This document shows, in pieces, positions 1 through 64,000 of a stretch of DNA of 64,000 bases. The notes beneath the pieces were generated by a model, which made no database searches, was not told the DNA's origin, and was given only the letters and a program-made list of their open reading frames with translations. The DNA comes from Rhodococcus ruber (GTDB taxonomy: Bacteria > Actinomycetota > Actinomycetes > Mycobacteriales > Mycobacteriaceae). Made by a program: the position numbers and the translations under genes. Every line of letters begins with the position of its first letter. Position 1 is the first letter of the stretch. The stretch covers positions 186,001-250,000 of the forward strand of contig NZ_JAPWIJ010000010.1 of NCBI RefSeq assembly GCF_027270735.1, read 5' to 3'.

Positions 1-999
1 GTTGATGAACAGTCCGATCATGGACTCGACGCCGGCGAGCCCCGCAGGTCGACCCGACACGGTCGCACCGAACAGAACGTCGTCGCTGCCGGTCATCCGT
101 GAAAGCAACAGACCGTAGGCCGCCTGTACGAGCGTGTTGACGGTGACACCGAGTCGACTGCCGAGCTCGACCAGTGCGGCTGTCGTCTCGACATCGAGAT
201 GCGCACGGGCCTCGGCCGAACGTGACGATATTTCCCGGCCGTGGTGCTGCGGAGCGATCAGCGTCGGCTCCTCGACCCCGTCGAGCGCGTCGGCCCAGGC
301 CTGGTGCGAGATGGACTCGTCCTGCTGGTCCAGCCATGCGAGGAACGATCGGTACGGACGCACCCTCGGCATCGACGCGGTATCACTACGCACGGCGTAG
401 AGGTAGAGCAACTCCTTCATCATCAGTGGCAGAGACCAGCCGTCGAGCAGCACGTGATGATTGGTCATCGCCAGCGTGTACGACGTCGGTGTGAGACGGA
501 TCAACAGGAACCGCAACAGTGGTGCGACGGCCACATCGAAGTGCCGTCGCTGATCCTCTGCGAGCGCATCGGCAACCACAGCGTCGCGTTCGGCCCCGTC
601 GAGGTGGGTGACATCGAGTGTCGCCCAGGGCAATTCGACCTGTCGATGAACGATCTGCACCGACTCGCCGTCCGCCGTCGTCGCAAACGACGTCCGAAAA
701 TTATCATGCCGGTCCAGCAGTGCCCGCGCAGCGCTGTGCAAACGCTCACCGTCCACGTCACCGCCGAGTTCCAGCACCACCTGCATGGTGTAGACGTCGA
801 TGGACGCGTCGGCGAACAGCGCATGGAACAGCAGACCCTGCTGCAGCGGCGAGAGGGACCAGACGTCGGTCACCGTCGGGTAGCGCCGCTCGAAACCCTC
901 GATGTCGGACTGCGTCACGGACACCAATGGAAGGTCCGACGGGGTGAGGCCACCCGCCGCCGGGGTCGCGGCATGGGCAGCGAGCGAATTCAGAGCCTG
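1..999 (-). other. NRPS module 12 condensation domain, incomplete at the window edge
   Basis: Opens with WSLSPLQQGLLFH, the form usual for C domains that accept a D-configured donor, and has HHVLLDGWS near 455. This agrees with the E domain just before it. The domain is cut at base 1, so further modules must lie to the left. Confidence 0.88.
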
Positions 1000-3900
1000 C
1001 GCCCACAGCTGCGCCAGGCGCTCGACGGTCGTACTTTCGACCGCACCGCGGGGGAAGGCGAACGATGCACTGAGTTCGGCACCGTTCTCGGTATCGAGCA
1101 CGATTGCATTGATATCGATCGTCTTGTTCGCCGCCATGTCGGCATCACCGCGCGCAGAGAGTTCGCCGCTGTCTGCGGTGGGTAGCCAGCCCAGTGATTT
1201 CACGTCCTCGGAGACCTCGCCGGTGCCGACCCTACCGAGATAGTTGAAGCTGATCTGCCCGGTTCCCAACTCCGCCAGTTCGACGGCGGTGTCCGCGTTG
1301 AGGTATCGCAGCATTCCCCACCCCATACCGCGGTCCGGCACCGAGAGCATCTGCTCCTTGACGGCCTTGACCGCAGCGCCGATCGCCGGTCCGCCGGCCA
1401 GAGCGTCGGCCACATCGATTCCGGTCAGGTCGAGTCGAGTCGGGAACAGACTGGTGAACCACCCGACCGTGCGTCCGAGGTCGGCACCGGGAACCACCGC
1501 TTCCTCGCGGCCGTGCCCTTCCAACTGAACCAACGTCATCGGTGCGACAAGACCCTGCTCCGCGCGCAACGCCGACACTGCGAGCGCCAGTGCGGCAAGC
1601 AGACCGTCGGCGACGCCACCGCGATAGATCTCCGGGACCGTGGTGAGCAGCGTTCGCGTCACCTCGGCCGTGAGCCCTGCATCGACGCGTTCGATCGTGT
1701 CGACCACGTCGATCGCAGGATCGAACGGACGATCACCCAGCAGCGGATCGGGAGTCTCCGCCACCTGGCGCCAACGCGGGAGCTCGGTCAGGCGCGCCTC
1801 GGTGACCGACTCGTCCCGCAGTGCATGCGTCCAGCGCCGCATCGACGTACCCACCGCGGGCAGCACAGGGGTTGCACCGCTGGATATCTGAGCCCACGCG
1901 GAGACGAGATCGGGTACCAGAATGCGCCACGAGACCCCGTCCGCGACGAGGTGGTGCGCAACGATCGACAAAGTTCCGGGTACACCGTCCCGGCGGTCGA
2001 TCCAGACGAATGCAAGCATGCGCCCGGCATCTGGATCGAGAGAATCGACCGCCGTCTCGAATGTTTGTGCTGCGGTGTCGGTTTCACCAGCGAAGATCAG
2101 TCCGTCGACCTCGACGGTTCCGGGATCGGATACGTCGAGACCCCAGCCCCGATCGTCACGGACCAGCGTGGACCGCAGGATGTCGTGGTGATCGATCACT
2201 GCGCCGAGCGTCGCATCGATGCCCGCACGATCGATCCCGACGGGCAGTTCGAGGGTCACGGCCTGATGGAAACGGGACCACCCGCCGCCCCGCTGCGTCA
2301 GTGCTTCACCGAACGGTGGCAACGGCATCCAGCCGACTCCCCCGCCGTCCAGCTCCTCGAGCACCAGTGCGTCGGCACCCTCGCCGATCGTCACCGCAAC
2401 CTCGGCGAGACCGGCCACGGTCTTGCGCTCGAAGACATCGCGGGGTCCGAACAGGATCCCGCGAGCTTTCGCGCGAGAGACGAGCTGGATCGAGACGATG
2501 CTGTCGCCACCGAGCGCGAAGAAAGAATCGTCGACGCCCACGGAATCGAGGCCGAGCACGTCGGCGAACACCTCGGCGATGAGGCGTTCGGTATCGCTGC
2601 TGGCAGTGCGGAACTCAGCAGAGCTACCGAACTGTGGATCCGGTAACGCTCGACGATCGAGCTTGCCGTTCGGCCCCAGCGGTAGCCCGTCGAGCACGAT
2701 GAGATCTGCCGGAACCATGTACTCGGGAACCGCCGCGGCGACGGTTGCCGTGACAGCGCTCGCGTCGATGGTCGCTCCCGTAGCGGGAACCACGTAGCCG
2801 ACGAGGATCTCGCCCGCGGACGGAGTCTGCCGAACGAGAACCACCGCCTGCCCGACGGCACTGTCCGAGGTCAGGGCTGCTTCGATCTCACCGAGCTCGA
2901 TCCGCAATCCGCGCAGTTTGACCTGGAAGTCGGTGCGGCCGAGGTAGTCGAGTTCGCCGTTCGCGTTCCATCGAACCAGGTCACCGGTGCGGTACATCCG
3001 AGACCCGTTGCCACCGTAAGGGTTTGCAACGAACCGGTCGGCCGAGAGGTCCGGCCGACCCAGATATCCCCTGGCCAGCTGAACACCGGCCAGGTACAGC
3101 TCTCCCGGCACCCCGACGGGCACCGGTCGTAGCCGGGCGTCCAGTACCGTCACCCGGGTGTTCCAGACCGGAGCGCCGATGGGTACCGAATTGATGTCTG
3201 CCGCGGTGACCTCGTGATACGTGACGTCGACGGCGGCCTCCGTCGGACCGTAGAGGTTGTGCAACGACACTACCGGCAGCGTGCTGCGGAGCGAGGACGC
3301 AACCGACGCGGGTAGCGCCTCACCGGAGGCGAACAGCATTCGAAGCGAGGTGCACTCCGATACCCCATCGGCACCCGCGAAAACGGCCAGTAACGACGGC
3401 ACGAAGTGCGCGACCGTCACTCCTCGACGCCGGATGACGTCGACGAGGTACGAGGGATCACGATGCCCGTCCGGCTTTGCGATGGCCAGCTCGGCCCCGA
3501 TCTGCAACGGCCAGAACAACTCCCAGACAGAGACGTCGAACGTCACGGGAGTCTTCTGCAGCACCACGTCGGTGTCGCCCAGCAGATACTCCGACTGCAT
3601 CCACACCAGTCGGTTGACAATTGCCTCGTGACTGACCGCTACACCCTTCGGCCTGCCGGTGGAACCGGAGGTGAAGATGACGTAGGCGGTATCGGACGGA
3701 CGAAGTGCTGCAGTTCGCTCATCGTCGGTGACCGGTCCCGCCCCGAAATCGGCGATGTCCACCGTGTCGATGGAGATATGCGGAACGGACGCGTCGAGGG
3801 ACTCGCTTCCGGTGGTCAACACCGCGACCGGAGCCGCGATGGCGAGTATGTAGCCGATCCGATCGGCCGGCTGATCCGGATCGATCGGGACGTACGCGCC

Positions 3901-6900
3901 GCCCGCGGTGATCACGGCGTAGATACCGACGAGCATATCGACGGAACGTCGCATCGCGACCGCCACCACTGTCTCCGGTCCGACGCCCTCGGCGATGAGC
4001 AGACGTGCCAGCGAGTTCACGCGGCGAGAGAAGTCCCCGTAGGTCACACTCTCGTCGGCGAAGCTCAGCGCCGTGCGATCCGGTACCGACGCCGCGCGCG
4101 CCTCGAACAGGGAGACCAGCGTCGACGCCGAGTCGACCTCGTGATCGGTAGCGTTCCACTCCTCGAGCACGCGTGTTCGTTCGCCCGTGTCGAGGATGTC
4201 CACGTCGCCGACGACCCGATGTGGATCACCGGTCAACGCATCGAGCACTCGAACGAATCTGCGGGCCAGACCGGCCATCGTCGACTCGTCGAACAAGTCT
4301 GTGGCGTAGTCGAACTGGACGTCGATACCGTCGGGCTTACCGGCGTCGTCGAACTGCTCCCACAGCGTGACCTGCAGATCGAACTTCGCCGTCGTGACAC
4401 CGAGTTCGATGCCTTCGACGGTCAGTCCGGGCATCGTCAACGCCTGCTGCTCGAGGTTCTGGAACGTCAGCATGACCTGGAAGATGGGATGCCGTGACTG
4501 CGAACGTTCCGGTGCGAGCACGTCCACCAGTCGCTCGAACGGCACATCGGCGTTTCCGAACGCACCGAGGTCGGCCTCTCGCACGAGCGCGAGCTGCTCG
4601 CGCAGCGTCGTCCCGGCGTTCACAGATGTCCGCAGAGCGAGCGTGTTCACGAACATGCCGATCAGGTCGTCGAGGTTCGAGTCTCCTCGGCCGGCTACCG
4701 GAGTTCCGATCGTCACGTCGTCAACGCCTGCCATCGACGACAGCAGTATCGCCAGCGCGGTGTGCGTCACCATGAACACCGTCGCGTTGTTCTCCCGCGC
4801 AACCCGGCCGACGTCCGCATGAAGCGTGCTCGACAACGAGAAGTTGTACGCCCCACCGCGGTACGACGCGACCGCCGGACGCGGCCGATCGGTGGCGAGG
4901 TCGAGATGAGCGGGCGCTCCGGCGAGCACGGACTGCCAGTACGTCACTTGCTGCGCAAGCACCGATTCCGGATCGTGCTCGGTGCCGAGAACCTCACGCT
5001 GCCACAGCGTGTAGTCGGCGTACTGCACCGGCAACGGGGACCATTGCGGACTCTCGCCTGCTGTCCGGGCGGCGTAGGCGACCATGATGTCGCGGGTCAG
5101 CGGGCCCATGGAGAACCCGTCCGCAGCGATGTGATGGGCGACGAACGCAAGGACGTGTTCCGTCGTGGACACCTCGAGTATCCGAATGCGTACCGGGACC
5201 GCCCTCGTCACGTCGAAACCTTCGGACATGATGCCGCGCAGCGTATCCGAGACCTCGGACGCATCGACCTGCACGATCTCCGCTGCGATCCCGGAATCGG
5301 CGGGGCCGAGCACGAGCTGCCGTCCGTTGCCGTCCGACTCCGGATACACGGTGCGCAGAATCTCGTGCCGCGTCACCACGTCGGTCACTGCCGTCGCCAA
5401 TGCGTCGACGTCGAGGGTTCCGGTCAGACGGATGGCGGCCGGGATGTTGTTCGCTGCCGACGCCGGGTCGAATTGACTGAGGAACCACATCCGCTGCTGC
5501 GCCATCGACAGAGGCAGCGACTCGGGGCGGCTACGCGGGGTCAGCGCGCGGCGCGCACCCGTTCCGACCTTCGACTCGACAGCTCGCGCCAACCCGAAGA
5601 CCGTCGAGGACTCGAATATCGCCCGGACCGGAACCTGCGTATCGAGAGCCGCTCCGATCCGAGACACGACCTGGGTTGCGATCAAGGAATTACCGCCGAG
5701 CGCGAAGAAATCGTCATCCAAGCCGACACGGTCGATACCGAGCACGTCGGCGAACACGCCGGCGACCGCCTCCTCGACACTGTTGGTCGGCGCCCGGAAC
5801 TCGGTTACCTCGAACTGAACCTGTGGCAACGCTTTTCGATCGAGCTTGCCATTGGCATTGAGCGGAAGTGCATCGAGTATCACGAAGGCCGACGGCACCA
5901 TGTACGACGGGAGTCGGGTCGACAGTGCGTCTCGAAGCCCGTCGGCGTCGACGACGTCCGCCCCCGACGGAACTATGTAGGCCACCAGCCGATCTCCGAG
6001 CCGATCGTCCTTCGTTGCTACCACAGCGACGTCGCGAACCTCGTCGAGAGATGCCAGTGCCGTATCGATGTCACCGAGCTCGATGCGGAAACCGCGAATC
6101 TTCACTTGGAAGTCGGTGCGTCCGACATAGTCGAGTTCACCGTTCGGTGCCCACCTCACGAGGTCGCCGGTGCGGTACATCCGACCACCGACCACCGAGT
6201 GGGGGTTCGCGACGAACCGCTCGGCGGTCAGGTCCGTTCGGCCGAAGTAGCCCTCGGCGAGCTGAACGCCCGCGAGGTAGAGCTCGCCGGCGACTCCGGG
6301 CGGCACCGGTGCCAGTCGGGCGTCGAGAACATAGACCTGGGTGTTCCACTCGGGTGACCCGATCGACACCGAACCGACACTGGTTCCGGCGACCTCGTGG
6401 GACGTGACGGATACGGCTGCCTCGGTCGGACCGTACAGATTGTCCAGCCGCGCAACAGAACTGCGTCGTGCACGTTCCGCGGTGGCCACCGGAAGAGCCT
6501 CACCGATGGCGAGGATGCGTCGCAGACTCGGCGGCAACTCGCCTGCGGACGCGACGATCAGCGAGTCGAGCATGGACGGCACCGTGTGCAACGTCGTCAC
6601 AGACTCGGTGCGCATCAGATCGACGAGGTAATCGGCGTCTCGGTGCCTGTCGGCCTCCGCGATGGCAATGGATCCACCGGAGATCGGTGCCACCCAGAAC
6701 TCCCACACCGACAGATCGAAGGTCGCTGCGGTCTTGAGCAGCACCACGTCTTCGGAACCGATGCCGTAATGCTCACGCTGCCAGAGCATTTGATTGACGA
6801 TTGCGCCGTGAGAGACGGCAACACCCTTGGGCTCACCGGTCGATCCCGACGTGAAGATCACGTACGCCGTATTGGCTGCGCGCAGCGGTGCGATGCGCTC

Positions 6901-9900
6901 GGCATTCGTCACCGGTGCGGCCGACACCTCAGTCGGAAGATCGCCGTCGACCAGGATGATCGGCACGTCGCCCGACGCCTCGAACGCGTCTCGGTGTGCA
7001 CTCAGAATCACTAGCGGCGCAGCGGCCTCGAGGATGTGGTGCACGCGGTCCGAGGGTCGACTCGGGTCGATCGGTACATAGACACCACCGGCCTTGCTCA
7101 CCGCATACATCGCGACGAGCAGCTCGACGGAGCGGGTCAGGGCCAGGGCCACAGGAACCTGCGGACCGACGCCCGCATCGATCAGGACGCGAGCCAGTCG
7201 GTTCACCCTCCCGTCGAACTCGCTGTAGGACAACGACTCTCCGGCCCAAGTGAGCACCACGGAGTCCGGGTGAGCCGCAACCTGGGCGTCGAACAACGAG
7301 ACCAACGTCTGTTCGGTGTCGACGTCATGATCGGTGGCGTTCCACGTCCGCAGAATCTTCGTCCGCTCGGATTCGTCCAGCAGGTCCAGATCGCCGACCA
7401 CGACACCGGACTCGGTCGCCACCGCGTCGAGTACCGAGACGAACCGTCGGACGAACTGCTCGATCGTCGATCGGTCGAAAAGATCGGTGGCGAAGCTGAA
7501 TTCCGCATCGAGCACACCGGGCGTGCCATCCGCTTCGTACTTGTCCGACACCGACAACTGCAGATCGGTCTTCGCCAACGTGGATTCGGTCTCGACGGCA
7601 CTGACCGTCAGACCGGGCAACTCGAAGGTGGAGTCTGCGAGGTTCTGGAAGGACAGCCCTACCTGGAACAGCGGGTTGCGTGCCGTCGAACGAACCGGGT
7701 TGAGCACCTCGACCAACCGCTCGAACGGGATGTCCGCATGTGCGAACGCAGCGAGGTCACGTTCACGCGACTGAGTCACCATTGCGTCGAATGTCATCGC
7801 CGGGTCGACTGTCGAGCGGAACACCAACGTGTTGACGAACATGCCGATCATCGGATCGAGCGCGCTCTCTCCACGACCCGCGATCGGAGATCCGATCGCG
7901 ATGTCGTCCGTTCCTGCCATCCGGGACAGGAACACCGCAAAGGCAGAATGGACGACCATGAACAGCGTCGCGTTGTGTGACCGAGCGATATCGGCGAGCG
8001 CTCGATGGACCTCGGCGGAGACGGTGAAGCGCACGGCCTCACCGCGGAAACTCTGACTTGCCGGTCGCGGTCGGTCGGTAGGAAGTACCAGCTGATCCGG
8101 TAGGTCGGCCAGCGAACGCTTCCAGAACTCCACCTGTTGCGCTGCAACAGAACTGGGGTCCGAGTCCGAGCCCAGAACGGTCCGTTGCCACAGCGAGTAA
8201 TCGACGTACTGGACCGGCAACGGTGCCCAGTCCGGCATCGATCCGGCAGCTCGCGCCGAGTAGGCGGTCATCACATCGACGGCCAACGGCCCCATGGAGG
8301 CTCCGTCGGAAGACACGTGATGGACGACGAAGGCCAGCACGTGTTCGGTCTCGCGAACCTGGAACAGTCGAGCGTCGACAGGCACGTCGGCAGTGACGTC
8401 GAACCCGCGGAGGAACAGCTCACCCACGGCGTCGACGATGTCCGCTTCGTCGACGGTTCTCGGATTCAGATCGAGACCGACATCCGACGGCGTCAGTACC
8501 TGCTGGTAGGGGCCCTGCGGCGAGTTCGGATAGCGAGTACGCAACGATTCGTGGCGAGCGAGTACGTCGAACACCGCTGCCTGCAAGGCAGACACGTCGA
8601 GCGTGCCGGACAGTCGCACCGCGAACGGGATGTTGTCCACCGCAGACGAGGTGTCGAACTGGTTGAGGAACCAGTACCGCTGCTGCGCGAGCGAGAGCGG
8701 CGGACGCTCGGGGCGAGATCCCGCCACCAGCGCGGCCCGACTGCCCGACCCCGCCACCGATTCCAGATGGACTGCCAGCGCGGCCACCGTCGAGTACTCG
8801 AACAGAACACGTACGGGGACCACCGTGTCGAGTGCGACTCCGAGCCGAGATACGACCTGGGTGGCGACGAGCGAATTTCCGCCGAGTGAGAAGAAGTCGT
8901 CGTCGAGTCCGGCACGATCGATGTTCAACACGTCCGCGAACACGCCTGCCACGATCTCTTCCACCGCAGTGGTCGGGGTTCGGAACTCACGAGCCTCGAA
9001 CACCGGTTCCGGGAGTGCAGCGCGGTCGAGCTTGCCGACCGGGGTCAACGGCACCGCGTCGAGAACGATGATCGATGATGGAATCATGTACGCAGGCAAC
9101 GACTTACCGAGGAACGACGTCAGCTCGTCGACGTCGACGGCAGCGCCGTGCGTCGGCAACACGTACGAGACCAACGTGGTGACACCCGACGGCAGCTCGT
9201 GACCGAGGGTCACTGCGAACTCGACGCCCGGGTCCGCAGTCAGAGCCGAGTCGATCTCACCGAGTTCGATTCGGAAGCCGCGGACCTTGACCTGGAAATC
9301 GGATCGGCCGACGAACTGCAACTGCAGATCATCCGTCCATCGGACCACGTCACCGGTGCGGTACATCCGACTGCCGTCGGTGCTGTACGGATTGGCCACG
9401 AACCGCTCGGCAGTCAGCGCCGGACGACCCAGATAGCCGCGGGCGAGTGCGCCTCCGGCGAGATAGAGCTCTCCCGCGACGCCCGTCGGAACCGGGTTGA
9501 GACGACTGTCGAGGATGAGCTCCGACATACCGTGGATCGCCCGACCGATCGTGACCGGCTCACCTGGAGTGAGCTCGGCGAAGCTGGAGATGATCGTCGT
9601 CTCCGTCGGCCCGTAACCGTTGAAGTATCGACGCCCGGGTGCCCATCGCGCGAGCAGATCTGGGGTGGTGACGTCACCGCCGACGGACACCACTTTCAAC
9701 GAGTCGATACTGGTGGGATCCATCGTTCCGAGTACGGCCGGGGTGATGATCGTGTGGCTGACTCGTTCGGACTTCAGCAGTTCCGACAGTTCGGTGCCGC
9801 CGAGAACGTCTGCGGGGACGATCACCAAGGTTGCACCGACCGAGAACGCGGCCATCCATTCCAGCACCGACGGGTCGAAGTTCGGCGAGCAGATGTGCAG

Positions 9901-12900
9901 GAATTTCGAGGTCGACGACAGGTGATACAGATCGGTCGCCGCGTCCAGCACACCGCCGAGTCCGGCGTGGGTCACCACGACGCCCTTGGGCTTGCCGGTC
10001 GATCCGGATGTGTAGATCAGGTAGGCAGGATTCTGGAACGTCGACGGCCGCAACCGATCTGCGTCTACCACCGGATTCGTCGACCGAGTGCGAACATCGG
10101 CCACCACTGCATCGTCGTCGATACTCAGCCACTCGAGTTCGTCGGCTGCACCCGACACCGCGGACAGGTGGGCTCGCACGGTCAACCCGAGCACCGCGCG
10201 TGAATCCGAGACCATGTGCCCGATGCGGTCCTGCGGGTACGTCGGATCGATCGGCATGTGCGCCGCACCCGATTTCGCGACCGCCCAGACCGCGAGCACC
10301 ATCTCGTAGGAACGCTGGAAACCAAGGGCCACAACCGCTTCCGGTCCAGCACCTCGCTCGATCAATACCCGTGCAAGCTGCGAGGACGTGGCGTCGAGTT
10401 CGGCATAGGACACCGATCGACCCCGGTACCTGATAGCGATCGCCTCAGGATCGAGCGCGGCACCTGCCGCGAAGATCTCGGCCATGGTGCCGCCCGCGAG
10501 CACGTCGTCACCATGTACATGAGTCAGACGGTCGTACTCGTCGTCGTAGAGGATCGGAAGATCTCCGACGGGGGACGAAGGGGCAGCCACTACCGCAGCC
10601 AGCAACCACCCGAACCGACGCGCAAAGGTGGACACGGTCTTCTCGTCGAAAAGATCACGCGCGTAGAGGAAGCTGGCGGACAGTCCGGCACCGTCGGCCT
10701 TCTCGTGCAGGGTCAGCGACAGATCGAACTTGGCAGTATCGACGTCGAAGTCGAGCCCCGACACGGTCAAGCCCGGCAAGGTGAACTCGCTCGGTGGAAG
10801 ATTCTCCAAGGCGATCGCCACCTGGAACAGCGGATGACGTGCCGTCGAACGCTCCGGATCGAGTAGATCCACCAGCCGCTCGAACGGAATGTCCGAATGC
10901 CCGAAGGCGGCGAGGTCGACATCGCGAACATGACTCAACAGCTCGTCGAACCCTTGACCCGAATCGATCGTCGTCCGCAACACGAGGGTATTGACGAACA
11001 TGCCGATCACGTCGTCCAATGCGGCGTCGCCGCGGCCGGCGACCGCCGTACCGATGGCTATGTCCTCCGACGTCGACATGCGTGCGAGGAACACCGCAAG
11101 AGCAGTGTGCAGCACCATGAACAGCGTCGAGTTGCTCGCGCGCGCGAGGTCACGCAGGCCGCTGTGCACATCGGCATCGATCTCGAACGAGAATCGGCCG
11201 CCCGCGTAGGACTGAACGGCAGGGCGGGCGCGATCCATCGGCAACGACAGCTCGGCGGGAAGGTCGGCCAACGTCTCGCGCCAGTACGACGCCTGCGCCG
11301 AGATCGGACTCTCGGGGTCGTCCTCCTCGCCCAGTGCCGACCGTTGCCACAGCGCAAAATCGATGTACTGCACATCGAGCGCGGTCCACGACGGATGCTC
11401 CCCCGCAGCGCGCGCGACGTAGGCCGTCATCACATCACGCGTCAACGGGCCCATCGACCAGCCGTCCGCACTGATGTGATGGACGACGAAGACCAACACG
11501 TACTCACCGTCGGACACGTGGAACAGCCGCGCGCGCAACGGTACTGCGGCGGTCACGTCGAACCCGGCGGAGGCGAACTCCACGACATCGGCCAGCACCC
11601 GGTCCGGCGACGACACGGCAGGCTCGAGATCCGGGACCACCGATTCTGTGGGCCGAACGACCTGATGACCGATTCCGTCGCTGCTCGGGTACACGGTCCG
11701 CAACGATTCGTGGCGCTCGAGAACATCCGAGACAGCCGCAGTCAGCGCTCCGATATCGAGCGCTCCGGACAGCCTGATCGCCACCGGAATATTGTTCACT
11801 GCCGATTCCGGCTCGAATCGATTGAGGAACCACATACGTTGCTGCGCAAGCGACAACGGAACGAGCTCCGGTCGCTCCTGTGGCACCAGAGGGTGCGAGA
11901 TGCCGCTGCCGACGTGGCTGTCCACCCGCGCGGCCATTGCGGCCACCGAACTCGCCTCGAACAGTGTCCGAACCGCAACGGTGGTACCGAGTTCCGAACT
12001 CAGTCTCGACACCACCTGCGTCGCAACGAGGGAGTTGCCGCCGAGGGAGAAGAAATCGTCATCGACGCCCACCCGATCGATTCCGAGTACATCGCCGAAC
12101 ACCCTCGCGACGATCTCCTCGACCGGAGTGGACGGTGCGCGAAATGCCCGCGTGACGAACGTCGGTTCCGGCAACGCTCGCCGGTCCAATTTTCCGTTCT
12201 GTGTCAGTGGCAATTCCGCCAAGACGACGATGACGTCGGGAACCATGTAATCGGTCAGGAATCGCCCGACGAACGAAGACAATTGCTCGGGGTCGACATC
12301 GACGCCGCTGAAGGGAACAACGTAACCGATCAGTCGATCACCGAATCGATCGTCGTTGCGTACCTGGACCACCGCGCGCGATACCGCGTCGTGTCGCTCC
12401 AGAGCGGCCTCGACTTCGCCGAGTTCGATGCGAAATCCTCGCAGCTGCACTTGACTGTCGCTACGTCCGACGTACTCGAGATTCCCAGACGCAGTGAGTC
12501 GAGCGAGATCACCCGTTCGGTATATCCGCTTGCCTGCAGCACCGTATGGGTGTGCAACGAACCGCACCGCGCTCAGATCCGGTCGTTCGAGATACCCGAG
12601 CGCCAGCTGTTCTCCGGAGACATACATTTCACCGACGACTCCCGCCGGGACCGGACGTAGTCGCGAATCCAGCACGAACACGCCCAAACCTGGAATCGCA
12701 TCGCCGACCCGGCTCGCAGTCGCCTCGCGTGCCGATTCGGCGTCGAGTCGGAGGAAAGACACGTGCACCGTGGTCTCGGTGATGCCGTACATGTTCACCA
12801 GTGTCGGAGCGTCCGAATGACGTTCGTACCACCGGCCGAGCTGTGCCAGGTCGAGGGCCTCCCCTCCAAAAATTACGTACCTCAAGTACTTTTCGTGAGC

Positions 12901-15900
12901 CAAGCCGGCTGTGCGGCCCTCCGCATCGATCAATTGATAGAAGGCCGATGGAGTTTGGTTCAGCACCGTGACGCGCTCACGAACCAGCAGTTCGAGCATC
13001 GCTTCGGGTGAACGCGACGTGAAGTAGTCGACGACGATCACGCGGCCACCCGACAACAGCGGTGCCCATAGTTCCCACACCGAGAAATCGAATGCGAAAG
13101 AGTGGAACATCGTCCAGACATCGGAACTGTCGAAACCGAAGAGTTCCTGTGTGTTGTCGAGCAGTTGCTCGACGTTTCGATGCGACACCCGCACGCCCTT
13201 CGGCGTACCGGTCGACCCGGAAGTGTAGATGACGTAGGCCGTGTTGTCGGCGTGCAGCGTGGCCAACCGCTCGTCGTCGGTGATCGGAGACGAGTCACGC
13301 TCACTGTGTGCAGAATCGTCGATCAGTACGACAGATGGCGACGACAGGTCGAAACCATCTCGAATCTCCGAGTTCGTCAGCAATACAGCAGGTTTCGCGT
13401 CCGACATGATGAACTCGAGCCGCTCGGCCGGGTACGACGTATCTATCGGGAGGTAACCCGCACCGGAGCTCAGAACCGCCAACAACGCCACGACCAATTC
13501 GGCAGACCTCGGTAGCGCCACCGCTACGAGGGATTCCGGTCCAGCACCGGCGGCGACGAGTTCACGGGCCAATGCATTTGCGCGAGAAGAAAGCTCCAGG
13601 TACGACAACGAACTATCACCGAAGGTCACGGCTACAGCGTTCGGGGCAGACCGTACCTGAGCTTCGAAGCGCCCACCGATGCTGGACGCAGGAACCGTAG
13701 ATCCGGCCGGTCGAGTGCGGTCGAGGGCCCACGACCGCTCCTGGACGCCCAGAATCTCGATATTGCCCAGTGCCGTCGATGGCGCGTGTGTGATTGCAGC
13801 GAGCACCCGCAGGAACCGCTGCCCGAACAGCGCCATCGTCGACTCGTCGAACAGGTCGGCAGCGTAGGTCAGCGCCACCGTCAATCCGGACGGCCCCTCG
13901 GTCTTCGCAGCCGAATTCCACAGCGTCACCTGAAGATCGAACTTCGCAAGGTCGGCTTCGTAGTCGAGGGCCGCAACACGCAACCCAGGAATCTCCACGG
14001 ACGACTGCTCGAGGTTCTGGAACGTCAACATCACCTGGAACAGCGGATGCCGCGACTGCGATCGGGCCGGCGACAACACGTCGACCAGTCTCTCGAACGG
14101 CACGTCGGCGTGCGCGAATGCCGCGAGGTCGACCTCGCGTACCTCGCGCAGGAAATCCTCGAACGACTGCCGCGGGTCGAACGGGGTACGCAACACCAAC
14201 GTGTTCACGAACATGCCGATGACGTCGTCCAGCACGGCGTCGCCGCGTCCGGCTACCGGGGTACCGATTGTGATGTCTTCTGCTGCAGACAATTTGGCCA
14301 ACAGCACAGACAGCGCGGCGTGGACCACCATGAACGTCGTTGCATTGTGCGCCTGCGCCACGGCGTCGAGCGCCGCGGCGAGATCGGCATCGATCTCGAA
14401 TCTGTACGTACCGCCGCGGGTACTCGACACCGCAGGCCGCGGGCGGTCGGTGGGTAGGGCGAGCTGATCGGGAGCGTCACCCAACTGTGTGCGCCAGTAA
14501 CTCTCCTGCGCCGAGATCACCGAGTCCGGATCGTCCTCGCTACCGAGAACCGCGCGCTGCCAGAGAGTGAAGTCCGCGTACTGCACCTCGAGTGGAGCCC
14601 ACGCCGGAGCCTCGCCCGCGGTGCGCGCGAGATAGGCCGCCACCACGTCGCGGGTCAAGGGGCCCATCGAGAACCCATCGGCGGCAATGTGGTGGACGAC
14701 GAAGGCCAGCACGTGCTCGGTGGCCGAGAGCTCCAAAAGCAGTGCACGCACGGGCAGTCGCGCCGACAGCTCGAACGGCCGGAGCGCAAACTCGAGCAAC
14801 GTTGCAGGCACGTCCGCAGCGGACACCGCAGCCGTCTCCAGTTCCATTGTCTCGACGCCGGATTCGAGAACCTGCTGATAGCCGACACCCTCGTGATCGG
14901 GGTATACGGTCCGCAAGGATTCGTGTCTGTCCAGAAGGTCCGACACAGCCGCACGCAGTGCCGTCGTGTCGAGCTCACCCGAGAGGGTGATGGCAACCGG
15001 GATATTGTTGACAGCCGAATCGGGCTCGAAGCGGTTGAGGAACCACATGCGCTGCTGCGCGAGGGACAACGGAATTCGCTCGGGTCGCGGCTGCGCAACC
15101 AACGGAGCGCGTACCCCGGCACCGTCGGCCGCATCCACCAGAATCGCAAGCTCCGCCACGGTAGGCGCGTCGAAGAACGAGCGCACGTCCACGGTCACAC
15201 CGCGCTCGGCGTTGACGCGAGCAATGACCCGGGTCGCGTTGAGCGAATTTCCGCCGAGCGTGAAGAAGTCGTCGTCTACGCCGATCCGATCCATTCCGAG
15301 AACTGTTCCGAAGATTGCGGCAAGGGCGATCTCGGTCTCGGTTTCCGGGGCCCGGTACTCGCGTACGAGAGATGAGAAATCGGGTGCGGGCAGAGCCCGT
15401 CGATCCAACTTGCCGCTGGAGTTCAGCGGGAATTCGTCGAGGACGACGAACAGGGACGGCACCATGTAATCCGGCATCCGGCGACGCACTGCATCGGCGA
15501 GTTCGGCGTGATCGATGCCGGCGTTCGTACCGACTACGTAGCCGACGAGATGCTCACCGAGCTGTGGCTGCGCCTCGTCCGAGTGCACCACCACCGCAGC
15601 TTGAGTCACCTCCGGCTCGGCCAGCAGAGCGGATTCGATCTCGCCGAGCTCGATGCGCAGGCCGCGCAGCTTGACCTGGAAGTCGGTTCGGCCGATGTAT
15701 TCGATCAGTCCATCTGCTCGCCGGCGTACCAGGTCACCCGTGCGATACATGCGATCGCCCGGTTGCCCGTACGGGTCGGCAACGAAGCGGTCCGACGTGA
15801 GATCCGTTCGACCGAGATATCCGCGGGCCAACTGAACGCCCGCCAGATACAGTTCACCCTCGATACCGCGGGGCGATCGCCGCAGCGCCTCGTCGAGCAC

Positions 15901-17223
15901 GTACAACTCGGTGTCGTCGACGGCTGCTCCGATGGGTACGGACGTCTCCTCGACACTGCCGGTCTCGTAATAGGTGACGTCGACGGCAGCCTCGGTCGGT
16001 CCGTACAGGTTGTGCAGTGCTGCGCCCGAGATGCGGTGAAACGCATTGACTGTGCGCGCAGGCAGTGCCTCGCCGGAGGCAAACACCATCCGAAGTGAAT
16101 TCTGTTGTGCGGCAGCCGGCTCGGCAACGTACACGGACAGCATGGACGGCACGAAATGCGCTACCGTCACCGCGCGCTCGGTGATGATCCGGGACAAATA
16201 GGCCGGATCCCGGTGACCTTCCGGTTCCGCGATCACCAGAGTCGCGCCGATCTGCAACGGCCAGAAGAATTCCCACACCGACACGTCGAACGTGAAGGGC
16301 GTCTTCTGCAGCACCACGTCCTCGCCGGTCATCGAATAGGCACGCTGTCGCCAGGAGATGTTGGCGACGATCGCGCGATGAGACACCGCGACGCCCTTCG
16401 GTCGACCGGTGGAGCCCGAGGTGAAGATGACGTAGGCCAGGTCGTCCTGCGCCAGAACGCCGATGCGATCGGCGTCGGTAAGTCGTCCGTCAGCCCGTGC
16501 CGACACGTCCAGATCGTCGATCAGCACCGTCGATGTTCCATCAGGCAACTCGGGACGGTCCGCGGTGGTCGTCAGCACGAGGACGGGTCGCGCGATGTCC
16601 AGAACGTAACCGAGGCGGTCCACTGGATGATCGGGGTCGAGCGGCACGTATGCGCCTCCGGCCGCAGAAATGGCGTACATGCCGAGCAGTAGCTCGAACG
16701 AACGACGCACCGACAGTCCGACACGCGCGTCCGGGCCGACGCCGTTCGCCACCAGATGGCGCGCAAGCTGACCGACCTTCGAGGCGAACTGCGCATAGGT
16801 GAGGGCGTCGTCACCGAACATCAGAGCTACGGCGTCAGGCGTGCGTTCGGCTTGATCGGCAAAAAGCGAATACAGCGTGTCCGCGTCGGGCCGAGCCACA
16901 TCGGACGCCGAATCGGTCTCCCCGAGAACCGACACGGCGTCCGAGACGAGCAGCGACACAACCGCATCGAGTCCGCCGTCGCTGGATTCGATAAGGCCGG
17001 GGACGGTGTTGGACAGCACCACCGGAATCAGGGCATCGGGTCCGAGAACGCCCCCCATCGCGGCATCGAGGGTGGTGATCTCGGCGTCGAGACGTGAATA
17101 CGTCAGCTCGGTCGTGAGGTGCGTCAGAGCCACCCTGTCGGGATCCACCGCAGCCACGCTCCGAACCAACCGCGGCAGGTCCTCGATCGTCAGAGACTCA
17201 TCGCCGCGACGTCCTACCGACAT
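1..17223 (-). CDS. Non-ribosomal peptide synthetase, downstream subunit (partial, C-terminus beyond window)
   Basis: 5741 codons are visible without a stop; the frame runs off base 1. The ATG at 17223 has AGGAGG nine bases upstream. Domains in order (approximate residues): degenerate A-like head 1-100; A7 115-610; T7 640-700; C8-A8-T8 (HHxxxDG near 845, A-core near 1333, T serine near 1728); C9-A9-T9 (1917, 2405, 2783); C10-A10-T10 (2968, 3458, 3845); C11-A11-T11 (4033, 4518, 4905); E11 (HHLVADG near 5093); C12 begins near 5450 (HHVLLDG near 5590). It lacks its own C domain for module 7, which sits at the end of the gene upstream. Pocket codes predict Ser, Thr, unknown, unknown, Ser, the last epimerised to D-Ser. 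The protein is cytosolic and needs a PPTase for its carrier domains. No thioesterase is visible because the 3' end is outside. The pair is clearly NRPS; the product is unknown to me. Confidence 0.96.
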   Translation of the reverse strand, partial: MSVGRRGDESLTIEDLPRLVRSVAAVDPDRVALTHLTTELTYSRLDAEITTLDAAMGGVLGPDALIPVVLSNTVPGLIESSDGGLDAVVSLLVSDAVSVLGETDSASDVARPDADTLYSLFADQAERTPDAVALMFGDDALTYAQFASKVGQLARHLVANGVGPDARVGLSVRRSFELLLGMYAISAAGGAYVPLDPDHPVDRLGYVLDIARPVLVLTTTADRPELPDGTSTVLIDDLDVSARADGRLTDADRIGVLAQDDLAYVIFTSGSTGRPKGVAVSHRAIVANISWRQRAYSMTGEDVVLQKTPFTFDVSVWEFFWPLQIGATLVIAEPEGHRDPAYLSRIITERAVTVAHFVPSMLSVYVAEPAAAQQNSLRMVFASGEALPARTVNAFHRISGAALHNLYGPTEAAVDVTYYETGSVEETSVPIGAAVDDTELYVLDEALRRSPRGIEGELYLAGVQLARGYLGRTDLTSDRFVADPYGQPGDRMYRTGDLVRRRADGLIEYIGRTDFQVKLRGLRIELGEIESALLAEPEVTQAAVVVHSDEAQPQLGEHLVGYVVGTNAGIDHAELADAVRRRMPDYMVPSLFVVLDEFPLNSSGKLDRRALPAPDFSSLVREYRAPETETEIALAAIFGTVLGMDRIGVDDDFFTLGGNSLNATRVIARVNAERGVTVDVRSFFDAPTVAELAILVDAADGAGVRAPLVAQPRPERIPLSLAQQRMWFLNRFEPDSAVNNIPVAITLSGELDTTALRAAVSDLLDRHESLRTVYPDHEGVGYQQVLESGVETMELETAAVSAADVPATLLEFALRPFELSARLPVRALLLELSATEHVLAFVVHHIAADGFSMGPLTRDVVAAYLARTAGEAPAWAPLEVQYADFTLWQRAVLGSEDDPDSVISAQESYWRTQLGDAPDQLALPTDRPRPAVSSTRGGTYRFEIDADLAAALDAVAQAHNATTFMVVHAALSVLLAKLSAAEDITIGTPVAGRGDAVLDDVIGMFVNTLVLRTPFDPRQSFEDFLREVREVDLAAFAHADVPFERLVDVLSPARSQSRHPLFQVMLTFQNLEQSSVEIPGLRVAALDYEADLAKFDLQVTLWNSAAKTEGPSGLTVALTYAADLFDESTMALFGQRFLRVLAAITHAPSTALGNIEILGVQERSWALDRTRPAGSTVPASSIGGRFEAQVRSAPNAVAVTFGDSSLSYLELSSRANALARELVAAGAGPESLVAVALPRSAELVVALLAVLSSGAGYLPIDTSYPAERLEFIMSDAKPAVLLTNSEIRDGFDLSSPSVVLIDDSAHSERDSSPITDDERLATLHADNTAYVIYTSGSTGTPKGVRVSHRNVEQLLDNTQELFGFDSSDVWTMFHSFAFDFSVWELWAPLLSGGRVIVVDYFTSRSPEAMLELLVRERVTVLNQTPSAFYQLIDAEGRTAGLAHEKYLRYVIFGGEALDLAQLGRWYERHSDAPTLVNMYGITETTVHVSFLRLDAESAREATASRVGDAIPGLGVFVLDSRLRPVPAGVVGEMYVSGEQLALGYLERPDLSAVRFVAHPYGAAGKRIYRTGDLARLTASGNLEYVGRSDSQVQLRGFRIELGEVEAALERHDAVSRAVVQVRNDDRFGDRLIGYVVPFSGVDVDPEQLSSFVGRFLTDYMVPDVIVVLAELPLTQNGKLDRRALPEPTFVTRAFRAPSTPVEEIVARVFGDVLGIDRVGVDDDFFSLGGNSLVATQVVSRLSSELGTTVAVRTLFEASSVAAMAARVDSHVGSGISHPLVPQERPELVPLSLAQQRMWFLNRFEPESAVNNIPVAIRLSGALDIGALTAAVSDVLERHESLRTVYPSSDGIGHQVVRPTESVVPDLEPAVSSPDRVLADVVEFASAGFDVTAAVPLRARLFHVSDGEYVLVFVVHHISADGWSMGPLTRDVMTAYVARAAGEHPSWTALDVQYIDFALWQRSALGEEDDPESPISAQASYWRETLADLPAELSLPMDRARPAVQSYAGGRFSFEIDADVHSGLRDLARASNSTLFMVLHTALAVFLARMSTSEDIAIGTAVAGRGDAALDDVIGMFVNTLVLRTTIDSGQGFDELLSHVRDVDLAAFGHSDIPFERLVDLLDPERSTARHPLFQVAIALENLPPSEFTLPGLTVSGLDFDVDTAKFDLSLTLHEKADGAGLSASFLYARDLFDEKTVSTFARRFGWLLAAVVAAPSSPVGDLPILYDDEYDRLTHVHGDDVLAGGTMAEIFAAGAALDPEAIAIRYRGRSVSYAELDATSSQLARVLIERGAGPEAVVALGFQRSYEMVLAVWAVAKSGAAHMPIDPTYPQDRIGHMVSDSRAVLGLTVRAHLSAVSGAADELEWLSIDDDAVVADVRTRSTNPVVDADRLRPSTFQNPAYLIYTSGSTGKPKGVVVTHAGLGGVLDAATDLYHLSSTSKFLHICSPNFDPSVLEWMAAFSVGATLVIVPADVLGGTELSELLKSERVSHTIITPAVLGTMDPTSIDSLKVVSVGGDVTTPDLLARWAPGRRYFNGYGPTETTIISSFAELTPGEPVTIGRAIHGMSELILDSRLNPVPTGVAGELYLAGGALARGYLGRPALTAERFVANPYSTDGSRMYRTGDVVRWTDDLQLQFVGRSDFQVKVRGFRIELGEIDSALTADPGVEFAVTLGHELPSGVTTLVSYVLPTHGAAVDVDELTSFLGKSLPAYMIPSSIIVLDAVPLTPVGKLDRAALPEPVFEAREFRTPTTAVEEIVAGVFADVLNIDRAGLDDDFFSLGGNSLVATQVVSRLGVALDTVVPVRVLFEYSTVAALAVHLESVAGSGSRAALVAGSRPERPPLSLAQQRYWFLNQFDTSSAVDNIPFAVRLSGTLDVSALQAAVFDVLARHESLRTRYPNSPQGPYQQVLTPSDVGLDLNPRTVDEADIVDAVGELFLRGFDVTADVPVDARLFQVRETEHVLAFVVHHVSSDGASMGPLAVDVMTAYSARAAGSMPDWAPLPVQYVDYSLWQRTVLGSDSDPSSVAAQQVEFWKRSLADLPDQLVLPTDRPRPASQSFRGEAVRFTVSAEVHRALADIARSHNATLFMVVHSAFAVFLSRMAGTDDIAIGSPIAGRGESALDPMIGMFVNTLVFRSTVDPAMTFDAMVTQSRERDLAAFAHADIPFERLVEVLNPVRSTARNPLFQVGLSFQNLADSTFELPGLTVSAVETESTLAKTDLQLSVSDKYEADGTPGVLDAEFSFATDLFDRSTIEQFVRRFVSVLDAVATESGVVVGDLDLLDESERTKILRTWNATDHDVDTEQTLVSLFDAQVAAHPDSVVLTWAGESLSYSEFDGRVNRLARVLIDAGVGPQVPVALALTRSVELLVAMYAVSKAGGVYVPIDPSRPSDRVHHILEAAAPLVILSAHRDAFEASGDVPIILVDGDLPTEVSAAPVTNAERIAPLRAANTAYVIFTSGSTGEPKGVAVSHGAIVNQMLWQREHYGIGSEDVVLLKTAATFDLSVWEFWVAPISGGSIAIAEADRHRDADYLVDLMRTESVTTLHTVPSMLDSLIVASAGELPPSLRRILAIGEALPVATAERARRSSVARLDNLYGPTEAAVSVTSHEVAGTSVGSVSIGSPEWNTQVYVLDARLAPVPPGVAGELYLAGVQLAEGYFGRTDLTAERFVANPHSVVGGRMYRTGDLVRWAPNGELDYVGRTDFQVKIRGFRIELGDIDTALASLDEVRDVAVVATKDDRLGDRLVAYIVPSGADVVDADGLRDALSTRLPSYMVPSAFVILDALPLNANGKLDRKALPQVQFEVTEFRAPTNSVEEAVAGVFADVLGIDRVGLDDDFFALGGNSLIATQVVSRIGAALDTQVPVRAIFESSTVFGLARAVESKVGTGARRALTPRSRPESLPLSMAQQRMWFLSQFDPASAANNIPAAIRLTGTLDVDALATAVTDVVTRHEILRTVYPESDGNGRQLVLGPADSGIAAEIVQVDASEVSDTLRGIMSEGFDVTRAVPVRIRILEVSTTEHVLAFVAHHIAADGFSMGPLTRDIMVAYAARTAGESPQWSPLPVQYADYTLWQREVLGTEHDPESVLAQQVTYWQSVLAGAPAHLDLATDRPRPAVASYRGGAYNFSLSSTLHADVGRVARENNATVFMVTHTALAILLSSMAGVDDVTIGTPVAGRGDSNLDDLIGMFVNTLALRTSVNAGTTLREQLALVREADLGAFGNADVPFERLVDVLAPERSQSRHPIFQVMLTFQNLEQQALTMPGLTVEGIELGVTTAKFDLQVTLWEQFDDAGKPDGIDVQFDYATDLFDESTMAGLARRFVRVLDALTGDPHRVVGDVDILDTGERTRVLEEWNATDHEVDSASTLVSLFEARAASVPDRTALSFADESVTYGDFSRRVNSLARLLIAEGVGPETVVAVAMRRSVDMLVGIYAVITAGGAYVPIDPDQPADRIGYILAIAAPVAVLTTGSESLDASVPHISIDTVDIADFGAGPVTDDERTAALRPSDTAYVIFTSGSTGRPKGVAVSHEAIVNRLVWMQSEYLLGDTDVVLQKTPVTFDVSVWELFWPLQIGAELAIAKPDGHRDPSYLVDVIRRRGVTVAHFVPSLLAVFAGADGVSECTSLRMLFASGEALPASVASSLRSTLPVVSLHNLYGPTEAAVDVTYHEVTAADINSVPIGAPVWNTRVTVLDARLRPVPVGVPGELYLAGVQLARGYLGRPDLSADRFVANPYGGNGSRMYRTGDLVRWNANGELDYLGRTDFQVKLRGLRIELGEIEAALTSDSAVGQAVVLVRQTPSAGEILVGYVVPATGATIDASAVTATVAAAVPEYMVPADLIVLDGLPLGPNGKLDRRALPDPQFGSSAEFRTASSDTERLIAEVFADVLGLDSVGVDDSFFALGGDSIVSIQLVSRAKARGILFGPRDVFERKTVAGLAEVAVTIGEGADALVLEELDGGGVGWMPLPPFGEALTQRGGGWSRFHQAVTLELPVGIDRAGIDATLGAVIDHHDILRSTLVRDDRGWGLDVSDPGTVEVDGLIFAGETDTAAQTFETAVDSLDPDAGRMLAFVWIDRRDGVPGTLSIVAHHLVADGVSWRILVPDLVSAWAQISSGATPVLPAVGTSMRRWTHALRDESVTEARLTELPRWRQVAETPDPLLGDRPFDPAIDVVDTIERVDAGLTAEVTRTLLTTVPEIYRGGVADGLLAALALAVSALRAEQGLVAPMTLVQLEGHGREEAVVPGADLGRTVGWFTSLFPTRLDLTGIDVADALAGGPAIGAAVKAVKEQMLSVPDRGMGWGMLRYLNADTAVELAELGTGQISFNYLGRVGTGEVSEDVKSLGWLPTADSGELSARGDADMAANKTIDINAIVLDTENGAELSASFAFPRGAVESTTVERLAQLWAQALNSLAAHAATPAAGGLTPSDLPLVSVTQSDIEGFERRYPTVTDVWSLSPLQQGLLFHALFADASIDVYTMQVVLELGGDVDGERLHSAARALLDRHDNFRTSFATTADGESVQIVHRQVELPWATLDVTHLDGAERDAVVADALAEDQRRHFDVAVAPLLRFLLIRLTPTSYTLAMTNHHVLLDGWSLPLMMKELLYLYAVRSDTASMPRVRPYRSFLAWLDQQDESISHQAWADALDGVEEPTLIAPQHHGREISSRSAEARAHLDVETTAALVELGSRLGVTVNTLVQAAYGLLLSRMTGSDDVLFGATVSGRPAGLAGVESMIGLFIN
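1000..5529 (-). other. NRPS module 11: C - A(Ser) - T - E, giving D-serine
   Basis: C11 has HHIAADGFS near 5125. The A core FDVSVWELF, VAHFVPSL, LFASGEA and NLYGPTEAAVDV gives D-V-W-H-F-S-L-V-D-K, serine. The T motif is FFALGGDSIVSIQL near 2508; GGDSI instead of GGNSL is typical of carriers paired with an E domain. The E domain carries HHLVADGVSWR near 1945 and later ISFNYLGRV. This is the only epimerase in the visible assembly line. Confidence 0.9.
5530..8709 (-). other. NRPS module 10: C - A - T, same pocket as module 6
   Basis: C10 has a variant HHVSSDGAS near 8320. The A core FDLSVWEFW, TLHTVPSM, ILAIGEA and NLYGPTEAAVSV gives D-L-W-H-L-I-L-V-S-K, identical to module 6. T motif FFALGGNSL lies near 5690. 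Confidence 0.85.
8710..11879 (-). other. NRPS module 9: C - A - T, divergent A domain, substrate Z (unassigned)
   Basis: C9 has HHISADGWS near 11475. The A core is of another lineage: FDPSVLEWM, TIITPAVL, VVSVGGDV and NGYGPTETTII, giving D-P-L-I-V-V-G-I-I-K. The flanking C and T domains look like those of neighbouring modules. The pocket is mostly non-polar, so a hydrophobic substrate is likely. Confidence 0.82.
11880..15089 (-). other. NRPS module 8: C - A(Thr) - T
   Basis: C8 has HHIAADGFS near 14690. The A core FDFSVWELW, VLNQTPSAF, VIFGGEA and NMYGITETTVHV gives D-F-W-N-I-G-M-V-H-K, a threonine code. T motif FFSLGGNSL lies near 12040. Confidence 0.92.
15090..16923 (-). other. NRPS module 7 A(Ser) - T, on the downstream subunit
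   Basis: The A core FDVSVWEFF, VAHFVPSM, VFASGEA and NLYGPTEAAVDV gives D-V-W-H-F-S-L-V-D-K, a serine code. T motif FFTLGGNSL lies near 15250. Confidence 0.91.
16924..17181 (-). other. N-terminal A-like docking head of the downstream NRPS
   Basis: Residues 15-100 begin DLPRLV and contain PDRVALTH, LTYSRLD and NTVPGLIE. They precede a second, complete A-domain start (TLYSLFADQAERTPDAVAL near residue 116). It therefore duplicates the opening of an A domain without the catalytic core, and it parallels the tail of the upstream subunit. Confidence 0.6.
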
Positions 17224-17276
17224 CTATCCATTCCTCCTGATCGATCTACGTGCACAACCGGCGTGGTCGGTTCTCG
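17224..17276 (-). promoter_or_regulatory. Inter-subunit gap with strong ribosome binding site
   Basis: 53 bp between the TGA of the upstream NRPS and the ATG of the downstream one. AGGAGG occupies 17233..17238 (minus strand), nine bases before the ATG. I see no hairpin or promoter, so co-transcription is likely. Confidence 0.7.
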
Positions 17277-20200
17277 TCACGATGACGCGATCACCGACTC
17301 CGCTCTCTCGATCAACGATGCCAGAGCGGCAGCAAGACCATCCGCACCGAGGGTGGGCAACACTCCGGGAACCAATCCCGACAGCGTCACCGTGACGAGC
17401 GCCTGCGGCTTCATCGCAGCACCCATCGTTGCCGCCATCTGCGTCAACTTCTCGCTCATCGCGCCGAAGCCGACCTGTGTGTCCTCGTGCTCGAACGCAA
17501 CTGCATCCGGTGCTATCGCCGCGGCCTTCGCGAGCAATTCAGGAAGGTCGTCGACGGTCTTCGGCCTGGCTTTCGGCTCGAGCTCTGCCTTCTCCTCGTC
17601 GGAGAGAATGTCGATCGATCGAAGCACCACCCGCGGATCGGACGCGACGGCCTCGAGAATCTTCACGAAACGACCGGCGAACGCAGCGATGGTCGACTCG
17701 GTGAATATCGAGGTGGCATAGGTGAAGGTGGTCTCGATCTCGGTGAGAGAGCCGGAATCGTCGAACGCCTCCACCGCGGTCAGCTGAAGATCGAACTTCG
17801 CCTGGTCCTCACCTGCCGGTAGTGCTTCCACCTGCAGACCTGGTAGTTCGAAGACTCCGGTCGTGTGATTCTGGAACGTCAGCATCGCCTGGAACAGCGG
17901 CGTGTACGCACTCGATCGTGCGCGCCCGAGCGCGTCCACCAGTCGCTCGAACGGAACGTCGGCATGTGCGAACGCGGCGAGATCCTTCTCCTTCGCTTGG
18001 TCGAGCAGGTCGACGAACGTGCTGTTCGGGTCGACCCGAGTGCGCAACACCAGAGTGTTGACGAACATGCCGACCAGATCGTCCAGCTTCTCCTCACCTC
18101 GCCCAGCGCTCGGTGTACCGATACTGATGTCGGACGAATTGCTCAGCCGCGCGAGCAGAACAGCGAACGCTGTGTGTACCACCATGAAGGTCGTCGCTGC
18201 ATGTTCACGGGCTATGCGTTCTATTGCCTGCGCTGTCTCGCCACCTATCGCGAACCGATACGACGCACCCTGCATCGTCGGCCGAGCCGGACGCGGCCTG
18301 TCGAGTGGGAGAGCCAGCAACTCCGGCGCGCCGGCCAGTTCGTCCGTCCAGTAGGAGAGCTGTCGAGACAGCACGCTCTGCGGGTCGTCCTCGCTTCCGA
18401 GAACCTCACGCTGCCACAGCGCGAAGTCCGCGTACTGGACCTCGAGCGGAGCCCAGGCAGGCAACTCCCCCGCAGTCCGCGCGGTGTACGCCACCATCAC
18501 GTCTCGGATCAGCGGTCCCATCGAGAATCCGTCAGCCGAGATGTGGTGCGCCACCACGGCCAGAATGTGCTGACCGTCGCCGACGTCGAGCAGCGCAGCA
18601 CGTACTGGTACCTGTGCCGTCACGTCGAAACCGGTCCCCAGAACCTCGGTCAACCGTGAGACGACCTTGTCCGGTGCCACCGCCTCCGGTGTCAGATCCA
18701 CCGCCACGTCGGGCACTTCGCCGACCAGCTGCACGGGTCCGTCGGTACCGTCCGGGTACCGAGTCCGCAGAATCTCGTGTCGTCCCACCACATCGTCGAA
18801 TGCTGCCCGTAGAGAATCGACGTCGAGTTCGCCCGTCAAACGAACTGCGACGGGAATGTTGTATGCCGACGATGCCGGATCCAGCCGGTTGATGGTCCAC
18901 ATACGTTCCTGCGCAACGGACAGTGGGAGTACCTCCGGCCGTTCGAGCGCAGTCAACTCACGGCGAGCGCCGCCGCCGACGAGCGGTGCGATGTGTCCGG
19001 CAAGGCCTTCGACCGTCGAAGCAGTGAACACTGCACGTACCGGAATCCGAGCATCGAGCGCCTGTCCGAGTCGCGATACCAGCTGCGTCGCGACAAGCGA
19101 ATTACCGCCGAGCGCGAAGAAGTCGTCATCGAGGCCGACCCGTTCGAGACCGAGAAGAGTCTCCACCGTGCGAGCCACGATCTCTTCGACAGGAGTGACC
19201 GGAGCACGGAACTCGGCGGCCTCGAACTGCGGTTTCGGCAGTGCTCGTCGGTCGAGCTTGCCGTTGGAGTTCAGGGGCAGACTATCGAGCACGATGAACG
19301 TCGCCGGAACCATGTACGACGGAACAGACTGTGTCAGAGCCTCTTCCACAGTCCGTACGTCGACGGTGGCGTCGCCCTGTCCGACCACGTATGCAACGAG
19401 CTGGTCACCGAGGTGGGCATCGCCGTGCACGATCACCGCGGTGTCGGCGATCGCCGACTGGTTTCTCAGTGCCGATTCGATCTCACCGAGTTCGATTCGG
19501 AATCCGCGGATTTTCACCTGGAAGTCGGCACGTTCGACGTACTCGATTCGTGCTGCCCCGGTGCCGCTGTCGGCAACGCGCCATCGCACCAGGTCCCCGG
19601 TTCGGTACAACCGAGCTCCGGCTGCGCCGAACGGGTTGGCGACGAACCGTTCGGCGGTCAGATCGGCGCGACCGAAATACCCTCGGGCCAGTTGCTCGCC
19701 GGCCAGATAGAGCTCACCCGTTATCCCCGCGGGCACCGGATGGAGCCGGGAGTCCAACACGAACACCTGGGTGTTGGCCTCCGGAACACCGATCGGGACC
19801 ACGACCGTATCGGCATCGGTGACAGCGTGCGCTGTCACGGACACGGCAGCTTCGGTCGGTCCGTAGAGGTTGTGCAGCTCTACGTCGCCGTTGGCGCGAC
19901 GGAAATCCTGCGCTACCGCTGCGGGCAGCGCTTCGCCGATCGCCAGTACCCGACGCAGCGTCGGTGCCAACGGCCCTGCGCTGACCGTCGTCAGCATGGA
20001 CAGCATCGACGGCACGAGATGCAGCGTGGTCACGGCCCTGTCGCGGACCAACGCGAGCAGGTATTCGGGATCGCGATGTCCGTCGGCCGCCGCTATCACA
20101 ATGCGTCCACCGGAGGTGAGCTGCGACCAGAACTCCCAGACCGAGAGGTCGAACGACGCGGCGGTTTTGAGCAGTGACGAATCGGATTCGTTCAGCTGGT

Positions 20201-23200
20201 ACTCGTCTCGCAGCCAGTTCAGCTGATTGACGATTGCGGCGTGCGGTACCGCGACACCCTTGGGTCGTCCGGTGGAACCAGACGTGAAGATGATGTACGC
20301 GATGTTGTCTCCGGACAACGGCGCGATGCGTTCCTCGGACTGCAACGGCTCCGCCGAATATCCCGACAGATCTACCTCGGAAATATCGAGAACAGTTACC
20401 GCAGCAGCAATCTCGTTCTCCTCGTCGCCTCGACCCGACACCAGGACACACAGAGGTGCTGCAGTGGCCAGTACGAATGCGTTTCGGTCGGCAGGCTGGT
20501 CCGGATCTATCGGCACGTATGCGCCACCGGCCATCGAGATCGCGTACATCCCGACGAGCAGGTCGACGGACCTACGTATCGCCAGTCCGACGCGTACTTC
20601 CGGGCCGACTCCCACCGATACGAGGTGGCGGGCCAGACGCGAGACCCGATCCGAGAATTCGGCATAGGTCACCGTGCCGTTGTCGTGCTCGAGCGCCACC
20701 GCGTGCGGATCGGCCGTAGCCGACTCGATGAAGAGATCTATGAGCGTCGCGTTGCCCTCGACCTCACGAGAGGTGTCGTTCCAGCCCTCGACGATGGTCG
20801 TGCGCTCGCCCTCGAGCAACAACTCGAGGTCACCGATCGGTGTGGTCGGGGATGCGATGAGTGACGCCGTCAGGTTCTGGAAGCGATCCACGATGGAGCG
20901 CGCAGTCCGATCGTCGAACAAGTCCGTGGCGTACGTCAGCATGGCACCGAAGCCGCCGCCGGCTTCGCTTTCGTCCGCTTCGCCGTCGGACACGATGAGG
21001 TGAAGATCGAACTGTGAATTCCCGGATTCGGTATCGAGTGCCGAGATCTCCAGCCCGTCGAGCTCGAACTCGCGCCGGGCGAAGTTCTGGAACGAGAATC
21101 CCACTTGGAACAGCGGATGCCGAGCCGTCGACCGGGTCGGGTTGACCACCTCGACCAGCCGCTCGAACGGGATGTCCGAGTGTGCGAATGCCTGCAGATC
21201 TGCTTCTCGAGCCGCGTCGAGAACATCCTCGAACGTCGAGTCCGCCGAGACGTCGAGCCGAAGGACGAGAGTGTTGACGAACATACCGATCACGTTCTCG
21301 ATCTCGGCTTCACCCCGTCCGGCGATCGGAGTTCCGACGGTGATGTCCGAAGACCCGGAAATCCGCGCCAACAGCACGGCGAACGCCGCATGTACTGCCA
21401 TGAAGACAGTGGCGTTGTGCGCACGTGCCACGGCCTGCAGTCGGTCTCGAGTCGCACTGTCGATCTCGAAATCGATTCGAGAACCACGGAACGTCTGATG
21501 CGCCGGGCGTGGTCGATCGAGCGGCAGGTCGATCTGCTCGGGCAGATCGGTCAACGCCTCGGACCAGTACTGAATCTGCTGCGCAGCAACCGATTCGGCG
21601 TCGTCCTCGGACCCGAGGATCTGGCGCTGCCACAGTGCGTAGTCGGCGTACTGCACCGGCAGTGGTGCCCACTCCGGATCGCCGCCTCTGGTACGCGCGG
21701 CATACGCGGTCATCACATCGGTCGACAGCGGCATCATCGACAGACCGTCCGCGCTGATGTGATGAACGACAATGCCGAGTACGAACTCGCGGTCGGAGAC
21801 CCGGAACAGTGTGGTCTTCAACGGAATACGAGCGGTGACATCGAAAGTTGTCGCCAGCAGTTCCAGCACCCGCGCGGTCACTGACTCGGCGTCGGTGTCG
21901 ACGACACCGAGCGTGGTGGATATCTCGGACATCGGAACGACGACCTGGTGCGGGCCCTCCGGCGAATCCGGATAGACGGACCGCAGCGATTCGTGGCGCT
22001 CGATGACGTCGGAGATCGCCTGCGCGAGTGCCTCCACATCCAGTTCACCGCTCATCCGCAACGCGAACGGAATGTTGTACGCGGTAGAGGAAGGATCGAA
22101 GCGGTTGAGGAACCACATGCGCTGCTGGGCGAGCGACAGCGGGACACGATCGGGTCGCGGCTGCGCGACGAGCGGAGCCCTGCTGCCGGAGCCCGAACTC
22201 TGCTCGACGCGTACCGCCAGAGCTGCCACCGACGAGGCCTCGAACAAGGCGCGAACCGGCACCGTCGTCTCCAACGCGGTTCCCAGCCTGGACACGACCT
22301 GTGTCGCTACCAGAGAGTTTCCGCCGAGCTCGAAGAAGTCGTCGTCGAGACCGACTCGGTCCACTCCGAGAACCTCCGCGAACACACGAGCGACGATCTC
22401 CTCGATCGGCGTCGTCGGCGAGCGGAACTCGCGGATCTGCGCTGCGGGTTGCGGCAGTGCGCGTCGGTCCAACTTTCCGTTCACTGTCAACGGAATTGCG
22501 TCGAGAACGACGAATGCCGAGGGCACCATGTAGTCGGGCAGGTTCGCGGCGACCGTGCGACGCACGGTGTCCAGATCGACGGCCGAAGCGGCCCCCGGAA
22601 CGATGTACGCCACCAGCCGCAACGCGCCGGGAACGTCCTCGCGAACGATCACTGCCGCCTGGCCGACCGTAGGCGCGGCAGCAACGGTGGATTCGACTTC
22701 ACCGAGCTCGATACGGAATCCGCGAATCTTCACCTGATCGTCGGCGCGACCGACGAACTCGAGTTCCCCGGCCGTGGACCAACGCGCCACGTCACCCGTC
22801 CGGTACAACACAGAGCCGTCGCGTGCGAACGGATCGGCAACGAAGCGCGTGGCACTGAGCCCGGCTCGACCGAGGTAGCCGCGTGCGACCTGACCGCCCG
22901 AGACGTACATTTCCCCCGGCACGCCGGCTGGTACCAGATTGAGTCGACCGTCCAGAACGTAGACCGACAGGCCCGAGATCGCCCGGCCCACCAGTGAACC
23001 CGTCGCCTCCGCAGCCGACGTGGCGTCCACCACTCGATGCGAGACGTGCACGGTCGTCTCGGTGATGCCGTACATGTTGACCAGGACGGGAGCTGTGTCA
23101 CCGTGTCGAGCGAACCACCCGGCCAGACGTCGAAGCTCCAATGCCTCGCCGCCGAAGACGATGTAGCGCAACGCATAATCCGCAGCACCACCGGTGCGGT

Positions 23201-26200
23201 CGACCTCGTCGAACTGATAGAACGCGGACGGCGTCTGGTTGAACACCGTCACTCGTTCACGGACGAGCAGTTCACGCAGTGCTTCCGGCGATCGAGACGT
23301 GAAGTAGTCCACCACGACGACGCTGCCGCCGGTGGTCAGCGGTCCCCACAGTTCCCAGACCGAGAAGTCGAAGGCGAACGAGTGGAACAGAGTCCACACG
23401 TCGTCGGGACCGAACTGGAAACTGCGCTGGGTGTTGGCCAACAGACGCACGACGTTGCGGTGTGGAATCACCACGCCCTTGGGCTTTCCCGTGGAGCCCG
23501 ATGTGTAGATCACGTACGCCACGTTTGCCGCAGTCGCCTGCACGCCGAGCTCGGCCGATGCCAGCGGCCGACCGTCCGCTTCGACGGTCGAATCGATCTC
23601 GATCCGCGGCAGACCCGTCGGCAGCTCCACCTCGACGCCGGACCACGTCAGTACGGCGGCCGGTTGCGCGTCGGTCAGCACGAATTCGATTCGCTCGGCT
23701 GGGTACGACGGATCGATCGGCACGTAGCCGCCACCCGCCTTCAGCACGGCGAGAAGTCCGATCACGAGTTCCGATGTTCGCGGAAGCACAACTGCAACGA
23801 GCGATTCCGGTCCGACACCGACGGCAAGCAACCGCCGCGCCAGTGCATTCGATGCCTCGTCGACCTGTCGGTAGGTCAGGACAGAACCGTCGTGCACCAC
23901 CGCGGTGTCGTCGGGTGCCGCTGCCGCCCTCTCGGCGAACAGATCCACCAGGGTCGAGGGGACATCGTCGACCGGCTCCGAGCTCGCCGCAAATTCCAGC
24001 AACTGCGCCCGCTCGGACGTGTCGACCAACTCGATGTCGCCGATGGTCTGCGCTGGATCGTGCGCGACCGACTCGAGCACCTGCACCAGTCGATCACCGA
24101 ATCCTGCGACCGTCTCGCGATCGAAAAGCTCTGTCGCGTAAGCGATTTCAACCCAGATTCCCTGGGAATCCGGAGACTCGACGAAGGTGAACTGCAGATC
24201 GAACTTCGCCGTGGCAACCGGCAGATCGACCGGGCTCACGTTGAGACCCGCCAGTTCGATCTCGGTCTGCTGCATGTTCTGGAACGACAGTACGACCTGA
24301 GCGAGCGGATGACGCGCCGCCGAACGACCGGGATCGAGTGCCTCGACCAGACGCTCGAACGGAATGTCCGCGTTCGCGAAAGCCGAGAGGTCGACCTCCC
24401 TGGTGTGCGCGAGAAGGTCGTCGAAACCGATGTCCCCCCGTACCGAAGTCCGCAGTACCAGCGTGTTGACGAACATTCCGATGACGGCGTCCAGCGCCTC
24501 GTCGCCGCGACCGGCGACGGGTGTGCCGATCACGATGTCGTCGGTTCCGGACATCCTGGCGAGCAGCACGGACAGAGCCGAATGAACCACCATGAACAGC
24601 GACGAACTGTGGGTGCGGGCCAATTCGTCCAACCGCGCGTGCAGCGGCGCGCCGATGGAGAACGACACACTCGCGCCTCTGTTGGACGCGACGTCCGGGC
24701 GCGGCCGATCGGTGGGGAAAGTCAGCTCCTCGGGTGAATCATCGAGCGCTGCAATCCAGTGGTCGGCTTGTTGCGCGAGCAGAGACCGCGGATCTTCGGG
24801 AGAACCCAGCACCTCTCGCTGCCACAACGTGTAGTCGACGTACTGCACGGAAAGCGGATCCCAACCGGGTTCGGCATCGGCGGACCGCGCCAGGTAGGCG
24901 GTCATCACATCTCGGGCCAGTGGACCCATCGAGAACCCGTCGGCCGAGATGTGGTGGACCACGACGGTGAGCACATGCTGCGTCGGTGTGACTCGGAAGA
25001 GCCTGGCGCGCAACGGAACTTCGGACGACACGTCGAAGCCCTCCATCACCACGTCTTCGATGACCGAGTGGATCTCGGCGGCCTCGATCGATAGCGGCTC
25101 GAGAGTGATGGCCACGTCCGTGCTCGACAGAACCACCTGGCTGGGAACGCCGTCGTTCGCCGGGTACACGGTGCGCAGGGACTCGTGGCGCTCGATCAGG
25201 TCGGCAATCGCACGTGTCAGCGCAGTCGTGTCGAGAGTGCCGTTCAACGTCAACGCGACCGGCAGGTTGTTCGCAGCAGACGAGGTGTCGAACTGGTTGA
25301 GGAACCACATCCGGCGTTGCGCCAAGGACAACGGCACGACCGCCGGACGCACCTGACGGGTCAGTGCCTGCCGCGCTCCAGCACCGACCTTCGATTCGAT
25401 GCGCGCGGCGAGTGCGGACACGGTCGGTGCCTCGAACAGTGCCCGAATGGGCACGGCCGTGTCGAGTGCAGCGCCGAGACGAGCCGCGACCTGAGTGGCG
25501 ATCAGCGAATTTCCACCGAGTAGGAAGAACCCGTCGTCTGCACCGACCCGGTCGACACCGAGCACGTCTGCGAACACCGAGGCGACGATCTCCTCGACCG
25601 GCGTCGACGGCATTCTGAATGCCTTGGCCTCGAACACCGGTTCCGGCAGTGCCTTACGGTCCAGCTTGCCGGACGAATTGAGGGGGAATTGAGACAGAAT
25701 CACAATTGCCGCGGGCACCATGTAGCTCGGCAGCGCAGCCGAGACGTGCGCCGTGAGTGTCGCCGGCTCTGCCGCGGCACCCGGCACCGGCACCACGTAT
25801 CCGACGAGTTGCTCGCCGGTCGTGGTTGCGGCCACGACCGCGCTCGCCTGGCTGACGTCGGGATGCGACAGCAGCGCCGTTTCGATCTCACCGAGTTCGA
25901 TTCGCTGACCTCGGAACTTGACCTGGAAGTCGGTACGGCCGATGTATTCGACGACGTTCGTTCCGTCGCTTCGCCACCGAACCAGGTCTCCGGTTCGGTA
26001 CATCCGTTGTCCGGCCGGACCGAACGGGTCTGCGACGAAGCGATCCGATGTCAGATCGACTCGGCCCAGGTAACCGTTGGCGAGTTGTACGCCCGCCAGG
26101 TAGAGCTCACCTGCAACGCCAGGGGCGACGGGATGCAGTCGGCCGTCCAGTATGTGCAGGCGAACGTTCCACTCGGGACGGCCGATCGGTACGACCGCGG

Positions 26201-29200
26201 TGTCACTGTCTCCGGTGTGCCAATAGGTGACCGACACAGCGGCTTCGGTCGGACCGTACAGGTTGTGCAGTTCGGCTCCGGTGGAGGCACGGAACTCGGC
26301 GGCACTCTCCGGTGGCAGCGCCTCGCCGATCGCGAACACGTCCCGAAGTGTTCGGCATCTGTCGGGACTCGTGTTGGCTGCGAACACCGTCAGCATGGAC
26401 GGTACGAAGTCGGTCAGGGTGACCGACTGGGCCGCGATCGTGTCGGAGACGTAGCCGGCATCTCGGTGGCCGTCCGGCGTGGCAACCACCAACCGCGCAC
26501 CCGCCAACAGTGGGATGAAGAAACCCCAGAGCGAGACGTCGAACGTGGTGGCCGTCTTCTGCAGGTAGACGTCGTTCTCGGTCACGTCGTACTCGTGCAG
26601 CATCCAGAGCATCTGGTTCGCCACGGCGCGGTGACTGACCGACACGCCCTTGGGCTTTCCTGTCGAACCCGAGGTGAAGATGACGTAGGCGGTGTTCGAC
26701 GGCGTCAGAGATCCACGCCGCTCGGCGTCGACGATCCGCGCGTTCGACACCGAAGTCAGATCGAGATCGGTGACATCGACCAGGCGGTGTCCGGACGGGA
26801 GGTTTGCGGAGTCGGCGACCGACGTCAGGACCATGGTGGGCCTGGCTATGTCGAGAATGTGCTCGATGCGGCCGGTGGGGTATTCCGGGTCGATCGGCAC
26901 GAACGCGCCTCCCGCCTCCAACACTGCGTACATGCTCACGACCAGGTCGACCGAACGTCGCAGCGACAATGCCACGAGCGATTCGGGTCCGACGCCTGCA
27001 TCGATCAGATATCTCGCCAAGCGCAGCACCCTGCTGTCGAACTCGCGATAGGTGAGGGACTCACCTTCGAAGACGAGTGCGACACGATCGGCGGAACGCT
27101 GCACCGAATCGTCGAACAGCGCAACAAGAGTCGAGCGGTCGTCGGAAATCGGGTGTTCGGTCGTCCAACGACGATCCGTCAGCGCCCTCTTCTCTCCGCC
27201 CGTGAGCAGATCGATGTCCCCTACGACAACACCTGCGTCGTCGACTACAGCACCGAGCAGTGTGACGAAGCGTTGCCCCAGCAACTCGACCGTCGACTCG
27301 TCGAAGAGATCGGTCGCATAAGTGACTTCCACCGACATTCCGTCAGCGGAACCATCCGATGTGAATGCCTCGACGAAGGTGAACTGCAGATCGAACAGCG
27401 ACACCACGGCATCGAACTCGACGCCCGACACGGACAACCCTGGAAGCTGCAGATCATTCTGGCGAAGGTTCTGGAAGGCCACCACGACCTGAACCAGAGG
27501 GTGACGCCCCGCGGAACGAGTCGGGTTGAGAATCTCGACCAGCCGCTCGAACGGGATATCGACGTGCGCGAACGCCGACAGGTCCACCTCACGAACAGAA
27601 CGAACTACGTCGTCGAACGACGCGGAGCTGTCGATCTCGGACCGAAGCACCAGCGTATTGACGAACATGCCGACCAGGTCGTCGAGGGCGGCCTCGCCGC
27701 GACCGGCCACCGGGGTTCCGATGACGATGTCCGATTCGTTCGACAAGCGGGACAACAACACGGCCAGTGCACTGTGCACGACCATGAACAGCGACGCGTT
27801 GTCGCGACGCGCCACGGTCGACAGGCCCTGATGAAGTTCTCTGGAAATGGAGAACACCACGCGTGCACCGGAATTCGACGCCACCAGCGGCCGGACCCGG
27901 TCGGTCGGCAGGTTCGACTGATCCGGCAGACCTGCCAGCGCGGTCGACCAGTAGGCGATCTGCTCGGCTGCAACGGATTCCGGATCGGTTTCGGAACCGA
28001 GGACCTCACGCTGCCACAGGCTGTAGTCGGCGTACGAGACTTCGAGACGGTTCCAGTTCGGCACCGAGTTCATCGACCGAGCGGCATACGCGGTCATCAC
28101 ATCGCGCGTCAGCGGGCCCATCGAGAATCCATCGGCCGCAATGTGGTGAACGACGAAGACGAGCAGGTGCTCGGTGGGGCTGATCTCGAAAAGACGAGTG
28201 CGGAAGGGCAATTCGGTCGACAGGTCGAAACCGGCCGAGGCCAACTCGTGCAAGGTGTCGGCCACCTCGCCTGCCCCGATCTCGATCGGCAGCAGTGCCG
28301 GGCTCGCCTCGTCGACCGAGAGAACCACCTGATGTGCGGTCCCATCGGTTTCCGGATACACCGTGCGCAGCGACTCGTGGCGCGCGACCACATCCGCAAC
28401 CGCAACCTGCATCGCTCGTCGATCCAGCAATCCGGACAGTCGAACGGCTACCGGAATGTTGCTCGCACCCGATTCGGTGTCGAACTTGTTCAGGAACCAC
28501 ATGCGCTGCTGAGCAGGCGACAACGGAATGTGCTCCGGGCGTTCCCGAACACCGAGCGCCGGCCTGCTTCCGGTGGCCACGAGGGTGCCGAGTCGGACTG
28601 CAAGAGCACCGACGGTCGAGGCGTCGAACAGTTCCCGCACCGCGATGCGGGTATCCAGGGCGACGCCCAGCCTGGACACCAATTGCGTTGCAATCAGTGA
28701 GTTTCCACCGAGCTCGAAGAAGTCGTCGTCCAGACCGACACGTTCGACGCCGAGCACCTGAGCGAAAACCTCGGCCACGGTACGTTCGATGTCGTTCGTC
28801 GGTTCCCGGTACTCGGTGACCGCGATCTCCGGATCGGGCAGAACCTTGCGATCGAGCTTTCCGGTCGCGCCGAGCGGAAATTCTTCGAGCACGATGAGAG
28901 TCGACGGCACCATGTATTCCGCCAGTCGTGACCGAACTGCGGCCAATACGGCTCCGGTGTCCACGGAGGCACCGGACGGTACGACGTACCCGACGAGCTG
29001 CTCGCGGCGCACGACGACGACCGCCTGGGAGATCGAACGCTGCGCCAACAGTGCCGATTCGATCTCGCCGAGTTCGATGCGCAGGCCGCGAAGCTTGACC
29101 TGAAAGTCGGAACGTCCGACGTATTCCAGTTCGCCGTGCCGGTTCCACCGCACGACGTCGCCGGTGCGGTAGAGACGAGCTCCGCCCGTCGCGAACGGAT

Positions 29201-32200
29201 GCGCCACGAATCGATCCGCGGTCAGATCAGGGCGACCGACGTAGCCACGAGCCAACTGTGTACCCGCCAGATAGAGCTCACCAGCGACTCCGACGGGAGC
29301 GGGATTCAGTCGCGAATCCAGCACGTAGACGGCGGTGTTCCACACCGGAGCACCGATCGGCATGACATCCGAGTCTTCGTCCGTCACAGCGTGATACGTG
29401 ACATCGACCGCAGCCTCTGTCGGACCGTACAGGTTGTGCAACTCCACTCCCGCGATTGCCCGCCGCAGCGAGCGGGCAGTGGTGGGAGCCAGCGCCTCAC
29501 CGGATGCGAACACCAACCGCAGCGAGGCACCCGAAGCTCGGCGTCGCTCCACCTCGGGTACGAACACAGACATCATCGACGGCACGAAGTGCACCACCGA
29601 AACGTGCTCACGAGCGATGACATCGAGCAGATACAGCGCATCCCGATGCCCATCCGGCACCGCGATGGCCACCGACGCCCCGTTCTGCAGGGCCCAGAAG
29701 AACTCCCACACCGATACGTCGAAGGTCGACGGAGTCTTCTGCAGCACCACGTCATCGGCACTCAACCGGTACTCGTGCTGCATCCACAACAGTCGGTTGA
29801 CTATCGCTTCGTGCGACACCCCAACGCCTTTGGGTCTGCCTGTCGATCCGGACGTGAAGATCACATAGGCAATGTTCGAGGGCCGTAGCGGGGCGATTCG
29901 ATCGGCATCGGTCAGCGGAGCCGACGACAGCGACGACACGTCGAGTGTGTCGATGTCGATCGTTTCGACTCCGGCGAAGTCCACATGATCGCGCGTGATG
30001 GACAGCACCCGAACCGGTGCCGCCGTGGCCACGATGTACTCGTTTCGGTCGGCCGGCTGCTTCGGGTCGATCGGAACGTAACCCGCCCCCGCCTTGACGA
30101 TCGCATACATGCCGACGAACAGGTCGAGGCTTCGACCGACAGCGAGTCCGACGAGGGAGTCGGGCTCGACTCCGATCGATATCAGATGGCGCGCAAGGCG
30201 ATTGGCTCTTGCCGCGAACTCCGCATACGTCAGCCGCTCGCCCTCGAACACCAGCGCCGGTGCATCGGGAGTCTCGGCGACCTGACGGTCGAACAGGTCG
30301 ACGAGCGTCATCTGCTTCGGCACGTCGTGTTCGGTGTGGTTCCACGCCGTCACCACTCGCGCGCGCTCACCGTCGTCGAGAAGATCGATGTCACCCACCG
30401 ACACCGACGGATCGGCCACCACCGCGGTGAGCATCCGCACGAAACGATCGGAGAATCCGCGCACCGTCTCCGCATCGAACAGGTCGGTCGCGTACGTCAA
30501 CTCGGCGGCCATGCCCTGTCCGCGCCCGTCCACTCCGATCGACTCGGTGACGGTCAACTGCAGATCGAACTTTGCCACCTCCGCGTCGAGCGCGACGCTG
30601 TCCACCGACAGACCTGGCAGGTCCACGTGCGTACGGGTGAGGTTCTCGAACGAGAGCATCACCTGGAAGAGCGGATGCCGCGCCTGCGAACGCGACGGAT
30701 TCAGCACCTCGACCAAGCGCTCGAACGGAAGATCGGCATGCCCGAACGCACCGAGCGCCACTTCTCTCGCACGCCCGATCTGCTCCGAGAACGTGCGACC
30801 CGCTTCGATATCGGTACGCAGTACGAGCGTGTTGACGAACATGCCGACCACGTCGTCGAGGGCTGCGTCGCCGCGACCGGCGACCGGGGTGCCGATCGCA
30901 ATGTCCTCGGTGCCCGAGAGGCGCGCGAGCAACACTGCAAGTGCCGCATGGACGACCATGAACAGTGAAGCGTTGTGTGTGTGGGCCAGCGCAGAGAGGC
31001 CGCGATGGACCTCGGCCGGCACCTCGAAGCGTATCGACGAACCCTGGTAGGACTGGCGATTCGGGCGAGGCCGGTCGGTCGGCAGATCGAGCTGATCCGG
31101 CAACCCGGCCAGCATCTGAGCCCAGTAGTCGACCTGGCCGGAGATCAGCGATTGCGGATCGTCCTCCGATCCGAGGACCGAGCGCTGCCACAGGCTGTAG
31201 TCGGCGTACTGGACCTCCAACGGCATCCATGCCGGGTTCTCCCAGGCAGTTCGCGAGGCGTACGCGATCATGATGTCGCGCGCCAGCGGTCCCATGGACC
31301 AGCCGTCGGCCGAAATGTGGTGCACCACCATGGCGATGACGTGTTCGCGAGGGCCGATCTCGAACAGTCGGGCCTGAATCGGAACATTGACGGTCACGTC
31401 GAACGTCGTCGAGGCCAACGTGAAGACCTGCCGCTGGATGTCGGCCGCAGACGTCGGAATGGGCATCAGGTTCGGCACCGTCTGAGCGGCGTCGAGAATG
31501 GACTGCTGTGGGCCGTGGACGGTATCGGGATACACCGTGCGCAGCGACTCGTGCCGGTCGATCACGTCCATGATCGCAACCTGCAGTGCCGCGACATCGA
31601 GCTCGCCGGTCAACTTCAATGCGAACGGAATGTTGTACGCGGTGGAATCGGCGTCGAACCGGTTGAGGAACCACATTCGCTGCTGAGCCAGCGACAGCGG
31701 AATCCGCTCCGGCCGCACCGCCGCGACCAGCGCGACGCGTCCGCCCTCCCCCGCGGCCTGCTCGACCCGCACCGCAAGCAGGGCGACGGTCGATGCCTCG
31801 AACAACATGCGCACCGGCACGGTGGCATCGAGCGCCACTCCCAACCGTGAGACCACCTGTGTGGCGATCAACGAGTTACCGCCGAGCTCGAAGAAGTCGT
31901 CGTCCAGACCCACGCGCTCCACCCCGAGGACGTCCGCGAAGACGTCGGCAACGATCTCCTCGATCGGGGTCGTCGGAGCGCGGAACTCGCGCACCTCGAA
32001 CACCGGTGCCGGCAGTGCCCGGCGATCGAGCTTGCCGTTGACCGTCAGTGGAATGGCGTCGAGCACGACGAACGCCGACGGCACCATGTACTCCGGAAGT
32101 ACCTCGGCGATACCGGTTCTGATGTCTTCGATGTCGACGATCGGCCGACCCTCGACCGCAGCGGACACCACGTAGGCGACCAGTCGAGCTGCACCGGGCG

Positions 32201-35200
32201 AGTCCTCGCGAACGACGACGGCGGCCTGGGTGACGGTCGGCTGCGCAGTCACCGCCGCCTCCACCTCGCCCAGCTCGATGCGGAATCCACGAACCTTGAC
32301 CTGATCGTCGGAGCGACCGAGGTATTCGAGTTCGCCTGCGGCGTTCCACTGTGCGAGGTCACCGGTTCGGTACAACAGCGATCCGTCGTCGGCTCCCGAC
32401 GAGAAGGGGTTCGCCACGAAGCGAACCGACGTCAGTTCCCGGCGACCGAGGTAACCACGGGCCAGTTGTCCACCGGCAACGTACATTTCGCCGGGCACCC
32501 CGACCGGAACCGGATGCAGGCGGCTGTCCAGCACGAACACCCGCAGTCCGGCGATGGGCTTGCCGACCACCGACGCACTGGTCTCGACGGACGCGGCATC
32601 GAGCGCACGATAGGACACGTGCACCGTCGTCTCGGTGATGCCGTACATGTTGACCAGCTGGGGCGAACGGTGCCCGTGCCGCTCGAACCACCCGGTCAGC
32701 CGCCGTTGTTCGAGGGCTTCACCGCCGAAGATCACGTAGCGCAGTGCCAATTCGCCATGATCGGCTGCCGTGGTGCGATCGGCCTCGGAAAGCTGATAGA
32801 ACGCCGACGGCGTCTGGTTGAGCACCGTGACCTGCTCGTCGACGAGCAAGCGGTGGAACGCCTCCGGCGACCGCGAGGTGAAGTAGTCGACGACGACCAA
32901 CGTGCCGCCGTACAGCAACGGGCCCCACAGCTCCCACACCGAGAAGTCGAAGGCGTAGGAGTGGAACATCGTCCACACGTCGTCGGTGCCGAAGCCGTAG
33001 ACGGAATCGGTGTTGTCGAGCAGCCGAACGACGTTGCGATGCGGAATCATCACGCCCTTGGGACGGCCCGTCGAGCCCGAGGTGTAGATGACGTACGCGA
33101 CGTTGCCCGGTCGCAGCGGAGTCGTTCGGTCCTCGTCGGTGACGGGATCGCCGGACACCGACGACAGATCGAGAGTGTCGATATCGAGCAATGCTGCGCC
33201 GGTACGAGATTCGACGTCGGACGGCAGTTCCACTCGGTCCGAGCCTGACAAAAGAACGGTTGTGGGCCGAGCGTCGTCGAGCATGTACTCGACTCGGTCG
33301 AGTGGGTAGCTCGGGTCGACGGGTAGGTATCCACCGCCGGCCTTGATCACCGCGACGAGCGCGACGACGAGTTCCGCAGACCTCGGAAGGGCGACGGCGA
33401 CCAGGCTTTCGGGGCCGACGCCGTGGGAGATGAGAACGCGGGCAAGGCGGTTGGCGTGCGCGTCGAACTCGGCGTAGGTCATCGACGAATCACCGAAGCG
33501 CACCGCGACGCCGTCCGGGTGACGTGCGGCAGCAGCGTCGAGCAGATCCACCAGGGTCAGCTCCCGAGAGACGTCGTCTCCCGAGGCGTTCCACTGCGAT
33601 ACCACGGACCGGCGCTCCGCGGCGTCGACGATCGCGACGTCGCCGACCGGCACTGTCGCGTCGGTGGTGACCGCGTCCAGAATCGCCAGGAAGCGACGAG
33701 CGAAACTCTCGACGAGATCTGCGTCGAACAGATCTGTCGCGTACTCGAACACCGCGTCGATACCCGCGGGTGCTCCGTCGTCGAGATGCTCGGTGAGCCA
33801 CAGCTGTACGTCGAATTTGGCGATGGGGACGTCGAATTCGGCGGCTTTCGCGCGCAGACCACCGACGGTGAGTTCACGAGACATTGCCGATTCCAGCGAG
33901 ATCGCGACCTGGAACAGCGGGTGCCGTGACGTCGAACGCACCGGGTTCAGCACCTCGACGAGGCGCTCGAACGGCACGTCTGCATGTGCGAACGCGGACA
34001 GGTCCGTGTCACGAACGCGCGAGAGGAGCTCCTCGAACGTCAACGCCGGATCGACCTCGGTGCGCAGTACGAGCGTGTTGACGAACATGCCGACCAGGTC
34101 GTCGAGTGCGGGTTCTCCGCGACCGGCCACGGGGGCACCGATGGCGATGTCGGTGGTGCCGCTGAGCCGGGCGAGCAGGAGCGCGTACGCGGACTGCATG
34201 ACCATGAACAGCGAGGCGTTGTTCGCCCGGGCCAGGCTCGCCAGTGAGGCGTGCAGATGCGCCGGAACGTCGACCCGAAGCTTGCTGCCCGCGTTCGAGG
34301 ACGCCGCGGGGCGTGGCCTACTCGACGGCAGCGCCAACTGATCGGGCAGATCCTCGAGAGTCGCGCTCCAGTAAGCGATTTCGCGCGATGCCAAGGACAG
34401 CGGATCGGTCTCGGGACCGAGCACCGCTCGTTGCCAGAGCGCGTAGTCGGCGTACTGGACCTCGAGAGGCGTCCACTCGGGTGCGCGCCCCTTGACCCGG
34501 CTCGAGTACGCCACCAGCACATCTCGCGCCAGCGGACCGAACGACGCTCCGTCTGCGGCGATGTGGTGCAGCACCATCGCGAGTTCGTACTCGGTCGGTG
34601 AGATCTCGAAGAGTGCGATGCGGAACGGTGTGTCGACCGTGACGTCGAATCCCTTGGCGACCAGTTCGTGCAGGCGACCGCCGAGTTCGTCGCGTTCGAT
34701 GCGGACCGGCACAATCGTCGCCGGGGTCCGCGCCGCCGTGAGCACAACCTGTTCCGGTGAGCCGTCCACCTCGGGGTAGACGGTGCGCAGGGTCTCGTGT
34801 CGGTCGACGACGTCGGCGAATGCGGCCGACAGGGCGGCCACGTCGAGCGGCCCGGTCAGACGGACGGAGAACGGCAGGTTGTACACCGCGGTGGTGGGGT
34901 CGAAGCGGTTGAGGAACCACATACGCTGTTGCGCAGGGGAGAGTGGAATACGTTCGGGCCGTTCCCGCGACTCCAGTACCGGGGTGTCCGCCCCGAGCCG
35001 AGCCGCCGATTCGGCCCTGGCCGCCAGTGCGCCGACCGTGGGAGCTTCGAACAGCTCACGGACGCCGAGGCGAACTCCGAGAGCGCTGCCCACTCGCGTC
35101 ACCAATTGCGTGGCGATCAGAGAGTTGCCACCGAGCTCGAAGAAGTCCTCGTCCAGACCGACCTTGGAGGCACCGAGCAGATCCTCGTAGATTCCGGCGA

Positions 35201-38159
35201 CGACGTACTCCGCCCGGCTCTGCGGAGCCCGGTACTTCTTCGCGCTGCTGAACACCGGTTCCGGCAACGCTTTTCGGTCGAGCTTGCCACTGGTGTTCAG
35301 TGGCAGGGCGTCGAGGACGACGACCGCTGCCGGCACCATGTACGACGGTAGGGCGTGACCGGCGAACTCGATCGCCGCGGCGGATTCGATGGAGCGTCCC
35401 GGAGCCGCGACGACGTACGCCACCAACTGATCACCGGTGACCGTCTGCGCCACCAGGGTCACTGCCTGCGAGATCGATTCGTTGGCGAGCAGAACCGTTT
35501 CGATCTCGCCGAGCTCGATGCGTTGTCCGCGGAACTTGACCTGGAAGTCCGTCCGGCCGATGTAGTCCAACACTCCGTCGCTACGCCAGCGCACGAGGTC
35601 ACCGGTGCGGTACATCCGCTCGCCGCCGGTGCCGAACGGGTTGGCCACGAAGCGATCCGAACTCAGATCCGGCCGGCCCACGTACCCACGCGCGAGCTGC
35701 ACTCCGGCGAGGTAGAGCTCACCCGACTCGCCGATCGGTGTGGGGCGCAGGCGACTGTCGAGAACGAACGCCTTCGTGTTCCATTCAGGCACACCGATCG
35801 GAACCGTACGAGTGTCCTGTGGGCCGCTGGGGTAATACGTCACCGAGACGGCAGCCTCGGTGGGGCCGTAGAGGTTGTGCAGTCCCGCAGCGCATACCGC
35901 TCGGAAGGACGCAGCGGTCTCGACCGGCAGCGCCTCACCGATCACGAACACGTGCCGCAGCGAACTGCACGTGTGCACCGGCGCATTGGCGACGAACACC
36001 GTCAACATGGACGGCACGAAATCGGTGACGGTGACCCGGTGTTCGGCAATCTTGTTGGCCACGTACACCGAATCACGATGGCCGTCGGGCGTCGCGAGCA
36101 CCATCGTCGCGCCGACCCGCAGCGGAAGGAAGAACCCCCAGAGCGAGACGTCGAAGGTGGTGGCCGTCTTCTGCAGATAGACGTCGGAGGCGTCCATCGG
36201 GTACTCCGCGAGCATCCACTCCATCTGGTTGTGGATCGCCCGATGCTCGACCGCGACACCCTTCGGTCTTCCGGTCGAGCCGGACGTGTAGATCACGTAG
36301 GCGGTGTTCGACAGTCGCAGTGGCGCAGTGCGTTCGGTGTCGCGGATCGGCGCGGAAGACCGCGAGGTGTAGTCGAGGAGATCGACTGCAACCGTCTCGG
36401 TTCCCTCGGGCAGGGAAACCTCGTCGAGCGAGGAGATCAGCACACAGCGCGGCTGCGCCGAGTCCAGGATGTACGCCGTGCGCTCGGCGGGGTGGTCGGG
36501 ATCGATCGGCACCCATGCACCACCGGCCGCCACAACGGCGTACATGCCGACGACGAGGTCGAACGAACGACGGATCGAGAGTCCGACGAGCGTCTCGGGG
36601 CCGACGCCCATGTCGATCAGGTGTCGAGCGAGCACGTTCACTCGAGCCGCGAGATCGCCGTAGGTGAGTGCCTCGCCCTCGTACACCAGAGCCGTCGCGC
36701 CGGGGTTCGCTGCAGCTGCTTCCTCGAATGCCGACAGCAGCGTGAGTGGGTCGGTTTCGTGCTCGGTGGCGTTCCATTCAGCCACGACCAGATCACGCTC
36801 GTCACCGTCGGTCAGCGCAAGATCCCACACCCGATCATTCGGTGCCGACGCCACGAATCGGCCGATGAAATCGACGAACCGTTCGTGGTTTCGCCCGGAC
36901 TGCTCCGACCCGTACAAGTTGGGGTTGGACTCGAAGTCGATGTGAGTCGAGGAACCGGCGACGCTCGTGTACAGGTTCAGGCCGAAATCCTCGATGAGGC
37001 CGGTCGAGAGGATGTTGATGCCGCCGACCATCGATCCGAGGCGTACCTCGCCGAAGAACAGCATGATGTTGACCCACGGGCCGAAGAACGATGCCTGACC
37101 GCTGGCACCGCCCGCGTCACGGCGAATGTCCTCGTGCCGGTATCGCTGGTGGCGCAGGGCCCCGGAGACTTCGGCGTTGACGCGTGCAAGAAGGGTTTCG
37201 ACGGTGGTGTCGCCTGCAACGTCGAGCCGCAGAGGCACGACGTTGGAGACCATGCCGCCCGAGCGGCGGAGTACCGCGGTGGTACGCGCGGTCACCGGGA
37301 GCGAGAGCACGACGTCCTCGCGGCCGGTCATCTGGGCGAGGTAGGCGGCGAAAGCGCCGATGACGATGGTTGCCATCGTCGTGTCGGTCCGGGCGCGCAG
37401 GTCCTCGAGCTGTTCCATGGTCTCGGCGGACAGAGCTGTGCTGTCTATCTGGCTCTTCGCTGCGGGCGGGGCCGTATGACCGGCCAGGGTGGTGACTCCG
37501 TCGATGCCGTCGATACGCGACGCCCAGTACTCGCGGTCGGCCTCGAAGCGGGTCGAGCCGCGGTAGGCCACGTCGATGTCGTAGACCTTGGTCAGATCCG
37601 ACGCCAGATTCTTGGTCGGCTCGACGCCGTCCACTTCTGCCGTGTAGAGCTCCGCCGCGCGGTTCATCAAGGTGACGGCACCGAAACCGTCGAGCACCAC
37701 GTGGTGGACACGCTCGTACCAGAACCACACATCGTCGTCCAGGCGCAGAACGGTGGCGGCGATCAACCGGTCCCGGAGGATGTCGATCGGCGCGCTGTAG
37801 TCGTCGTGCATCCACGTCAGAGCGGCGGCGCGCGGGTCGGCTTCACCGCGCAAGTCCACGTAGTTCAGGGAGTCGTCGAGAGTGGGGTCGACGATCTGCC
37901 GAGGCTCGGCATCGATCTCGAGCAGGCGCACGAATCCGGACTGCAGCTCGAGCGCAGCCTGGGAAGAGGCCCGACGAAGAAGCTCCACATCGAGATCACC
38001 GTGTAGTTCGATGTACTGGGCGATGTTCGCGGGGACCGCCGGGTCCACGTGCTGCGCGAACCACATTCCCAATTGGGCCGGTGACAGGGGGAACGACGAA
38101 TGCTCAGGACTGCCGACTCCGTCGCCGTGTCCAGCACCTTCCACACCTAGCGGGTCCAA
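17277..38159 (-). CDS. Non-ribosomal peptide synthetase, upstream subunit, six C-A-T modules plus a terminal C domain
   Basis: 6960 aa, complete. The start is TTG at 38159, six bases after GAGAGG; no upstream ATG or GTG fits better. Domains: starter C1 (HHVVLDG near residue 154), A1 (core near 627), T1 (Ser near 1014); then C-A-T five more times (C HHxxxDG near 1200, 2284, 3342, 4404, 5469; A cores near 1692, 2770, 3829, 4885, 5959; T serines near 2095, 3152, 4217, 5280, 6353); then C7 (HHISADG near 6541) and a 90-residue tail (6871-6960) resembling the first part of an A domain. No E, methylation, oxidation or thioesterase domain is present, so all residues from modules 1-6 are expected to stay L unless a C domain is of the dual type. 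C1 shares with EntF the WxWYxR-x-HH segment and the RHQRY...RD.G motif. TGA at 17277; the next subunit starts 53 bp later, so the two are one transcription unit. Confidence 0.97.
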   Translation of the reverse strand: MDPLGVEGAGHGDGVGSPEHSSFPLSPAQLGMWFAQHVDPAVPANIAQYIELHGDLDVELLRRASSQAALELQSGFVRLLEIDAEPRQIVDPTLDDSLNYVDLRGEADPRAAALTWMHDDYSAPIDILRDRLIAATVLRLDDDVWFWYERVHHVVLDGFGAVTLMNRAAELYTAEVDGVEPTKNLASDLTKVYDIDVAYRGSTRFEADREYWASRIDGIDGVTTLAGHTAPPAAKSQIDSTALSAETMEQLEDLRARTDTTMATIVIGAFAAYLAQMTGREDVVLSLPVTARTTAVLRRSGGMVSNVVPLRLDVAGDTTVETLLARVNAEVSGALRHQRYRHEDIRRDAGGASGQASFFGPWVNIMLFFGEVRLGSMVGGINILSTGLIEDFGLNLYTSVAGSSTHIDFESNPNLYGSEQSGRNHERFVDFIGRFVASAPNDRVWDLALTDGDERDLVVAEWNATEHETDPLTLLSAFEEAAAANPGATALVYEGEALTYGDLAARVNVLARHLIDMGVGPETLVGLSIRRSFDLVVGMYAVVAAGGAWVPIDPDHPAERTAYILDSAQPRCVLISSLDEVSLPEGTETVAVDLLDYTSRSSAPIRDTERTAPLRLSNTAYVIYTSGSTGRPKGVAVEHRAIHNQMEWMLAEYPMDASDVYLQKTATTFDVSLWGFFLPLRVGATMVLATPDGHRDSVYVANKIAEHRVTVTDFVPSMLTVFVANAPVHTCSSLRHVFVIGEALPVETAASFRAVCAAGLHNLYGPTEAAVSVTYYPSGPQDTRTVPIGVPEWNTKAFVLDSRLRPTPIGESGELYLAGVQLARGYVGRPDLSSDRFVANPFGTGGERMYRTGDLVRWRSDGVLDYIGRTDFQVKFRGQRIELGEIETVLLANESISQAVTLVAQTVTGDQLVAYVVAAPGRSIESAAAIEFAGHALPSYMVPAAVVVLDALPLNTSGKLDRKALPEPVFSSAKKYRAPQSRAEYVVAGIYEDLLGASKVGLDEDFFELGGNSLIATQLVTRVGSALGVRLGVRELFEAPTVGALAARAESAARLGADTPVLESRERPERIPLSPAQQRMWFLNRFDPTTAVYNLPFSVRLTGPLDVAALSAAFADVVDRHETLRTVYPEVDGSPEQVVLTAARTPATIVPVRIERDELGGRLHELVAKGFDVTVDTPFRIALFEISPTEYELAMVLHHIAADGASFGPLARDVLVAYSSRVKGRAPEWTPLEVQYADYALWQRAVLGPETDPLSLASREIAYWSATLEDLPDQLALPSSRPRPAASSNAGSKLRVDVPAHLHASLASLARANNASLFMVMQSAYALLLARLSGTTDIAIGAPVAGRGEPALDDLVGMFVNTLVLRTEVDPALTFEELLSRVRDTDLSAFAHADVPFERLVEVLNPVRSTSRHPLFQVAISLESAMSRELTVGGLRAKAAEFDVPIAKFDVQLWLTEHLDDGAPAGIDAVFEYATDLFDADLVESFARRFLAILDAVTTDATVPVGDVAIVDAAERRSVVSQWNASGDDVSRELTLVDLLDAAAARHPDGVAVRFGDSSMTYAEFDAHANRLARVLISHGVGPESLVAVALPRSAELVVALVAVIKAGGGYLPVDPSYPLDRVEYMLDDARPTTVLLSGSDRVELPSDVESRTGAALLDIDTLDLSSVSGDPVTDEDRTTPLRPGNVAYVIYTSGSTGRPKGVMIPHRNVVRLLDNTDSVYGFGTDDVWTMFHSYAFDFSVWELWGPLLYGGTLVVVDYFTSRSPEAFHRLLVDEQVTVLNQTPSAFYQLSEADRTTAADHGELALRYVIFGGEALEQRRLTGWFERHGHRSPQLVNMYGITETTVHVSYRALDAASVETSASVVGKPIAGLRVFVLDSRLHPVPVGVPGEMYVAGGQLARGYLGRRELTSVRFVANPFSSGADDGSLLYRTGDLAQWNAAGELEYLGRSDDQVKVRGFRIELGEVEAAVTAQPTVTQAAVVVREDSPGAARLVAYVVSAAVEGRPIVDIEDIRTGIAEVLPEYMVPSAFVVLDAIPLTVNGKLDRRALPAPVFEVREFRAPTTPIEEIVADVFADVLGVERVGLDDDFFELGGNSLIATQVVSRLGVALDATVPVRMLFEASTVALLAVRVEQAAGEGGRVALVAAVRPERIPLSLAQQRMWFLNRFDADSTAYNIPFALKLTGELDVAALQVAIMDVIDRHESLRTVYPDTVHGPQQSILDAAQTVPNLMPIPTSAADIQRQVFTLASTTFDVTVNVPIQARLFEIGPREHVIAMVVHHISADGWSMGPLARDIMIAYASRTAWENPAWMPLEVQYADYSLWQRSVLGSEDDPQSLISGQVDYWAQMLAGLPDQLDLPTDRPRPNRQSYQGSSIRFEVPAEVHRGLSALAHTHNASLFMVVHAALAVLLARLSGTEDIAIGTPVAGRGDAALDDVVGMFVNTLVLRTDIEAGRTFSEQIGRAREVALGAFGHADLPFERLVEVLNPSRSQARHPLFQVMLSFENLTRTHVDLPGLSVDSVALDAEVAKFDLQLTVTESIGVDGRGQGMAAELTYATDLFDAETVRGFSDRFVRMLTAVVADPSVSVGDIDLLDDGERARVVTAWNHTEHDVPKQMTLVDLFDRQVAETPDAPALVFEGERLTYAEFAARANRLARHLISIGVEPDSLVGLAVGRSLDLFVGMYAIVKAGAGYVPIDPKQPADRNEYIVATAAPVRVLSITRDHVDFAGVETIDIDTLDVSSLSSAPLTDADRIAPLRPSNIAYVIFTSGSTGRPKGVGVSHEAIVNRLLWMQHEYRLSADDVVLQKTPSTFDVSVWEFFWALQNGASVAIAVPDGHRDALYLLDVIAREHVSVVHFVPSMMSVFVPEVERRRASGASLRLVFASGEALAPTTARSLRRAIAGVELHNLYGPTEAAVDVTYHAVTDEDSDVMPIGAPVWNTAVYVLDSRLNPAPVGVAGELYLAGTQLARGYVGRPDLTADRFVAHPFATGGARLYRTGDVVRWNRHGELEYVGRSDFQVKLRGLRIELGEIESALLAQRSISQAVVVVRREQLVGYVVPSGASVDTGAVLAAVRSRLAEYMVPSTLIVLEEFPLGATGKLDRKVLPDPEIAVTEYREPTNDIERTVAEVFAQVLGVERVGLDDDFFELGGNSLIATQLVSRLGVALDTRIAVRELFDASTVGALAVRLGTLVATGSRPALGVRERPEHIPLSPAQQRMWFLNKFDTESGASNIPVAVRLSGLLDRRAMQVAVADVVARHESLRTVYPETDGTAHQVVLSVDEASPALLPIEIGAGEVADTLHELASAGFDLSTELPFRTRLFEISPTEHLLVFVVHHIAADGFSMGPLTRDVMTAYAARSMNSVPNWNRLEVSYADYSLWQREVLGSETDPESVAAEQIAYWSTALAGLPDQSNLPTDRVRPLVASNSGARVVFSISRELHQGLSTVARRDNASLFMVVHSALAVLLSRLSNESDIVIGTPVAGRGEAALDDLVGMFVNTLVLRSEIDSSASFDDVVRSVREVDLSAFAHVDIPFERLVEILNPTRSAGRHPLVQVVVAFQNLRQNDLQLPGLSVSGVEFDAVVSLFDLQFTFVEAFTSDGSADGMSVEVTYATDLFDESTVELLGQRFVTLLGAVVDDAGVVVGDIDLLTGGEKRALTDRRWTTEHPISDDRSTLVALFDDSVQRSADRVALVFEGESLTYREFDSRVLRLARYLIDAGVGPESLVALSLRRSVDLVVSMYAVLEAGGAFVPIDPEYPTGRIEHILDIARPTMVLTSVADSANLPSGHRLVDVTDLDLTSVSNARIVDAERRGSLTPSNTAYVIFTSGSTGKPKGVSVSHRAVANQMLWMLHEYDVTENDVYLQKTATTFDVSLWGFFIPLLAGARLVVATPDGHRDAGYVSDTIAAQSVTLTDFVPSMLTVFAANTSPDRCRTLRDVFAIGEALPPESAAEFRASTGAELHNLYGPTEAAVSVTYWHTGDSDTAVVPIGRPEWNVRLHILDGRLHPVAPGVAGELYLAGVQLANGYLGRVDLTSDRFVADPFGPAGQRMYRTGDLVRWRSDGTNVVEYIGRTDFQVKFRGQRIELGEIETALLSHPDVSQASAVVAATTTGEQLVGYVVPVPGAAAEPATLTAHVSAALPSYMVPAAIVILSQFPLNSSGKLDRKALPEPVFEAKAFRMPSTPVEEIVASVFADVLGVDRVGADDGFFLLGGNSLIATQVAARLGAALDTAVPIRALFEAPTVSALAARIESKVGAGARQALTRQVRPAVVPLSLAQRRMWFLNQFDTSSAANNLPVALTLNGTLDTTALTRAIADLIERHESLRTVYPANDGVPSQVVLSSTDVAITLEPLSIEAAEIHSVIEDVVMEGFDVSSEVPLRARLFRVTPTQHVLTVVVHHISADGFSMGPLARDVMTAYLARSADAEPGWDPLSVQYVDYTLWQREVLGSPEDPRSLLAQQADHWIAALDDSPEELTFPTDRPRPDVASNRGASVSFSIGAPLHARLDELARTHSSSLFMVVHSALSVLLARMSGTDDIVIGTPVAGRGDEALDAVIGMFVNTLVLRTSVRGDIGFDDLLAHTREVDLSAFANADIPFERLVEALDPGRSAARHPLAQVVLSFQNMQQTEIELAGLNVSPVDLPVATAKFDLQFTFVESPDSQGIWVEIAYATELFDRETVAGFGDRLVQVLESVAHDPAQTIGDIELVDTSERAQLLEFAASSEPVDDVPSTLVDLFAERAAAAPDDTAVVHDGSVLTYRQVDEASNALARRLLAVGVGPESLVAVVLPRTSELVIGLLAVLKAGGGYVPIDPSYPAERIEFVLTDAQPAAVLTWSGVEVELPTGLPRIEIDSTVEADGRPLASAELGVQATAANVAYVIYTSGSTGKPKGVVIPHRNVVRLLANTQRSFQFGPDDVWTLFHSFAFDFSVWELWGPLTTGGSVVVVDYFTSRSPEALRELLVRERVTVFNQTPSAFYQFDEVDRTGGAADYALRYIVFGGEALELRRLAGWFARHGDTAPVLVNMYGITETTVHVSHRVVDATSAAEATGSLVGRAISGLSVYVLDGRLNLVPAGVPGEMYVSGGQVARGYLGRAGLSATRFVADPFARDGSVLYRTGDVARWSTAGELEFVGRADDQVKIRGFRIELGEVESTVAAAPTVGQAAVIVREDVPGALRLVAYIVPGAASAVDLDTVRRTVAANLPDYMVPSAFVVLDAIPLTVNGKLDRRALPQPAAQIREFRSPTTPIEEIVARVFAEVLGVDRVGLDDDFFELGGNSLVATQVVSRLGTALETTVPVRALFEASSVAALAVRVEQSSGSGSRAPLVAQPRPDRVPLSLAQQRMWFLNRFDPSSTAYNIPFALRMSGELDVEALAQAISDVIERHESLRSVYPDSPEGPHQVVVPMSEISTTLGVVDTDAESVTARVLELLATTFDVTARIPLKTTLFRVSDREFVLGIVVHHISADGLSMMPLSTDVMTAYAARTRGGDPEWAPLPVQYADYALWQRQILGSEDDAESVAAQQIQYWSEALTDLPEQIDLPLDRPRPAHQTFRGSRIDFEIDSATRDRLQAVARAHNATVFMAVHAAFAVLLARISGSSDITVGTPIAGRGEAEIENVIGMFVNTLVLRLDVSADSTFEDVLDAAREADLQAFAHSDIPFERLVEVVNPTRSTARHPLFQVGFSFQNFARREFELDGLEISALDTESGNSQFDLHLIVSDGEADESEAGGGFGAMLTYATDLFDDRTARSIVDRFQNLTASLIASPTTPIGDLELLLEGERTTIVEGWNDTSREVEGNATLIDLFIESATADPHAVALEHDNGTVTYAEFSDRVSRLARHLVSVGVGPEVRVGLAIRRSVDLLVGMYAISMAGGAYVPIDPDQPADRNAFVLATAAPLCVLVSGRGDEENEIAAAVTVLDISEVDLSGYSAEPLQSEERIAPLSGDNIAYIIFTSGSTGRPKGVAVPHAAIVNQLNWLRDEYQLNESDSSLLKTAASFDLSVWEFWSQLTSGGRIVIAAADGHRDPEYLLALVRDRAVTTLHLVPSMLSMLTTVSAGPLAPTLRRVLAIGEALPAAVAQDFRRANGDVELHNLYGPTEAAVSVTAHAVTDADTVVVPIGVPEANTQVFVLDSRLHPVPAGITGELYLAGEQLARGYFGRADLTAERFVANPFGAAGARLYRTGDLVRWRVADSGTGAARIEYVERADFQVKIRGFRIELGEIESALRNQSAIADTAVIVHGDAHLGDQLVAYVVGQGDATVDVRTVEEALTQSVPSYMVPATFIVLDSLPLNSNGKLDRRALPKPQFEAAEFRAPVTPVEEIVARTVETLLGLERVGLDDDFFALGGNSLVATQLVSRLGQALDARIPVRAVFTASTVEGLAGHIAPLVGGGARRELTALERPEVLPLSVAQERMWTINRLDPASSAYNIPVAVRLTGELDVDSLRAAFDDVVGRHEILRTRYPDGTDGPVQLVGEVPDVAVDLTPEAVAPDKVVSRLTEVLGTGFDVTAQVPVRAALLDVGDGQHILAVVAHHISADGFSMGPLIRDVMVAYTARTAGELPAWAPLEVQYADFALWQREVLGSEDDPQSVLSRQLSYWTDELAGAPELLALPLDRPRPARPTMQGASYRFAIGGETAQAIERIAREHAATTFMVVHTAFAVLLARLSNSSDISIGTPSAGRGEEKLDDLVGMFVNTLVLRTRVDPNSTFVDLLDQAKEKDLAAFAHADVPFERLVDALGRARSSAYTPLFQAMLTFQNHTTGVFELPGLQVEALPAGEDQAKFDLQLTAVEAFDDSGSLTEIETTFTYATSIFTESTIAAFAGRFVKILEAVASDPRVVLRSIDILSDEEKAELEPKARPKTVDDLPELLAKAAAIAPDAVAFEHEDTQVGFGAMSEKLTQMAATMGAAMKPQALVTVTLSGLVPGVLPTLGADGLAAALASLIERAESVIASS
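17280..17549 (-). other. C-terminal A-like docking tail of the upstream NRPS
   Basis: Residues 6871-6960 begin DLPELL and contain PDAVAFEH and, later, LVPGVLPTLGADGL. The first half resembles the N-terminal segment of an A domain (function normally unknown in isolation), but the ATP-binding core is missing. It is homologous by eye to the head of the next protein (16924..17181). A docking role is inferred from position. Confidence 0.6.
17550..18939 (-). other. NRPS module 7 condensation domain, at the end of the upstream subunit
   Basis: C7 begins with a variant opening (QERMWTINRLD instead of QQRMWFLNRFD), has HHISADGFS near 18540, and is not followed by an A domain in the same protein. The matching A7-T7 lies on the next gene. 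The break is between C and A, rather than the commoner T/C break. Confidence 0.88.
18940..22149 (-). other. NRPS module 6: C - A - T, substrate Y (unassigned)
   Basis: C6 has HHISADGLS near 21755. The A core FDLSVWEFW, TLHLVPSM, VLAIGEA and NLYGPTEAAVSV gives D-L-W-H-L-I-L-V-S-K. I cannot match this code to a substrate. Module 10 has the same ten residues. T motif lies near 19103. Confidence 0.85.
22150..25349 (-). other. NRPS module 5: C - A(Thr) - T
   Basis: C5 has HHISADGFS near 24950. The A core FDFSVWELW, VFNQTPSAF, IVFGGEA and NMYGITETTVHV gives D-F-W-N-V-G-M-V-H-K, a threonine code. T motif lies near 22320. Confidence 0.91.
25350..28539 (-). other. NRPS module 4: C - A - T, same pocket as module 1
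   Basis: C4 has HHIAADGFS near 28135. The A core FDVSLWGFF, LTDFVPSM, VFAIGEA and NLYGPTEAAVSV yields D-V-W-D-F-I-L-V-S-K, identical to module 1, so both should load the same amino acid. The T domain reads FFLLGGNSL near 25510, slightly different from the FFELGGNSL of its neighbours. Confidence 0.88.
28540..31719 (-). other. NRPS module 3: C - A(Ser) - T
   Basis: C3 has HHISADGWS near 31310. The A core FDVSVWEFF, VVHFVPSM, VFASGEA and NLYGPTEAAVDV gives D-V-W-H-F-S-L-V-D-K, a standard serine code. T motif lies near 28705. Confidence 0.92.
31720..34964 (-). other. NRPS module 2: C - A(Thr) - T
   Basis: C2 carries HHIAADG near 34560. The A core is FDFSVWELW, then VLNQTPSAF, VIFGGEA and NMYGITETTVHV. 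Pocket residues are D-F-W-N-I-G-M-V-H-K, the textbook threonine code. T motif GGNSL lies near 31875, with no E domain after it. Confidence 0.92.
34965..38159 (-). other. NRPS module 1: starter C - A - T, substrate X (basic residue suspected)
   Basis: C1 has the motif HHVVLDGFG preceded by WFWYER, and later RHQRYRHEDIRRD and FFGPWVNI, all matching the EntF type of starter C. The A core reads FDVSLWGFF, then TDFVPSM, VFVIGEA and NLYGPTEAAVSV. Pocket residues in the Stachelhaus order are D-V-W-D-F-I-L-V-S-K. I know no exact match. The acidic residue at pocket position 278 is shared with lysine, ornithine, Dab and glutamine pockets. The T motif GGNSL lies near 35118. Confidence 0.85.
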
Positions 38160-38427
38160 TCGATGCCTCTCTTTCCCACAATCACACGCGCCCCCACCGG
38201 CTGCTGAACCAGCAGCGATCGGTGGGCACCGAACACGTCGAGCAAGTTGCTTACTTCGTTCTCTATTTTCTCACCGGCGACAACTCGAAGTTACCTTTCA
38301 GTACATATCCGTACGTATGTACCGGACCGTTACAAGTCGGTACCCGTTTCGGGCTCACCCGACACACTCCGACTCGATTCGGCACCCGGTCAATCTACAG
38401 TGCCGACCGCGGAGAGATCGTCGGTCG
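38160..38427 (-). promoter_or_regulatory. Leader/promoter region of the NRPS operon
   Basis: 268 bp between the flavin/F420 split-barrel gene and the NRPS start, locally AT-richer than the genes. It holds GAGAGG at 38166..38171 before the TTG start and an inverted repeat at 38301..38322. No promoter hexamers could be fixed with confidence. Confidence 0.5.
38301..38322. promoter_or_regulatory. Inverted repeat, candidate operator of the NRPS genes
   Basis: Perfect 7-bp arms GTACATA (38301..38307) and TATGTAC (38316..38322) around an 8-bp core that contains the palindrome CGTACG. The site lies about 140 bp upstream of the NRPS start. Size and symmetry suit a TetR-like dimer, but no such regulator gene is in the window. 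Confidence 0.45.
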
Positions 38428-38886
38428 TCACGCCGTCATGTCGAAAGCGGCGATCACCTTGTTCGGCGTCACCCGAACGATCAATTCGCCCGGAACACCG
38501 TTCCTGGTGCCGAACTCCTCGGCGCGCTCGCGGCCCATGTACCGTGCCGCGATCTCGGTTGCGGTGCGAACCAGCTCCGCCGGATCCTCGTCGACCGATG
38601 CGACGCCCTGCACCTGAACGAAACCGTACGGTGGCTGCTCGAGATCGACGGTCAGGACCACGCGGGGGTCTCGGCGAATCGACTTGCCCTTGGCCGTGTC
38701 TGCACCAGTGTTGAACACGATCTGATCGCCCTCGACGAGGAACCAGATGGGTGCCACCAGGGGCCTACCGTCGGAGGCGAGGTACCCGAGCTTCCCGGTG
38801 CGGGTCCCCGCGGAGAGAAACTCACGTACGCGCGGATCGGTGATCGACGTCATCGCAGTTACGCTACGCGGCCACACCGACAACAT
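38428..38886 (-). CDS. PPOX-class split-barrel oxidoreductase (F420/flavin-dependent family)
   Basis: 152 aa. Recognisable as the pyridoxamine-5'-phosphate-oxidase-like split-barrel family common in actinomycetes (Rv1155 type): KLGYLASDGRPLVAPIWF strand pair near residues 32-49, then KGKSIRRDPRVVLTVD near 67-82. Such proteins bind FMN or F420 and reduce small substrates, but the substrate here cannot be read. The ATG at 38886 has GAGGTGAT just upstream; an inner ATG at 38853 (MTSITDPRVREF) fits the family's usual length better but lacks a ribosome site. It lies upstream of the NRPS in the same direction, separated by 268 bp; a biosynthetic link is not evident. Confidence 0.75.
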   Translation of the reverse strand: MLSVWPRSVTAMTSITDPRVREFLSAGTRTGKLGYLASDGRPLVAPIWFLVEGDQIVFNTGADTAKGKSIRRDPRVVLTVDLEQPPYGFVQVQGVASVDEDPAELVRTATEIAARYMGRERAEEFGTRNGVPGELIVRVTPNKVIAAFDMTA

Positions 38887-38939
38887 CGATCACCTCGTGC
38901 GCGTTTTGCGTCCCTCCGGGTGAGCACGACCGGATGCGG

Positions 38940-40397
38940 CTACCCCGCCGCTGCGTGGGTGAGGGCACCTGCACAGATCGTCGCCCTGATCTCGGTTTCT
39001 GCGAGATCGTGCACCGTCCGATGCTCGGGATGCTCGACGAGCACGACGATGTCCGCCGCGTCCCCGACTCCGAGGGCCCGGCGACCGCCACACGCCGCCT
39101 GCAGTGCGGCGTCGAGGGGCATTGCTTCATCGAGGTGCCATGGCGGTCGCTCGTCGTCGGTTCGGAACACCGCAGCGGCGACTCCGGCCAACGGTTCGGG
39201 TGGACTGACCGGGGCATCGGAGCCGAAGAGCAGTCTCGCCCCGCTTCGATGGAGTGTTCCGTAGCCGTAGGCCACCGAGCGCCGTCCGGACCACAGGTGC
39301 TCGGCTATGTCGCGATCGGACATCGCGTGCTGCGGCTGCACCGATGCTGCGACACCCAGTGCGGCAAAACGTTCGATGTCTTCCGGCAGTATCTGCTGCG
39401 CATGTTCGATTCGACCACCGCAGCCGGCCCGCTCGAACGCATCGAGTGCGATGCTGTTGGCGCGGTCGCCGATCGCATGGATCGCCGGCACGATGCCGCT
39501 GCGCGACGCCCGTGAGACGAGCTCGAACAGACTCTCCCGGGTCTCGAGCAACAGACCGTAGGCGTCGTCCCCGTCGATGCCCGGGTAGCGGTCGTGGCAG
39601 CACGCCGTTCTGGTGTTGAGCGAACCGTCGAGCATCACCTTGAGCGGTCCGCGCCTGATCAGTTCCGAGAGCGCCGAGACGTCGCCGGTCCGCTCGCCGC
39701 GTTCGATCGCTTCGTCGAGCCACTGCGGCCATACCGTCGTATCGACGCGTACCGCGGGAGATCCGGCCGACAGGCGTCGATCCCAGACCGTCCTGTTGTC
39801 CGCGAACTCGAAATCGACGACGCCGGTGACTCCGCGGACCGCCAGTGCAGCGGTGGCGTCGAGTACGGCCCGATCGAGCTCCGCCGGGTCTTCCTGTTCC
39901 TCGAGTGCCATGACCGCTTCGAGGCCGTCGACATCGCGGAGCACCCCGGTGGGGTGATCGATTCCCAGATCTGCGAGCAACGCCGGGCTCAGCCACAGCG
40001 TGTGCAGGTCCATGCTCGTCATGGCCACGCGGGCACCTGGCAGTGCGCTCTCGAGCAGATCCTTGTGCGGCTCCTCGGGCCACTGCGCGTCCCGGAAGCC
40101 GTTGGCGCGCACCACCGAATCGCCTGCTGTCCGCGCGTAGGGATATACCAGCGCGACGGCATCGGCCGCCGACATCGCCGGCCCGACATCGATACGCCGA
40201 CGCGCCGCCGCCCATTGAGTCAGGTGCACGTGAGAGTCGACGAACCCGGGCAGGGCAACCCCACCTCCACCGTCGAGCACTTCGACGCCGGTTCTGCGTG
40301 GACTGCCGGCGGGGGCGATCGACGAGACGACCGAGCCGACGACTTCGATGTCGAAGAGCACGCCGGAACCATCCAGTGCGACGTTGGCGATAATCAC
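38940..40397 (-). CDS. YtcJ-like metal-dependent amidohydrolase
   Basis: 485 aa, amidohydrolase family 3 layout. The metal-binding HVHL follows GFVDS near residue 56; DGSLNTRT near 255, HAIGDRAN near 303, RIEHAQQ near 325 and FGSDAPVSPPEP near 385 are the expected active-site segments. Family members hydrolyse amides or formamides of unknown physiological identity. Start is GTG at 40397, directly preceded by AGGA, which is unusually close, so the exact start is uncertain. The next gene starts divergently 52 bp away. Substrate cannot be assigned. Confidence 0.82.
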   Translation of the reverse strand: MIIANVALDGSGVLFDIEVVGSVVSSIAPAGSPRRTGVEVLDGGGGVALPGFVDSHVHLTQWAAARRRIDVGPAMSAADAVALVYPYARTAGDSVVRANGFRDAQWPEEPHKDLLESALPGARVAMTSMDLHTLWLSPALLADLGIDHPTGVLRDVDGLEAVMALEEQEDPAELDRAVLDATAALAVRGVTGVVDFEFADNRTVWDRRLSAGSPAVRVDTTVWPQWLDEAIERGERTGDVSALSELIRRGPLKVMLDGSLNTRTACCHDRYPGIDGDDAYGLLLETRESLFELVSRASRSGIVPAIHAIGDRANSIALDAFERAGCGGRIEHAQQILPEDIERFAALGVAASVQPQHAMSDRDIAEHLWSGRRSVAYGYGTLHRSGARLLFGSDAPVSPPEPLAGVAAAVFRTDDERPPWHLDEAMPLDAALQAACGGRRALGVGDAADIVVLVEHPEHRTVHDLAETEIRATICAGALTHAAAG

Positions 40398-40449
40398 TCC
40401 TGGGACTCTAGAGCGTCGCCATGGTAGGCGCGCATGCCATCCTCTAGCG
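40398..40449. promoter_or_regulatory. Short divergent promoter region
   Basis: 52 bp separate the divergent amidohydrolase and thioesterase starts. The palindrome CTCTAGAG lies at 40406..40413. Room is enough only for overlapping promoters. Confidence 0.35.
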
Positions 40450-40905
40450 ATGAAAACAGAGCCTGGTGCGATGCAGACAGAGCCGACCGGTCCCGTCGGA
40501 TATCACGCGACCGTCACGGTGCGCTGGTCGGACATGGATGCATTTGCGCACATCAATCACGCCCGGATGGTCACCTTGCTCGAAGAGGCGCGTATCGAGT
40601 GGCTGCTCAGTGAGGGCGAGGCGAACGAGAGCTTGATCAAGAGTGCGTTGATCGCGAATGTGACCGTCGCGTACAAGAAACCGCTCCGGCACTCGGACGG
40701 TCCGCTCGATGTCACACTCTGGTTCGAGAAGGTGCGAGCCGTCGACTTCACCATCGGGTACGAGGTGCGGGCAGCAGGCGCGGCTCCGGATTCGCCGCCG
40801 GCGGTGGTGGCGACCACCCGGATGGCGATGGTCGACGTCGGTGCCGAGACCTTGCGCCGCATCGCGCCGGAAGAGAAGGCCTATCTCGCCCGCTGGACTC
40901 GCTGA
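40450..40905 (+). CDS. Acyl-CoA thioesterase, hotdog fold (4HBT/YbgC-FcbC type)
   Basis: 151 aa. The N-terminal half shows RWSDMDAFAHINHARMVTLLEEAR (shortened here to its key elements: WSDMDAFAHINH, then a Glu in the following helix), the 4HBT signature in which the Asp of SDMD and the helix Glu/Arg act on the thioester. Such cytosolic enzymes release free acids from acyl-CoA. Two ATGs are possible, 40450 and 40471; neither has a clear ribosome site. The 3' end overlaps the end of the convergent acetoacetyl-CoA synthetase gene by 25 bp. Confidence 0.85.
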   Translation: MKTEPGAMQTEPTGPVGYHATVTVRWSDMDAFAHINHARMVTLLEEARIEWLLSEGEANESLIKSALIANVTVAYKKPLRHSDGPLDVTLWFEKVRAVDFTIGYEVRAAGAAPDSPPAVVATTRMAMVDVGAETLRRIAPEEKAYLARWTR

Positions 40906-42827
40906 TACTCGGCCGCCCGGTCGACGAACCACGCCAACGCAGCCGGATCGTCGACGGCGCCGGCCTCGAGAGTGCTTGTCGCCGCGGCACCTTGGAAGAG
41001 TCGCTTGAGCGGCACCTCGAGCTTCTTCCCGGTTCGCGTGTGCGGAATCGACGGCACCGCGATGACGTCGTCGGGAACGTGTCGCGGCGACGCCTGCGTT
41101 CTGATGACCGTCTCGATGCGTGCGCGCAGTTCGTCGGTGAGACCGTCCGGGGCCACCACGAACAAGGGCATCCAGTAACCACCGTCCGACAGCTCGATAC
41201 CGAGAACGAGCGCCTCGGTGATCTGCTCCAGTGACTCCACGGCCTGGTAGATGTCGGCGCTCCCCATTCGAATACCGTTGCGGTTCAGCGTCGAATCGGA
41301 TCGACCGTGCACGAGAACGCTCCCGTGATCGCTGATGGTGATCCAATCGCCGTGACGCCAGATTCCCGGGTATATGTCGAAATAGGCGTCGCGGTAGCGA
41401 GTTCCGTCGGCGTCGTTCCAGAAGTACAGCGGCATCGACGGCATGGGCTCGGTGACGACCAGTTCACCGACCGTCCCCCGCACCGAGTTGCCGGCTTCGT
41501 CGAAGGCATCGAGCGCAACGCCGAGGAACGGCACCGACAGCTCTCCGGCCCAGACCGGCGCTGTCCGCACTCCCCCGGCGAATGCCGAGACGACGTCGGT
41601 ACCACCCGAGATGGAGAAGACCGGTATGTGCGCACCGATGCTCTCCGACAACCAGATCGAGGAGGATGCCGGCATCGCGGAGCCGGTGATCCCGACTGCT
41701 CGCAGAGCCGACAGGTCGTGGTCGGTGCCGGGATGCGTGTCGGCCTTGATGCACGAGAGCACGTAGCCGGGACTCGTACCCAGGTAGGTCACTCCCAGCC
41801 TGGCTGCGATGTCCCACAGCGCATCCGGCGTGGGGAACGACGGATTTCCGTCGGCACACACGATCGTGGCACCGGTCAGCAGGCCGGCGATCTGGAAGTT
41901 CCACATCATCCAGCTCGGGCTGGTGTACCAGAAGAAGACATCCTCGGGTCCCAGATCGGAATGCAGAGCAACAGATTTGAGGTGCTCGAGCACCACACCA
42001 CCGTGACCGTGCACGATTCCCTTGGGTAGACCTGTGGTGCCGGACGAGAACACGACCCACAGTGGGTGATCGAACGGGACGGCCACCGGTACCAGTTTCC
42101 GGCTCTCGGCGGTGGCGTCGGACCAACTCTGCGCCGTTCCCGACGGTTCGCCGATCATCACCACGGCCCGCAGTGTCGGAAGGCCTTCGACGAGAACATC
42201 GACATCGGCGGCCTTGTCTCGAACCTTCCCTCCGTAGGTGTACCCGGCGGCGGTGATCAGTGCCGTTGGTTCGAGTTGTCCCAGACGATCGAGAGCTGCC
42301 GAGGCCGAGTAGTCCTGCCCGCAAGCAGACCACACCGCACCCAGGCTTGCAGTCGCCACGAAGGCGATCACTGCCTCCGGGACGTTCGGCAGATACCCGA
42401 CGACGCGATCGCCGCGCCGAACTCCCTTGTCGGCGAGCGTCCCCGCGAGCGCACCCGCCTGCTCGATCATCTCCGCCCATGTCACGGTCCGGACCGAACC
42501 GTCCTCGCGAGCATGGACGATGGCCGCGCGATCGGGGCGAGTATGCCTGATGACCTGGTCCACGTAGTTCAGCTCGGTTCCTGGAAACCACTGCGCGCCC
42601 GGCATTTCGCGTTCACCCAGCACGATGGTCGGCTCGTCGGCCGAGCGGATCTCGAAGAAGTCCCACACTGCTCGCCAGAACAGTTCCAGCTCGGTCGTCG
42701 ACCAACGCCACAGCGCCGGGTAGTCCGGTAGAAGCACATGGTGGCGTTGCTCGACGAACCGCGCGAACGCGGTCACCCGAGCCTCGGCGAGATCGGAATC
42801 CGTCGGCGTCCACAGCGCACAGTCCAT
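40881..42827 (-). CDS. Acetoacetyl-CoA synthetase (acetoacetate--CoA ligase)
   Basis: 648 aa, the normal length for the family. ANL adenylating enzyme: FSSGTTGLPKGIVHGHGG near residue 265, a family-typical N-terminal cap with WFPGTELNYVDQVI near 80, ISGGTDVVSAFAGG near 400, and HGRSDSTLNRNGIRMGSADIY near 520 with the hinge and C-domain. GKKLEVPLKRL near 605 contains the catalytic lysine. It converts acetoacetate, ATP and CoA to acetoacetyl-CoA, salvaging ketone bodies or leucine/poly-hydroxybutyrate breakdown products. ATG at 42827; the fatty-acyl ligase gene ends up 31 bp away in the same direction but lies upstream. Confidence 0.93.
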   Translation of the reverse strand: MDCALWTPTDSDLAEARVTAFARFVEQRHHVLLPDYPALWRWSTTELELFWRAVWDFFEIRSADEPTIVLGEREMPGAQWFPGTELNYVDQVIRHTRPDRAAIVHAREDGSVRTVTWAEMIEQAGALAGTLADKGVRRGDRVVGYLPNVPEAVIAFVATASLGAVWSACGQDYSASAALDRLGQLEPTALITAAGYTYGGKVRDKAADVDVLVEGLPTLRAVVMIGEPSGTAQSWSDATAESRKLVPVAVPFDHPLWVVFSSGTTGLPKGIVHGHGGVVLEHLKSVALHSDLGPEDVFFWYTSPSWMMWNFQIAGLLTGATIVCADGNPSFPTPDALWDIAARLGVTYLGTSPGYVLSCIKADTHPGTDHDLSALRAVGITGSAMPASSSIWLSESIGAHIPVFSISGGTDVVSAFAGGVRTAPVWAGELSVPFLGVALDAFDEAGNSVRGTVGELVVTEPMPSMPLYFWNDADGTRYRDAYFDIYPGIWRHGDWITISDHGSVLVHGRSDSTLNRNGIRMGSADIYQAVESLEQITEALVLGIELSDGGYWMPLFVVAPDGLTDELRARIETVIRTQASPRHVPDDVIAVPSIPHTRTGKKLEVPLKRLFQGAAATSTLEAGAVDDPAALAWFVDRAAEYQRVQRAR

Positions 42828-42858
42828 GCATGCGAGTATGTCAGCCGGGCGATCGTCG

Positions 42859-44475
42859 TCAGATCAATCCGAGCGACCGTTCACGCATTTCCACCTTGCG
42901 TACCTTGCCGGTGACCGTCATCGGGAACTCGTCGACGACGTGCACGTATCGGGGAATCTTGTAGTGCGCGAGCCGGCCATCACAGAACGCGCGCACCGTA
43001 TCCGAATCGAGCGGCGCGGCATCGTCTCTCATCCTGATCCACACCATGAGCTCCTCGCCGTACTTCTGATCGGGAACACCGATGACCTGTGCGTCGAGGA
43101 TGTCGGGATGGGTGTAGAGGAACTCCTCGACTTCGCGGGGATAAATGTTCTCGCCGCCGCGAATCACCATGTCCTTGATCCGTCCGGTGATGGCCACGTA
43201 GCCGTCTTCGTCCATCACACCGATGTCGCCGGTGTGCATCCATCCCTCGGCGTCGATGGCTTCGGCGGTATTCTCCGGCTGCTCCCAATAGCCCAGCATC
43301 ACCGAGTAGCCGCGCGTGCACAGTTCGCCCGCCTCCCCCCGTGGCAAGGTGCTGCCGTCCATCGGGTCGACGATCTTGACTTCGAGATGCGGACCCACAC
43401 GACCGACGGTGGACACCCGCTGTTCGATGGAGTCGTCGCTTCGAGTCTGCAGCGACACCGGGGACGTCTCGGTCATGCCGTAGCAGATCGACACCTCCGT
43501 CATCCCCATGCGCTCGATCACCTGCTTCATCACCTCGGTGGGGCACGGCGAACCAGCCATGATTCCGGTACGGAGACTGCTCAGATCGAACTCGTCGAAG
43601 TTCTCGAGTGCCAGTTCGGCGATGAACATCGTCGGCACGCCGTAGAGCGACGTGCACTTCTCCGATTCCACGGCGGTGAGAGTCGCGACCGGATCGAAGG
43701 AGGGTCCGGGAATCACCATTGCCGAGCCGTGCGAGGTACACGCCAGATTGCCCATCACCATGCCGAAGCAGTGATAGAACGGCACCGGAATACACACCCG
43801 GTCCTCGGCGGTGTAGTGGCAGAGCTCGCCGACGAAGAATCCGTTGTTGAGGATGTTCCGGTGACTCAGCGTCGCTCCCTTCGGGAAACCCGTCGTCCCC
43901 GAGGTGTATTGAATGTTGATCGCGTCATCGGCACGGAGGTGCTCGGACACGTCGGTGATCATGTGCGGAGTCTTCGCCAATGCTCGATGCCCACGATCGG
44001 TCATCGCTTCCCATTGAATGCTGCCGATGAACAGAACCTCACGCAGCGACGGCACCTCGGGTCTCGCCTTCTCGATCATCGCTGCATAGTCCGAGCCCTT
44101 GAACTCCTTGGCCGACAACAACACCGAAACCCCGGCCTGCTTCAGGACGAACTGCAGCTCGTGTGACCGATACGCAGGGTTGATGTTGACCAGCACCGCC
44201 CCGATCTTCGCTGTCGCGTACTGCGCCAGAACCCATTCGGGACAGTTGGGTGCCCATATACCCACTCGGTCACCCGTCGCGACACCGGCCACCAGTAGTC
44301 CGGCCGCCAAGAGATCGACGTCGGCGACGAACTCCGAATAGGTCCACCGTCGCCCGGTGGGCACGTCGATCAACGCGTCACGCTCGGAGAACGTCGCCGC
44401 GGTTCGATCCAGATTCGCGCCGATCGTCTCGTCGAGAACCGCGGTGTCCGACGCACCGGAAGAATAACTGTCCAT
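42859..44475 (-). CDS. Fatty-acyl-CoA ligase (AMP-binding, FadD type)
   Basis: 538 aa from the ATG at 44475 (MDSYSSGAS); the frame stays open further upstream but that part is arginine/glycine-rich and not protein-like. The P-loop [16 protein letters not shown] lies near residue 190, [11 protein letters not shown] near 237, [10 protein letters not shown] near 335, [16 protein letters not shown] near 417, and the C-domain lysine in TVTGKVRK near 525. It activates a carboxylate to the acyl-CoA; the exact chain length cannot be read. It resembles medium/long-chain FadD proteins of mycobacteria. It lies 53 bp downstream of eutC in the same direction and could be read through from the ethanolamine operon. 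Confidence 0.9.
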
Positions 44476-44528
44476 GCATCCACGGTAGTGACCGCCGTCA
44501 CGCGCAGCCACCCCCGAATAGGGGGATG

Positions 44529-45320
44529 TCACTCCAGCGTGAGGGCTTCGGTCGCCTCGAGTACATCGGCCCGTGAGGTGTCCTTGAGCGCCACTCCGGA
44601 CCGCCCGAGCTTTCTTGCCCCGGCCAGGAGGCCCGCTACTATTCGCGCCGACTGGGCATACCCCTGCCCCTCGGGCGGATGGATGTTCGAGATGCAATTG
44701 CGATCGGCATCCGTGCAGCCGGGCTTCGGTAGATGCGTCAGGTAGATGCCGAGACTGTCCGCGACCGACAAGCCCGGGCGCTCCCCGATCAGGACCAGTA
44801 CCGTCCGCACACCCATCGCTGCGGCGATGTGATCGCCCAGCGCCACCCGCGCCTCGGTCGCGATCACCGGGGCCGCTATCGAATACCGATCGGCCAGTTC
44901 GGCTTTCAACGCCTCCAGCATCGGCACACCGTGATCGGCGAGTGCGCGGGGGGACAACCCGTCGCCCAACACAATTCCGATCTCGTCCTCCGAATGCGCA
45001 ACCGCCGACAGATCCTTCGGTTGCCGACCGAGATCGGGCCGTCGTAGATACTCCGCACGACTGGTCGCCAACGACGTCACCGCTGCAGGCGCACCGAGAC
45101 CCACCTGCTCTACCCGACTCACGAATTCCTCGACATCGAGCGGCATGTGTACCGCATCCCTCGCAGCAGCGTGCGCCGAGCGAAACTCCAGCACCCGGGT
45201 GGTCGGCAGCGAATCACCGATGCGCCCCAGCCCGATTCGGGCCTGCGTCATCGCCCGCATCTCGCCCCAGAACTCTGACTCCGGCCGTTCCGCAGGCACA
45301 GCTCCTGATGTCTCTGTCAT
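44529..45320 (-). CDS. eutC: Ethanolamine ammonia-lyase small subunit
   Basis: 263 aa from the ATG at 45320, which overlaps the eutB stop as ATGA. It shows [13 protein letters not shown] near residue 30, ARDAVH near 52, [21 protein letters not shown] near 180 and [12 protein letters not shown] near 210, the conserved EutC blocks that contact the cobalamin. With EutB it forms the AdoCbl-dependent lyase that splits ethanolamine into acetaldehyde and ammonia in the cytosol. Residues upstream of the chosen start are out of character. No eutA reactivase or shell-protein genes are in the window. Confidence 0.95.
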
Positions 45321-46729
45321 CGCGCACTCATCAAGGCTCGCAACGGTGATCCCGCGGCATCGACGTCGAGGACCCGGCCGTCGGCGTCCACCATGCCCAG
45401 ACGCGAGAGCCACGACTCGAATTCCGGCGCGGGTCGCAGACCGAGGACCTGTCGGACGTAGAGCACATCGTGAAAGCTCAGAGACTGATATCCGAGCATG
45501 ACGTCGTCGGCTCCCGGCACCGCAATGACGAATGCAACTCCGGCCGCACCCAGCAGGGTGAGCAACGTGTCCATGTCGTCCTGATCGGCCTCGGCGTGGT
45601 TGGTGTAGCAGACGTCCACGCCCATAGGCAGCCCCAACAGCTTGCCGCAGAAGTGATCTTCGAGCCCCGCCCTGATGATCTGCTTGCCGTCGTACAGGTA
45701 CTCGGGCCCGATGAATCCGACAACGGTGTTGATCAGCAGTGGCTCCAGATCGCGGGCCACCGCGTACGCCCTCGTTTCCAAGGTCTGTTGATCGACCGGT
45801 CGGTCACCGGTGCCGATGTGCGCGCCCGCCGACAACGCCGAGCCCTGACCCGTCTCGAGATACATGACGTTGTTCCCGACGGTTCCGCGGTGCAGCGATC
45901 GGCCGGCCTCGTTGGCCTGCCGAAGCAGCGGAATATTCACGCCGAAGCTCGAATTGGCTCCTTCGGTGCCTGCGATGGACTGGAACACCAGATCGACGGG
46001 AACGCCCTTGTCGATCAGTTCCATCGTGGTCGTCACGTGCGAGAGCACGCACGATTGCGTGGGAATCTCGAAGCGCTGCCGGATGTCGTCGAGCAGATGC
46101 AGCAGGTCGGCTGTGGCCTGAGGTGAGTCGGTCGCGGGGTTGATTCCGATGACCGCATCGCCCGATCCGAGCAGCAATCCGTCGAGCGTGGCCGCCGCGA
46201 TTCCACGTGGATCGTCCGTCGGGTGATTGGGTTGCAAACGCGTGGTGAGGGTTCCGGGTAGACCTATCGTCGTCCGGAACGCCGACGTCACCTGCACCGC
46301 CCGAGACACTGCGATCAGATCCTGATTTCGCATGATCTTGCTGACGGCAGCCACCATCTCGGGCGTCAATCCGGCCGCGACCGAACGCAGTGTCGCTGCC
46401 GCGTCGGGCCCCGCGGTCACCTGCAGCAGCCAATCCCGCAGACCTCCTACGGTCAGGTGCGACACGGCACCGAATGCGATGCGATCGTGAGAATCGATGA
46501 TGAGCCGAGTGACCTCGTCGCTCTCGTACGGAACGAGCAGATCGTGCAGGAAGACATCGAGTGAAACCTCCGACAGAGCCCACTGCGCAGCGGCGCGCTC
46601 GGCATCGGATTCGGCTGCGCAACCGGCCAGTTCGTCGCCCGATCGCAGCGGGGTCGCCTTGGCCATCAGGTCCACCAGACCGTCGAACGTGTAGGTGGTG
46701 CCCGAGACCTGCTGGGTGTAGATCGTCAT
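45317..46729 (-). CDS. eutB: Ethanolamine ammonia-lyase large subunit
   Basis: 470 aa from the ATG at 46729, which overlaps the permease stop as ATGA. Conserved EutB blocks: GLTPEMVAAVSKIMRNQDLI near residue 135, LQPNHPTDDPRGI near 180, GDAVIGINPATDS near 207, QSCVLSHVTTTMELIDKG near 245, IAGTEGANSSFG near 272, CYTNHAEADQDDMD near 390. It is the catalytic subunit of the radical lyase, binding AdoCbl between EutB and EutC. The gene sits between the permease and eutC in a translationally coupled set. Confidence 0.96.
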   Translation of the reverse strand: MTIYTQQVSGTTYTFDGLVDLMAKATPLRSGDELAGCAAESDAERAAAQWALSEVSLDVFLHDLLVPYESDEVTRLIIDSHDRIAFGAVSHLTVGGLRDWLLQVTAGPDAAATLRSVAAGLTPEMVAAVSKIMRNQDLIAVSRAVQVTSAFRTTIGLPGTLTTRLQPNHPTDDPRGIAAATLDGLLLGSGDAVIGINPATDSPQATADLLHLLDDIRQRFEIPTQSCVLSHVTTTMELIDKGVPVDLVFQSIAGTEGANSSFGVNIPLLRQANEAGRSLHRGTVGNNVMYLETGQGSALSAGAHIGTGDRPVDQQTLETRAYAVARDLEPLLINTVVGFIGPEYLYDGKQIIRAGLEDHFCGKLLGLPMGVDVCYTNHAEADQDDMDTLLTLLGAAGVAFVIAVPGADDVMLGYQSLSFHDVLYVRQVLGLRPAPEFESWLSRLGMVDADGRVLDVDAAGSPLRALMSAR

Positions 46730-48180
46730 TCCAGTTCGGCCTCGGCCTCGGCCAGTGCGGCGAACTCCTCGTCCGGCGAATTCGCGACGAGGTGATGCCT
46801 GCTGTAGATGCCGAAGTACGCCATGAACGCCACGAACACGGCCAGACACCACAGTGCCGCAGTGGAATCGACGACGAACGTGGCGACGACGGCGAGAGCC
46901 GCGATGACCAATGCGAATCCGGTGGTCACGACGCCCCCGGGAGTTCGGTACGGCCGTTCCATGTTCGGCTCGTTGCGCCGGAGCACGATGTGGCTGACCA
47001 TCATCAGAACGTAGCTCAGTGCCGCGCCGAACACGGCCATGTTGAGCAACATTCCGCCCTGTCCGGTCAGCGAGAGCAGGAAGCCGATGACGCCGGGCAC
47101 GATCAGAGCGAGCGTCGGGGCCTTGCGAGAGTTGGTGATGGACAGTGTCTTCGGCAGGTATCCCGCGCGAGAGAGCGCAAAGAGCTGGCGCGAGTACGCG
47201 TACATGATCGAGAAGAAGGACGCGACCAATCCGGCCAGGCCGATGTAGTTCACGATCTTGCTCGCCGTTCCGTCACCGAGGGCTTCCACCAACGGGTTTC
47301 CCGATTCCTTGACGGAGTCGGCCCCGCCTGCTCCGGTCACCAGAAACAGAACGACGGCACCGGTGACGAGCAGAACACCCATGGCCGCGATGATGCCGCG
47401 CGGGACGTTCTTGGTCGGATCCTTTGCCTCCTCCGCGGCCAGTGGCACACCCTCGATGGCAAGGAAGAACCAGATGGCGAACGGCACGGCCGCCCAGATG
47501 CCGAGGTAGCCGAACGGGAGGAATCCCGAGGCCCCGGCAGCGTCGGTGGGCGCGATGTCGGTCAGGTTGCTCGCGTCGAACTGACCGATGGCCGCGATGG
47601 CGAACACGACGAGTCCGACCAAGGCGATGCCGGTGATGACGAACATGATCTTGAGTGCTTCGCCCGCGCCGGAGAGGTGGATTCCGATGAACACCGCATA
47701 GACCACCAGATACACCCACCACCCGTCGGTGATCCCGAACAGTCCGAGCGATTCGACGTAGGCACCGATGAACGTCGCGATCGCGGCCGGCGCGATCGCG
47801 TACTCGATGAGAATCGCTGCACCGGTGGCGAATCCGCCCCACGGTCCCATGGCCCGACGGGCGAAGGTGTAACCGCCGCCTGCCGCGGGCAGCGCAGAGG
47901 ACATCTCTGCCATGCCGAGGACCATGGCGAGGTACATACCCGCGATGATGATCGCTGCGATCAGAAGGCCACCGAAACCGCCCTCGGCGAGACCGAGGTT
48001 CCACCCCGAGTAGTCGCCGGAGATCACGTAGCTGACTCCGAGGCCGGCCAGCAGTACCCAGCCCGCGGTCCCCTTCTTCAGGGTGCGCTTGGCAAGGTAG
48101 TCACCGCCCTCGACGTGCGACTGTGTGCTCTCGTGCGAGCCGGTTTTCGGATGAGACGACTGGGGGTCTACTACGGACAT
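46726..48180 (-). CDS. eat: Ethanolamine permease, APC superfamily
   Basis: 484 aa, about twelve hydrophobic segments starting near residue 39 (AGWVLLAGLGVSYVISGDY). The GDYSGWN motif and the AAGGGYTFARRAMGPWGG loop near 100 are typical of the Eat group. The N-terminal 30 residues are hydrophilic. It imports ethanolamine across the inner membrane for EutBC. ATG at 48180 has GAGAGG seven bases upstream. Its stop overlaps the eutB start by four bases, so permease and both enzyme subunits are one operon. Amino-acid permease is the alternative, made unlikely by this context. Confidence 0.9.
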   Translation of the reverse strand: MSVVDPQSSHPKTGSHESTQSHVEGGDYLAKRTLKKGTAGWVLLAGLGVSYVISGDYSGWNLGLAEGGFGGLLIAAIIIAGMYLAMVLGMAEMSSALPAAGGGYTFARRAMGPWGGFATGAAILIEYAIAPAAIATFIGAYVESLGLFGITDGWWVYLVVYAVFIGIHLSGAGEALKIMFVITGIALVGLVVFAIAAIGQFDASNLTDIAPTDAAGASGFLPFGYLGIWAAVPFAIWFFLAIEGVPLAAEEAKDPTKNVPRGIIAAMGVLLVTGAVVLFLVTGAGGADSVKESGNPLVEALGDGTASKIVNYIGLAGLVASFFSIMYAYSRQLFALSRAGYLPKTLSITNSRKAPTLALIVPGVIGFLLSLTGQGGMLLNMAVFGAALSYVLMMVSHIVLRRNEPNMERPYRTPGGVVTTGFALVIAALAVVATFVVDSTAALWCLAVFVAFMAYFGIYSRHHLVANSPDEEFAALAEAEAELE

Positions 48181-48315
48181 TGCAAGCCTCTCGTAGCCGT
48201 TGCGCTCGGAGCGGGTTCACGCCCGAGGGGACGATTCACAACACGTGTGGCGCGCGAATCGGTTCACGATAGGCCCGTGATGTAAGCGCCGCGTCATCGA
48301 TGAATGACGGGCGAA
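48181..48315 (-). promoter_or_regulatory. Promoter region of the ethanolamine operon
   Basis: 135 bp between the CDF transporter stop and the permease start. It contains the palindrome ACACGTGT (48241..48248) and a weak inverted repeat TCACG/CGTGA (about 48264..48280). No regulator gene is adjacent. Promoter hexamers were not assigned. Confidence 0.35.
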
Positions 48316-49299
48316 TTACGCCTGGTGCCCCACAGCGTTGATGTCACCGATGTCGCCCTCGTCCGGTTCGGCGACTGTCAGTACCGCGTCCACCACAGCT
48401 CTGTTGGTTTCCAACTCACGCTCCAGCCGCCGGAGCGTGTGCGCGATGCGTGATTCTGCGAAATCACCGACGAGATCCACACTCGCCACCACGTAGATCT
48501 GTTTGGGACCGACGAACTCGATGCGAACGAACCGGACCGACGCCACCTCGGGGAGTTGCTCGATTCGCTGCACCACCGCATTCCATAATGCTCTCGATCC
48601 CGGTTCACCGGTGAGGAATCGGCGGTTTCGATCGATCAGTACGAACGCGACGATTCCGAGCAGTACTCCCACCAGAATGGACCCGATGGCGTCGAAGGCG
48701 GCGTTACCGGTCAGTTGGTGCAATCCGATTCCGGCACCGGCGATCACGATGCCGATCAATGCTGCACTGTCCTCTGCGAACACTGCGCGCAGCGTGGGGT
48801 CCGAGGTCTCGAGTGCGTAATCGAGAAAGTCCTTGTCGTATTCGGCCGCTTCACCGCGAATCTGCCGAACCGATTGCAGGAACGAGACTCCCTCGAGCAG
48901 AAATGCGATGGCGAGCACCACGTACGCGACGAGGTAGTTCTCACTGCTCGATTCGCCGGCGAGCAACGAGGTGATGCCATGCCACACCGATACCGCGGCA
49001 CCGGCGACGAAAAGCCCGATGGCTGCGAGTGTCGACCAGAAGTAGGTCTCGCGTCCGTAGCCGAGCGGCCGACGATCGTCCGGCCCGCGTGAGCCCCGAC
49101 GATTGGCGACGAGCAGGAAGATCTCGTTACCGGTGTCGGCCCACGAGTGCGCGGCTTCGGCGACCATCGACGCCGATCCGGTGAACACTGCGGCGAACGT
49201 CTTGGCGATCGCGACGCCGAGGTTGGCGACGAACGCGATCACCACCGTGCGCAGGCTCTCGCCGCCCGCGGCCGCGTCGGATTTCGATGAGCTCTTCAT
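48316..49299 (-). CDS. Cation diffusion facilitator family transporter
   Basis: 327 aa from the ATG at 49299. The frame extends 37 codons upstream, but that part overlaps the intergenic inverted repeat. Transmembrane helices start near residue 18; HSWADTGNEIFLL near 52-64 and AEDSAALIGIVIAG near 180 are the metal-site helices of the SLC30A9-like CDF group, and the C-terminal soluble domain (VRFVRIEFVGPKQIYVVASVDL) is the ferredoxin-like dimerisation part. It exports a divalent metal such as zinc, iron or manganese; which one cannot be told. No ribosome site is obvious. Not obviously linked to its neighbours. Confidence 0.87.
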   Translation of the reverse strand: MKSSSKSDAAAGGESLRTVVIAFVANLGVAIAKTFAAVFTGSASMVAEAAHSWADTGNEIFLLVANRRGSRGPDDRRPLGYGRETYFWSTLAAIGLFVAGAAVSVWHGITSLLAGESSSENYLVAYVVLAIAFLLEGVSFLQSVRQIRGEAAEYDKDFLDYALETSDPTLRAVFAEDSAALIGIVIAGAGIGLHQLTGNAAFDAIGSILVGVLLGIVAFVLIDRNRRFLTGEPGSRALWNAVVQRIEQLPEVASVRFVRIEFVGPKQIYVVASVDLVGDFAESRIAHTLRRLERELETNRAVVDAVLTVAEPDEGDIGDINAVGHQA

Positions 49300-49326
49300 C
49301 GTTCGCACTGTATGCGCTGCGCGCAA

Positions 49327-49366
49327 TGGTGCGGTCGAGTGCCGCCTGGGGAACTTAACCGCACCA
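49327..49366. terminator. Inverted repeat between the DUF779 and CDF genes
   Basis: Perfect 9-bp arms TGGTGCGGT (49327..49335) and ACCGCACCA (49358..49366) around a 22-base loop. It sits just past the stop of the aldehyde dehydrogenase-DUF779 unit and just before the CDF start. It could end the first transcript or act as an operator for the second; no T-run follows. Confidence 0.35.
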
Positions 49367-49379
49367 CTGCCGCAGGCAC

Positions 49380-49918
49380 TCAGCCCTGGAGCATCCCTGG
49401 GACGGGACACGCGTCGACGGCCTCGGCGACCACCAGTGGATCGTCGGGAACCTCGGGTCGTCGACCTTCTTCCCAGTCGACGCCGACGAGCGGCGGGTGC
49501 TCGGCGAGAAGCTCGTTCTCCTCCGGGGTGTACGCGCGCCCTCTACTGAGGAAACGGACCCCCTCGGGCGATTCGAGCGAAAACCCGCCGCCCCGTCCGG
49601 GCACCACGTCGAGCACCAGTTGAGTGTGCTTCCAGGCCTGGAACTGAGACCCCGAAATCCACACCGGCACACCGTCGATACCCTCGGGGAGATCCTGCGG
49701 AAGCTCGCCCACCCCGAGTCGGAGGTCGATGTACCCCAGGAGGACGTCGCGGTCTCCCACGATGAATTCTCCTACGGGATAACACATCGGCGACGAGCCG
49801 TCACAGCATCCGCCGGACTGATGCATCATCAGTTCCCCGTGGATACCGCCGAGGCGACGGAGGAGATCCATCGCCCCGGCGGTGGTCTTCAGCCGCGCGG
49901 GCGGCCGAGCATTCTCCA

Positions 49919-49919
<1 letters not shown>
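49380..49919 (-). CDS. DUF779 family protein, aldehyde dehydrogenase partner
   Basis: 179 aa. The DUF779 core covers about residues 12-135: MMHQSGGCCDGSSPMCYP near 31-48 with a cysteine cluster, GDRDVLLGYID, and GVPVWISGSQFQAWKHTQLVLDVVPGRGGGFSLE split across 84-118. The last 40 residues are an extra acidic tail. Members are regularly found beside acetaldehyde dehydrogenases of the ExaC type; the function is not established, a metal or thiol role is suggested by the cysteines. The ATG overlaps the dehydrogenase stop by one base (TGATG), so the pair is coupled. Confidence 0.88.
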
Positions 49920-51442
<1,523 letters not shown>

Positions 51443-51564
51443 TGAAAATCCTCCTGATCGACACGTGCTTCACAGTTGATGCGGTGTGTGATTCAGGACA
51501 CTAGGCCGTGCAACGTTGCAAGTACGTTGCCGATATTTCGGACAGGGTCGACGCGGCAGTTGCG
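51443..51564 (-). promoter_or_regulatory. Promoter region of the aldehyde dehydrogenase with palindrome
   Basis: 122 bp. It contains the perfect 12-bp palindrome TGCAACGTTGCA at 51509..51520, followed four bases on by a half-copy CGTTGC, and AGGAGG at 51450..51455 before the start. The palindrome is placed as an operator for the adjacent regulator; this is inferred. Confidence 0.5.
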
Positions 51565-52860
51565 TCAGATCCCGAGTTCGCGATCGAGTAGATCGATGCG
51601 CGCGCTGACCTGACCGTAGAGCGCGGAATCCCTGCTCAGAGTAGCCCGGTAGGCCTCCCAAGCGATGACGTCCGTGCGCCCGTGGATGGACGAGGTCCAC
51701 TGCGCCAAGAGCACGGGGTCTCCGAGGCGGAGCAGCGCGGCCTGCATACGAGACCGCAGCTCCTCGCGGATGCTCTCGATGCCGGGCGCGGACGAACCCG
51801 GAAGCACCGGGCCGGAGTAGATCCGTAGAGCAGCATCGACGTCGCCGCGGTCCAAGGCCCGTCGGATGTCGCCGACATCGGAGGTCAACTCGCCGACCAA
51901 ACGGTAGGGCCGCGATGCCAGACCCGCAGTGCCGAAGGTCTTGCGCAGTCTCGACATCTCGGCGCGAATGGTGACGGAGTCGAGTTCCTGCTCGTCGAGC
52001 AGCACCGCAAGGTGGTCCGAGCTCAGGCCTTCGGGGTGCTCACCCAAGAGAAGCAAGATCTCGGCGTGTCGCTGGGAGAGCGGTATCCGGCCGGACCCTC
52101 GTACCACTCCCGGCCGGCCGGATCCGAGAACTTCGAGACGAGGGGCCGTGCCGCCCAACGATTTCGGCGAGTTCATCAGGTGCAGACGCAACTCGGATTC
52201 GGCCGCGGCGACGGTGGCACGCACCAGCGAGAGCACCTCGGGCACCGCCACCCGCGGCCCACCGGTGATGTCGATGGCTCCCAGAATGTGACCGCTGGTG
52301 GGGTGGTGCACCGGAGCCGCCGAGCAGCTCCACTCGTGCACCGACCGCGAGAAATGCTCGGACGCGAAGATCTGGACACTGTGGTCGACCGCGAGTGCAG
52401 TACCGGGGGCATTGGTGCCCTTGCTCTCCTCGCTCCAGTCGACGCCTTCGGCGAAGTCCATCGCGAGCGCCCGATCCTTCGCCGCGGAATCCCCCTCGAC
52501 CCACAGCAGGCGTCCCTCCGCATCCGAAATGGCAACGAGCAATCCTGTGTCGGATGCGTCCTCGACCAACAGCTTGCGAATGACCGGGCGGATGATGGCC
52601 ATCGGATGGCCGTTGCGGTAGCGCTCGAGATCCTGCCCGGTCAGAATCGGAGTTTCGTTTCCACCGTCGGGATCGACACCCTTGGTGCGACTGCGCATCC
52701 ACGAATCGAGTACGACGGACCGAACCGCCGAACCGTGCGTGCGGATATCGTCGACGAAAGACTGATGAGCACTGGACATTTGGCGCGCCAGAACGGCGAC
52801 GTCCTCACCCGGGCGCACTGCGACCCAGGGGTTGCCGCCACTGTCCGATCGGCTTGCCAT
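51565..52860 (-). CDS. GAF-domain transcriptional regulator (AcoR-like N-terminus, no sigma-54 domain)
   Basis: 431 aa from the ATG at 52860, which has GGAGGAAG eight bases upstream. Residues about 45-270 match the N-terminal part of AcoR-type activators (RSVVLDSWMRSR near 49, then a GAF domain with LLWVEGD, SEESKGTNAPGTAL and the HEWSCSAAPVHHPTSG loop). The AAA sigma-54 domain is absent; instead residues about 275-330 form a winged-helix-like stretch (RHAEILLLLGEHPEGLSSDHLAVLL) and a C-terminal segment follows. This arrangement is usual in actinomycetes beside acetaldehyde dehydrogenase genes. It probably senses a small metabolite and controls the neighbouring dehydrogenase. Confidence 0.87.
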   Translation of the reverse strand: MASRSDSGGNPWVAVRPGEDVAVLARQMSSAHQSFVDDIRTHGSAVRSVVLDSWMRSRTKGVDPDGGNETPILTGQDLERYRNGHPMAIIRPVIRKLLVEDASDTGLLVAISDAEGRLLWVEGDSAAKDRALAMDFAEGVDWSEESKGTNAPGTALAVDHSVQIFASEHFSRSVHEWSCSAAPVHHPTSGHILGAIDITGGPRVAVPEVLSLVRATVAAAESELRLHLMNSPKSLGGTAPRLEVLGSGRPGVVRGSGRIPLSQRHAEILLLLGEHPEGLSSDHLAVLLDEQELDSVTIRAEMSRLRKTFGTAGLASRPYRLVGELTSDVGDIRRALDRGDVDAALRIYSGPVLPGSSAPGIESIREELRSRMQAALLRLGDPVLLAQWTSSIHGRTDVIAWEAYRATLSRDSALYGQVSARIDLLDRELGI

Positions 52861-52968
52861 TCGACGCTTCCTCCGTGACCTGTCCACATTGCTGTAACCC
52901 AGCTCACAAGCAAGGATACAGCCGTGGCCGACGCGAGCGGTTGGCCCGGTCACGTCGACCGCGAGTGA

Positions 52969-53106
52969 CTACTTCTTCTTGACGGCCGAGGTGATGATGT
53001 CGTTGCTGGTGTCACCACTGGACTTCGCCCGCTTGTCTGCGCGCTTGTCCTTGAGAGATTTGCCGGTTTTCTTGGTCATCGTGTTGCGGGGCGATTTGTC
53101 CGACAT
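52969..53106 (-). CDS. Small basic protein of unknown function
   Basis: 45 aa, starting MSDKSPR at 53106 and ending SAVKKK. It is rich in Lys, Arg, Asp and Ser, with a central KSLKDKRADKRAK stretch likely to be helical. Similar short lysine-rich proteins are widespread in actinomycetes and usually left as hypothetical. The frame is open further upstream to 53202, but the family-like sequence begins here. It lies between the regulator and mftG. No function is claimed. Confidence 0.6.
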   Translation of the reverse strand: MSDKSPRNTMTKKTGKSLKDKRADKRAKSSGDTSNDIITSAVKKK

Positions 53107-53198
53107 GGCAGTAACCCATCTATTGGGGAACCTGAACGGTCCCCAGACCACGAACGCTACGCCTTCCCGCGCCCTTCGCGGTTCGCAATCAGCGTGGG

Positions 53199-54683
53199 TC
53201 ATTCCGCAGGCTCCACTCCAATGACTGCAGCAGCACGCTCGGCGAACATGATGGCCGTCGCGTGTGGCCCACGGCTGGGCACCACCGGGAATGCAGAGGT
53301 ATCGACGACGAAGAGTCCGTCGACGCCGCGTACCCGGCAGTGATCGTCGAGTACCGAACTCGAATCCGACTCGGGCCCCATCCTGGCACTACCGGACAGG
53401 TGCAGTGATGTGCCGAGCGCCGCGAGAGGATTCTCGATCGTGGGCACAGTCACGGTGGCCCCCATGATCGGCGACGCCAGCAGATCGCGCGCGATTTCGA
53501 CGCCCTCGTGCATCGCGCGTCGGTCGACCTCCGATTCGAGATAGTGATACCGCACGTCAGGAGCCTCGAACGGGTCCGTACTGCGCAGCGCAATGCTCCC
53601 GCGACTCGTCGATCGCATGAGGCCGACACCGACTACGTGCGGCCCGGGCTCGAGACCGGAGATCAGTCGGTCGAACCTTCTGGTGTACGGTCTGATCTCC
53701 ACAGCGCCGGCATGTAGAACTGCCTCCAGCGCAGGCGATTTCGTCGGAACTTCGTTCTTCGCGACCACGGAAACGGCCACCTCGGGATGGTCACTGAAAC
53801 CTCGACCCACACCCGGGCTGTCGACCTCGACCGAAATTCCCAGCGCTACAAGATCATCGGCAGGTCCAATGCCGGATCGAAGCAACAGTGCCGGGGTGTG
53901 CACAGCACCGGCCGACACAATCACGTTGTCGGACCTCACGATACGGCGAACACCGTCGACGACGATGTCGACGCCGACCACCTTGCTGCCGTCGAACATC
54001 AACGACGTCACCGTCGCATTTCCTCGCACGCGTAGGTTCTGCCGATCCAGGATCGGCAGAAGGTATGCGAGAGCTGCACTTACGCGAGTCCCGTTGCGGA
54101 TGTTCAAGGGCACGGCACCGACTCCCCCGGCAGATGCCCCGGGAGCGTTCAGGTCCTGGTGCATCGAAAATCCTGCATTCACTGCAGAATCGACGAATGC
54201 CGTCGTGATCGGATGTCGAGCGTGTACCGGGGTGCGCGCGACCGGCATGGGTCCGCGAGATCCGTGCCACTGCCTCTGTATCCCGGCATCGAGATCCGTT
54301 TCGGAGCGGAGGTAGAACGGCAGCACCTGTTCGTAGGACCACAGCGACTGCGGCCAGGCGTCGAAGTCCGTAGGCGTGGCACGAACGAAGTAACCACCGT
54401 TCACTGCGCCCGAGCCGCCGAGAACCCGGCCTCGAGCAATCGTTCGGCCGACGCCGGAGGTGAGTTCGGCCGAATACGTTCCCACCCATTCGCTGCCGGG
54501 CCCGATGGGAAGCATCGATGAGTCGGTCAGGTCGGCCGGGACTTCGGCGACGGCAGAGAACGCGGGTCCGGCTTCGAGCAACAGCACGGATCGATCGGGA
54601 TTCTCGCTCAACCGCGAAGCGACGACACAGCCGCAGGAGCCACCGCCGACGACGACGACGTCCGCATACTCGATCCGATTCAC
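53199..54683 (-). CDS. mftG: Mycofactocin-associated GMC-family dehydrogenase MftG
   Basis: 494 aa. FAD-binding Rossmann motif VVVGGGSCGCVVASRLSE near residues 9-26, GMC signatures GRVLGGSGAVNGGYFVRA near 85-102 and VSAGAVHTPALLLRSGIGP near 255-273, and the C-terminal HLSGSARMG and GPHATAIMFAE near 430-480 with the active-site His. In mycobacteria MftG reoxidises reduced mycofactocin and links it to the respiratory chain during growth on ethanol. The identification rests on GMC motifs plus position directly after mftE and mftF. Start is GTG at 54683, 33 bp after mftF. Confidence 0.88.
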   Translation of the reverse strand: MNRIEYADVVVVGGGSCGCVVASRLSENPDRSVLLLEAGPAFSAVAEVPADLTDSSMLPIGPGSEWVGTYSAELTSGVGRTIARGRVLGGSGAVNGGYFVRATPTDFDAWPQSLWSYEQVLPFYLRSETDLDAGIQRQWHGSRGPMPVARTPVHARHPITTAFVDSAVNAGFSMHQDLNAPGASAGGVGAVPLNIRNGTRVSAALAYLLPILDRQNLRVRGNATVTSLMFDGSKVVGVDIVVDGVRRIVRSDNVIVSAGAVHTPALLLRSGIGPADDLVALGISVEVDSPGVGRGFSDHPEVAVSVVAKNEVPTKSPALEAVLHAGAVEIRPYTRRFDRLISGLEPGPHVVGVGLMRSTSRGSIALRSTDPFEAPDVRYHYLESEVDRRAMHEGVEIARDLLASPIMGATVTVPTIENPLAALGTSLHLSGSARMGPESDSSSVLDDHCRVRGVDGLFVVDTSAFPVVPSRGPHATAIMFAERAAAVIGVEPAE

Positions 54684-54716
54684 ACCATCGACGGATCGGG
54701 CCGGGCTCGCACCGCG

Positions 54717-56243
54717 TCAGCCGTCCAAGCGTGGCTTGAGCGCATCGATGCTCCGGGCAGCCAGAGCGCCTTTCCACAACCCCGCACCGTAGGCGATATC
54801 GTCGGCTCGTTTGAAGAAGGCATAGCGCACCGGATCGAGACCGCCGAGTTCGCGATGCTTGCTCCAATCCGAGAATGCCTCGGCCACAGCCAATCCGAGT
54901 GCGATCTTTCGAATTCGACTGGACAGCAGTACGGCAAGAAGAGTGATCGGCCAGTAATGTCGGCACAAGGCCGACGCCAGTTGCCACAACCCCGCCACGA
55001 AACCTTCCGCGGCAAGAATCGCCGCGATGCGAGTGGGCTGATCCAAGCCGACGAACATCTTGCGAAGTCGAACAACCGTCACTCCGAGCGTCGCAGCTGC
55101 GCCGACGAATCCGATCCGCGTCAGGCTCGCAGCGAGCAGGCACGCGATGAGCGTCCACGGAGACATTGCGATCGGCGGCACCATTCCCGGATGACGAGCG
55201 GACAACGGTGTGGCACCGGTTCCGTAGAACAACTTGCGAGCGAACCATTCGACGAAGGTGACGCGGTGCTCGTGAGCAACGTGGGCGACGGGCTCGTAGC
55301 GCAACCGCCACCCTGCCTCCTGCAGCCGCCAGCACAGGTCCACGTCCTCGGCCACGTGCATCGACTCGTCGAATCCCTCGCAGTCCATCGCCACGGACCG
55401 GCGCAGCAACATCGCGGCGCTGGGCACGTAGGACACCGAACTCCCGGCCCGCACTGCCGCTTCCCTGCGACCGAGATCGAGCGACGAGCGTGCGTGCTCG
55501 TATCGGGCCAGCGCACTGCCCTCGGGCTCGAGCGCGACGATGCGGGGTGCCACCAATGCCACCGCCGGATCCGAGAAATGACCGAGCATGACCTCGAGCC
55601 AGCCCTTGCGCGGCACGACGTCCGAATCCAGAAACGCGACAAAATCAGTTGTCGCGCAGCGCAATCCAGTGTTTCGCGCTGCAGCCGGCCCGCGTGAGCG
55701 CTCGTGCCGGAGCACCGTCACACTGCCCACACTGCACGCCATCCGCGGCACCGCGACAGGGGTGTCGGACCCGTCGTCGACGATGATGACATGCAGCCCG
55801 TGCAACGCCGTGATCAGACGCTCGAGCCCGGCCTCGTTGTTCTTGAGCGGCACGACGACGGTGACGTCGGACGGCGACGGGATCGACATCGGGCGCGGGT
55901 TGCCGACGCCCGAGTCGAGAAGTTTGCGTGCGACGAGTGCGGACTGCGAGTCGGTCACTTCGATGAAACCGTCGCCGATCATCGCGGCCGCCGTCGGTGC
56001 GAGTGTGAGCATTCGTGTCGGCGAACCACCGATCAGGACGCGTCCTTCGGAGAATGTGCGTACGCGTGGATCGACTCTCACCCCGAAGCCGTCAGGCAAC
56101 CGACCTTCACCCATCAGGAGATCGTAAGCGGACAAGCCTCTGGTGTGTCGGCCACCCGCAAAATCGGACGGAACATACCTGCTGCCCGTTTCTTCGGAAT
56201 CGATTGCGGGACGCTGAACAGGCGTTTCGCCCAGGTCGGTCAT
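54717..56243 (-). CDS. mftF: Mycofactocin glycosyltransferase MftF
   Basis: 508 aa from the ATG at 56243, overlapping the mftE stop as ATGA. The N-terminal 130 residues contain [30 protein letters not shown] and [11 protein letters not shown], the conserved opening of MftF. The GT2 catalytic part follows: [14 protein letters not shown] near 143, [11 protein letters not shown] near 165, [12 protein letters not shown] near 197, [14 protein letters not shown] near 215 and [14 protein letters not shown] near 299. Two or three hydrophobic helices lie between about 360 and 470. It adds glucose units to mycofactocin at the membrane. Confidence 0.93.
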
Positions 56244-56926
56244 GCGATCACTCCGTGTTCGGAGGGACTCCATCTGCGCACCGCATCGCCGGCGCGAGTA
56301 CGAAGTAGCTCGAACGCCCGACGCCCCTCTTCCGGATCGGCTCCGGAGGGATCGCCCAGCACACCGTTTGCAGCGATCGATGCGACGCCGTCCGCGCGCA
56401 GCGCAGGAAGCAGGGCAGCGATGTCGGTCACATTGCCCACCTCCGCCTTGCCCATGTCCACTACCTCGGGCGAAAGGTGCAGCAGCATCGACGTTTCGGT
56501 GCGCCCAGCGTGAGCATCTGCTCCGGGCACCGCGCACGGAAACCAGACGACGTCGCGCCCCTCGTAGCGCAGCAGCAGCACCGCAGATCGCAGGGTGGGC
56601 CCGTTGCCGCCGTGACCGTTGACGAACACCACCCGCTCGGCCCACCGGCACGCGGATCGTCCGTATTCCACCAGCACCGTCTCGAGTGCTGCAGCGCCGA
56701 TCGACACGGTGCCGGGAAATCCCTCGTGCTCACCGCTCGACCCGTACGCGATCGCGGGAGCCACGACCGCGTCGTCGATGGTGTACGCAACGGCAGTGGC
56801 GATACGCGTGTCGGTATCGAGCGGCAGGTGCGGCCCGTGTTGCTCGATCGAGCCGACCGGCACCACGAGCGTCCTCGCCCCATCGACGTCCGGCCAGTAC
56901 TGCGTACCGAGGGAGTCCGTGGCCAT
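56240..56926 (-). CDS. mftE: Mycofactocin precursor peptidase MftE (creatininase family)
   Basis: 228 aa. Creatininase metal-site motifs: [19 protein letters not shown] near residues 22-40, [17 protein letters not shown] near 61-77, [10 protein letters not shown] near 99-108 and [12 protein letters not shown] near 137-148. MftE cleaves the modified MftA peptide to release the Val-Tyr derived core of mycofactocin. Its stop overlaps the mftF start by four bases. mftA, mftB, mftC and mftD, usually just upstream, are not here; a divergent GntR gene starts 71 bp away instead. Confidence 0.92.
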
Positions 56927-56997
56927 GGGTGCCGATGCTATCGGTATGGAACGAGAACGTCACGCCGTCGAAACACTGCGCCGCTAACGTTCGGTTC
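56927..56997. promoter_or_regulatory. Divergent intergenic region between mftE and the GntR gene
   Basis: 71 bp shared by two divergent starts. I see no clear hexamers or repeat longer than six bases. Confidence 0.3.
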
Positions 56998-57723
56998 GTG
57001 CCACCCCGTCGTCGGTCGATATTTCTCTCGCAATTGTCGATAACGACACCGGGTGGTCCACAGCCGACAATTCTTCGAGAGTTACGCCGAGTAATTCTTG
57101 CCGGCGATGCGCCACCGAATACTCCCATTCCACTCAACGAGGTAGCGGAACTTTTCGGGGTGAGCAGAATTCCGGTGCGCGAATCCCTCAAGACCCTCAT
57201 CGGCGAGGGATTGGTCGATCATCGACCCAACCTCGGTTACACGGTCGCTCAGTTGACCGCGGCCGAGCTTCGCGAAATGTACATCGTACGAGAGGTTCTG
57301 GAGACTGCTGCCCTCCCGGTTGCGGTGGATCTGGCCACCGAGGACGACCGCGCCCACCTCATCGAGGTCAATCGCCTGCTCGAGGCCTCGCTCACCCAGG
57401 ACGACTCGCGTGAATACCATCGACTCTCGCGTGAGTTCCACCTGTCCCTGACCCGCCCGTGCCGCATGCATCGATTGCTTCACATGCTCGAATCCGCTTG
57501 GAACATAACCGAACCCATACAGCCGATGGTTCATGTCGCCGGATCGGACAGGGCATCACTGCACAGCGATCACGCAGATATGCTCACGGCCTTTCTTGCC
57601 GGCGATTCCGCGGGCCTGCTGAGCGCTGCGCAGCATCATCACACGCGTCTCAATTCGGTCATTTCGACTTTGTCGAACGACCACGGATTGTTCGCCGATC
57701 CGCCGCCCGACCAGACGCTGTAA
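56998..57723 (+). CDS. GntR-family transcriptional regulator, FCD subfamily
   Basis: 241 aa from a GTG at 56998 (VPPRRRSIFLSQL). The upstream part of the open frame is arginine-rich antisense to mftE and was excluded. Winged helix near residues 25-85: ILRELRRVILAGDAPPNTPIPLNEVAELFGVSRIPVRESLKTLIGEGLV, here broken into its parts ILRELRR, LNEVAELFGVSRIPVRESL and DHRPNLGYTV. The C-terminal FCD part contains EMYIVREVLE and the ligand/metal residues of EYHRLSREFH and HSDHADML. It precedes the NCS1 transporter-racemase pair and is the likely regulator of it. No ribosome site is evident. Confidence 0.87.
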   Translation: MPPRRRSIFLSQLSITTPGGPQPTILRELRRVILAGDAPPNTPIPLNEVAELFGVSRIPVRESLKTLIGEGLVDHRPNLGYTVAQLTAAELREMYIVREVLETAALPVAVDLATEDDRAHLIEVNRLLEASLTQDDSREYHRLSREFHLSLTRPCRMHRLLHMLESAWNITEPIQPMVHVAGSDRASLHSDHADMLTAFLAGDSAGLLSAAQHHHTRLNSVISTLSNDHGLFADPPPDQTL

Positions 57724-57786
57724 GCATTCCGCCAAAGATATATCGCTTTCGTCACGAGCGCGCAACACTTCACCACTAGCTTTTCA

Positions 57787-57810
57787 TCGTTCACCTCCTT
57801 CGTTCACCTC
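57787..57810 (+). repeat. 11-bp direct repeat upstream of the NCS1 transporter
   Basis: TCGTTCACCTC occurs at 57787..57797 and again at 57800..57810, two bases apart, 26 bp before the transporter start. A 13-bp period on one face is compatible with tandem protein binding or a slippage duplication. The rest of the 112-bp gap (57724..57835) shows no other structure. Confidence 0.5.
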
Positions 57811-57835
57811 ATACGCCATGCCGTCAGGAGCATCG

Positions 57836-59389
57836 ATGACAGATACAGCGCACGGTCCCGCCCAAACGGGAGATCTTGTGGAAGCCGCGGGCCACCCCGT
57901 CGGTGGTGGACTGATCAAGGACAGCTACGACCCGCGACTGACCAACGAGGATCTGGCTCCGCTGAAGAAGCAGACCTGGACCTCGTACAACCTGTTCGCC
58001 TTCTGGATGTCGGATGTGCACTCGGTCGGTGGCTACGTGACCGCGGGCAGCCTGTTCGCACTCGGGTTGGCCAGCTGGCAGGTGTTGATCGCACTCCTCG
58101 TCGGCATCACGATCGTCTACTTCTTCTGCAACCTCGTCGCCAAGCCCAGCCAGGTGTCAGGGGTTCCGTACCCGGTCATCTGCCGCAGTGTTTTCGGTGT
58201 CCTCGGCGCCAACATTCCGGCCATCATCCGCGGTCTGATCGCGGTGGCGTGGTACGGCATCCAGACATTCCTGGCATCCGCCGCACTCGATATCGTGCTG
58301 ATCAAGTTGTTCCCGTCGCTGGCTCCGTACGCTGTGACCGCGGACTACGGTTTCGTCGGACTCTCCCTGCTCGGCTGGGCGAGCTTCCTGTTCCTCTGGG
58401 TCGTCCAGGCCGCGGTGTTCTGGCGCGGTATGGAGTCCATCCGTAAGTTCATCGACTTCTGCGGCCCCGCGGTCTACGTCGTGATGTTCATGCTGTGCGG
58501 CTACCTGATCTGGAAAGCCGGCTGGGGCGCGATCGATCTCAACCTCGGCGAGGTCGAGCACACTGGTCTGAGCTCGATCCCGGTGATGCTCGGCGCCATC
58601 GCTCTCGTGGTCTCGTACTTCTCCGGTCCGATGCTCAACTTCGGCGACTTCTCGCGCTACGGCAAGTCCTATGCCGCAGTGAAGAAGGGCAACTTCCTCG
58701 GCCTGCCGGTGAACTTCCTGGTGTTCTCGATTCTCGTCGTCGTCACCGCTTCCCTTACGCTGCCGGTGTTCGGTGAGCTGATCACCGACCCGGTCGAGAC
58801 CGTCGCCCGAATCGACAGCACGTTCGCGATCGTCCTCGGTGCCCTGACCTTCACGATCGCCACCATCGGCATCAACATCGTCGCCAACTTCATCTCGCCG
58901 GCATTCGACTTCTCCAACGTCAGCCCCCAGAAGATCAGCTGGCGTGCAGGCGGCATGATCGCCGCTATCGGATCGGTGCTCATCACCCCGTGGAACCTGT
59001 ACAACAATCCCGAGGTCATTCACCTGACGCTGGAAACCCTCGGCGCTTTCATCGGGCCGTTGTTCGGCATCCTGATCGCCGACTACTACCTGGTCCGCAA
59101 GCAGAAGGTCGTTGTCGACGAATTGTTCTCGATGTCGCCGACCGGGTTGTACTGGTACTCCAAGGGATACAACCCGGCGGCGGTCTACTCCACCATCGTC
59201 GGCGCGCTCGTAGCCATGTTCACCGTGCTCTTCAACGGAGCAATCGACGGCATGGAGATCACCGGTATGTCGACGGCCTCGAAGTACAGTTGGTTCATCG
59301 GCTGCGGCATCGGCTTCGTCATGTACTTCTATCTGGCGACGAAGACCAAGCTCGCTGTCACCAACTTCGACGTTCCAGCCAAGGCATAG
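57836..59389 (+). CDS. NCS1-family nucleobase/hydantoin/allantoin permease
   Basis: 517 aa from the ATG at 57836 (MTDTAHG), with AGGAG five bases upstream; an ATG 18 bases earlier lacks a site. About twelve helices. The NCS1 features are SYNLFAFWMSDVHSVGGY near residues 49-66 in helix 1, KPSQVSGVPYPVICRSVFGVLGANIP near 104-129, FSGPMLNFGDFSRYGKSY near 262-279 and NIVANFISPAFDF near 346-358. The family carries cytosine, uracil, allantoin or hydantoins by cation symport. The neighbouring racemase-like gene makes hydantoin- or allantoin-type substrates most likely. Confidence 0.9.
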   Translation: MTDTAHGPAQTGDLVEAAGHPVGGGLIKDSYDPRLTNEDLAPLKKQTWTSYNLFAFWMSDVHSVGGYVTAGSLFALGLASWQVLIALLVGITIVYFFCNLVAKPSQVSGVPYPVICRSVFGVLGANIPAIIRGLIAVAWYGIQTFLASAALDIVLIKLFPSLAPYAVTADYGFVGLSLLGWASFLFLWVVQAAVFWRGMESIRKFIDFCGPAVYVVMFMLCGYLIWKAGWGAIDLNLGEVEHTGLSSIPVMLGAIALVVSYFSGPMLNFGDFSRYGKSYAAVKKGNFLGLPVNFLVFSILVVVTASLTLPVFGELITDPVETVARIDSTFAIVLGALTFTIATIGINIVANFISPAFDFSNVSPQKISWRAGGMIAAIGSVLITPWNLYNNPEVIHLTLETLGAFIGPLFGILIADYYLVRKQKVVVDELFSMSPTGLYWYSKGYNPAAVYSTIVGALVAMFTVLFNGAIDGMEITGMSTASKYSWFIGCGIGFVMYFYLATKTKLAVTNFDVPAKA

Positions 59390-59399
59390 GATTTCGCAC

Positions 59400-60131
59400 G
59401 TGCTCATCAAGGTCATCAATCCGAACACCACCGGTTCGATGACCGCAACGATCGGCGGCTGTGCCCGGGCCGTAGTAGGCCCGGGCACCGTCATCGATGC
59501 GGTCAGTCCCTCGATGGGGCCGGTATCCATCGAAAGCCACGTCGACGAAGCCCTCAGCGTCCCCGGCATTCTCGCCGAGATCGCCAGTGGCGAAGCCGAG
59601 GGGGTCGACGGCTACGTCATCGCCTGCTTCGGCGATCCCGGCATCGACGCGGCCCGCGAATCTGCGTCCGGACCGGTCATCGGTATCGCGGAAGCGGCGA
59701 TGCACGCCGCGAGTTTCCTGGGCCGCGGATTCAGTGTCGTCACCACCCTCGGCCGCACCGTGGGCCGCGCACAGGATCTGGCGAATCACTACGGCTTCGG
59801 CCGCCACTGCCTCGGTATCCATGCATGCGACATGCCGGTCCTGGATCTCGAGACCGACCCCGACGCCCGCAAGATCGTGACCGAAGCGTGCCGCGTCGCC
59901 GTCGAGACGGACGGCAGCGATGCCGTGGTCCTCGGCTGCGCGGGTATGGCCGATCTGTGCCAACACATTTCGGCCGAGATCGGTGTACCCGTCGTCGACG
60001 GTGTGGCCGCGGGAACACTGTTCGTGCAGTCCCTCGTGAGCCTCGGACTACGGACCGGAAAGCGCGGCGAATTCGCCGCCCCGCCGCCCAAGCTGTACAC
60101 GGGGATGCTCGAAGGATTCAGTAGGCCCTGA
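59400..60131 (+). CDS. Asp/Glu/hydantoin racemase family protein
   Basis: 243 aa from a GTG at 59400, with AGGA eight bases upstream and only ten bases after the permease stop, so the two form an operon. Opening MLIKVINPNTTGSMT, first catalytic cysteine in VIACFGDPGIDAARE near residue 76, second in VVLGCAGMADLC near 182, and PVVDGVAAG near 200, as in hydantoin and allantoin racemases. It should interconvert enantiomers of 5-substituted hydantoins or allantoin. No hydantoinase, allantoinase or carbamoylase gene is in the window. Confidence 0.9.
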   Translation: MLIKVINPNTTGSMTATIGGCARAVVGPGTVIDAVSPSMGPVSIESHVDEALSVPGILAEIASGEAEGVDGYVIACFGDPGIDAARESASGPVIGIAEAAMHAASFLGRGFSVVTTLGRTVGRAQDLANHYGFGRHCLGIHACDMPVLDLETDPDARKIVTEACRVAVETDGSDAVVLGCAGMADLCQHISAEIGVPVVDGVAAGTLFVQSLVSLGLRTGKRGEFAAPPPKLYTGMLEGFSRP

Positions 60132-60134
60132 GCG

Positions 60135-60329
60135 TTACCCGGACCGACCGAGCTTGGTGACGGTGTAACCGATCGCTGCGCCGGCAACCAGTACGCCGAC
60201 GAGCAGCAGCACAACCTGCAGGGTCGTGGACATCGAGTCGTCGAACAACCCGACGTAGATCACCACGCAGGACGCCACGAGTGCGACGAGAGCAGACGTC
60301 ATAACGCTTCTCGGAAACTTGTCGGTCAT
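60135..60329 (-). CDS. Small two-helix membrane protein of unknown function
   Basis: 64 aa. Two hydrophobic segments, about residues 10-30 (SALVALVASCVVIYVGLF) and 36-56 (LQVVLLLVGVLVAGAAIGYTV), separated by a short DDSMST turn, with a basic C-terminus. ATG at 60329. It ends three bases from the end of the convergent racemase gene and starts 26 bp after the STAND-WD40 gene ends, in the same direction. It may be co-transcribed with it. No family is recognised. Confidence 0.6.
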   Translation of the reverse strand: MTDKFPRSVMTSALVALVASCVVIYVGLFDDSMSTTLQVVLLLVGVLVAGAAIGYTVTKLGRSG

Positions 60330-60355
60330 TGCGCAAGTACACCATCGCCGGCCGG

Positions 60356-63300
60356 TCAGCTGCTACACAACTCTCGGTAAGGAACGCCAGGCAGGTACTG
60401 AGCCCATTCGGCCTCCGTGACCACCGACCCTCCGGATCCGCACAGGCGACTGCGCACCTCCTCCGGCTCGGTGCGCCAGATGCGAACATCACGCGCCGTA
60501 CCACCGCCGAACACCACCCGTCCGTCTGCGGCGAACACCGCATCGTTGACGCGCCGGCCGTACGCGGTGAGCGCGGCGTACTGCTCGGGTGCGGTGCGGT
60601 CCCCCACGTTCCACAACCACAAAGTCGATCCCCCGTCACCGGCCGCCAGCCGTGCACCGGACCGATCGAACGAGAGCGAGTAGATCGGGCTGGACGGCCC
60701 GACGATGCGAGCCAGGTGCTGCGGCTCGGCAGGGTTCTCGATGTCCCACAATCGAATCGAGCGATCCGCACTGCCCGCGGCAAGCGTTCGCCCATCCGGT
60801 GAGATGGCCACGGCCTGGACGCTACTTCCGAAACCGCCGAGCAGGGCTGTCCGGCGCGGATCGGTCGGGTCGCCGACATCCCACAGTTCGACCACGCCAC
60901 CGACACTGGCGATGGCGAGTACCGAACCGTCGGGCGACAGCGCCATTCCCGCGGGGTAGTTCCCCGCCACCAGAGTCGACAATGCTCGTGGGGTTGCGGG
61001 ATCGGCCAGCGACCACAACGACACGTCGTTCGAGTTCTGGCCGGATGCAACCAGCAGGGTCCCGGTGCGGTCGAAAACCAGCACAGCGGTCAAGCTGGTA
61101 GTTGCCGTTCGAACGGTACCGCGGGGTACCGGATCGGTGAGACCGGTTGTGTCCCAGAGCTGAAAGCCGCCGGTCGTCGTGCCGACCGCAGCCCGATTGC
61201 CGTCGACGGTGAGCGCCACCGCACCTGTTTGGTCCATACCGTCACCGACCACCAATGGTGCCGACGCCACCGGATGCTCGACGTCCGAGACGTCCCAGAG
61301 CGTCGTCGCGGAGGCTCGGGTGCCTGCACCGACGAGCAGACGAGTGCCCGACGCATCGATGGGGTTCTGATAGATCGTGTCGCCGGCATCGGTGAGAGCC
61401 GGTCCGGGGAGCGGCCAGATCCGGGTGATGCCATCGCCACTGGCAGTGACTATCGCCGAGCGATCCGGCGTGAATACGAGCGAACTCACCTCGGAAGGAC
61501 CCGGCAGCGTCAGCTGTGCTGCGCCCGACGCCGAGTCCCACACCTTCGAGGAATTGTCCGAACTCGCGGCAGCGATCAGAGTCCCGTCACCACTGAACGC
61601 CACATCGTTGACATAGCTGGTGAACCCCGTCAATGCAGGCAGTGGGGACAGCCGGCCGTTGCCGACAGCCCACCGCAGAACCTCGCGACCGGTGGTACCC
61701 GCGATCAGCGTGGTGCCGTCGGGAGAGAAGGCCAGCTGTTGCGCGGTGTAGGTCGATCCGTCCGAGGGCACGTCGATCAGCGGAGCGACAGGGGCTGCCG
61801 GAGACGCGGTCAGTCTGCTCGCGTCCCACAACCGCATCGCGCGCCCGGGACCGACCGTCACCAGGTAGCGGCCGTCGGGACTGAATTCGGTCGCTGTCGG
61901 CGAACCGGGTTGAGCAACTTCGGCCGCTGCGGTCGGCCGGGCGGGATCGGCGACGTCGAGGAGCGGCAACGACTCGGACCCGGTACCGACCAGAAGCAAG
62001 CGGCCATCAGGAGAGTAGGACAGGCTCCGAACCTCGTCGATATCGTTGCGCGACAACATAATCGGTTCGGTCGGGTCCGACACATCCCACAGTTCGACGC
62101 CGTAGGCCCCTCCGACGGCAAGGACGCCACCGCGCGGATCGAACGCCAGCGCCGATGCATCGCGGGAGACGATTTCGCCGAGCTGCGCGTGCCCGTCCGT
62201 GAGGGACCACATCCGCACGCGCTCGTCGGAACCGGCTGTTGCCACGATGCTTCCGCGCGGGTCGATCGCAGTCACCGCCCCGCCCTCCGCACCGAGCAAC
62301 CGCACCGGAGTGTGGATCGCGGACGAATCGAGCAGTGCCGATCGCGCCTCCGACGTTCGGTCCGTCTCGTACGACGCCAACGCGAAGTATGCCGCCAGAC
62401 CGGGATCCTGGTTTCTCAATTGCCCTGCGACGCCTGCAATCTGACGAGAGACGGCCTCGGCCTCGGCGTGTTCGGCGTCGACCCGCCGGCTGTTCGCTTC
62501 CGATCGGGCTACGAAAGCAGTCACCGCCAGTGTCACGGCCAACACAGTCAGAAGTGCGAGGGCCCCGACGAGCGTTTCGAGGATGCGTCGGCGACGGCGA
62601 TCGCCTCGGGTCTGGTGCTCGACCCGGTCGGCGCTCGCTTCGAGATAGTGCCTCTCCACGGAATTGAGGTCTCGCCGACGCACCGGCCCGATGGATTCCT
62701 GCACGAGCGCCAGCCTCGACGCCGACAGCAGCGAACCGTCGTCTCGGTCGCTGTTCTTCCACAGTTCTGCCGCTTGGGTGAGTCGACGGTGTTCGAGGAG
62801 CCATTGACGATCGTTGTCGAGCCACTCACCGAGCCGCGGCCACGCCGTGAGCAGTGCCTCGTGGGTCACCTGGACCGTCTCTTCTTCGACGGTCAGCAGT
62901 CTGCGCGCGGCGAACCGCTCGACCACGACATCGACGTCGCTGACGGCGTCTGCGTTCTCGTCTCCGTAGAACAGCCCGACGCGATCGACGCGACGACGGG
63001 TCACTACGTCGTCGTCGAGATTGACCAGGCGCATGAAGATGCGTCGTGCTTCGCGTTGCTGTTCGTCGGTGAGGGCCGAGAACACTTCCTCGGCGCTCTG
63101 GCCCACCGCACCTCCGATCCCGCCGGTCGCGAGATAGTCCGCGACTGTCAGGGTCTTGCCTCTCGACACCTGCCACGTCGTCAGCAGCGCGTACGAGAGC
63201 AACGGTAGGGCACCGGAATCGTGGGCGAACTGCGATCCGCGCGGACCCAATTCGCCGAGCAATACCTGTACGAGGGCATCGTCGACGGTGACGCCCGCCT

Positions 63301-64000
63301 TCGCGGCAGGCGCCACGATGACGTCACGCAACTGCGTCTCGTTGAGACGTCCGACGACAACCGGGTTGTCCGAAAGTCCGGCAAGCAGCGCATCCTCCGA
63401 CACCGCGTTCTGATAGAAGTCGGCCCGCAGGCCGATCACGAGGACCGAATCGGTCTGTGGCAGCGTCGATGCCGCCCGGAGAAAGCTCTCGCGCTCAGCC
63501 GCTGACGCGAGTGTCCACAATTCCTCGGCTTGATCCAGAACGAAGACAGACCCCGGCGCGAAAGATTCCATTCGCTCGGGGAATGCCCGGATATCGCCGA
63601 TGCCGGAACGGACTTCCGCACTCGGAAACCTCGATGCCAGTCCAGCACGCAGGAGCGAGGACTTACCCGAGCCCGAAGCACCGACGACGAAGACAATGCC
63701 TCCGCCGGAGTCGAGGGCATCACGGACGCGCATCCCGAGTCGCTCGATCAGCTCGTCTCGCCCGAAGAACCACTCTGCGTCGGCGGGCTCGAACGCTTCC
63801 AGGCCCTTGTACGGAGCGTCGCCCTTCACCGGATCGACAGTCCGCCTGCCCGGGATCGACCGCACCCTCGACACCGCGTCCCACCACAATGCGCGCTCGT
63901 CCTGGTCCTCGACTCCGCACGCGACGAGGACAGCCGAGAACATCTCGCCGCTGGCTTTGGTCGGAACATGGTGTCCGGAGAACCAACCGCTGATGGTGCC
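60356..64000 (-). CDS. HTH-STAND NTPase-WD40 repeat protein (N-terminus beyond window)
   Basis: 1214 residues visible; the frame is open at the right edge and the start lies outside. The first residues (TISGWFSGHHVPTKA) look like the end of an XRE-type helix-turn-helix, followed by ALWWDAV. Then comes an nSTAND1 NTPase: YKGLEAFEPADAEWFFGRDELI, Walker A VVGASGSGKSSLL and Walker B-like VFVLDQAEELW. A single transmembrane helix (TLVGALALLTVLAVTLAVTAFV) lies about 470 residues after an internal ATG at 63943. The C-terminal half is a WD40 array with repeated SPDGR and RLWD motifs, ending ELCSS. Such actinobacterial proteins are presumed signal-sensing scaffolds; an N-terminal HTH and a helix suggest a membrane-tethered regulator. 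Function not established. Confidence 0.92.
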   Translation of the reverse strand, partial: GTISGWFSGHHVPTKASGEMFSAVLVACGVEDQDERALWWDAVSRVRSIPGRRTVDPVKGDAPYKGLEAFEPADAEWFFGRDELIERLGMRVRDALDSGGGIVFVVGASGSGKSSLLRAGLASRFPSAEVRSGIGDIRAFPERMESFAPGSVFVLDQAEELWTLASAAERESFLRAASTLPQTDSVLVIGLRADFYQNAVSEDALLAGLSDNPVVVGRLNETQLRDVIVAPAAKAGVTVDDALVQVLLGELGPRGSQFAHDSGALPLLSYALLTTWQVSRGKTLTVADYLATGGIGGAVGQSAEEVFSALTDEQQREARRIFMRLVNLDDDVVTRRRVDRVGLFYGDENADAVSDVDVVVERFAARRLLTVEEETVQVTHEALLTAWPRLGEWLDNDRQWLLEHRRLTQAAELWKNSDRDDGSLLSASRLALVQESIGPVRRRDLNSVERHYLEASADRVEHQTRGDRRRRRILETLVGALALLTVLAVTLAVTAFVARSEANSRRVDAEHAEAEAVSRQIAGVAGQLRNQDPGLAAYFALASYETDRTSEARSALLDSSAIHTPVRLLGAEGGAVTAIDPRGSIVATAGSDERVRMWSLTDGHAQLGEIVSRDASALAFDPRGGVLAVGGAYGVELWDVSDPTEPIMLSRNDIDEVRSLSYSPDGRLLLVGTGSESLPLLDVADPARPTAAAEVAQPGSPTATEFSPDGRYLVTVGPGRAMRLWDASRLTASPAAPVAPLIDVPSDGSTYTAQQLAFSPDGTTLIAGTTGREVLRWAVGNGRLSPLPALTGFTSYVNDVAFSGDGTLIAAASSDNSSKVWDSASGAAQLTLPGPSEVSSLVFTPDRSAIVTASGDGITRIWPLPGPALTDAGDTIYQNPIDASGTRLLVGAGTRASATTLWDVSDVEHPVASAPLVVGDGMDQTGAVALTVDGNRAAVGTTTGGFQLWDTTGLTDPVPRGTVRTATTSLTAVLVFDRTGTLLVASGQNSNDVSLWSLADPATPRALSTLVAGNYPAGMALSPDGSVLAIASVGGVVELWDVGDPTDPRRTALLGGFGSSVQAVAISPDGRTLAAGSADRSIRLWDIENPAEPQHLARIVGPSSPIYSLSFDRSGARLAAGDGGSTLWLWNVGDRTAPEQYAALTAYGRRVNDAVFAADGRVVFGGGTARDVRIWRTEPEEVRSRLCGSGGSVVTEAEWAQYLPGVPYRELCSS

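Follow-up and report, generated by a model that had tools for sequence, protein, structure and literature searches.

The window, a stretch of 64,000 nucleotides from Rhodococcus ruber, carries two consecutive nonribosomal peptide synthetase (NRPS) genes on the reverse strand, between which one module is divided. NRPS1 consists of six C-A-T modules followed by a further condensation domain and a small tail domain; since the domain search found six A and six T domains in this regular C-A-T arrangement, the last C domain is C7 and the first A domain of NRPS2 is A7. NRPS2 begins with a small head domain, followed by A7-T7-C8 and later modules. The features of the split module are:

1..17223, reverse strand: NRPS2, with an ATG start at 17223; extends past the window (open frame of 7264 aa in the genome)
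about 15397..16920, reverse strand: A7, adenylation domain of the split module
16915..17190, reverse strand: head domain, about 92 aa, N-terminal on NRPS2; putatively A-derived mini-domain, homologue of the tail
17080..17082, reverse strand: codon of head Glu37, which aligns with tail Lys38
17191..17223, reverse strand: head leader of 11 aa, N-terminal to the head domain
17232..17238, reverse strand: AGGAGGA, likely ribosome-binding site of NRPS2, identified by eye
17277..38159, reverse strand: NRPS1, 6960 aa if begun at a TTG codon, in a frame that stays open to 38270
17280..17561, reverse strand: tail domain, about 94 aa, C-terminal on NRPS1; putatively A-derived mini-domain, followed by the NRPS1 stop codon (17277-17279)
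17448..17450, reverse strand: codon of tail Lys38, which aligns with head Glu37
about 17580..18932, reverse strand: C7, condensation domain of the split module (Pfam PF00668, E 7e-100)

A sequence similar to AGGAGGA precedes most of the head genes inspected. The end of NRPS2 carries a longer degenerate A remnant.

An earlier note on this DNA had described matched, related fragments at the two facing NRPS ends, which is confirmed here: tail and head share 35.5% identity along 93 aa, with 65 bits and E 4e-19 in a test of 13 sequences, and they align better with each other than with any A-domain start of the same enzymes, the best of which reaches 28 bits against the tail and 33 bits against the head. 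Searched against its whole own genome, the tail finds itself (196 bits), the head (53.6 bits) and, as the next match, an A domain (21.6 bits), and the tail profile matches the head profile with a probability of 99.6 (E 1.2e-23, 34% identity). The pair lies where the note had put it, although its range of 16924-17549 is slightly short at both edges. The A-domain ancestry that it had assumed for both fragments is likewise supported. In the PDB, all matches of the two profiles below E 0.1 are to A-domain proteins (LgrA at E 8.5e-7 for the tail and 3.7e-4 for the head), which points to the N-terminus of the A domain as the origin of both. A 41-column stretch of the single-domain model superposes on SlgN1 at 1.1 Å. 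Pfam, including PF00501, has no match to either at E 1, the sole hit in a scan of the tail region being the C-domain end (E 0.17), and NCBIfam yields weak matches far under the cut-off, mostly to acyl-CoA synthetase or NRPS models; an ABC permease and an IS2 repressor also appear in the NCBIfam noise. Tail and head share their origin with the N-terminus of the PF00501 A domain, but comprise only about 90 residues, are helical in the second half of the model and lack the active-site motifs.

Paired NRPS termini in other genomes carry homologues. Of the 37 genomes of the window's genus, 30 have the pair at a C|A break, as do 57 of the 67 loci with named organisms, across which its length and motifs are conserved; it recurs in Rhodococcus, Nocardia and relatives. 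For the window-type queries tried, the closest BLAST relatives of the A domain after the head are other after-head A domains. Two further lineages carry separate pairs, so that double copies occur at breaks in three lineages overall; both copies of the G113/L124 pair group with internal copies of the first site (97.8/100), and the pairs of genera g8, g12 and g18, where the genes abut or overlap, form a clade (90.9/98). The head group has low bootstrap support (99.9/56). The tree row L163_1, seemingly an A domain among the heads, is an artefact of a sequence cut at the locus edge, and the mixed alignment A5, which placed tails on heads, was left out. Matches were found in at least 15 of 397 genomes in an order-wide search and at least 4 of 396 in a phylum-wide one, all in the Rhodococcus/Nocardia family; as only the best 12-13 candidates per genome were scored, weak relatives beyond the family may have been missed. 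A plasmid search returned one place, in Nocardia farcinica (E 4e-8).

The domain also occurs in other contexts. In fused enzymes of about 11.3 kaa a single copy lies between C and A. This is seen at two junctions, one of them with an A domain close to A7; in L122, the A domain of the second internal site is equally close to the after-head A domains and to one from Antrihabitans (L139/L112), which does not follow a head. Among 61 Nocardia genomes, 41 have any match at E 1e-10 and 39 of these have exactly two, adjacent in 33 and apart in 6, such that some Nocardia carry the tail and head subunits at unlinked loci. In the seven separated genomes inspected, the C-terminal tail adjoins a degenerate gene and the head-A NRPS lies elsewhere; its A domain is close to those of the after-head group, and the 7.8-8.9 kb upstream of its frame contain no NRPS domain at 25 bits. 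The separated genomes may form one clade, and hence reflect one event. Nine heads in the window's own genus (L066-L074) have no adjacent tail, the upstream NRPS ending shortly after C in seven and after T in L067 and L074.

Tail and head are, in our judgement, probably a cognate docking pair derived from the A-domain N-terminus, with one copy on each side of the gene break. An ancestral NRPS would have carried one small domain of this origin inside a module, between its C and its A, and each new end would have kept a copy when the gene broke there. With the tail carrying C7 and the head A7-T7, pairing of the sister domains would rebuild module 7 across the subunits, allow C7 to use the aminoacyl group on T7 and control the order of the subunits. 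Homology, location at the break, conservation, purifying selection and recurrence are visible in the sequences, whereas the fold of the single domain is predicted, and the sequence of events, mutual binding and control of subunit order are inferred. The docking reading is favoured by the adjacent pairs at C|A breaks, the kinship of the after-head A domains, the two further lineages, the confident single-domain fold, the dN/dS values, the Nocardia genomes with exactly two copies and the K/R-E combination described below. The earlier note had already proposed a domain duplicated into a docking pair that joins C7 to A7; this is supported in part, by one domain on both sides of the C/A split and by the homologues at other paired termini, while mutual binding stays a proposal in view of the copies inside fused enzymes, on their own and as heads without an adjacent tail. 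Modelled as one read-through chain, tail and head reach a pTM of 0.45 with no confident interface, which, together with the single copies in fused enzymes and the heads without an adjacent tail, weakens the docking reading.

One candidate contact is a charge pair. Among 78 distinct tail-head pairs, tail position 38 is K or R in 76, head position 37 is Glu in 72, and the combination of K/R with E is present in 72. K/R is also found at the tail Lys38 position in internal copies, and heads beside a tail mostly have E: 72 of 76 distinct adjacent pairs do, against 3 of the 9 that lack an adjacent tail and 0 of the 9 remote heads, counts that are uncorrected for kinship. The nine remote heads have Q (eight) or R (one) instead, so that the K-E contact, if real, is not retained there. 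Mutual information is uninformative (Neff 35.5): K38-E37 stands at zero-based rank 366 of 8458, and 30 of the 50 top pairs fall between the domains against 52% expected, which is no signal. The partial distance correlation between tail and head is 0.27 (permutation 1 in 2001); we discount it as evidence because control pairs span -0.18 to 0.43, the upper value belonging to A6-C8, which lie on different subunits and are not expected to be in contact.

The same observations bear on a structural role, as a spacer or an element of the C-A platform: the gene would by chance have been split, with duplication, in a tolerant region, each copy serving its own neighbour without mutual binding. The fused enzymes with single C/A copies, the lone heads and the lack of a confidently predicted interface all speak for it, but two copies are retained at breaks in three lineages and Glu37 is concentrated in heads beside a tail (kinship again uncorrected), and we regard it as unlikely. 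Less probable still is that the domains bind a third partner, such as an MbtH-like protein or a standalone relative, rather than each other. Standalone relatives do occur, immediately upstream of a fused NRPS in g16 and g18, while those of g10 and g12 share a contig with NRPS genes, but they are patchy: the b-gene profile matches in 11 of the 39 genomes searched, the matches in G014 and G226 not being standalone genes, and many genomes whose enzymes are fused or split lack a standalone copy at the thresholds used. We therefore reject an MbtH-like third partner as a general rule.

A single domain is predicted to fold by itself (pLDDT 92, pTM 0.81), the tail as a helix, a β-hairpin and three helices, and would by this prediction be a separable folded unit. 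Median dN/dS is 0.27 for both tail and head, 0.25 for C and 0.20 for A, and by these ratios both are under purifying selection similar to that on the C domain. The fragments can hence not be called decayed, as the earlier note had it; and although A-domain ancestry and the degenerate remnant at the NRPS2 end would suit neutral leftovers of an A-domain duplication heading to decay, the C-like dN/dS, the confident fold and the conservation in 57 of 67 loci make this highly improbable.

Beyond the docking pair itself, a wider reading is conceivable, if somewhat doubtful: a mini-domain re-folded from the A-domain N-terminus may serve the Rhodococcus/Nocardia family as a reusable pairing module that permits a cut between C and A, keeps the two parts in contact and, in certain Nocardia, connects unlinked halves of module 7, with standalone tandem copies perhaps acting as free adaptors. 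If the docking reading is true, the origin of a connector from a piece of a catalytic domain is visible here, and a C/A plug would suit the swapping of A-T units by NRPS engineers; the unlinked Nocardia halves and a charge swap would make clean and cheap test cases. Clusters in this family may, moreover, be annotated as complete though their second half sits elsewhere in the genome.

Like NRPS docking domains in general, tail and head are small paired elements at an upstream C-terminus and a downstream N-terminus; facing each other on consecutive subunits, they qualify as docking domains by position only. β-Hairpin docking domains are small, consist of a helix, a β-hairpin and helices, and bind a short peptide. 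In size and predicted layout tail and head would resemble this class, as generally described, but the partner here is a homologous domain. PF18563 (TubC_N, of the β-hairpin docking class) has 0 matches at E 1 anywhere in the genome that carries the window, and the β-hairpin docking fold is absent among the 50 structural matches listed, which excludes nothing. In the sections drawn upon here, a 2021 review (PMC9113145) distinguishes the docking classes COM, PAX and β-hairpin, with COM at E/C junctions, where a helix-hand lies on the downstream C domain, and PAX, a three-helix bundle, at PCP/C junctions. So described, COM differs in that the junction here is C|A and the downstream subunit starts with head-A, and PAX in both the junction and the β-hairpin of the predicted fold. 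The best reading is that tail and head fit none of the three. In agreement with the earlier note, which knew of no matching named class, none that fits and no A-derived docking pair was found in the literature searched, mostly open articles, in part as excerpts (including PMC9113145, PMC4035055, PMC5550956, PMC8949500 and PMC7413640). Set against the classes as the review excerpts present them, tail and head stand apart in that both partners are homologous, about 90 aa long and apparently A-derived, and face each other at a C|A break; if true, they would represent a further kind of NRPS docking, acting within a module.

The facing ends of the C|A gene break inside module 7 carry a pair of related mini-domains, which we refer to as tail and head:

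NRPS1, window 17277-38159, minus strand, C-terminal end: condensation domain of module 7, then a tail of ~94 residues
NRPS2, window 1-17223, minus strand, N-terminal end: leader of 11 residues, head of ~92 residues, then the adenylation domain of module 7

By sequence comparison, tail and head are clearly homologous, matching each other with 65 bits at 35% identity, whereas the A-domain starts of these two proteins score no higher than 28 bits with the tail and 33 bits with the head, which bears out the paired fragments described in the earlier note. Their alignment by hhalign reaches a probability of 99.6, and a search of the whole 5.86-Mb genome with the tail returned the head at 53.6 bits vs 21.6 bits for the next A domain. 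The frame of NRPS1 is open to window 38270, and translation may begin elsewhere than at the listed TTG at 38159.

Homologues of the pair recur at facing NRPS termini elsewhere, as expected from that note's suggestion of a docking pair. With the window tail as query, the closest named records are from Rhodococcus strains, and an adjacent tail-head pair at a C|A break was found in 30 of the 37 genomes of the window's genus; in three others (G001, G002, G005) a single ~11.4-kaa protein contains individual copies, and the remaining four (G011, G012, G016, G035) score at A-domain level only, or not at all. Matches at E 1e-6, a count that takes in internal copies between C and A in fused NRPSs, occur in 184/401 genomes and 16/31 genera of the family of Rhodococcus and Nocardia, to which all matches in the order (15/397 genomes) and phylum (4/396) samples also belong. 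Among the 67 loci with named organisms, 57 show a tail whose stop is followed by head-A in the next frame, with the head match starting 33-199 nt after the tail stop (L143, broken by frameshifts, is included), while 10, all from Nocardia, have a tail only. The protein ends at most 16 residues past the tail match in 65/67 loci, and 58 and 143 residues past it in L166 and L180.

Tail and head descend from A-domain N-termini, because the PDB matches of their profiles below E 0.1 are A-domain proteins only (best match linear gramicidin synthase, E 8.5e-7 for the tail and 3.7e-4 for the head) and the predicted fold superposes on SlgN1 over a 41-column stretch, with 1.1 Å rmsd and 39% identity (Foldseek E 0.4, probability 0.98). 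The superposition comes without a range, but judged by the sequence matches the stretch most likely corresponds to the first half of the domain. A Pfam search of tail and head matched no family. The model of the window tail, built on 88 aligned tails and heads, is confident (pLDDT 92.0, pTM 0.81) and predicts a helix, a β-hairpin and three helices; whole-domain alignments to A domains give 3.4-4.2 Å rmsd with Z up to 5.4, and the second half, which is helical, apparently diverges from the A-domain fold. Across 63 loci, 205 pairs were picked by an A-domain dN of 0.02-0.2; their median dN/dS is 0.269 for both tail (n=203) and head, compared with 0.253 for C and 0.197 for A. Tail and head are domains, not debris; their description as decayed was wrong, given the confident fold and a dN/dS so near that of C.

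C7 on NRPS1 has to reach aminoacyl-T7 on NRPS2, and tail and head would form a pair of sister domains across the break that keeps both halves of module 7 together. A putative docking pair is the best explanation for them, and one we regard as likely. Modelling one tail and head as a read-through chain (pLDDT 78, pTM 0.45) gave no support for their pairing, but is weak evidence either way because the alignment is so shallow (15 paired rows). Across 78 distinct tail-head pairs, of which 76 are adjacent and two separated, 76 have a basic residue at tail position 38, and 72 have E at the corresponding head position 37; these 72 are all adjacent and all K/R-E. The six exceptions include both separated pairs, and two of the six lose both charges. 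Internal copies have K or R at the tail-38 position in 14/14 listed, as in the tail; of nine heads that lack an adjacent tail, three have E and one has D. The pattern, in counts that ignore relatedness, fits a contact needed by paired heads alone; mutual information did not single out the tail 38/head 37 pair.

The A domains located after a head in the window and in L110, L163 and L066, and those behind nine remote heads at unlinked Nocardia loci, have other after-head A domains as closest BLAST relatives, which makes the split an old one in this assembly line. Fused NRPSs of ~11.3-11.8 kaa (L063, L064, L065, L121, L122, L123, L196, L197) carry a domain copy between C and A, at two places ~7 kb apart in 6/8 stretches and at one in the two shorter stretches. 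At the second site, the A domain lies near the after-head group (57-62%), but a few other A domains are equally close; this site probably, though not with certainty, represents the same junction in a one-copy state. In a tree of 133 sequences and 90 columns, tails form one group (support 86/96), as do heads with orphan heads (99.9/56, including one artefact row); the G113 pair is nested in first-site internal copies (97.8/100). A further clade (90.9/98) unites the heads, tails and standalone copies from genera g8, g12, g16 and g18. From this nesting and the separate clade, the pair at a C|A break apparently originated, or was re-sorted, on more than one occasion. Standalone relatives, encoded in open frames of 107-240 codons and frequently arranged as tandem pairs, have a large NRPS directly downstream in L202, L203 and L204:

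L202, 4856-5227 and 5722-6165: standalone tail/head relatives
L206, 5157-4726 and 4545-4048: standalone tail/head relatives
L201, L203, L204: further standalone relatives

The two g10 genomes have another copy about 40 kb away from the pair. L066-L074 encode second NRPS2-like subunits that carry a head, and the upstream gene lacks a tail; in L068, L069, L070 and L073 a secreted-looking protein of ~360-400 aa, presumably mycolyltransferase-like, lies between the NRPS genes.

At E 1e-10, 41/61 Nocardia genomes match, 39 of them twice, with 33 adjacent (most by position only) and 6 apart; the two with one match come from assemblies in roughly 150 and 480 contigs. In the tail-only loci, a degenerate A-A remnant adjoins the tail and the head-A NRPS lies elsewhere in the genome:

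L131, L132, L137, L146, L150, L152, L156, L160, L161, L165 (Nocardia): degenerate A-A(-C) gene beside the tail

In four loci inspected, this gene has apparently lost A-domain motifs with its frame still open, and the gene after it resembles an MbtH gene. In all seven genomes in which both loci were inspected (G352, G303, G388, G412, G430, G376, G420), the remote NRPS starts with a head, and the 7.8-8.9 kb upstream of its open frame showed no NRPS domain (at least 25 bits). Among the best 60 matches of its A domain, remote ones left out, 58-60 are after-head A domains. Most simply, the line's second half would have moved and would now be joined in trans. Two points count against this: the separated genomes may all belong to one clade, and in 9/9 remote heads inspected Q or R replaces the E of paired heads. 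Alternatively, the remote NRPS could be a separate line that begins with head-A.

NRPS2 and NRPS3 meet at another C|A break, whose end is of a different kind: just outside the window (L001 11433-12284), NRPS2 closes with a C domain and a degenerate A remnant of ~280 aa (78 bits), and NRPS3 opens with a leader that is basic and Arg-rich, followed by a full A domain. According to Komaki et al. (PMC4035055), Ser/Thr-rich NRPS lines of 11-13 residues, with roles unknown, are conserved in Nocardia. A search of the genome with PF18563, the family of β-hairpin docking domains (TubC_N), gave no match. The NRPS docking classes in the review PMC9113145 (section 11) are COM, PAX and the β-hairpin; none of these is known to be A-derived, to sit at a C|A junction or to pair two homologous domains.
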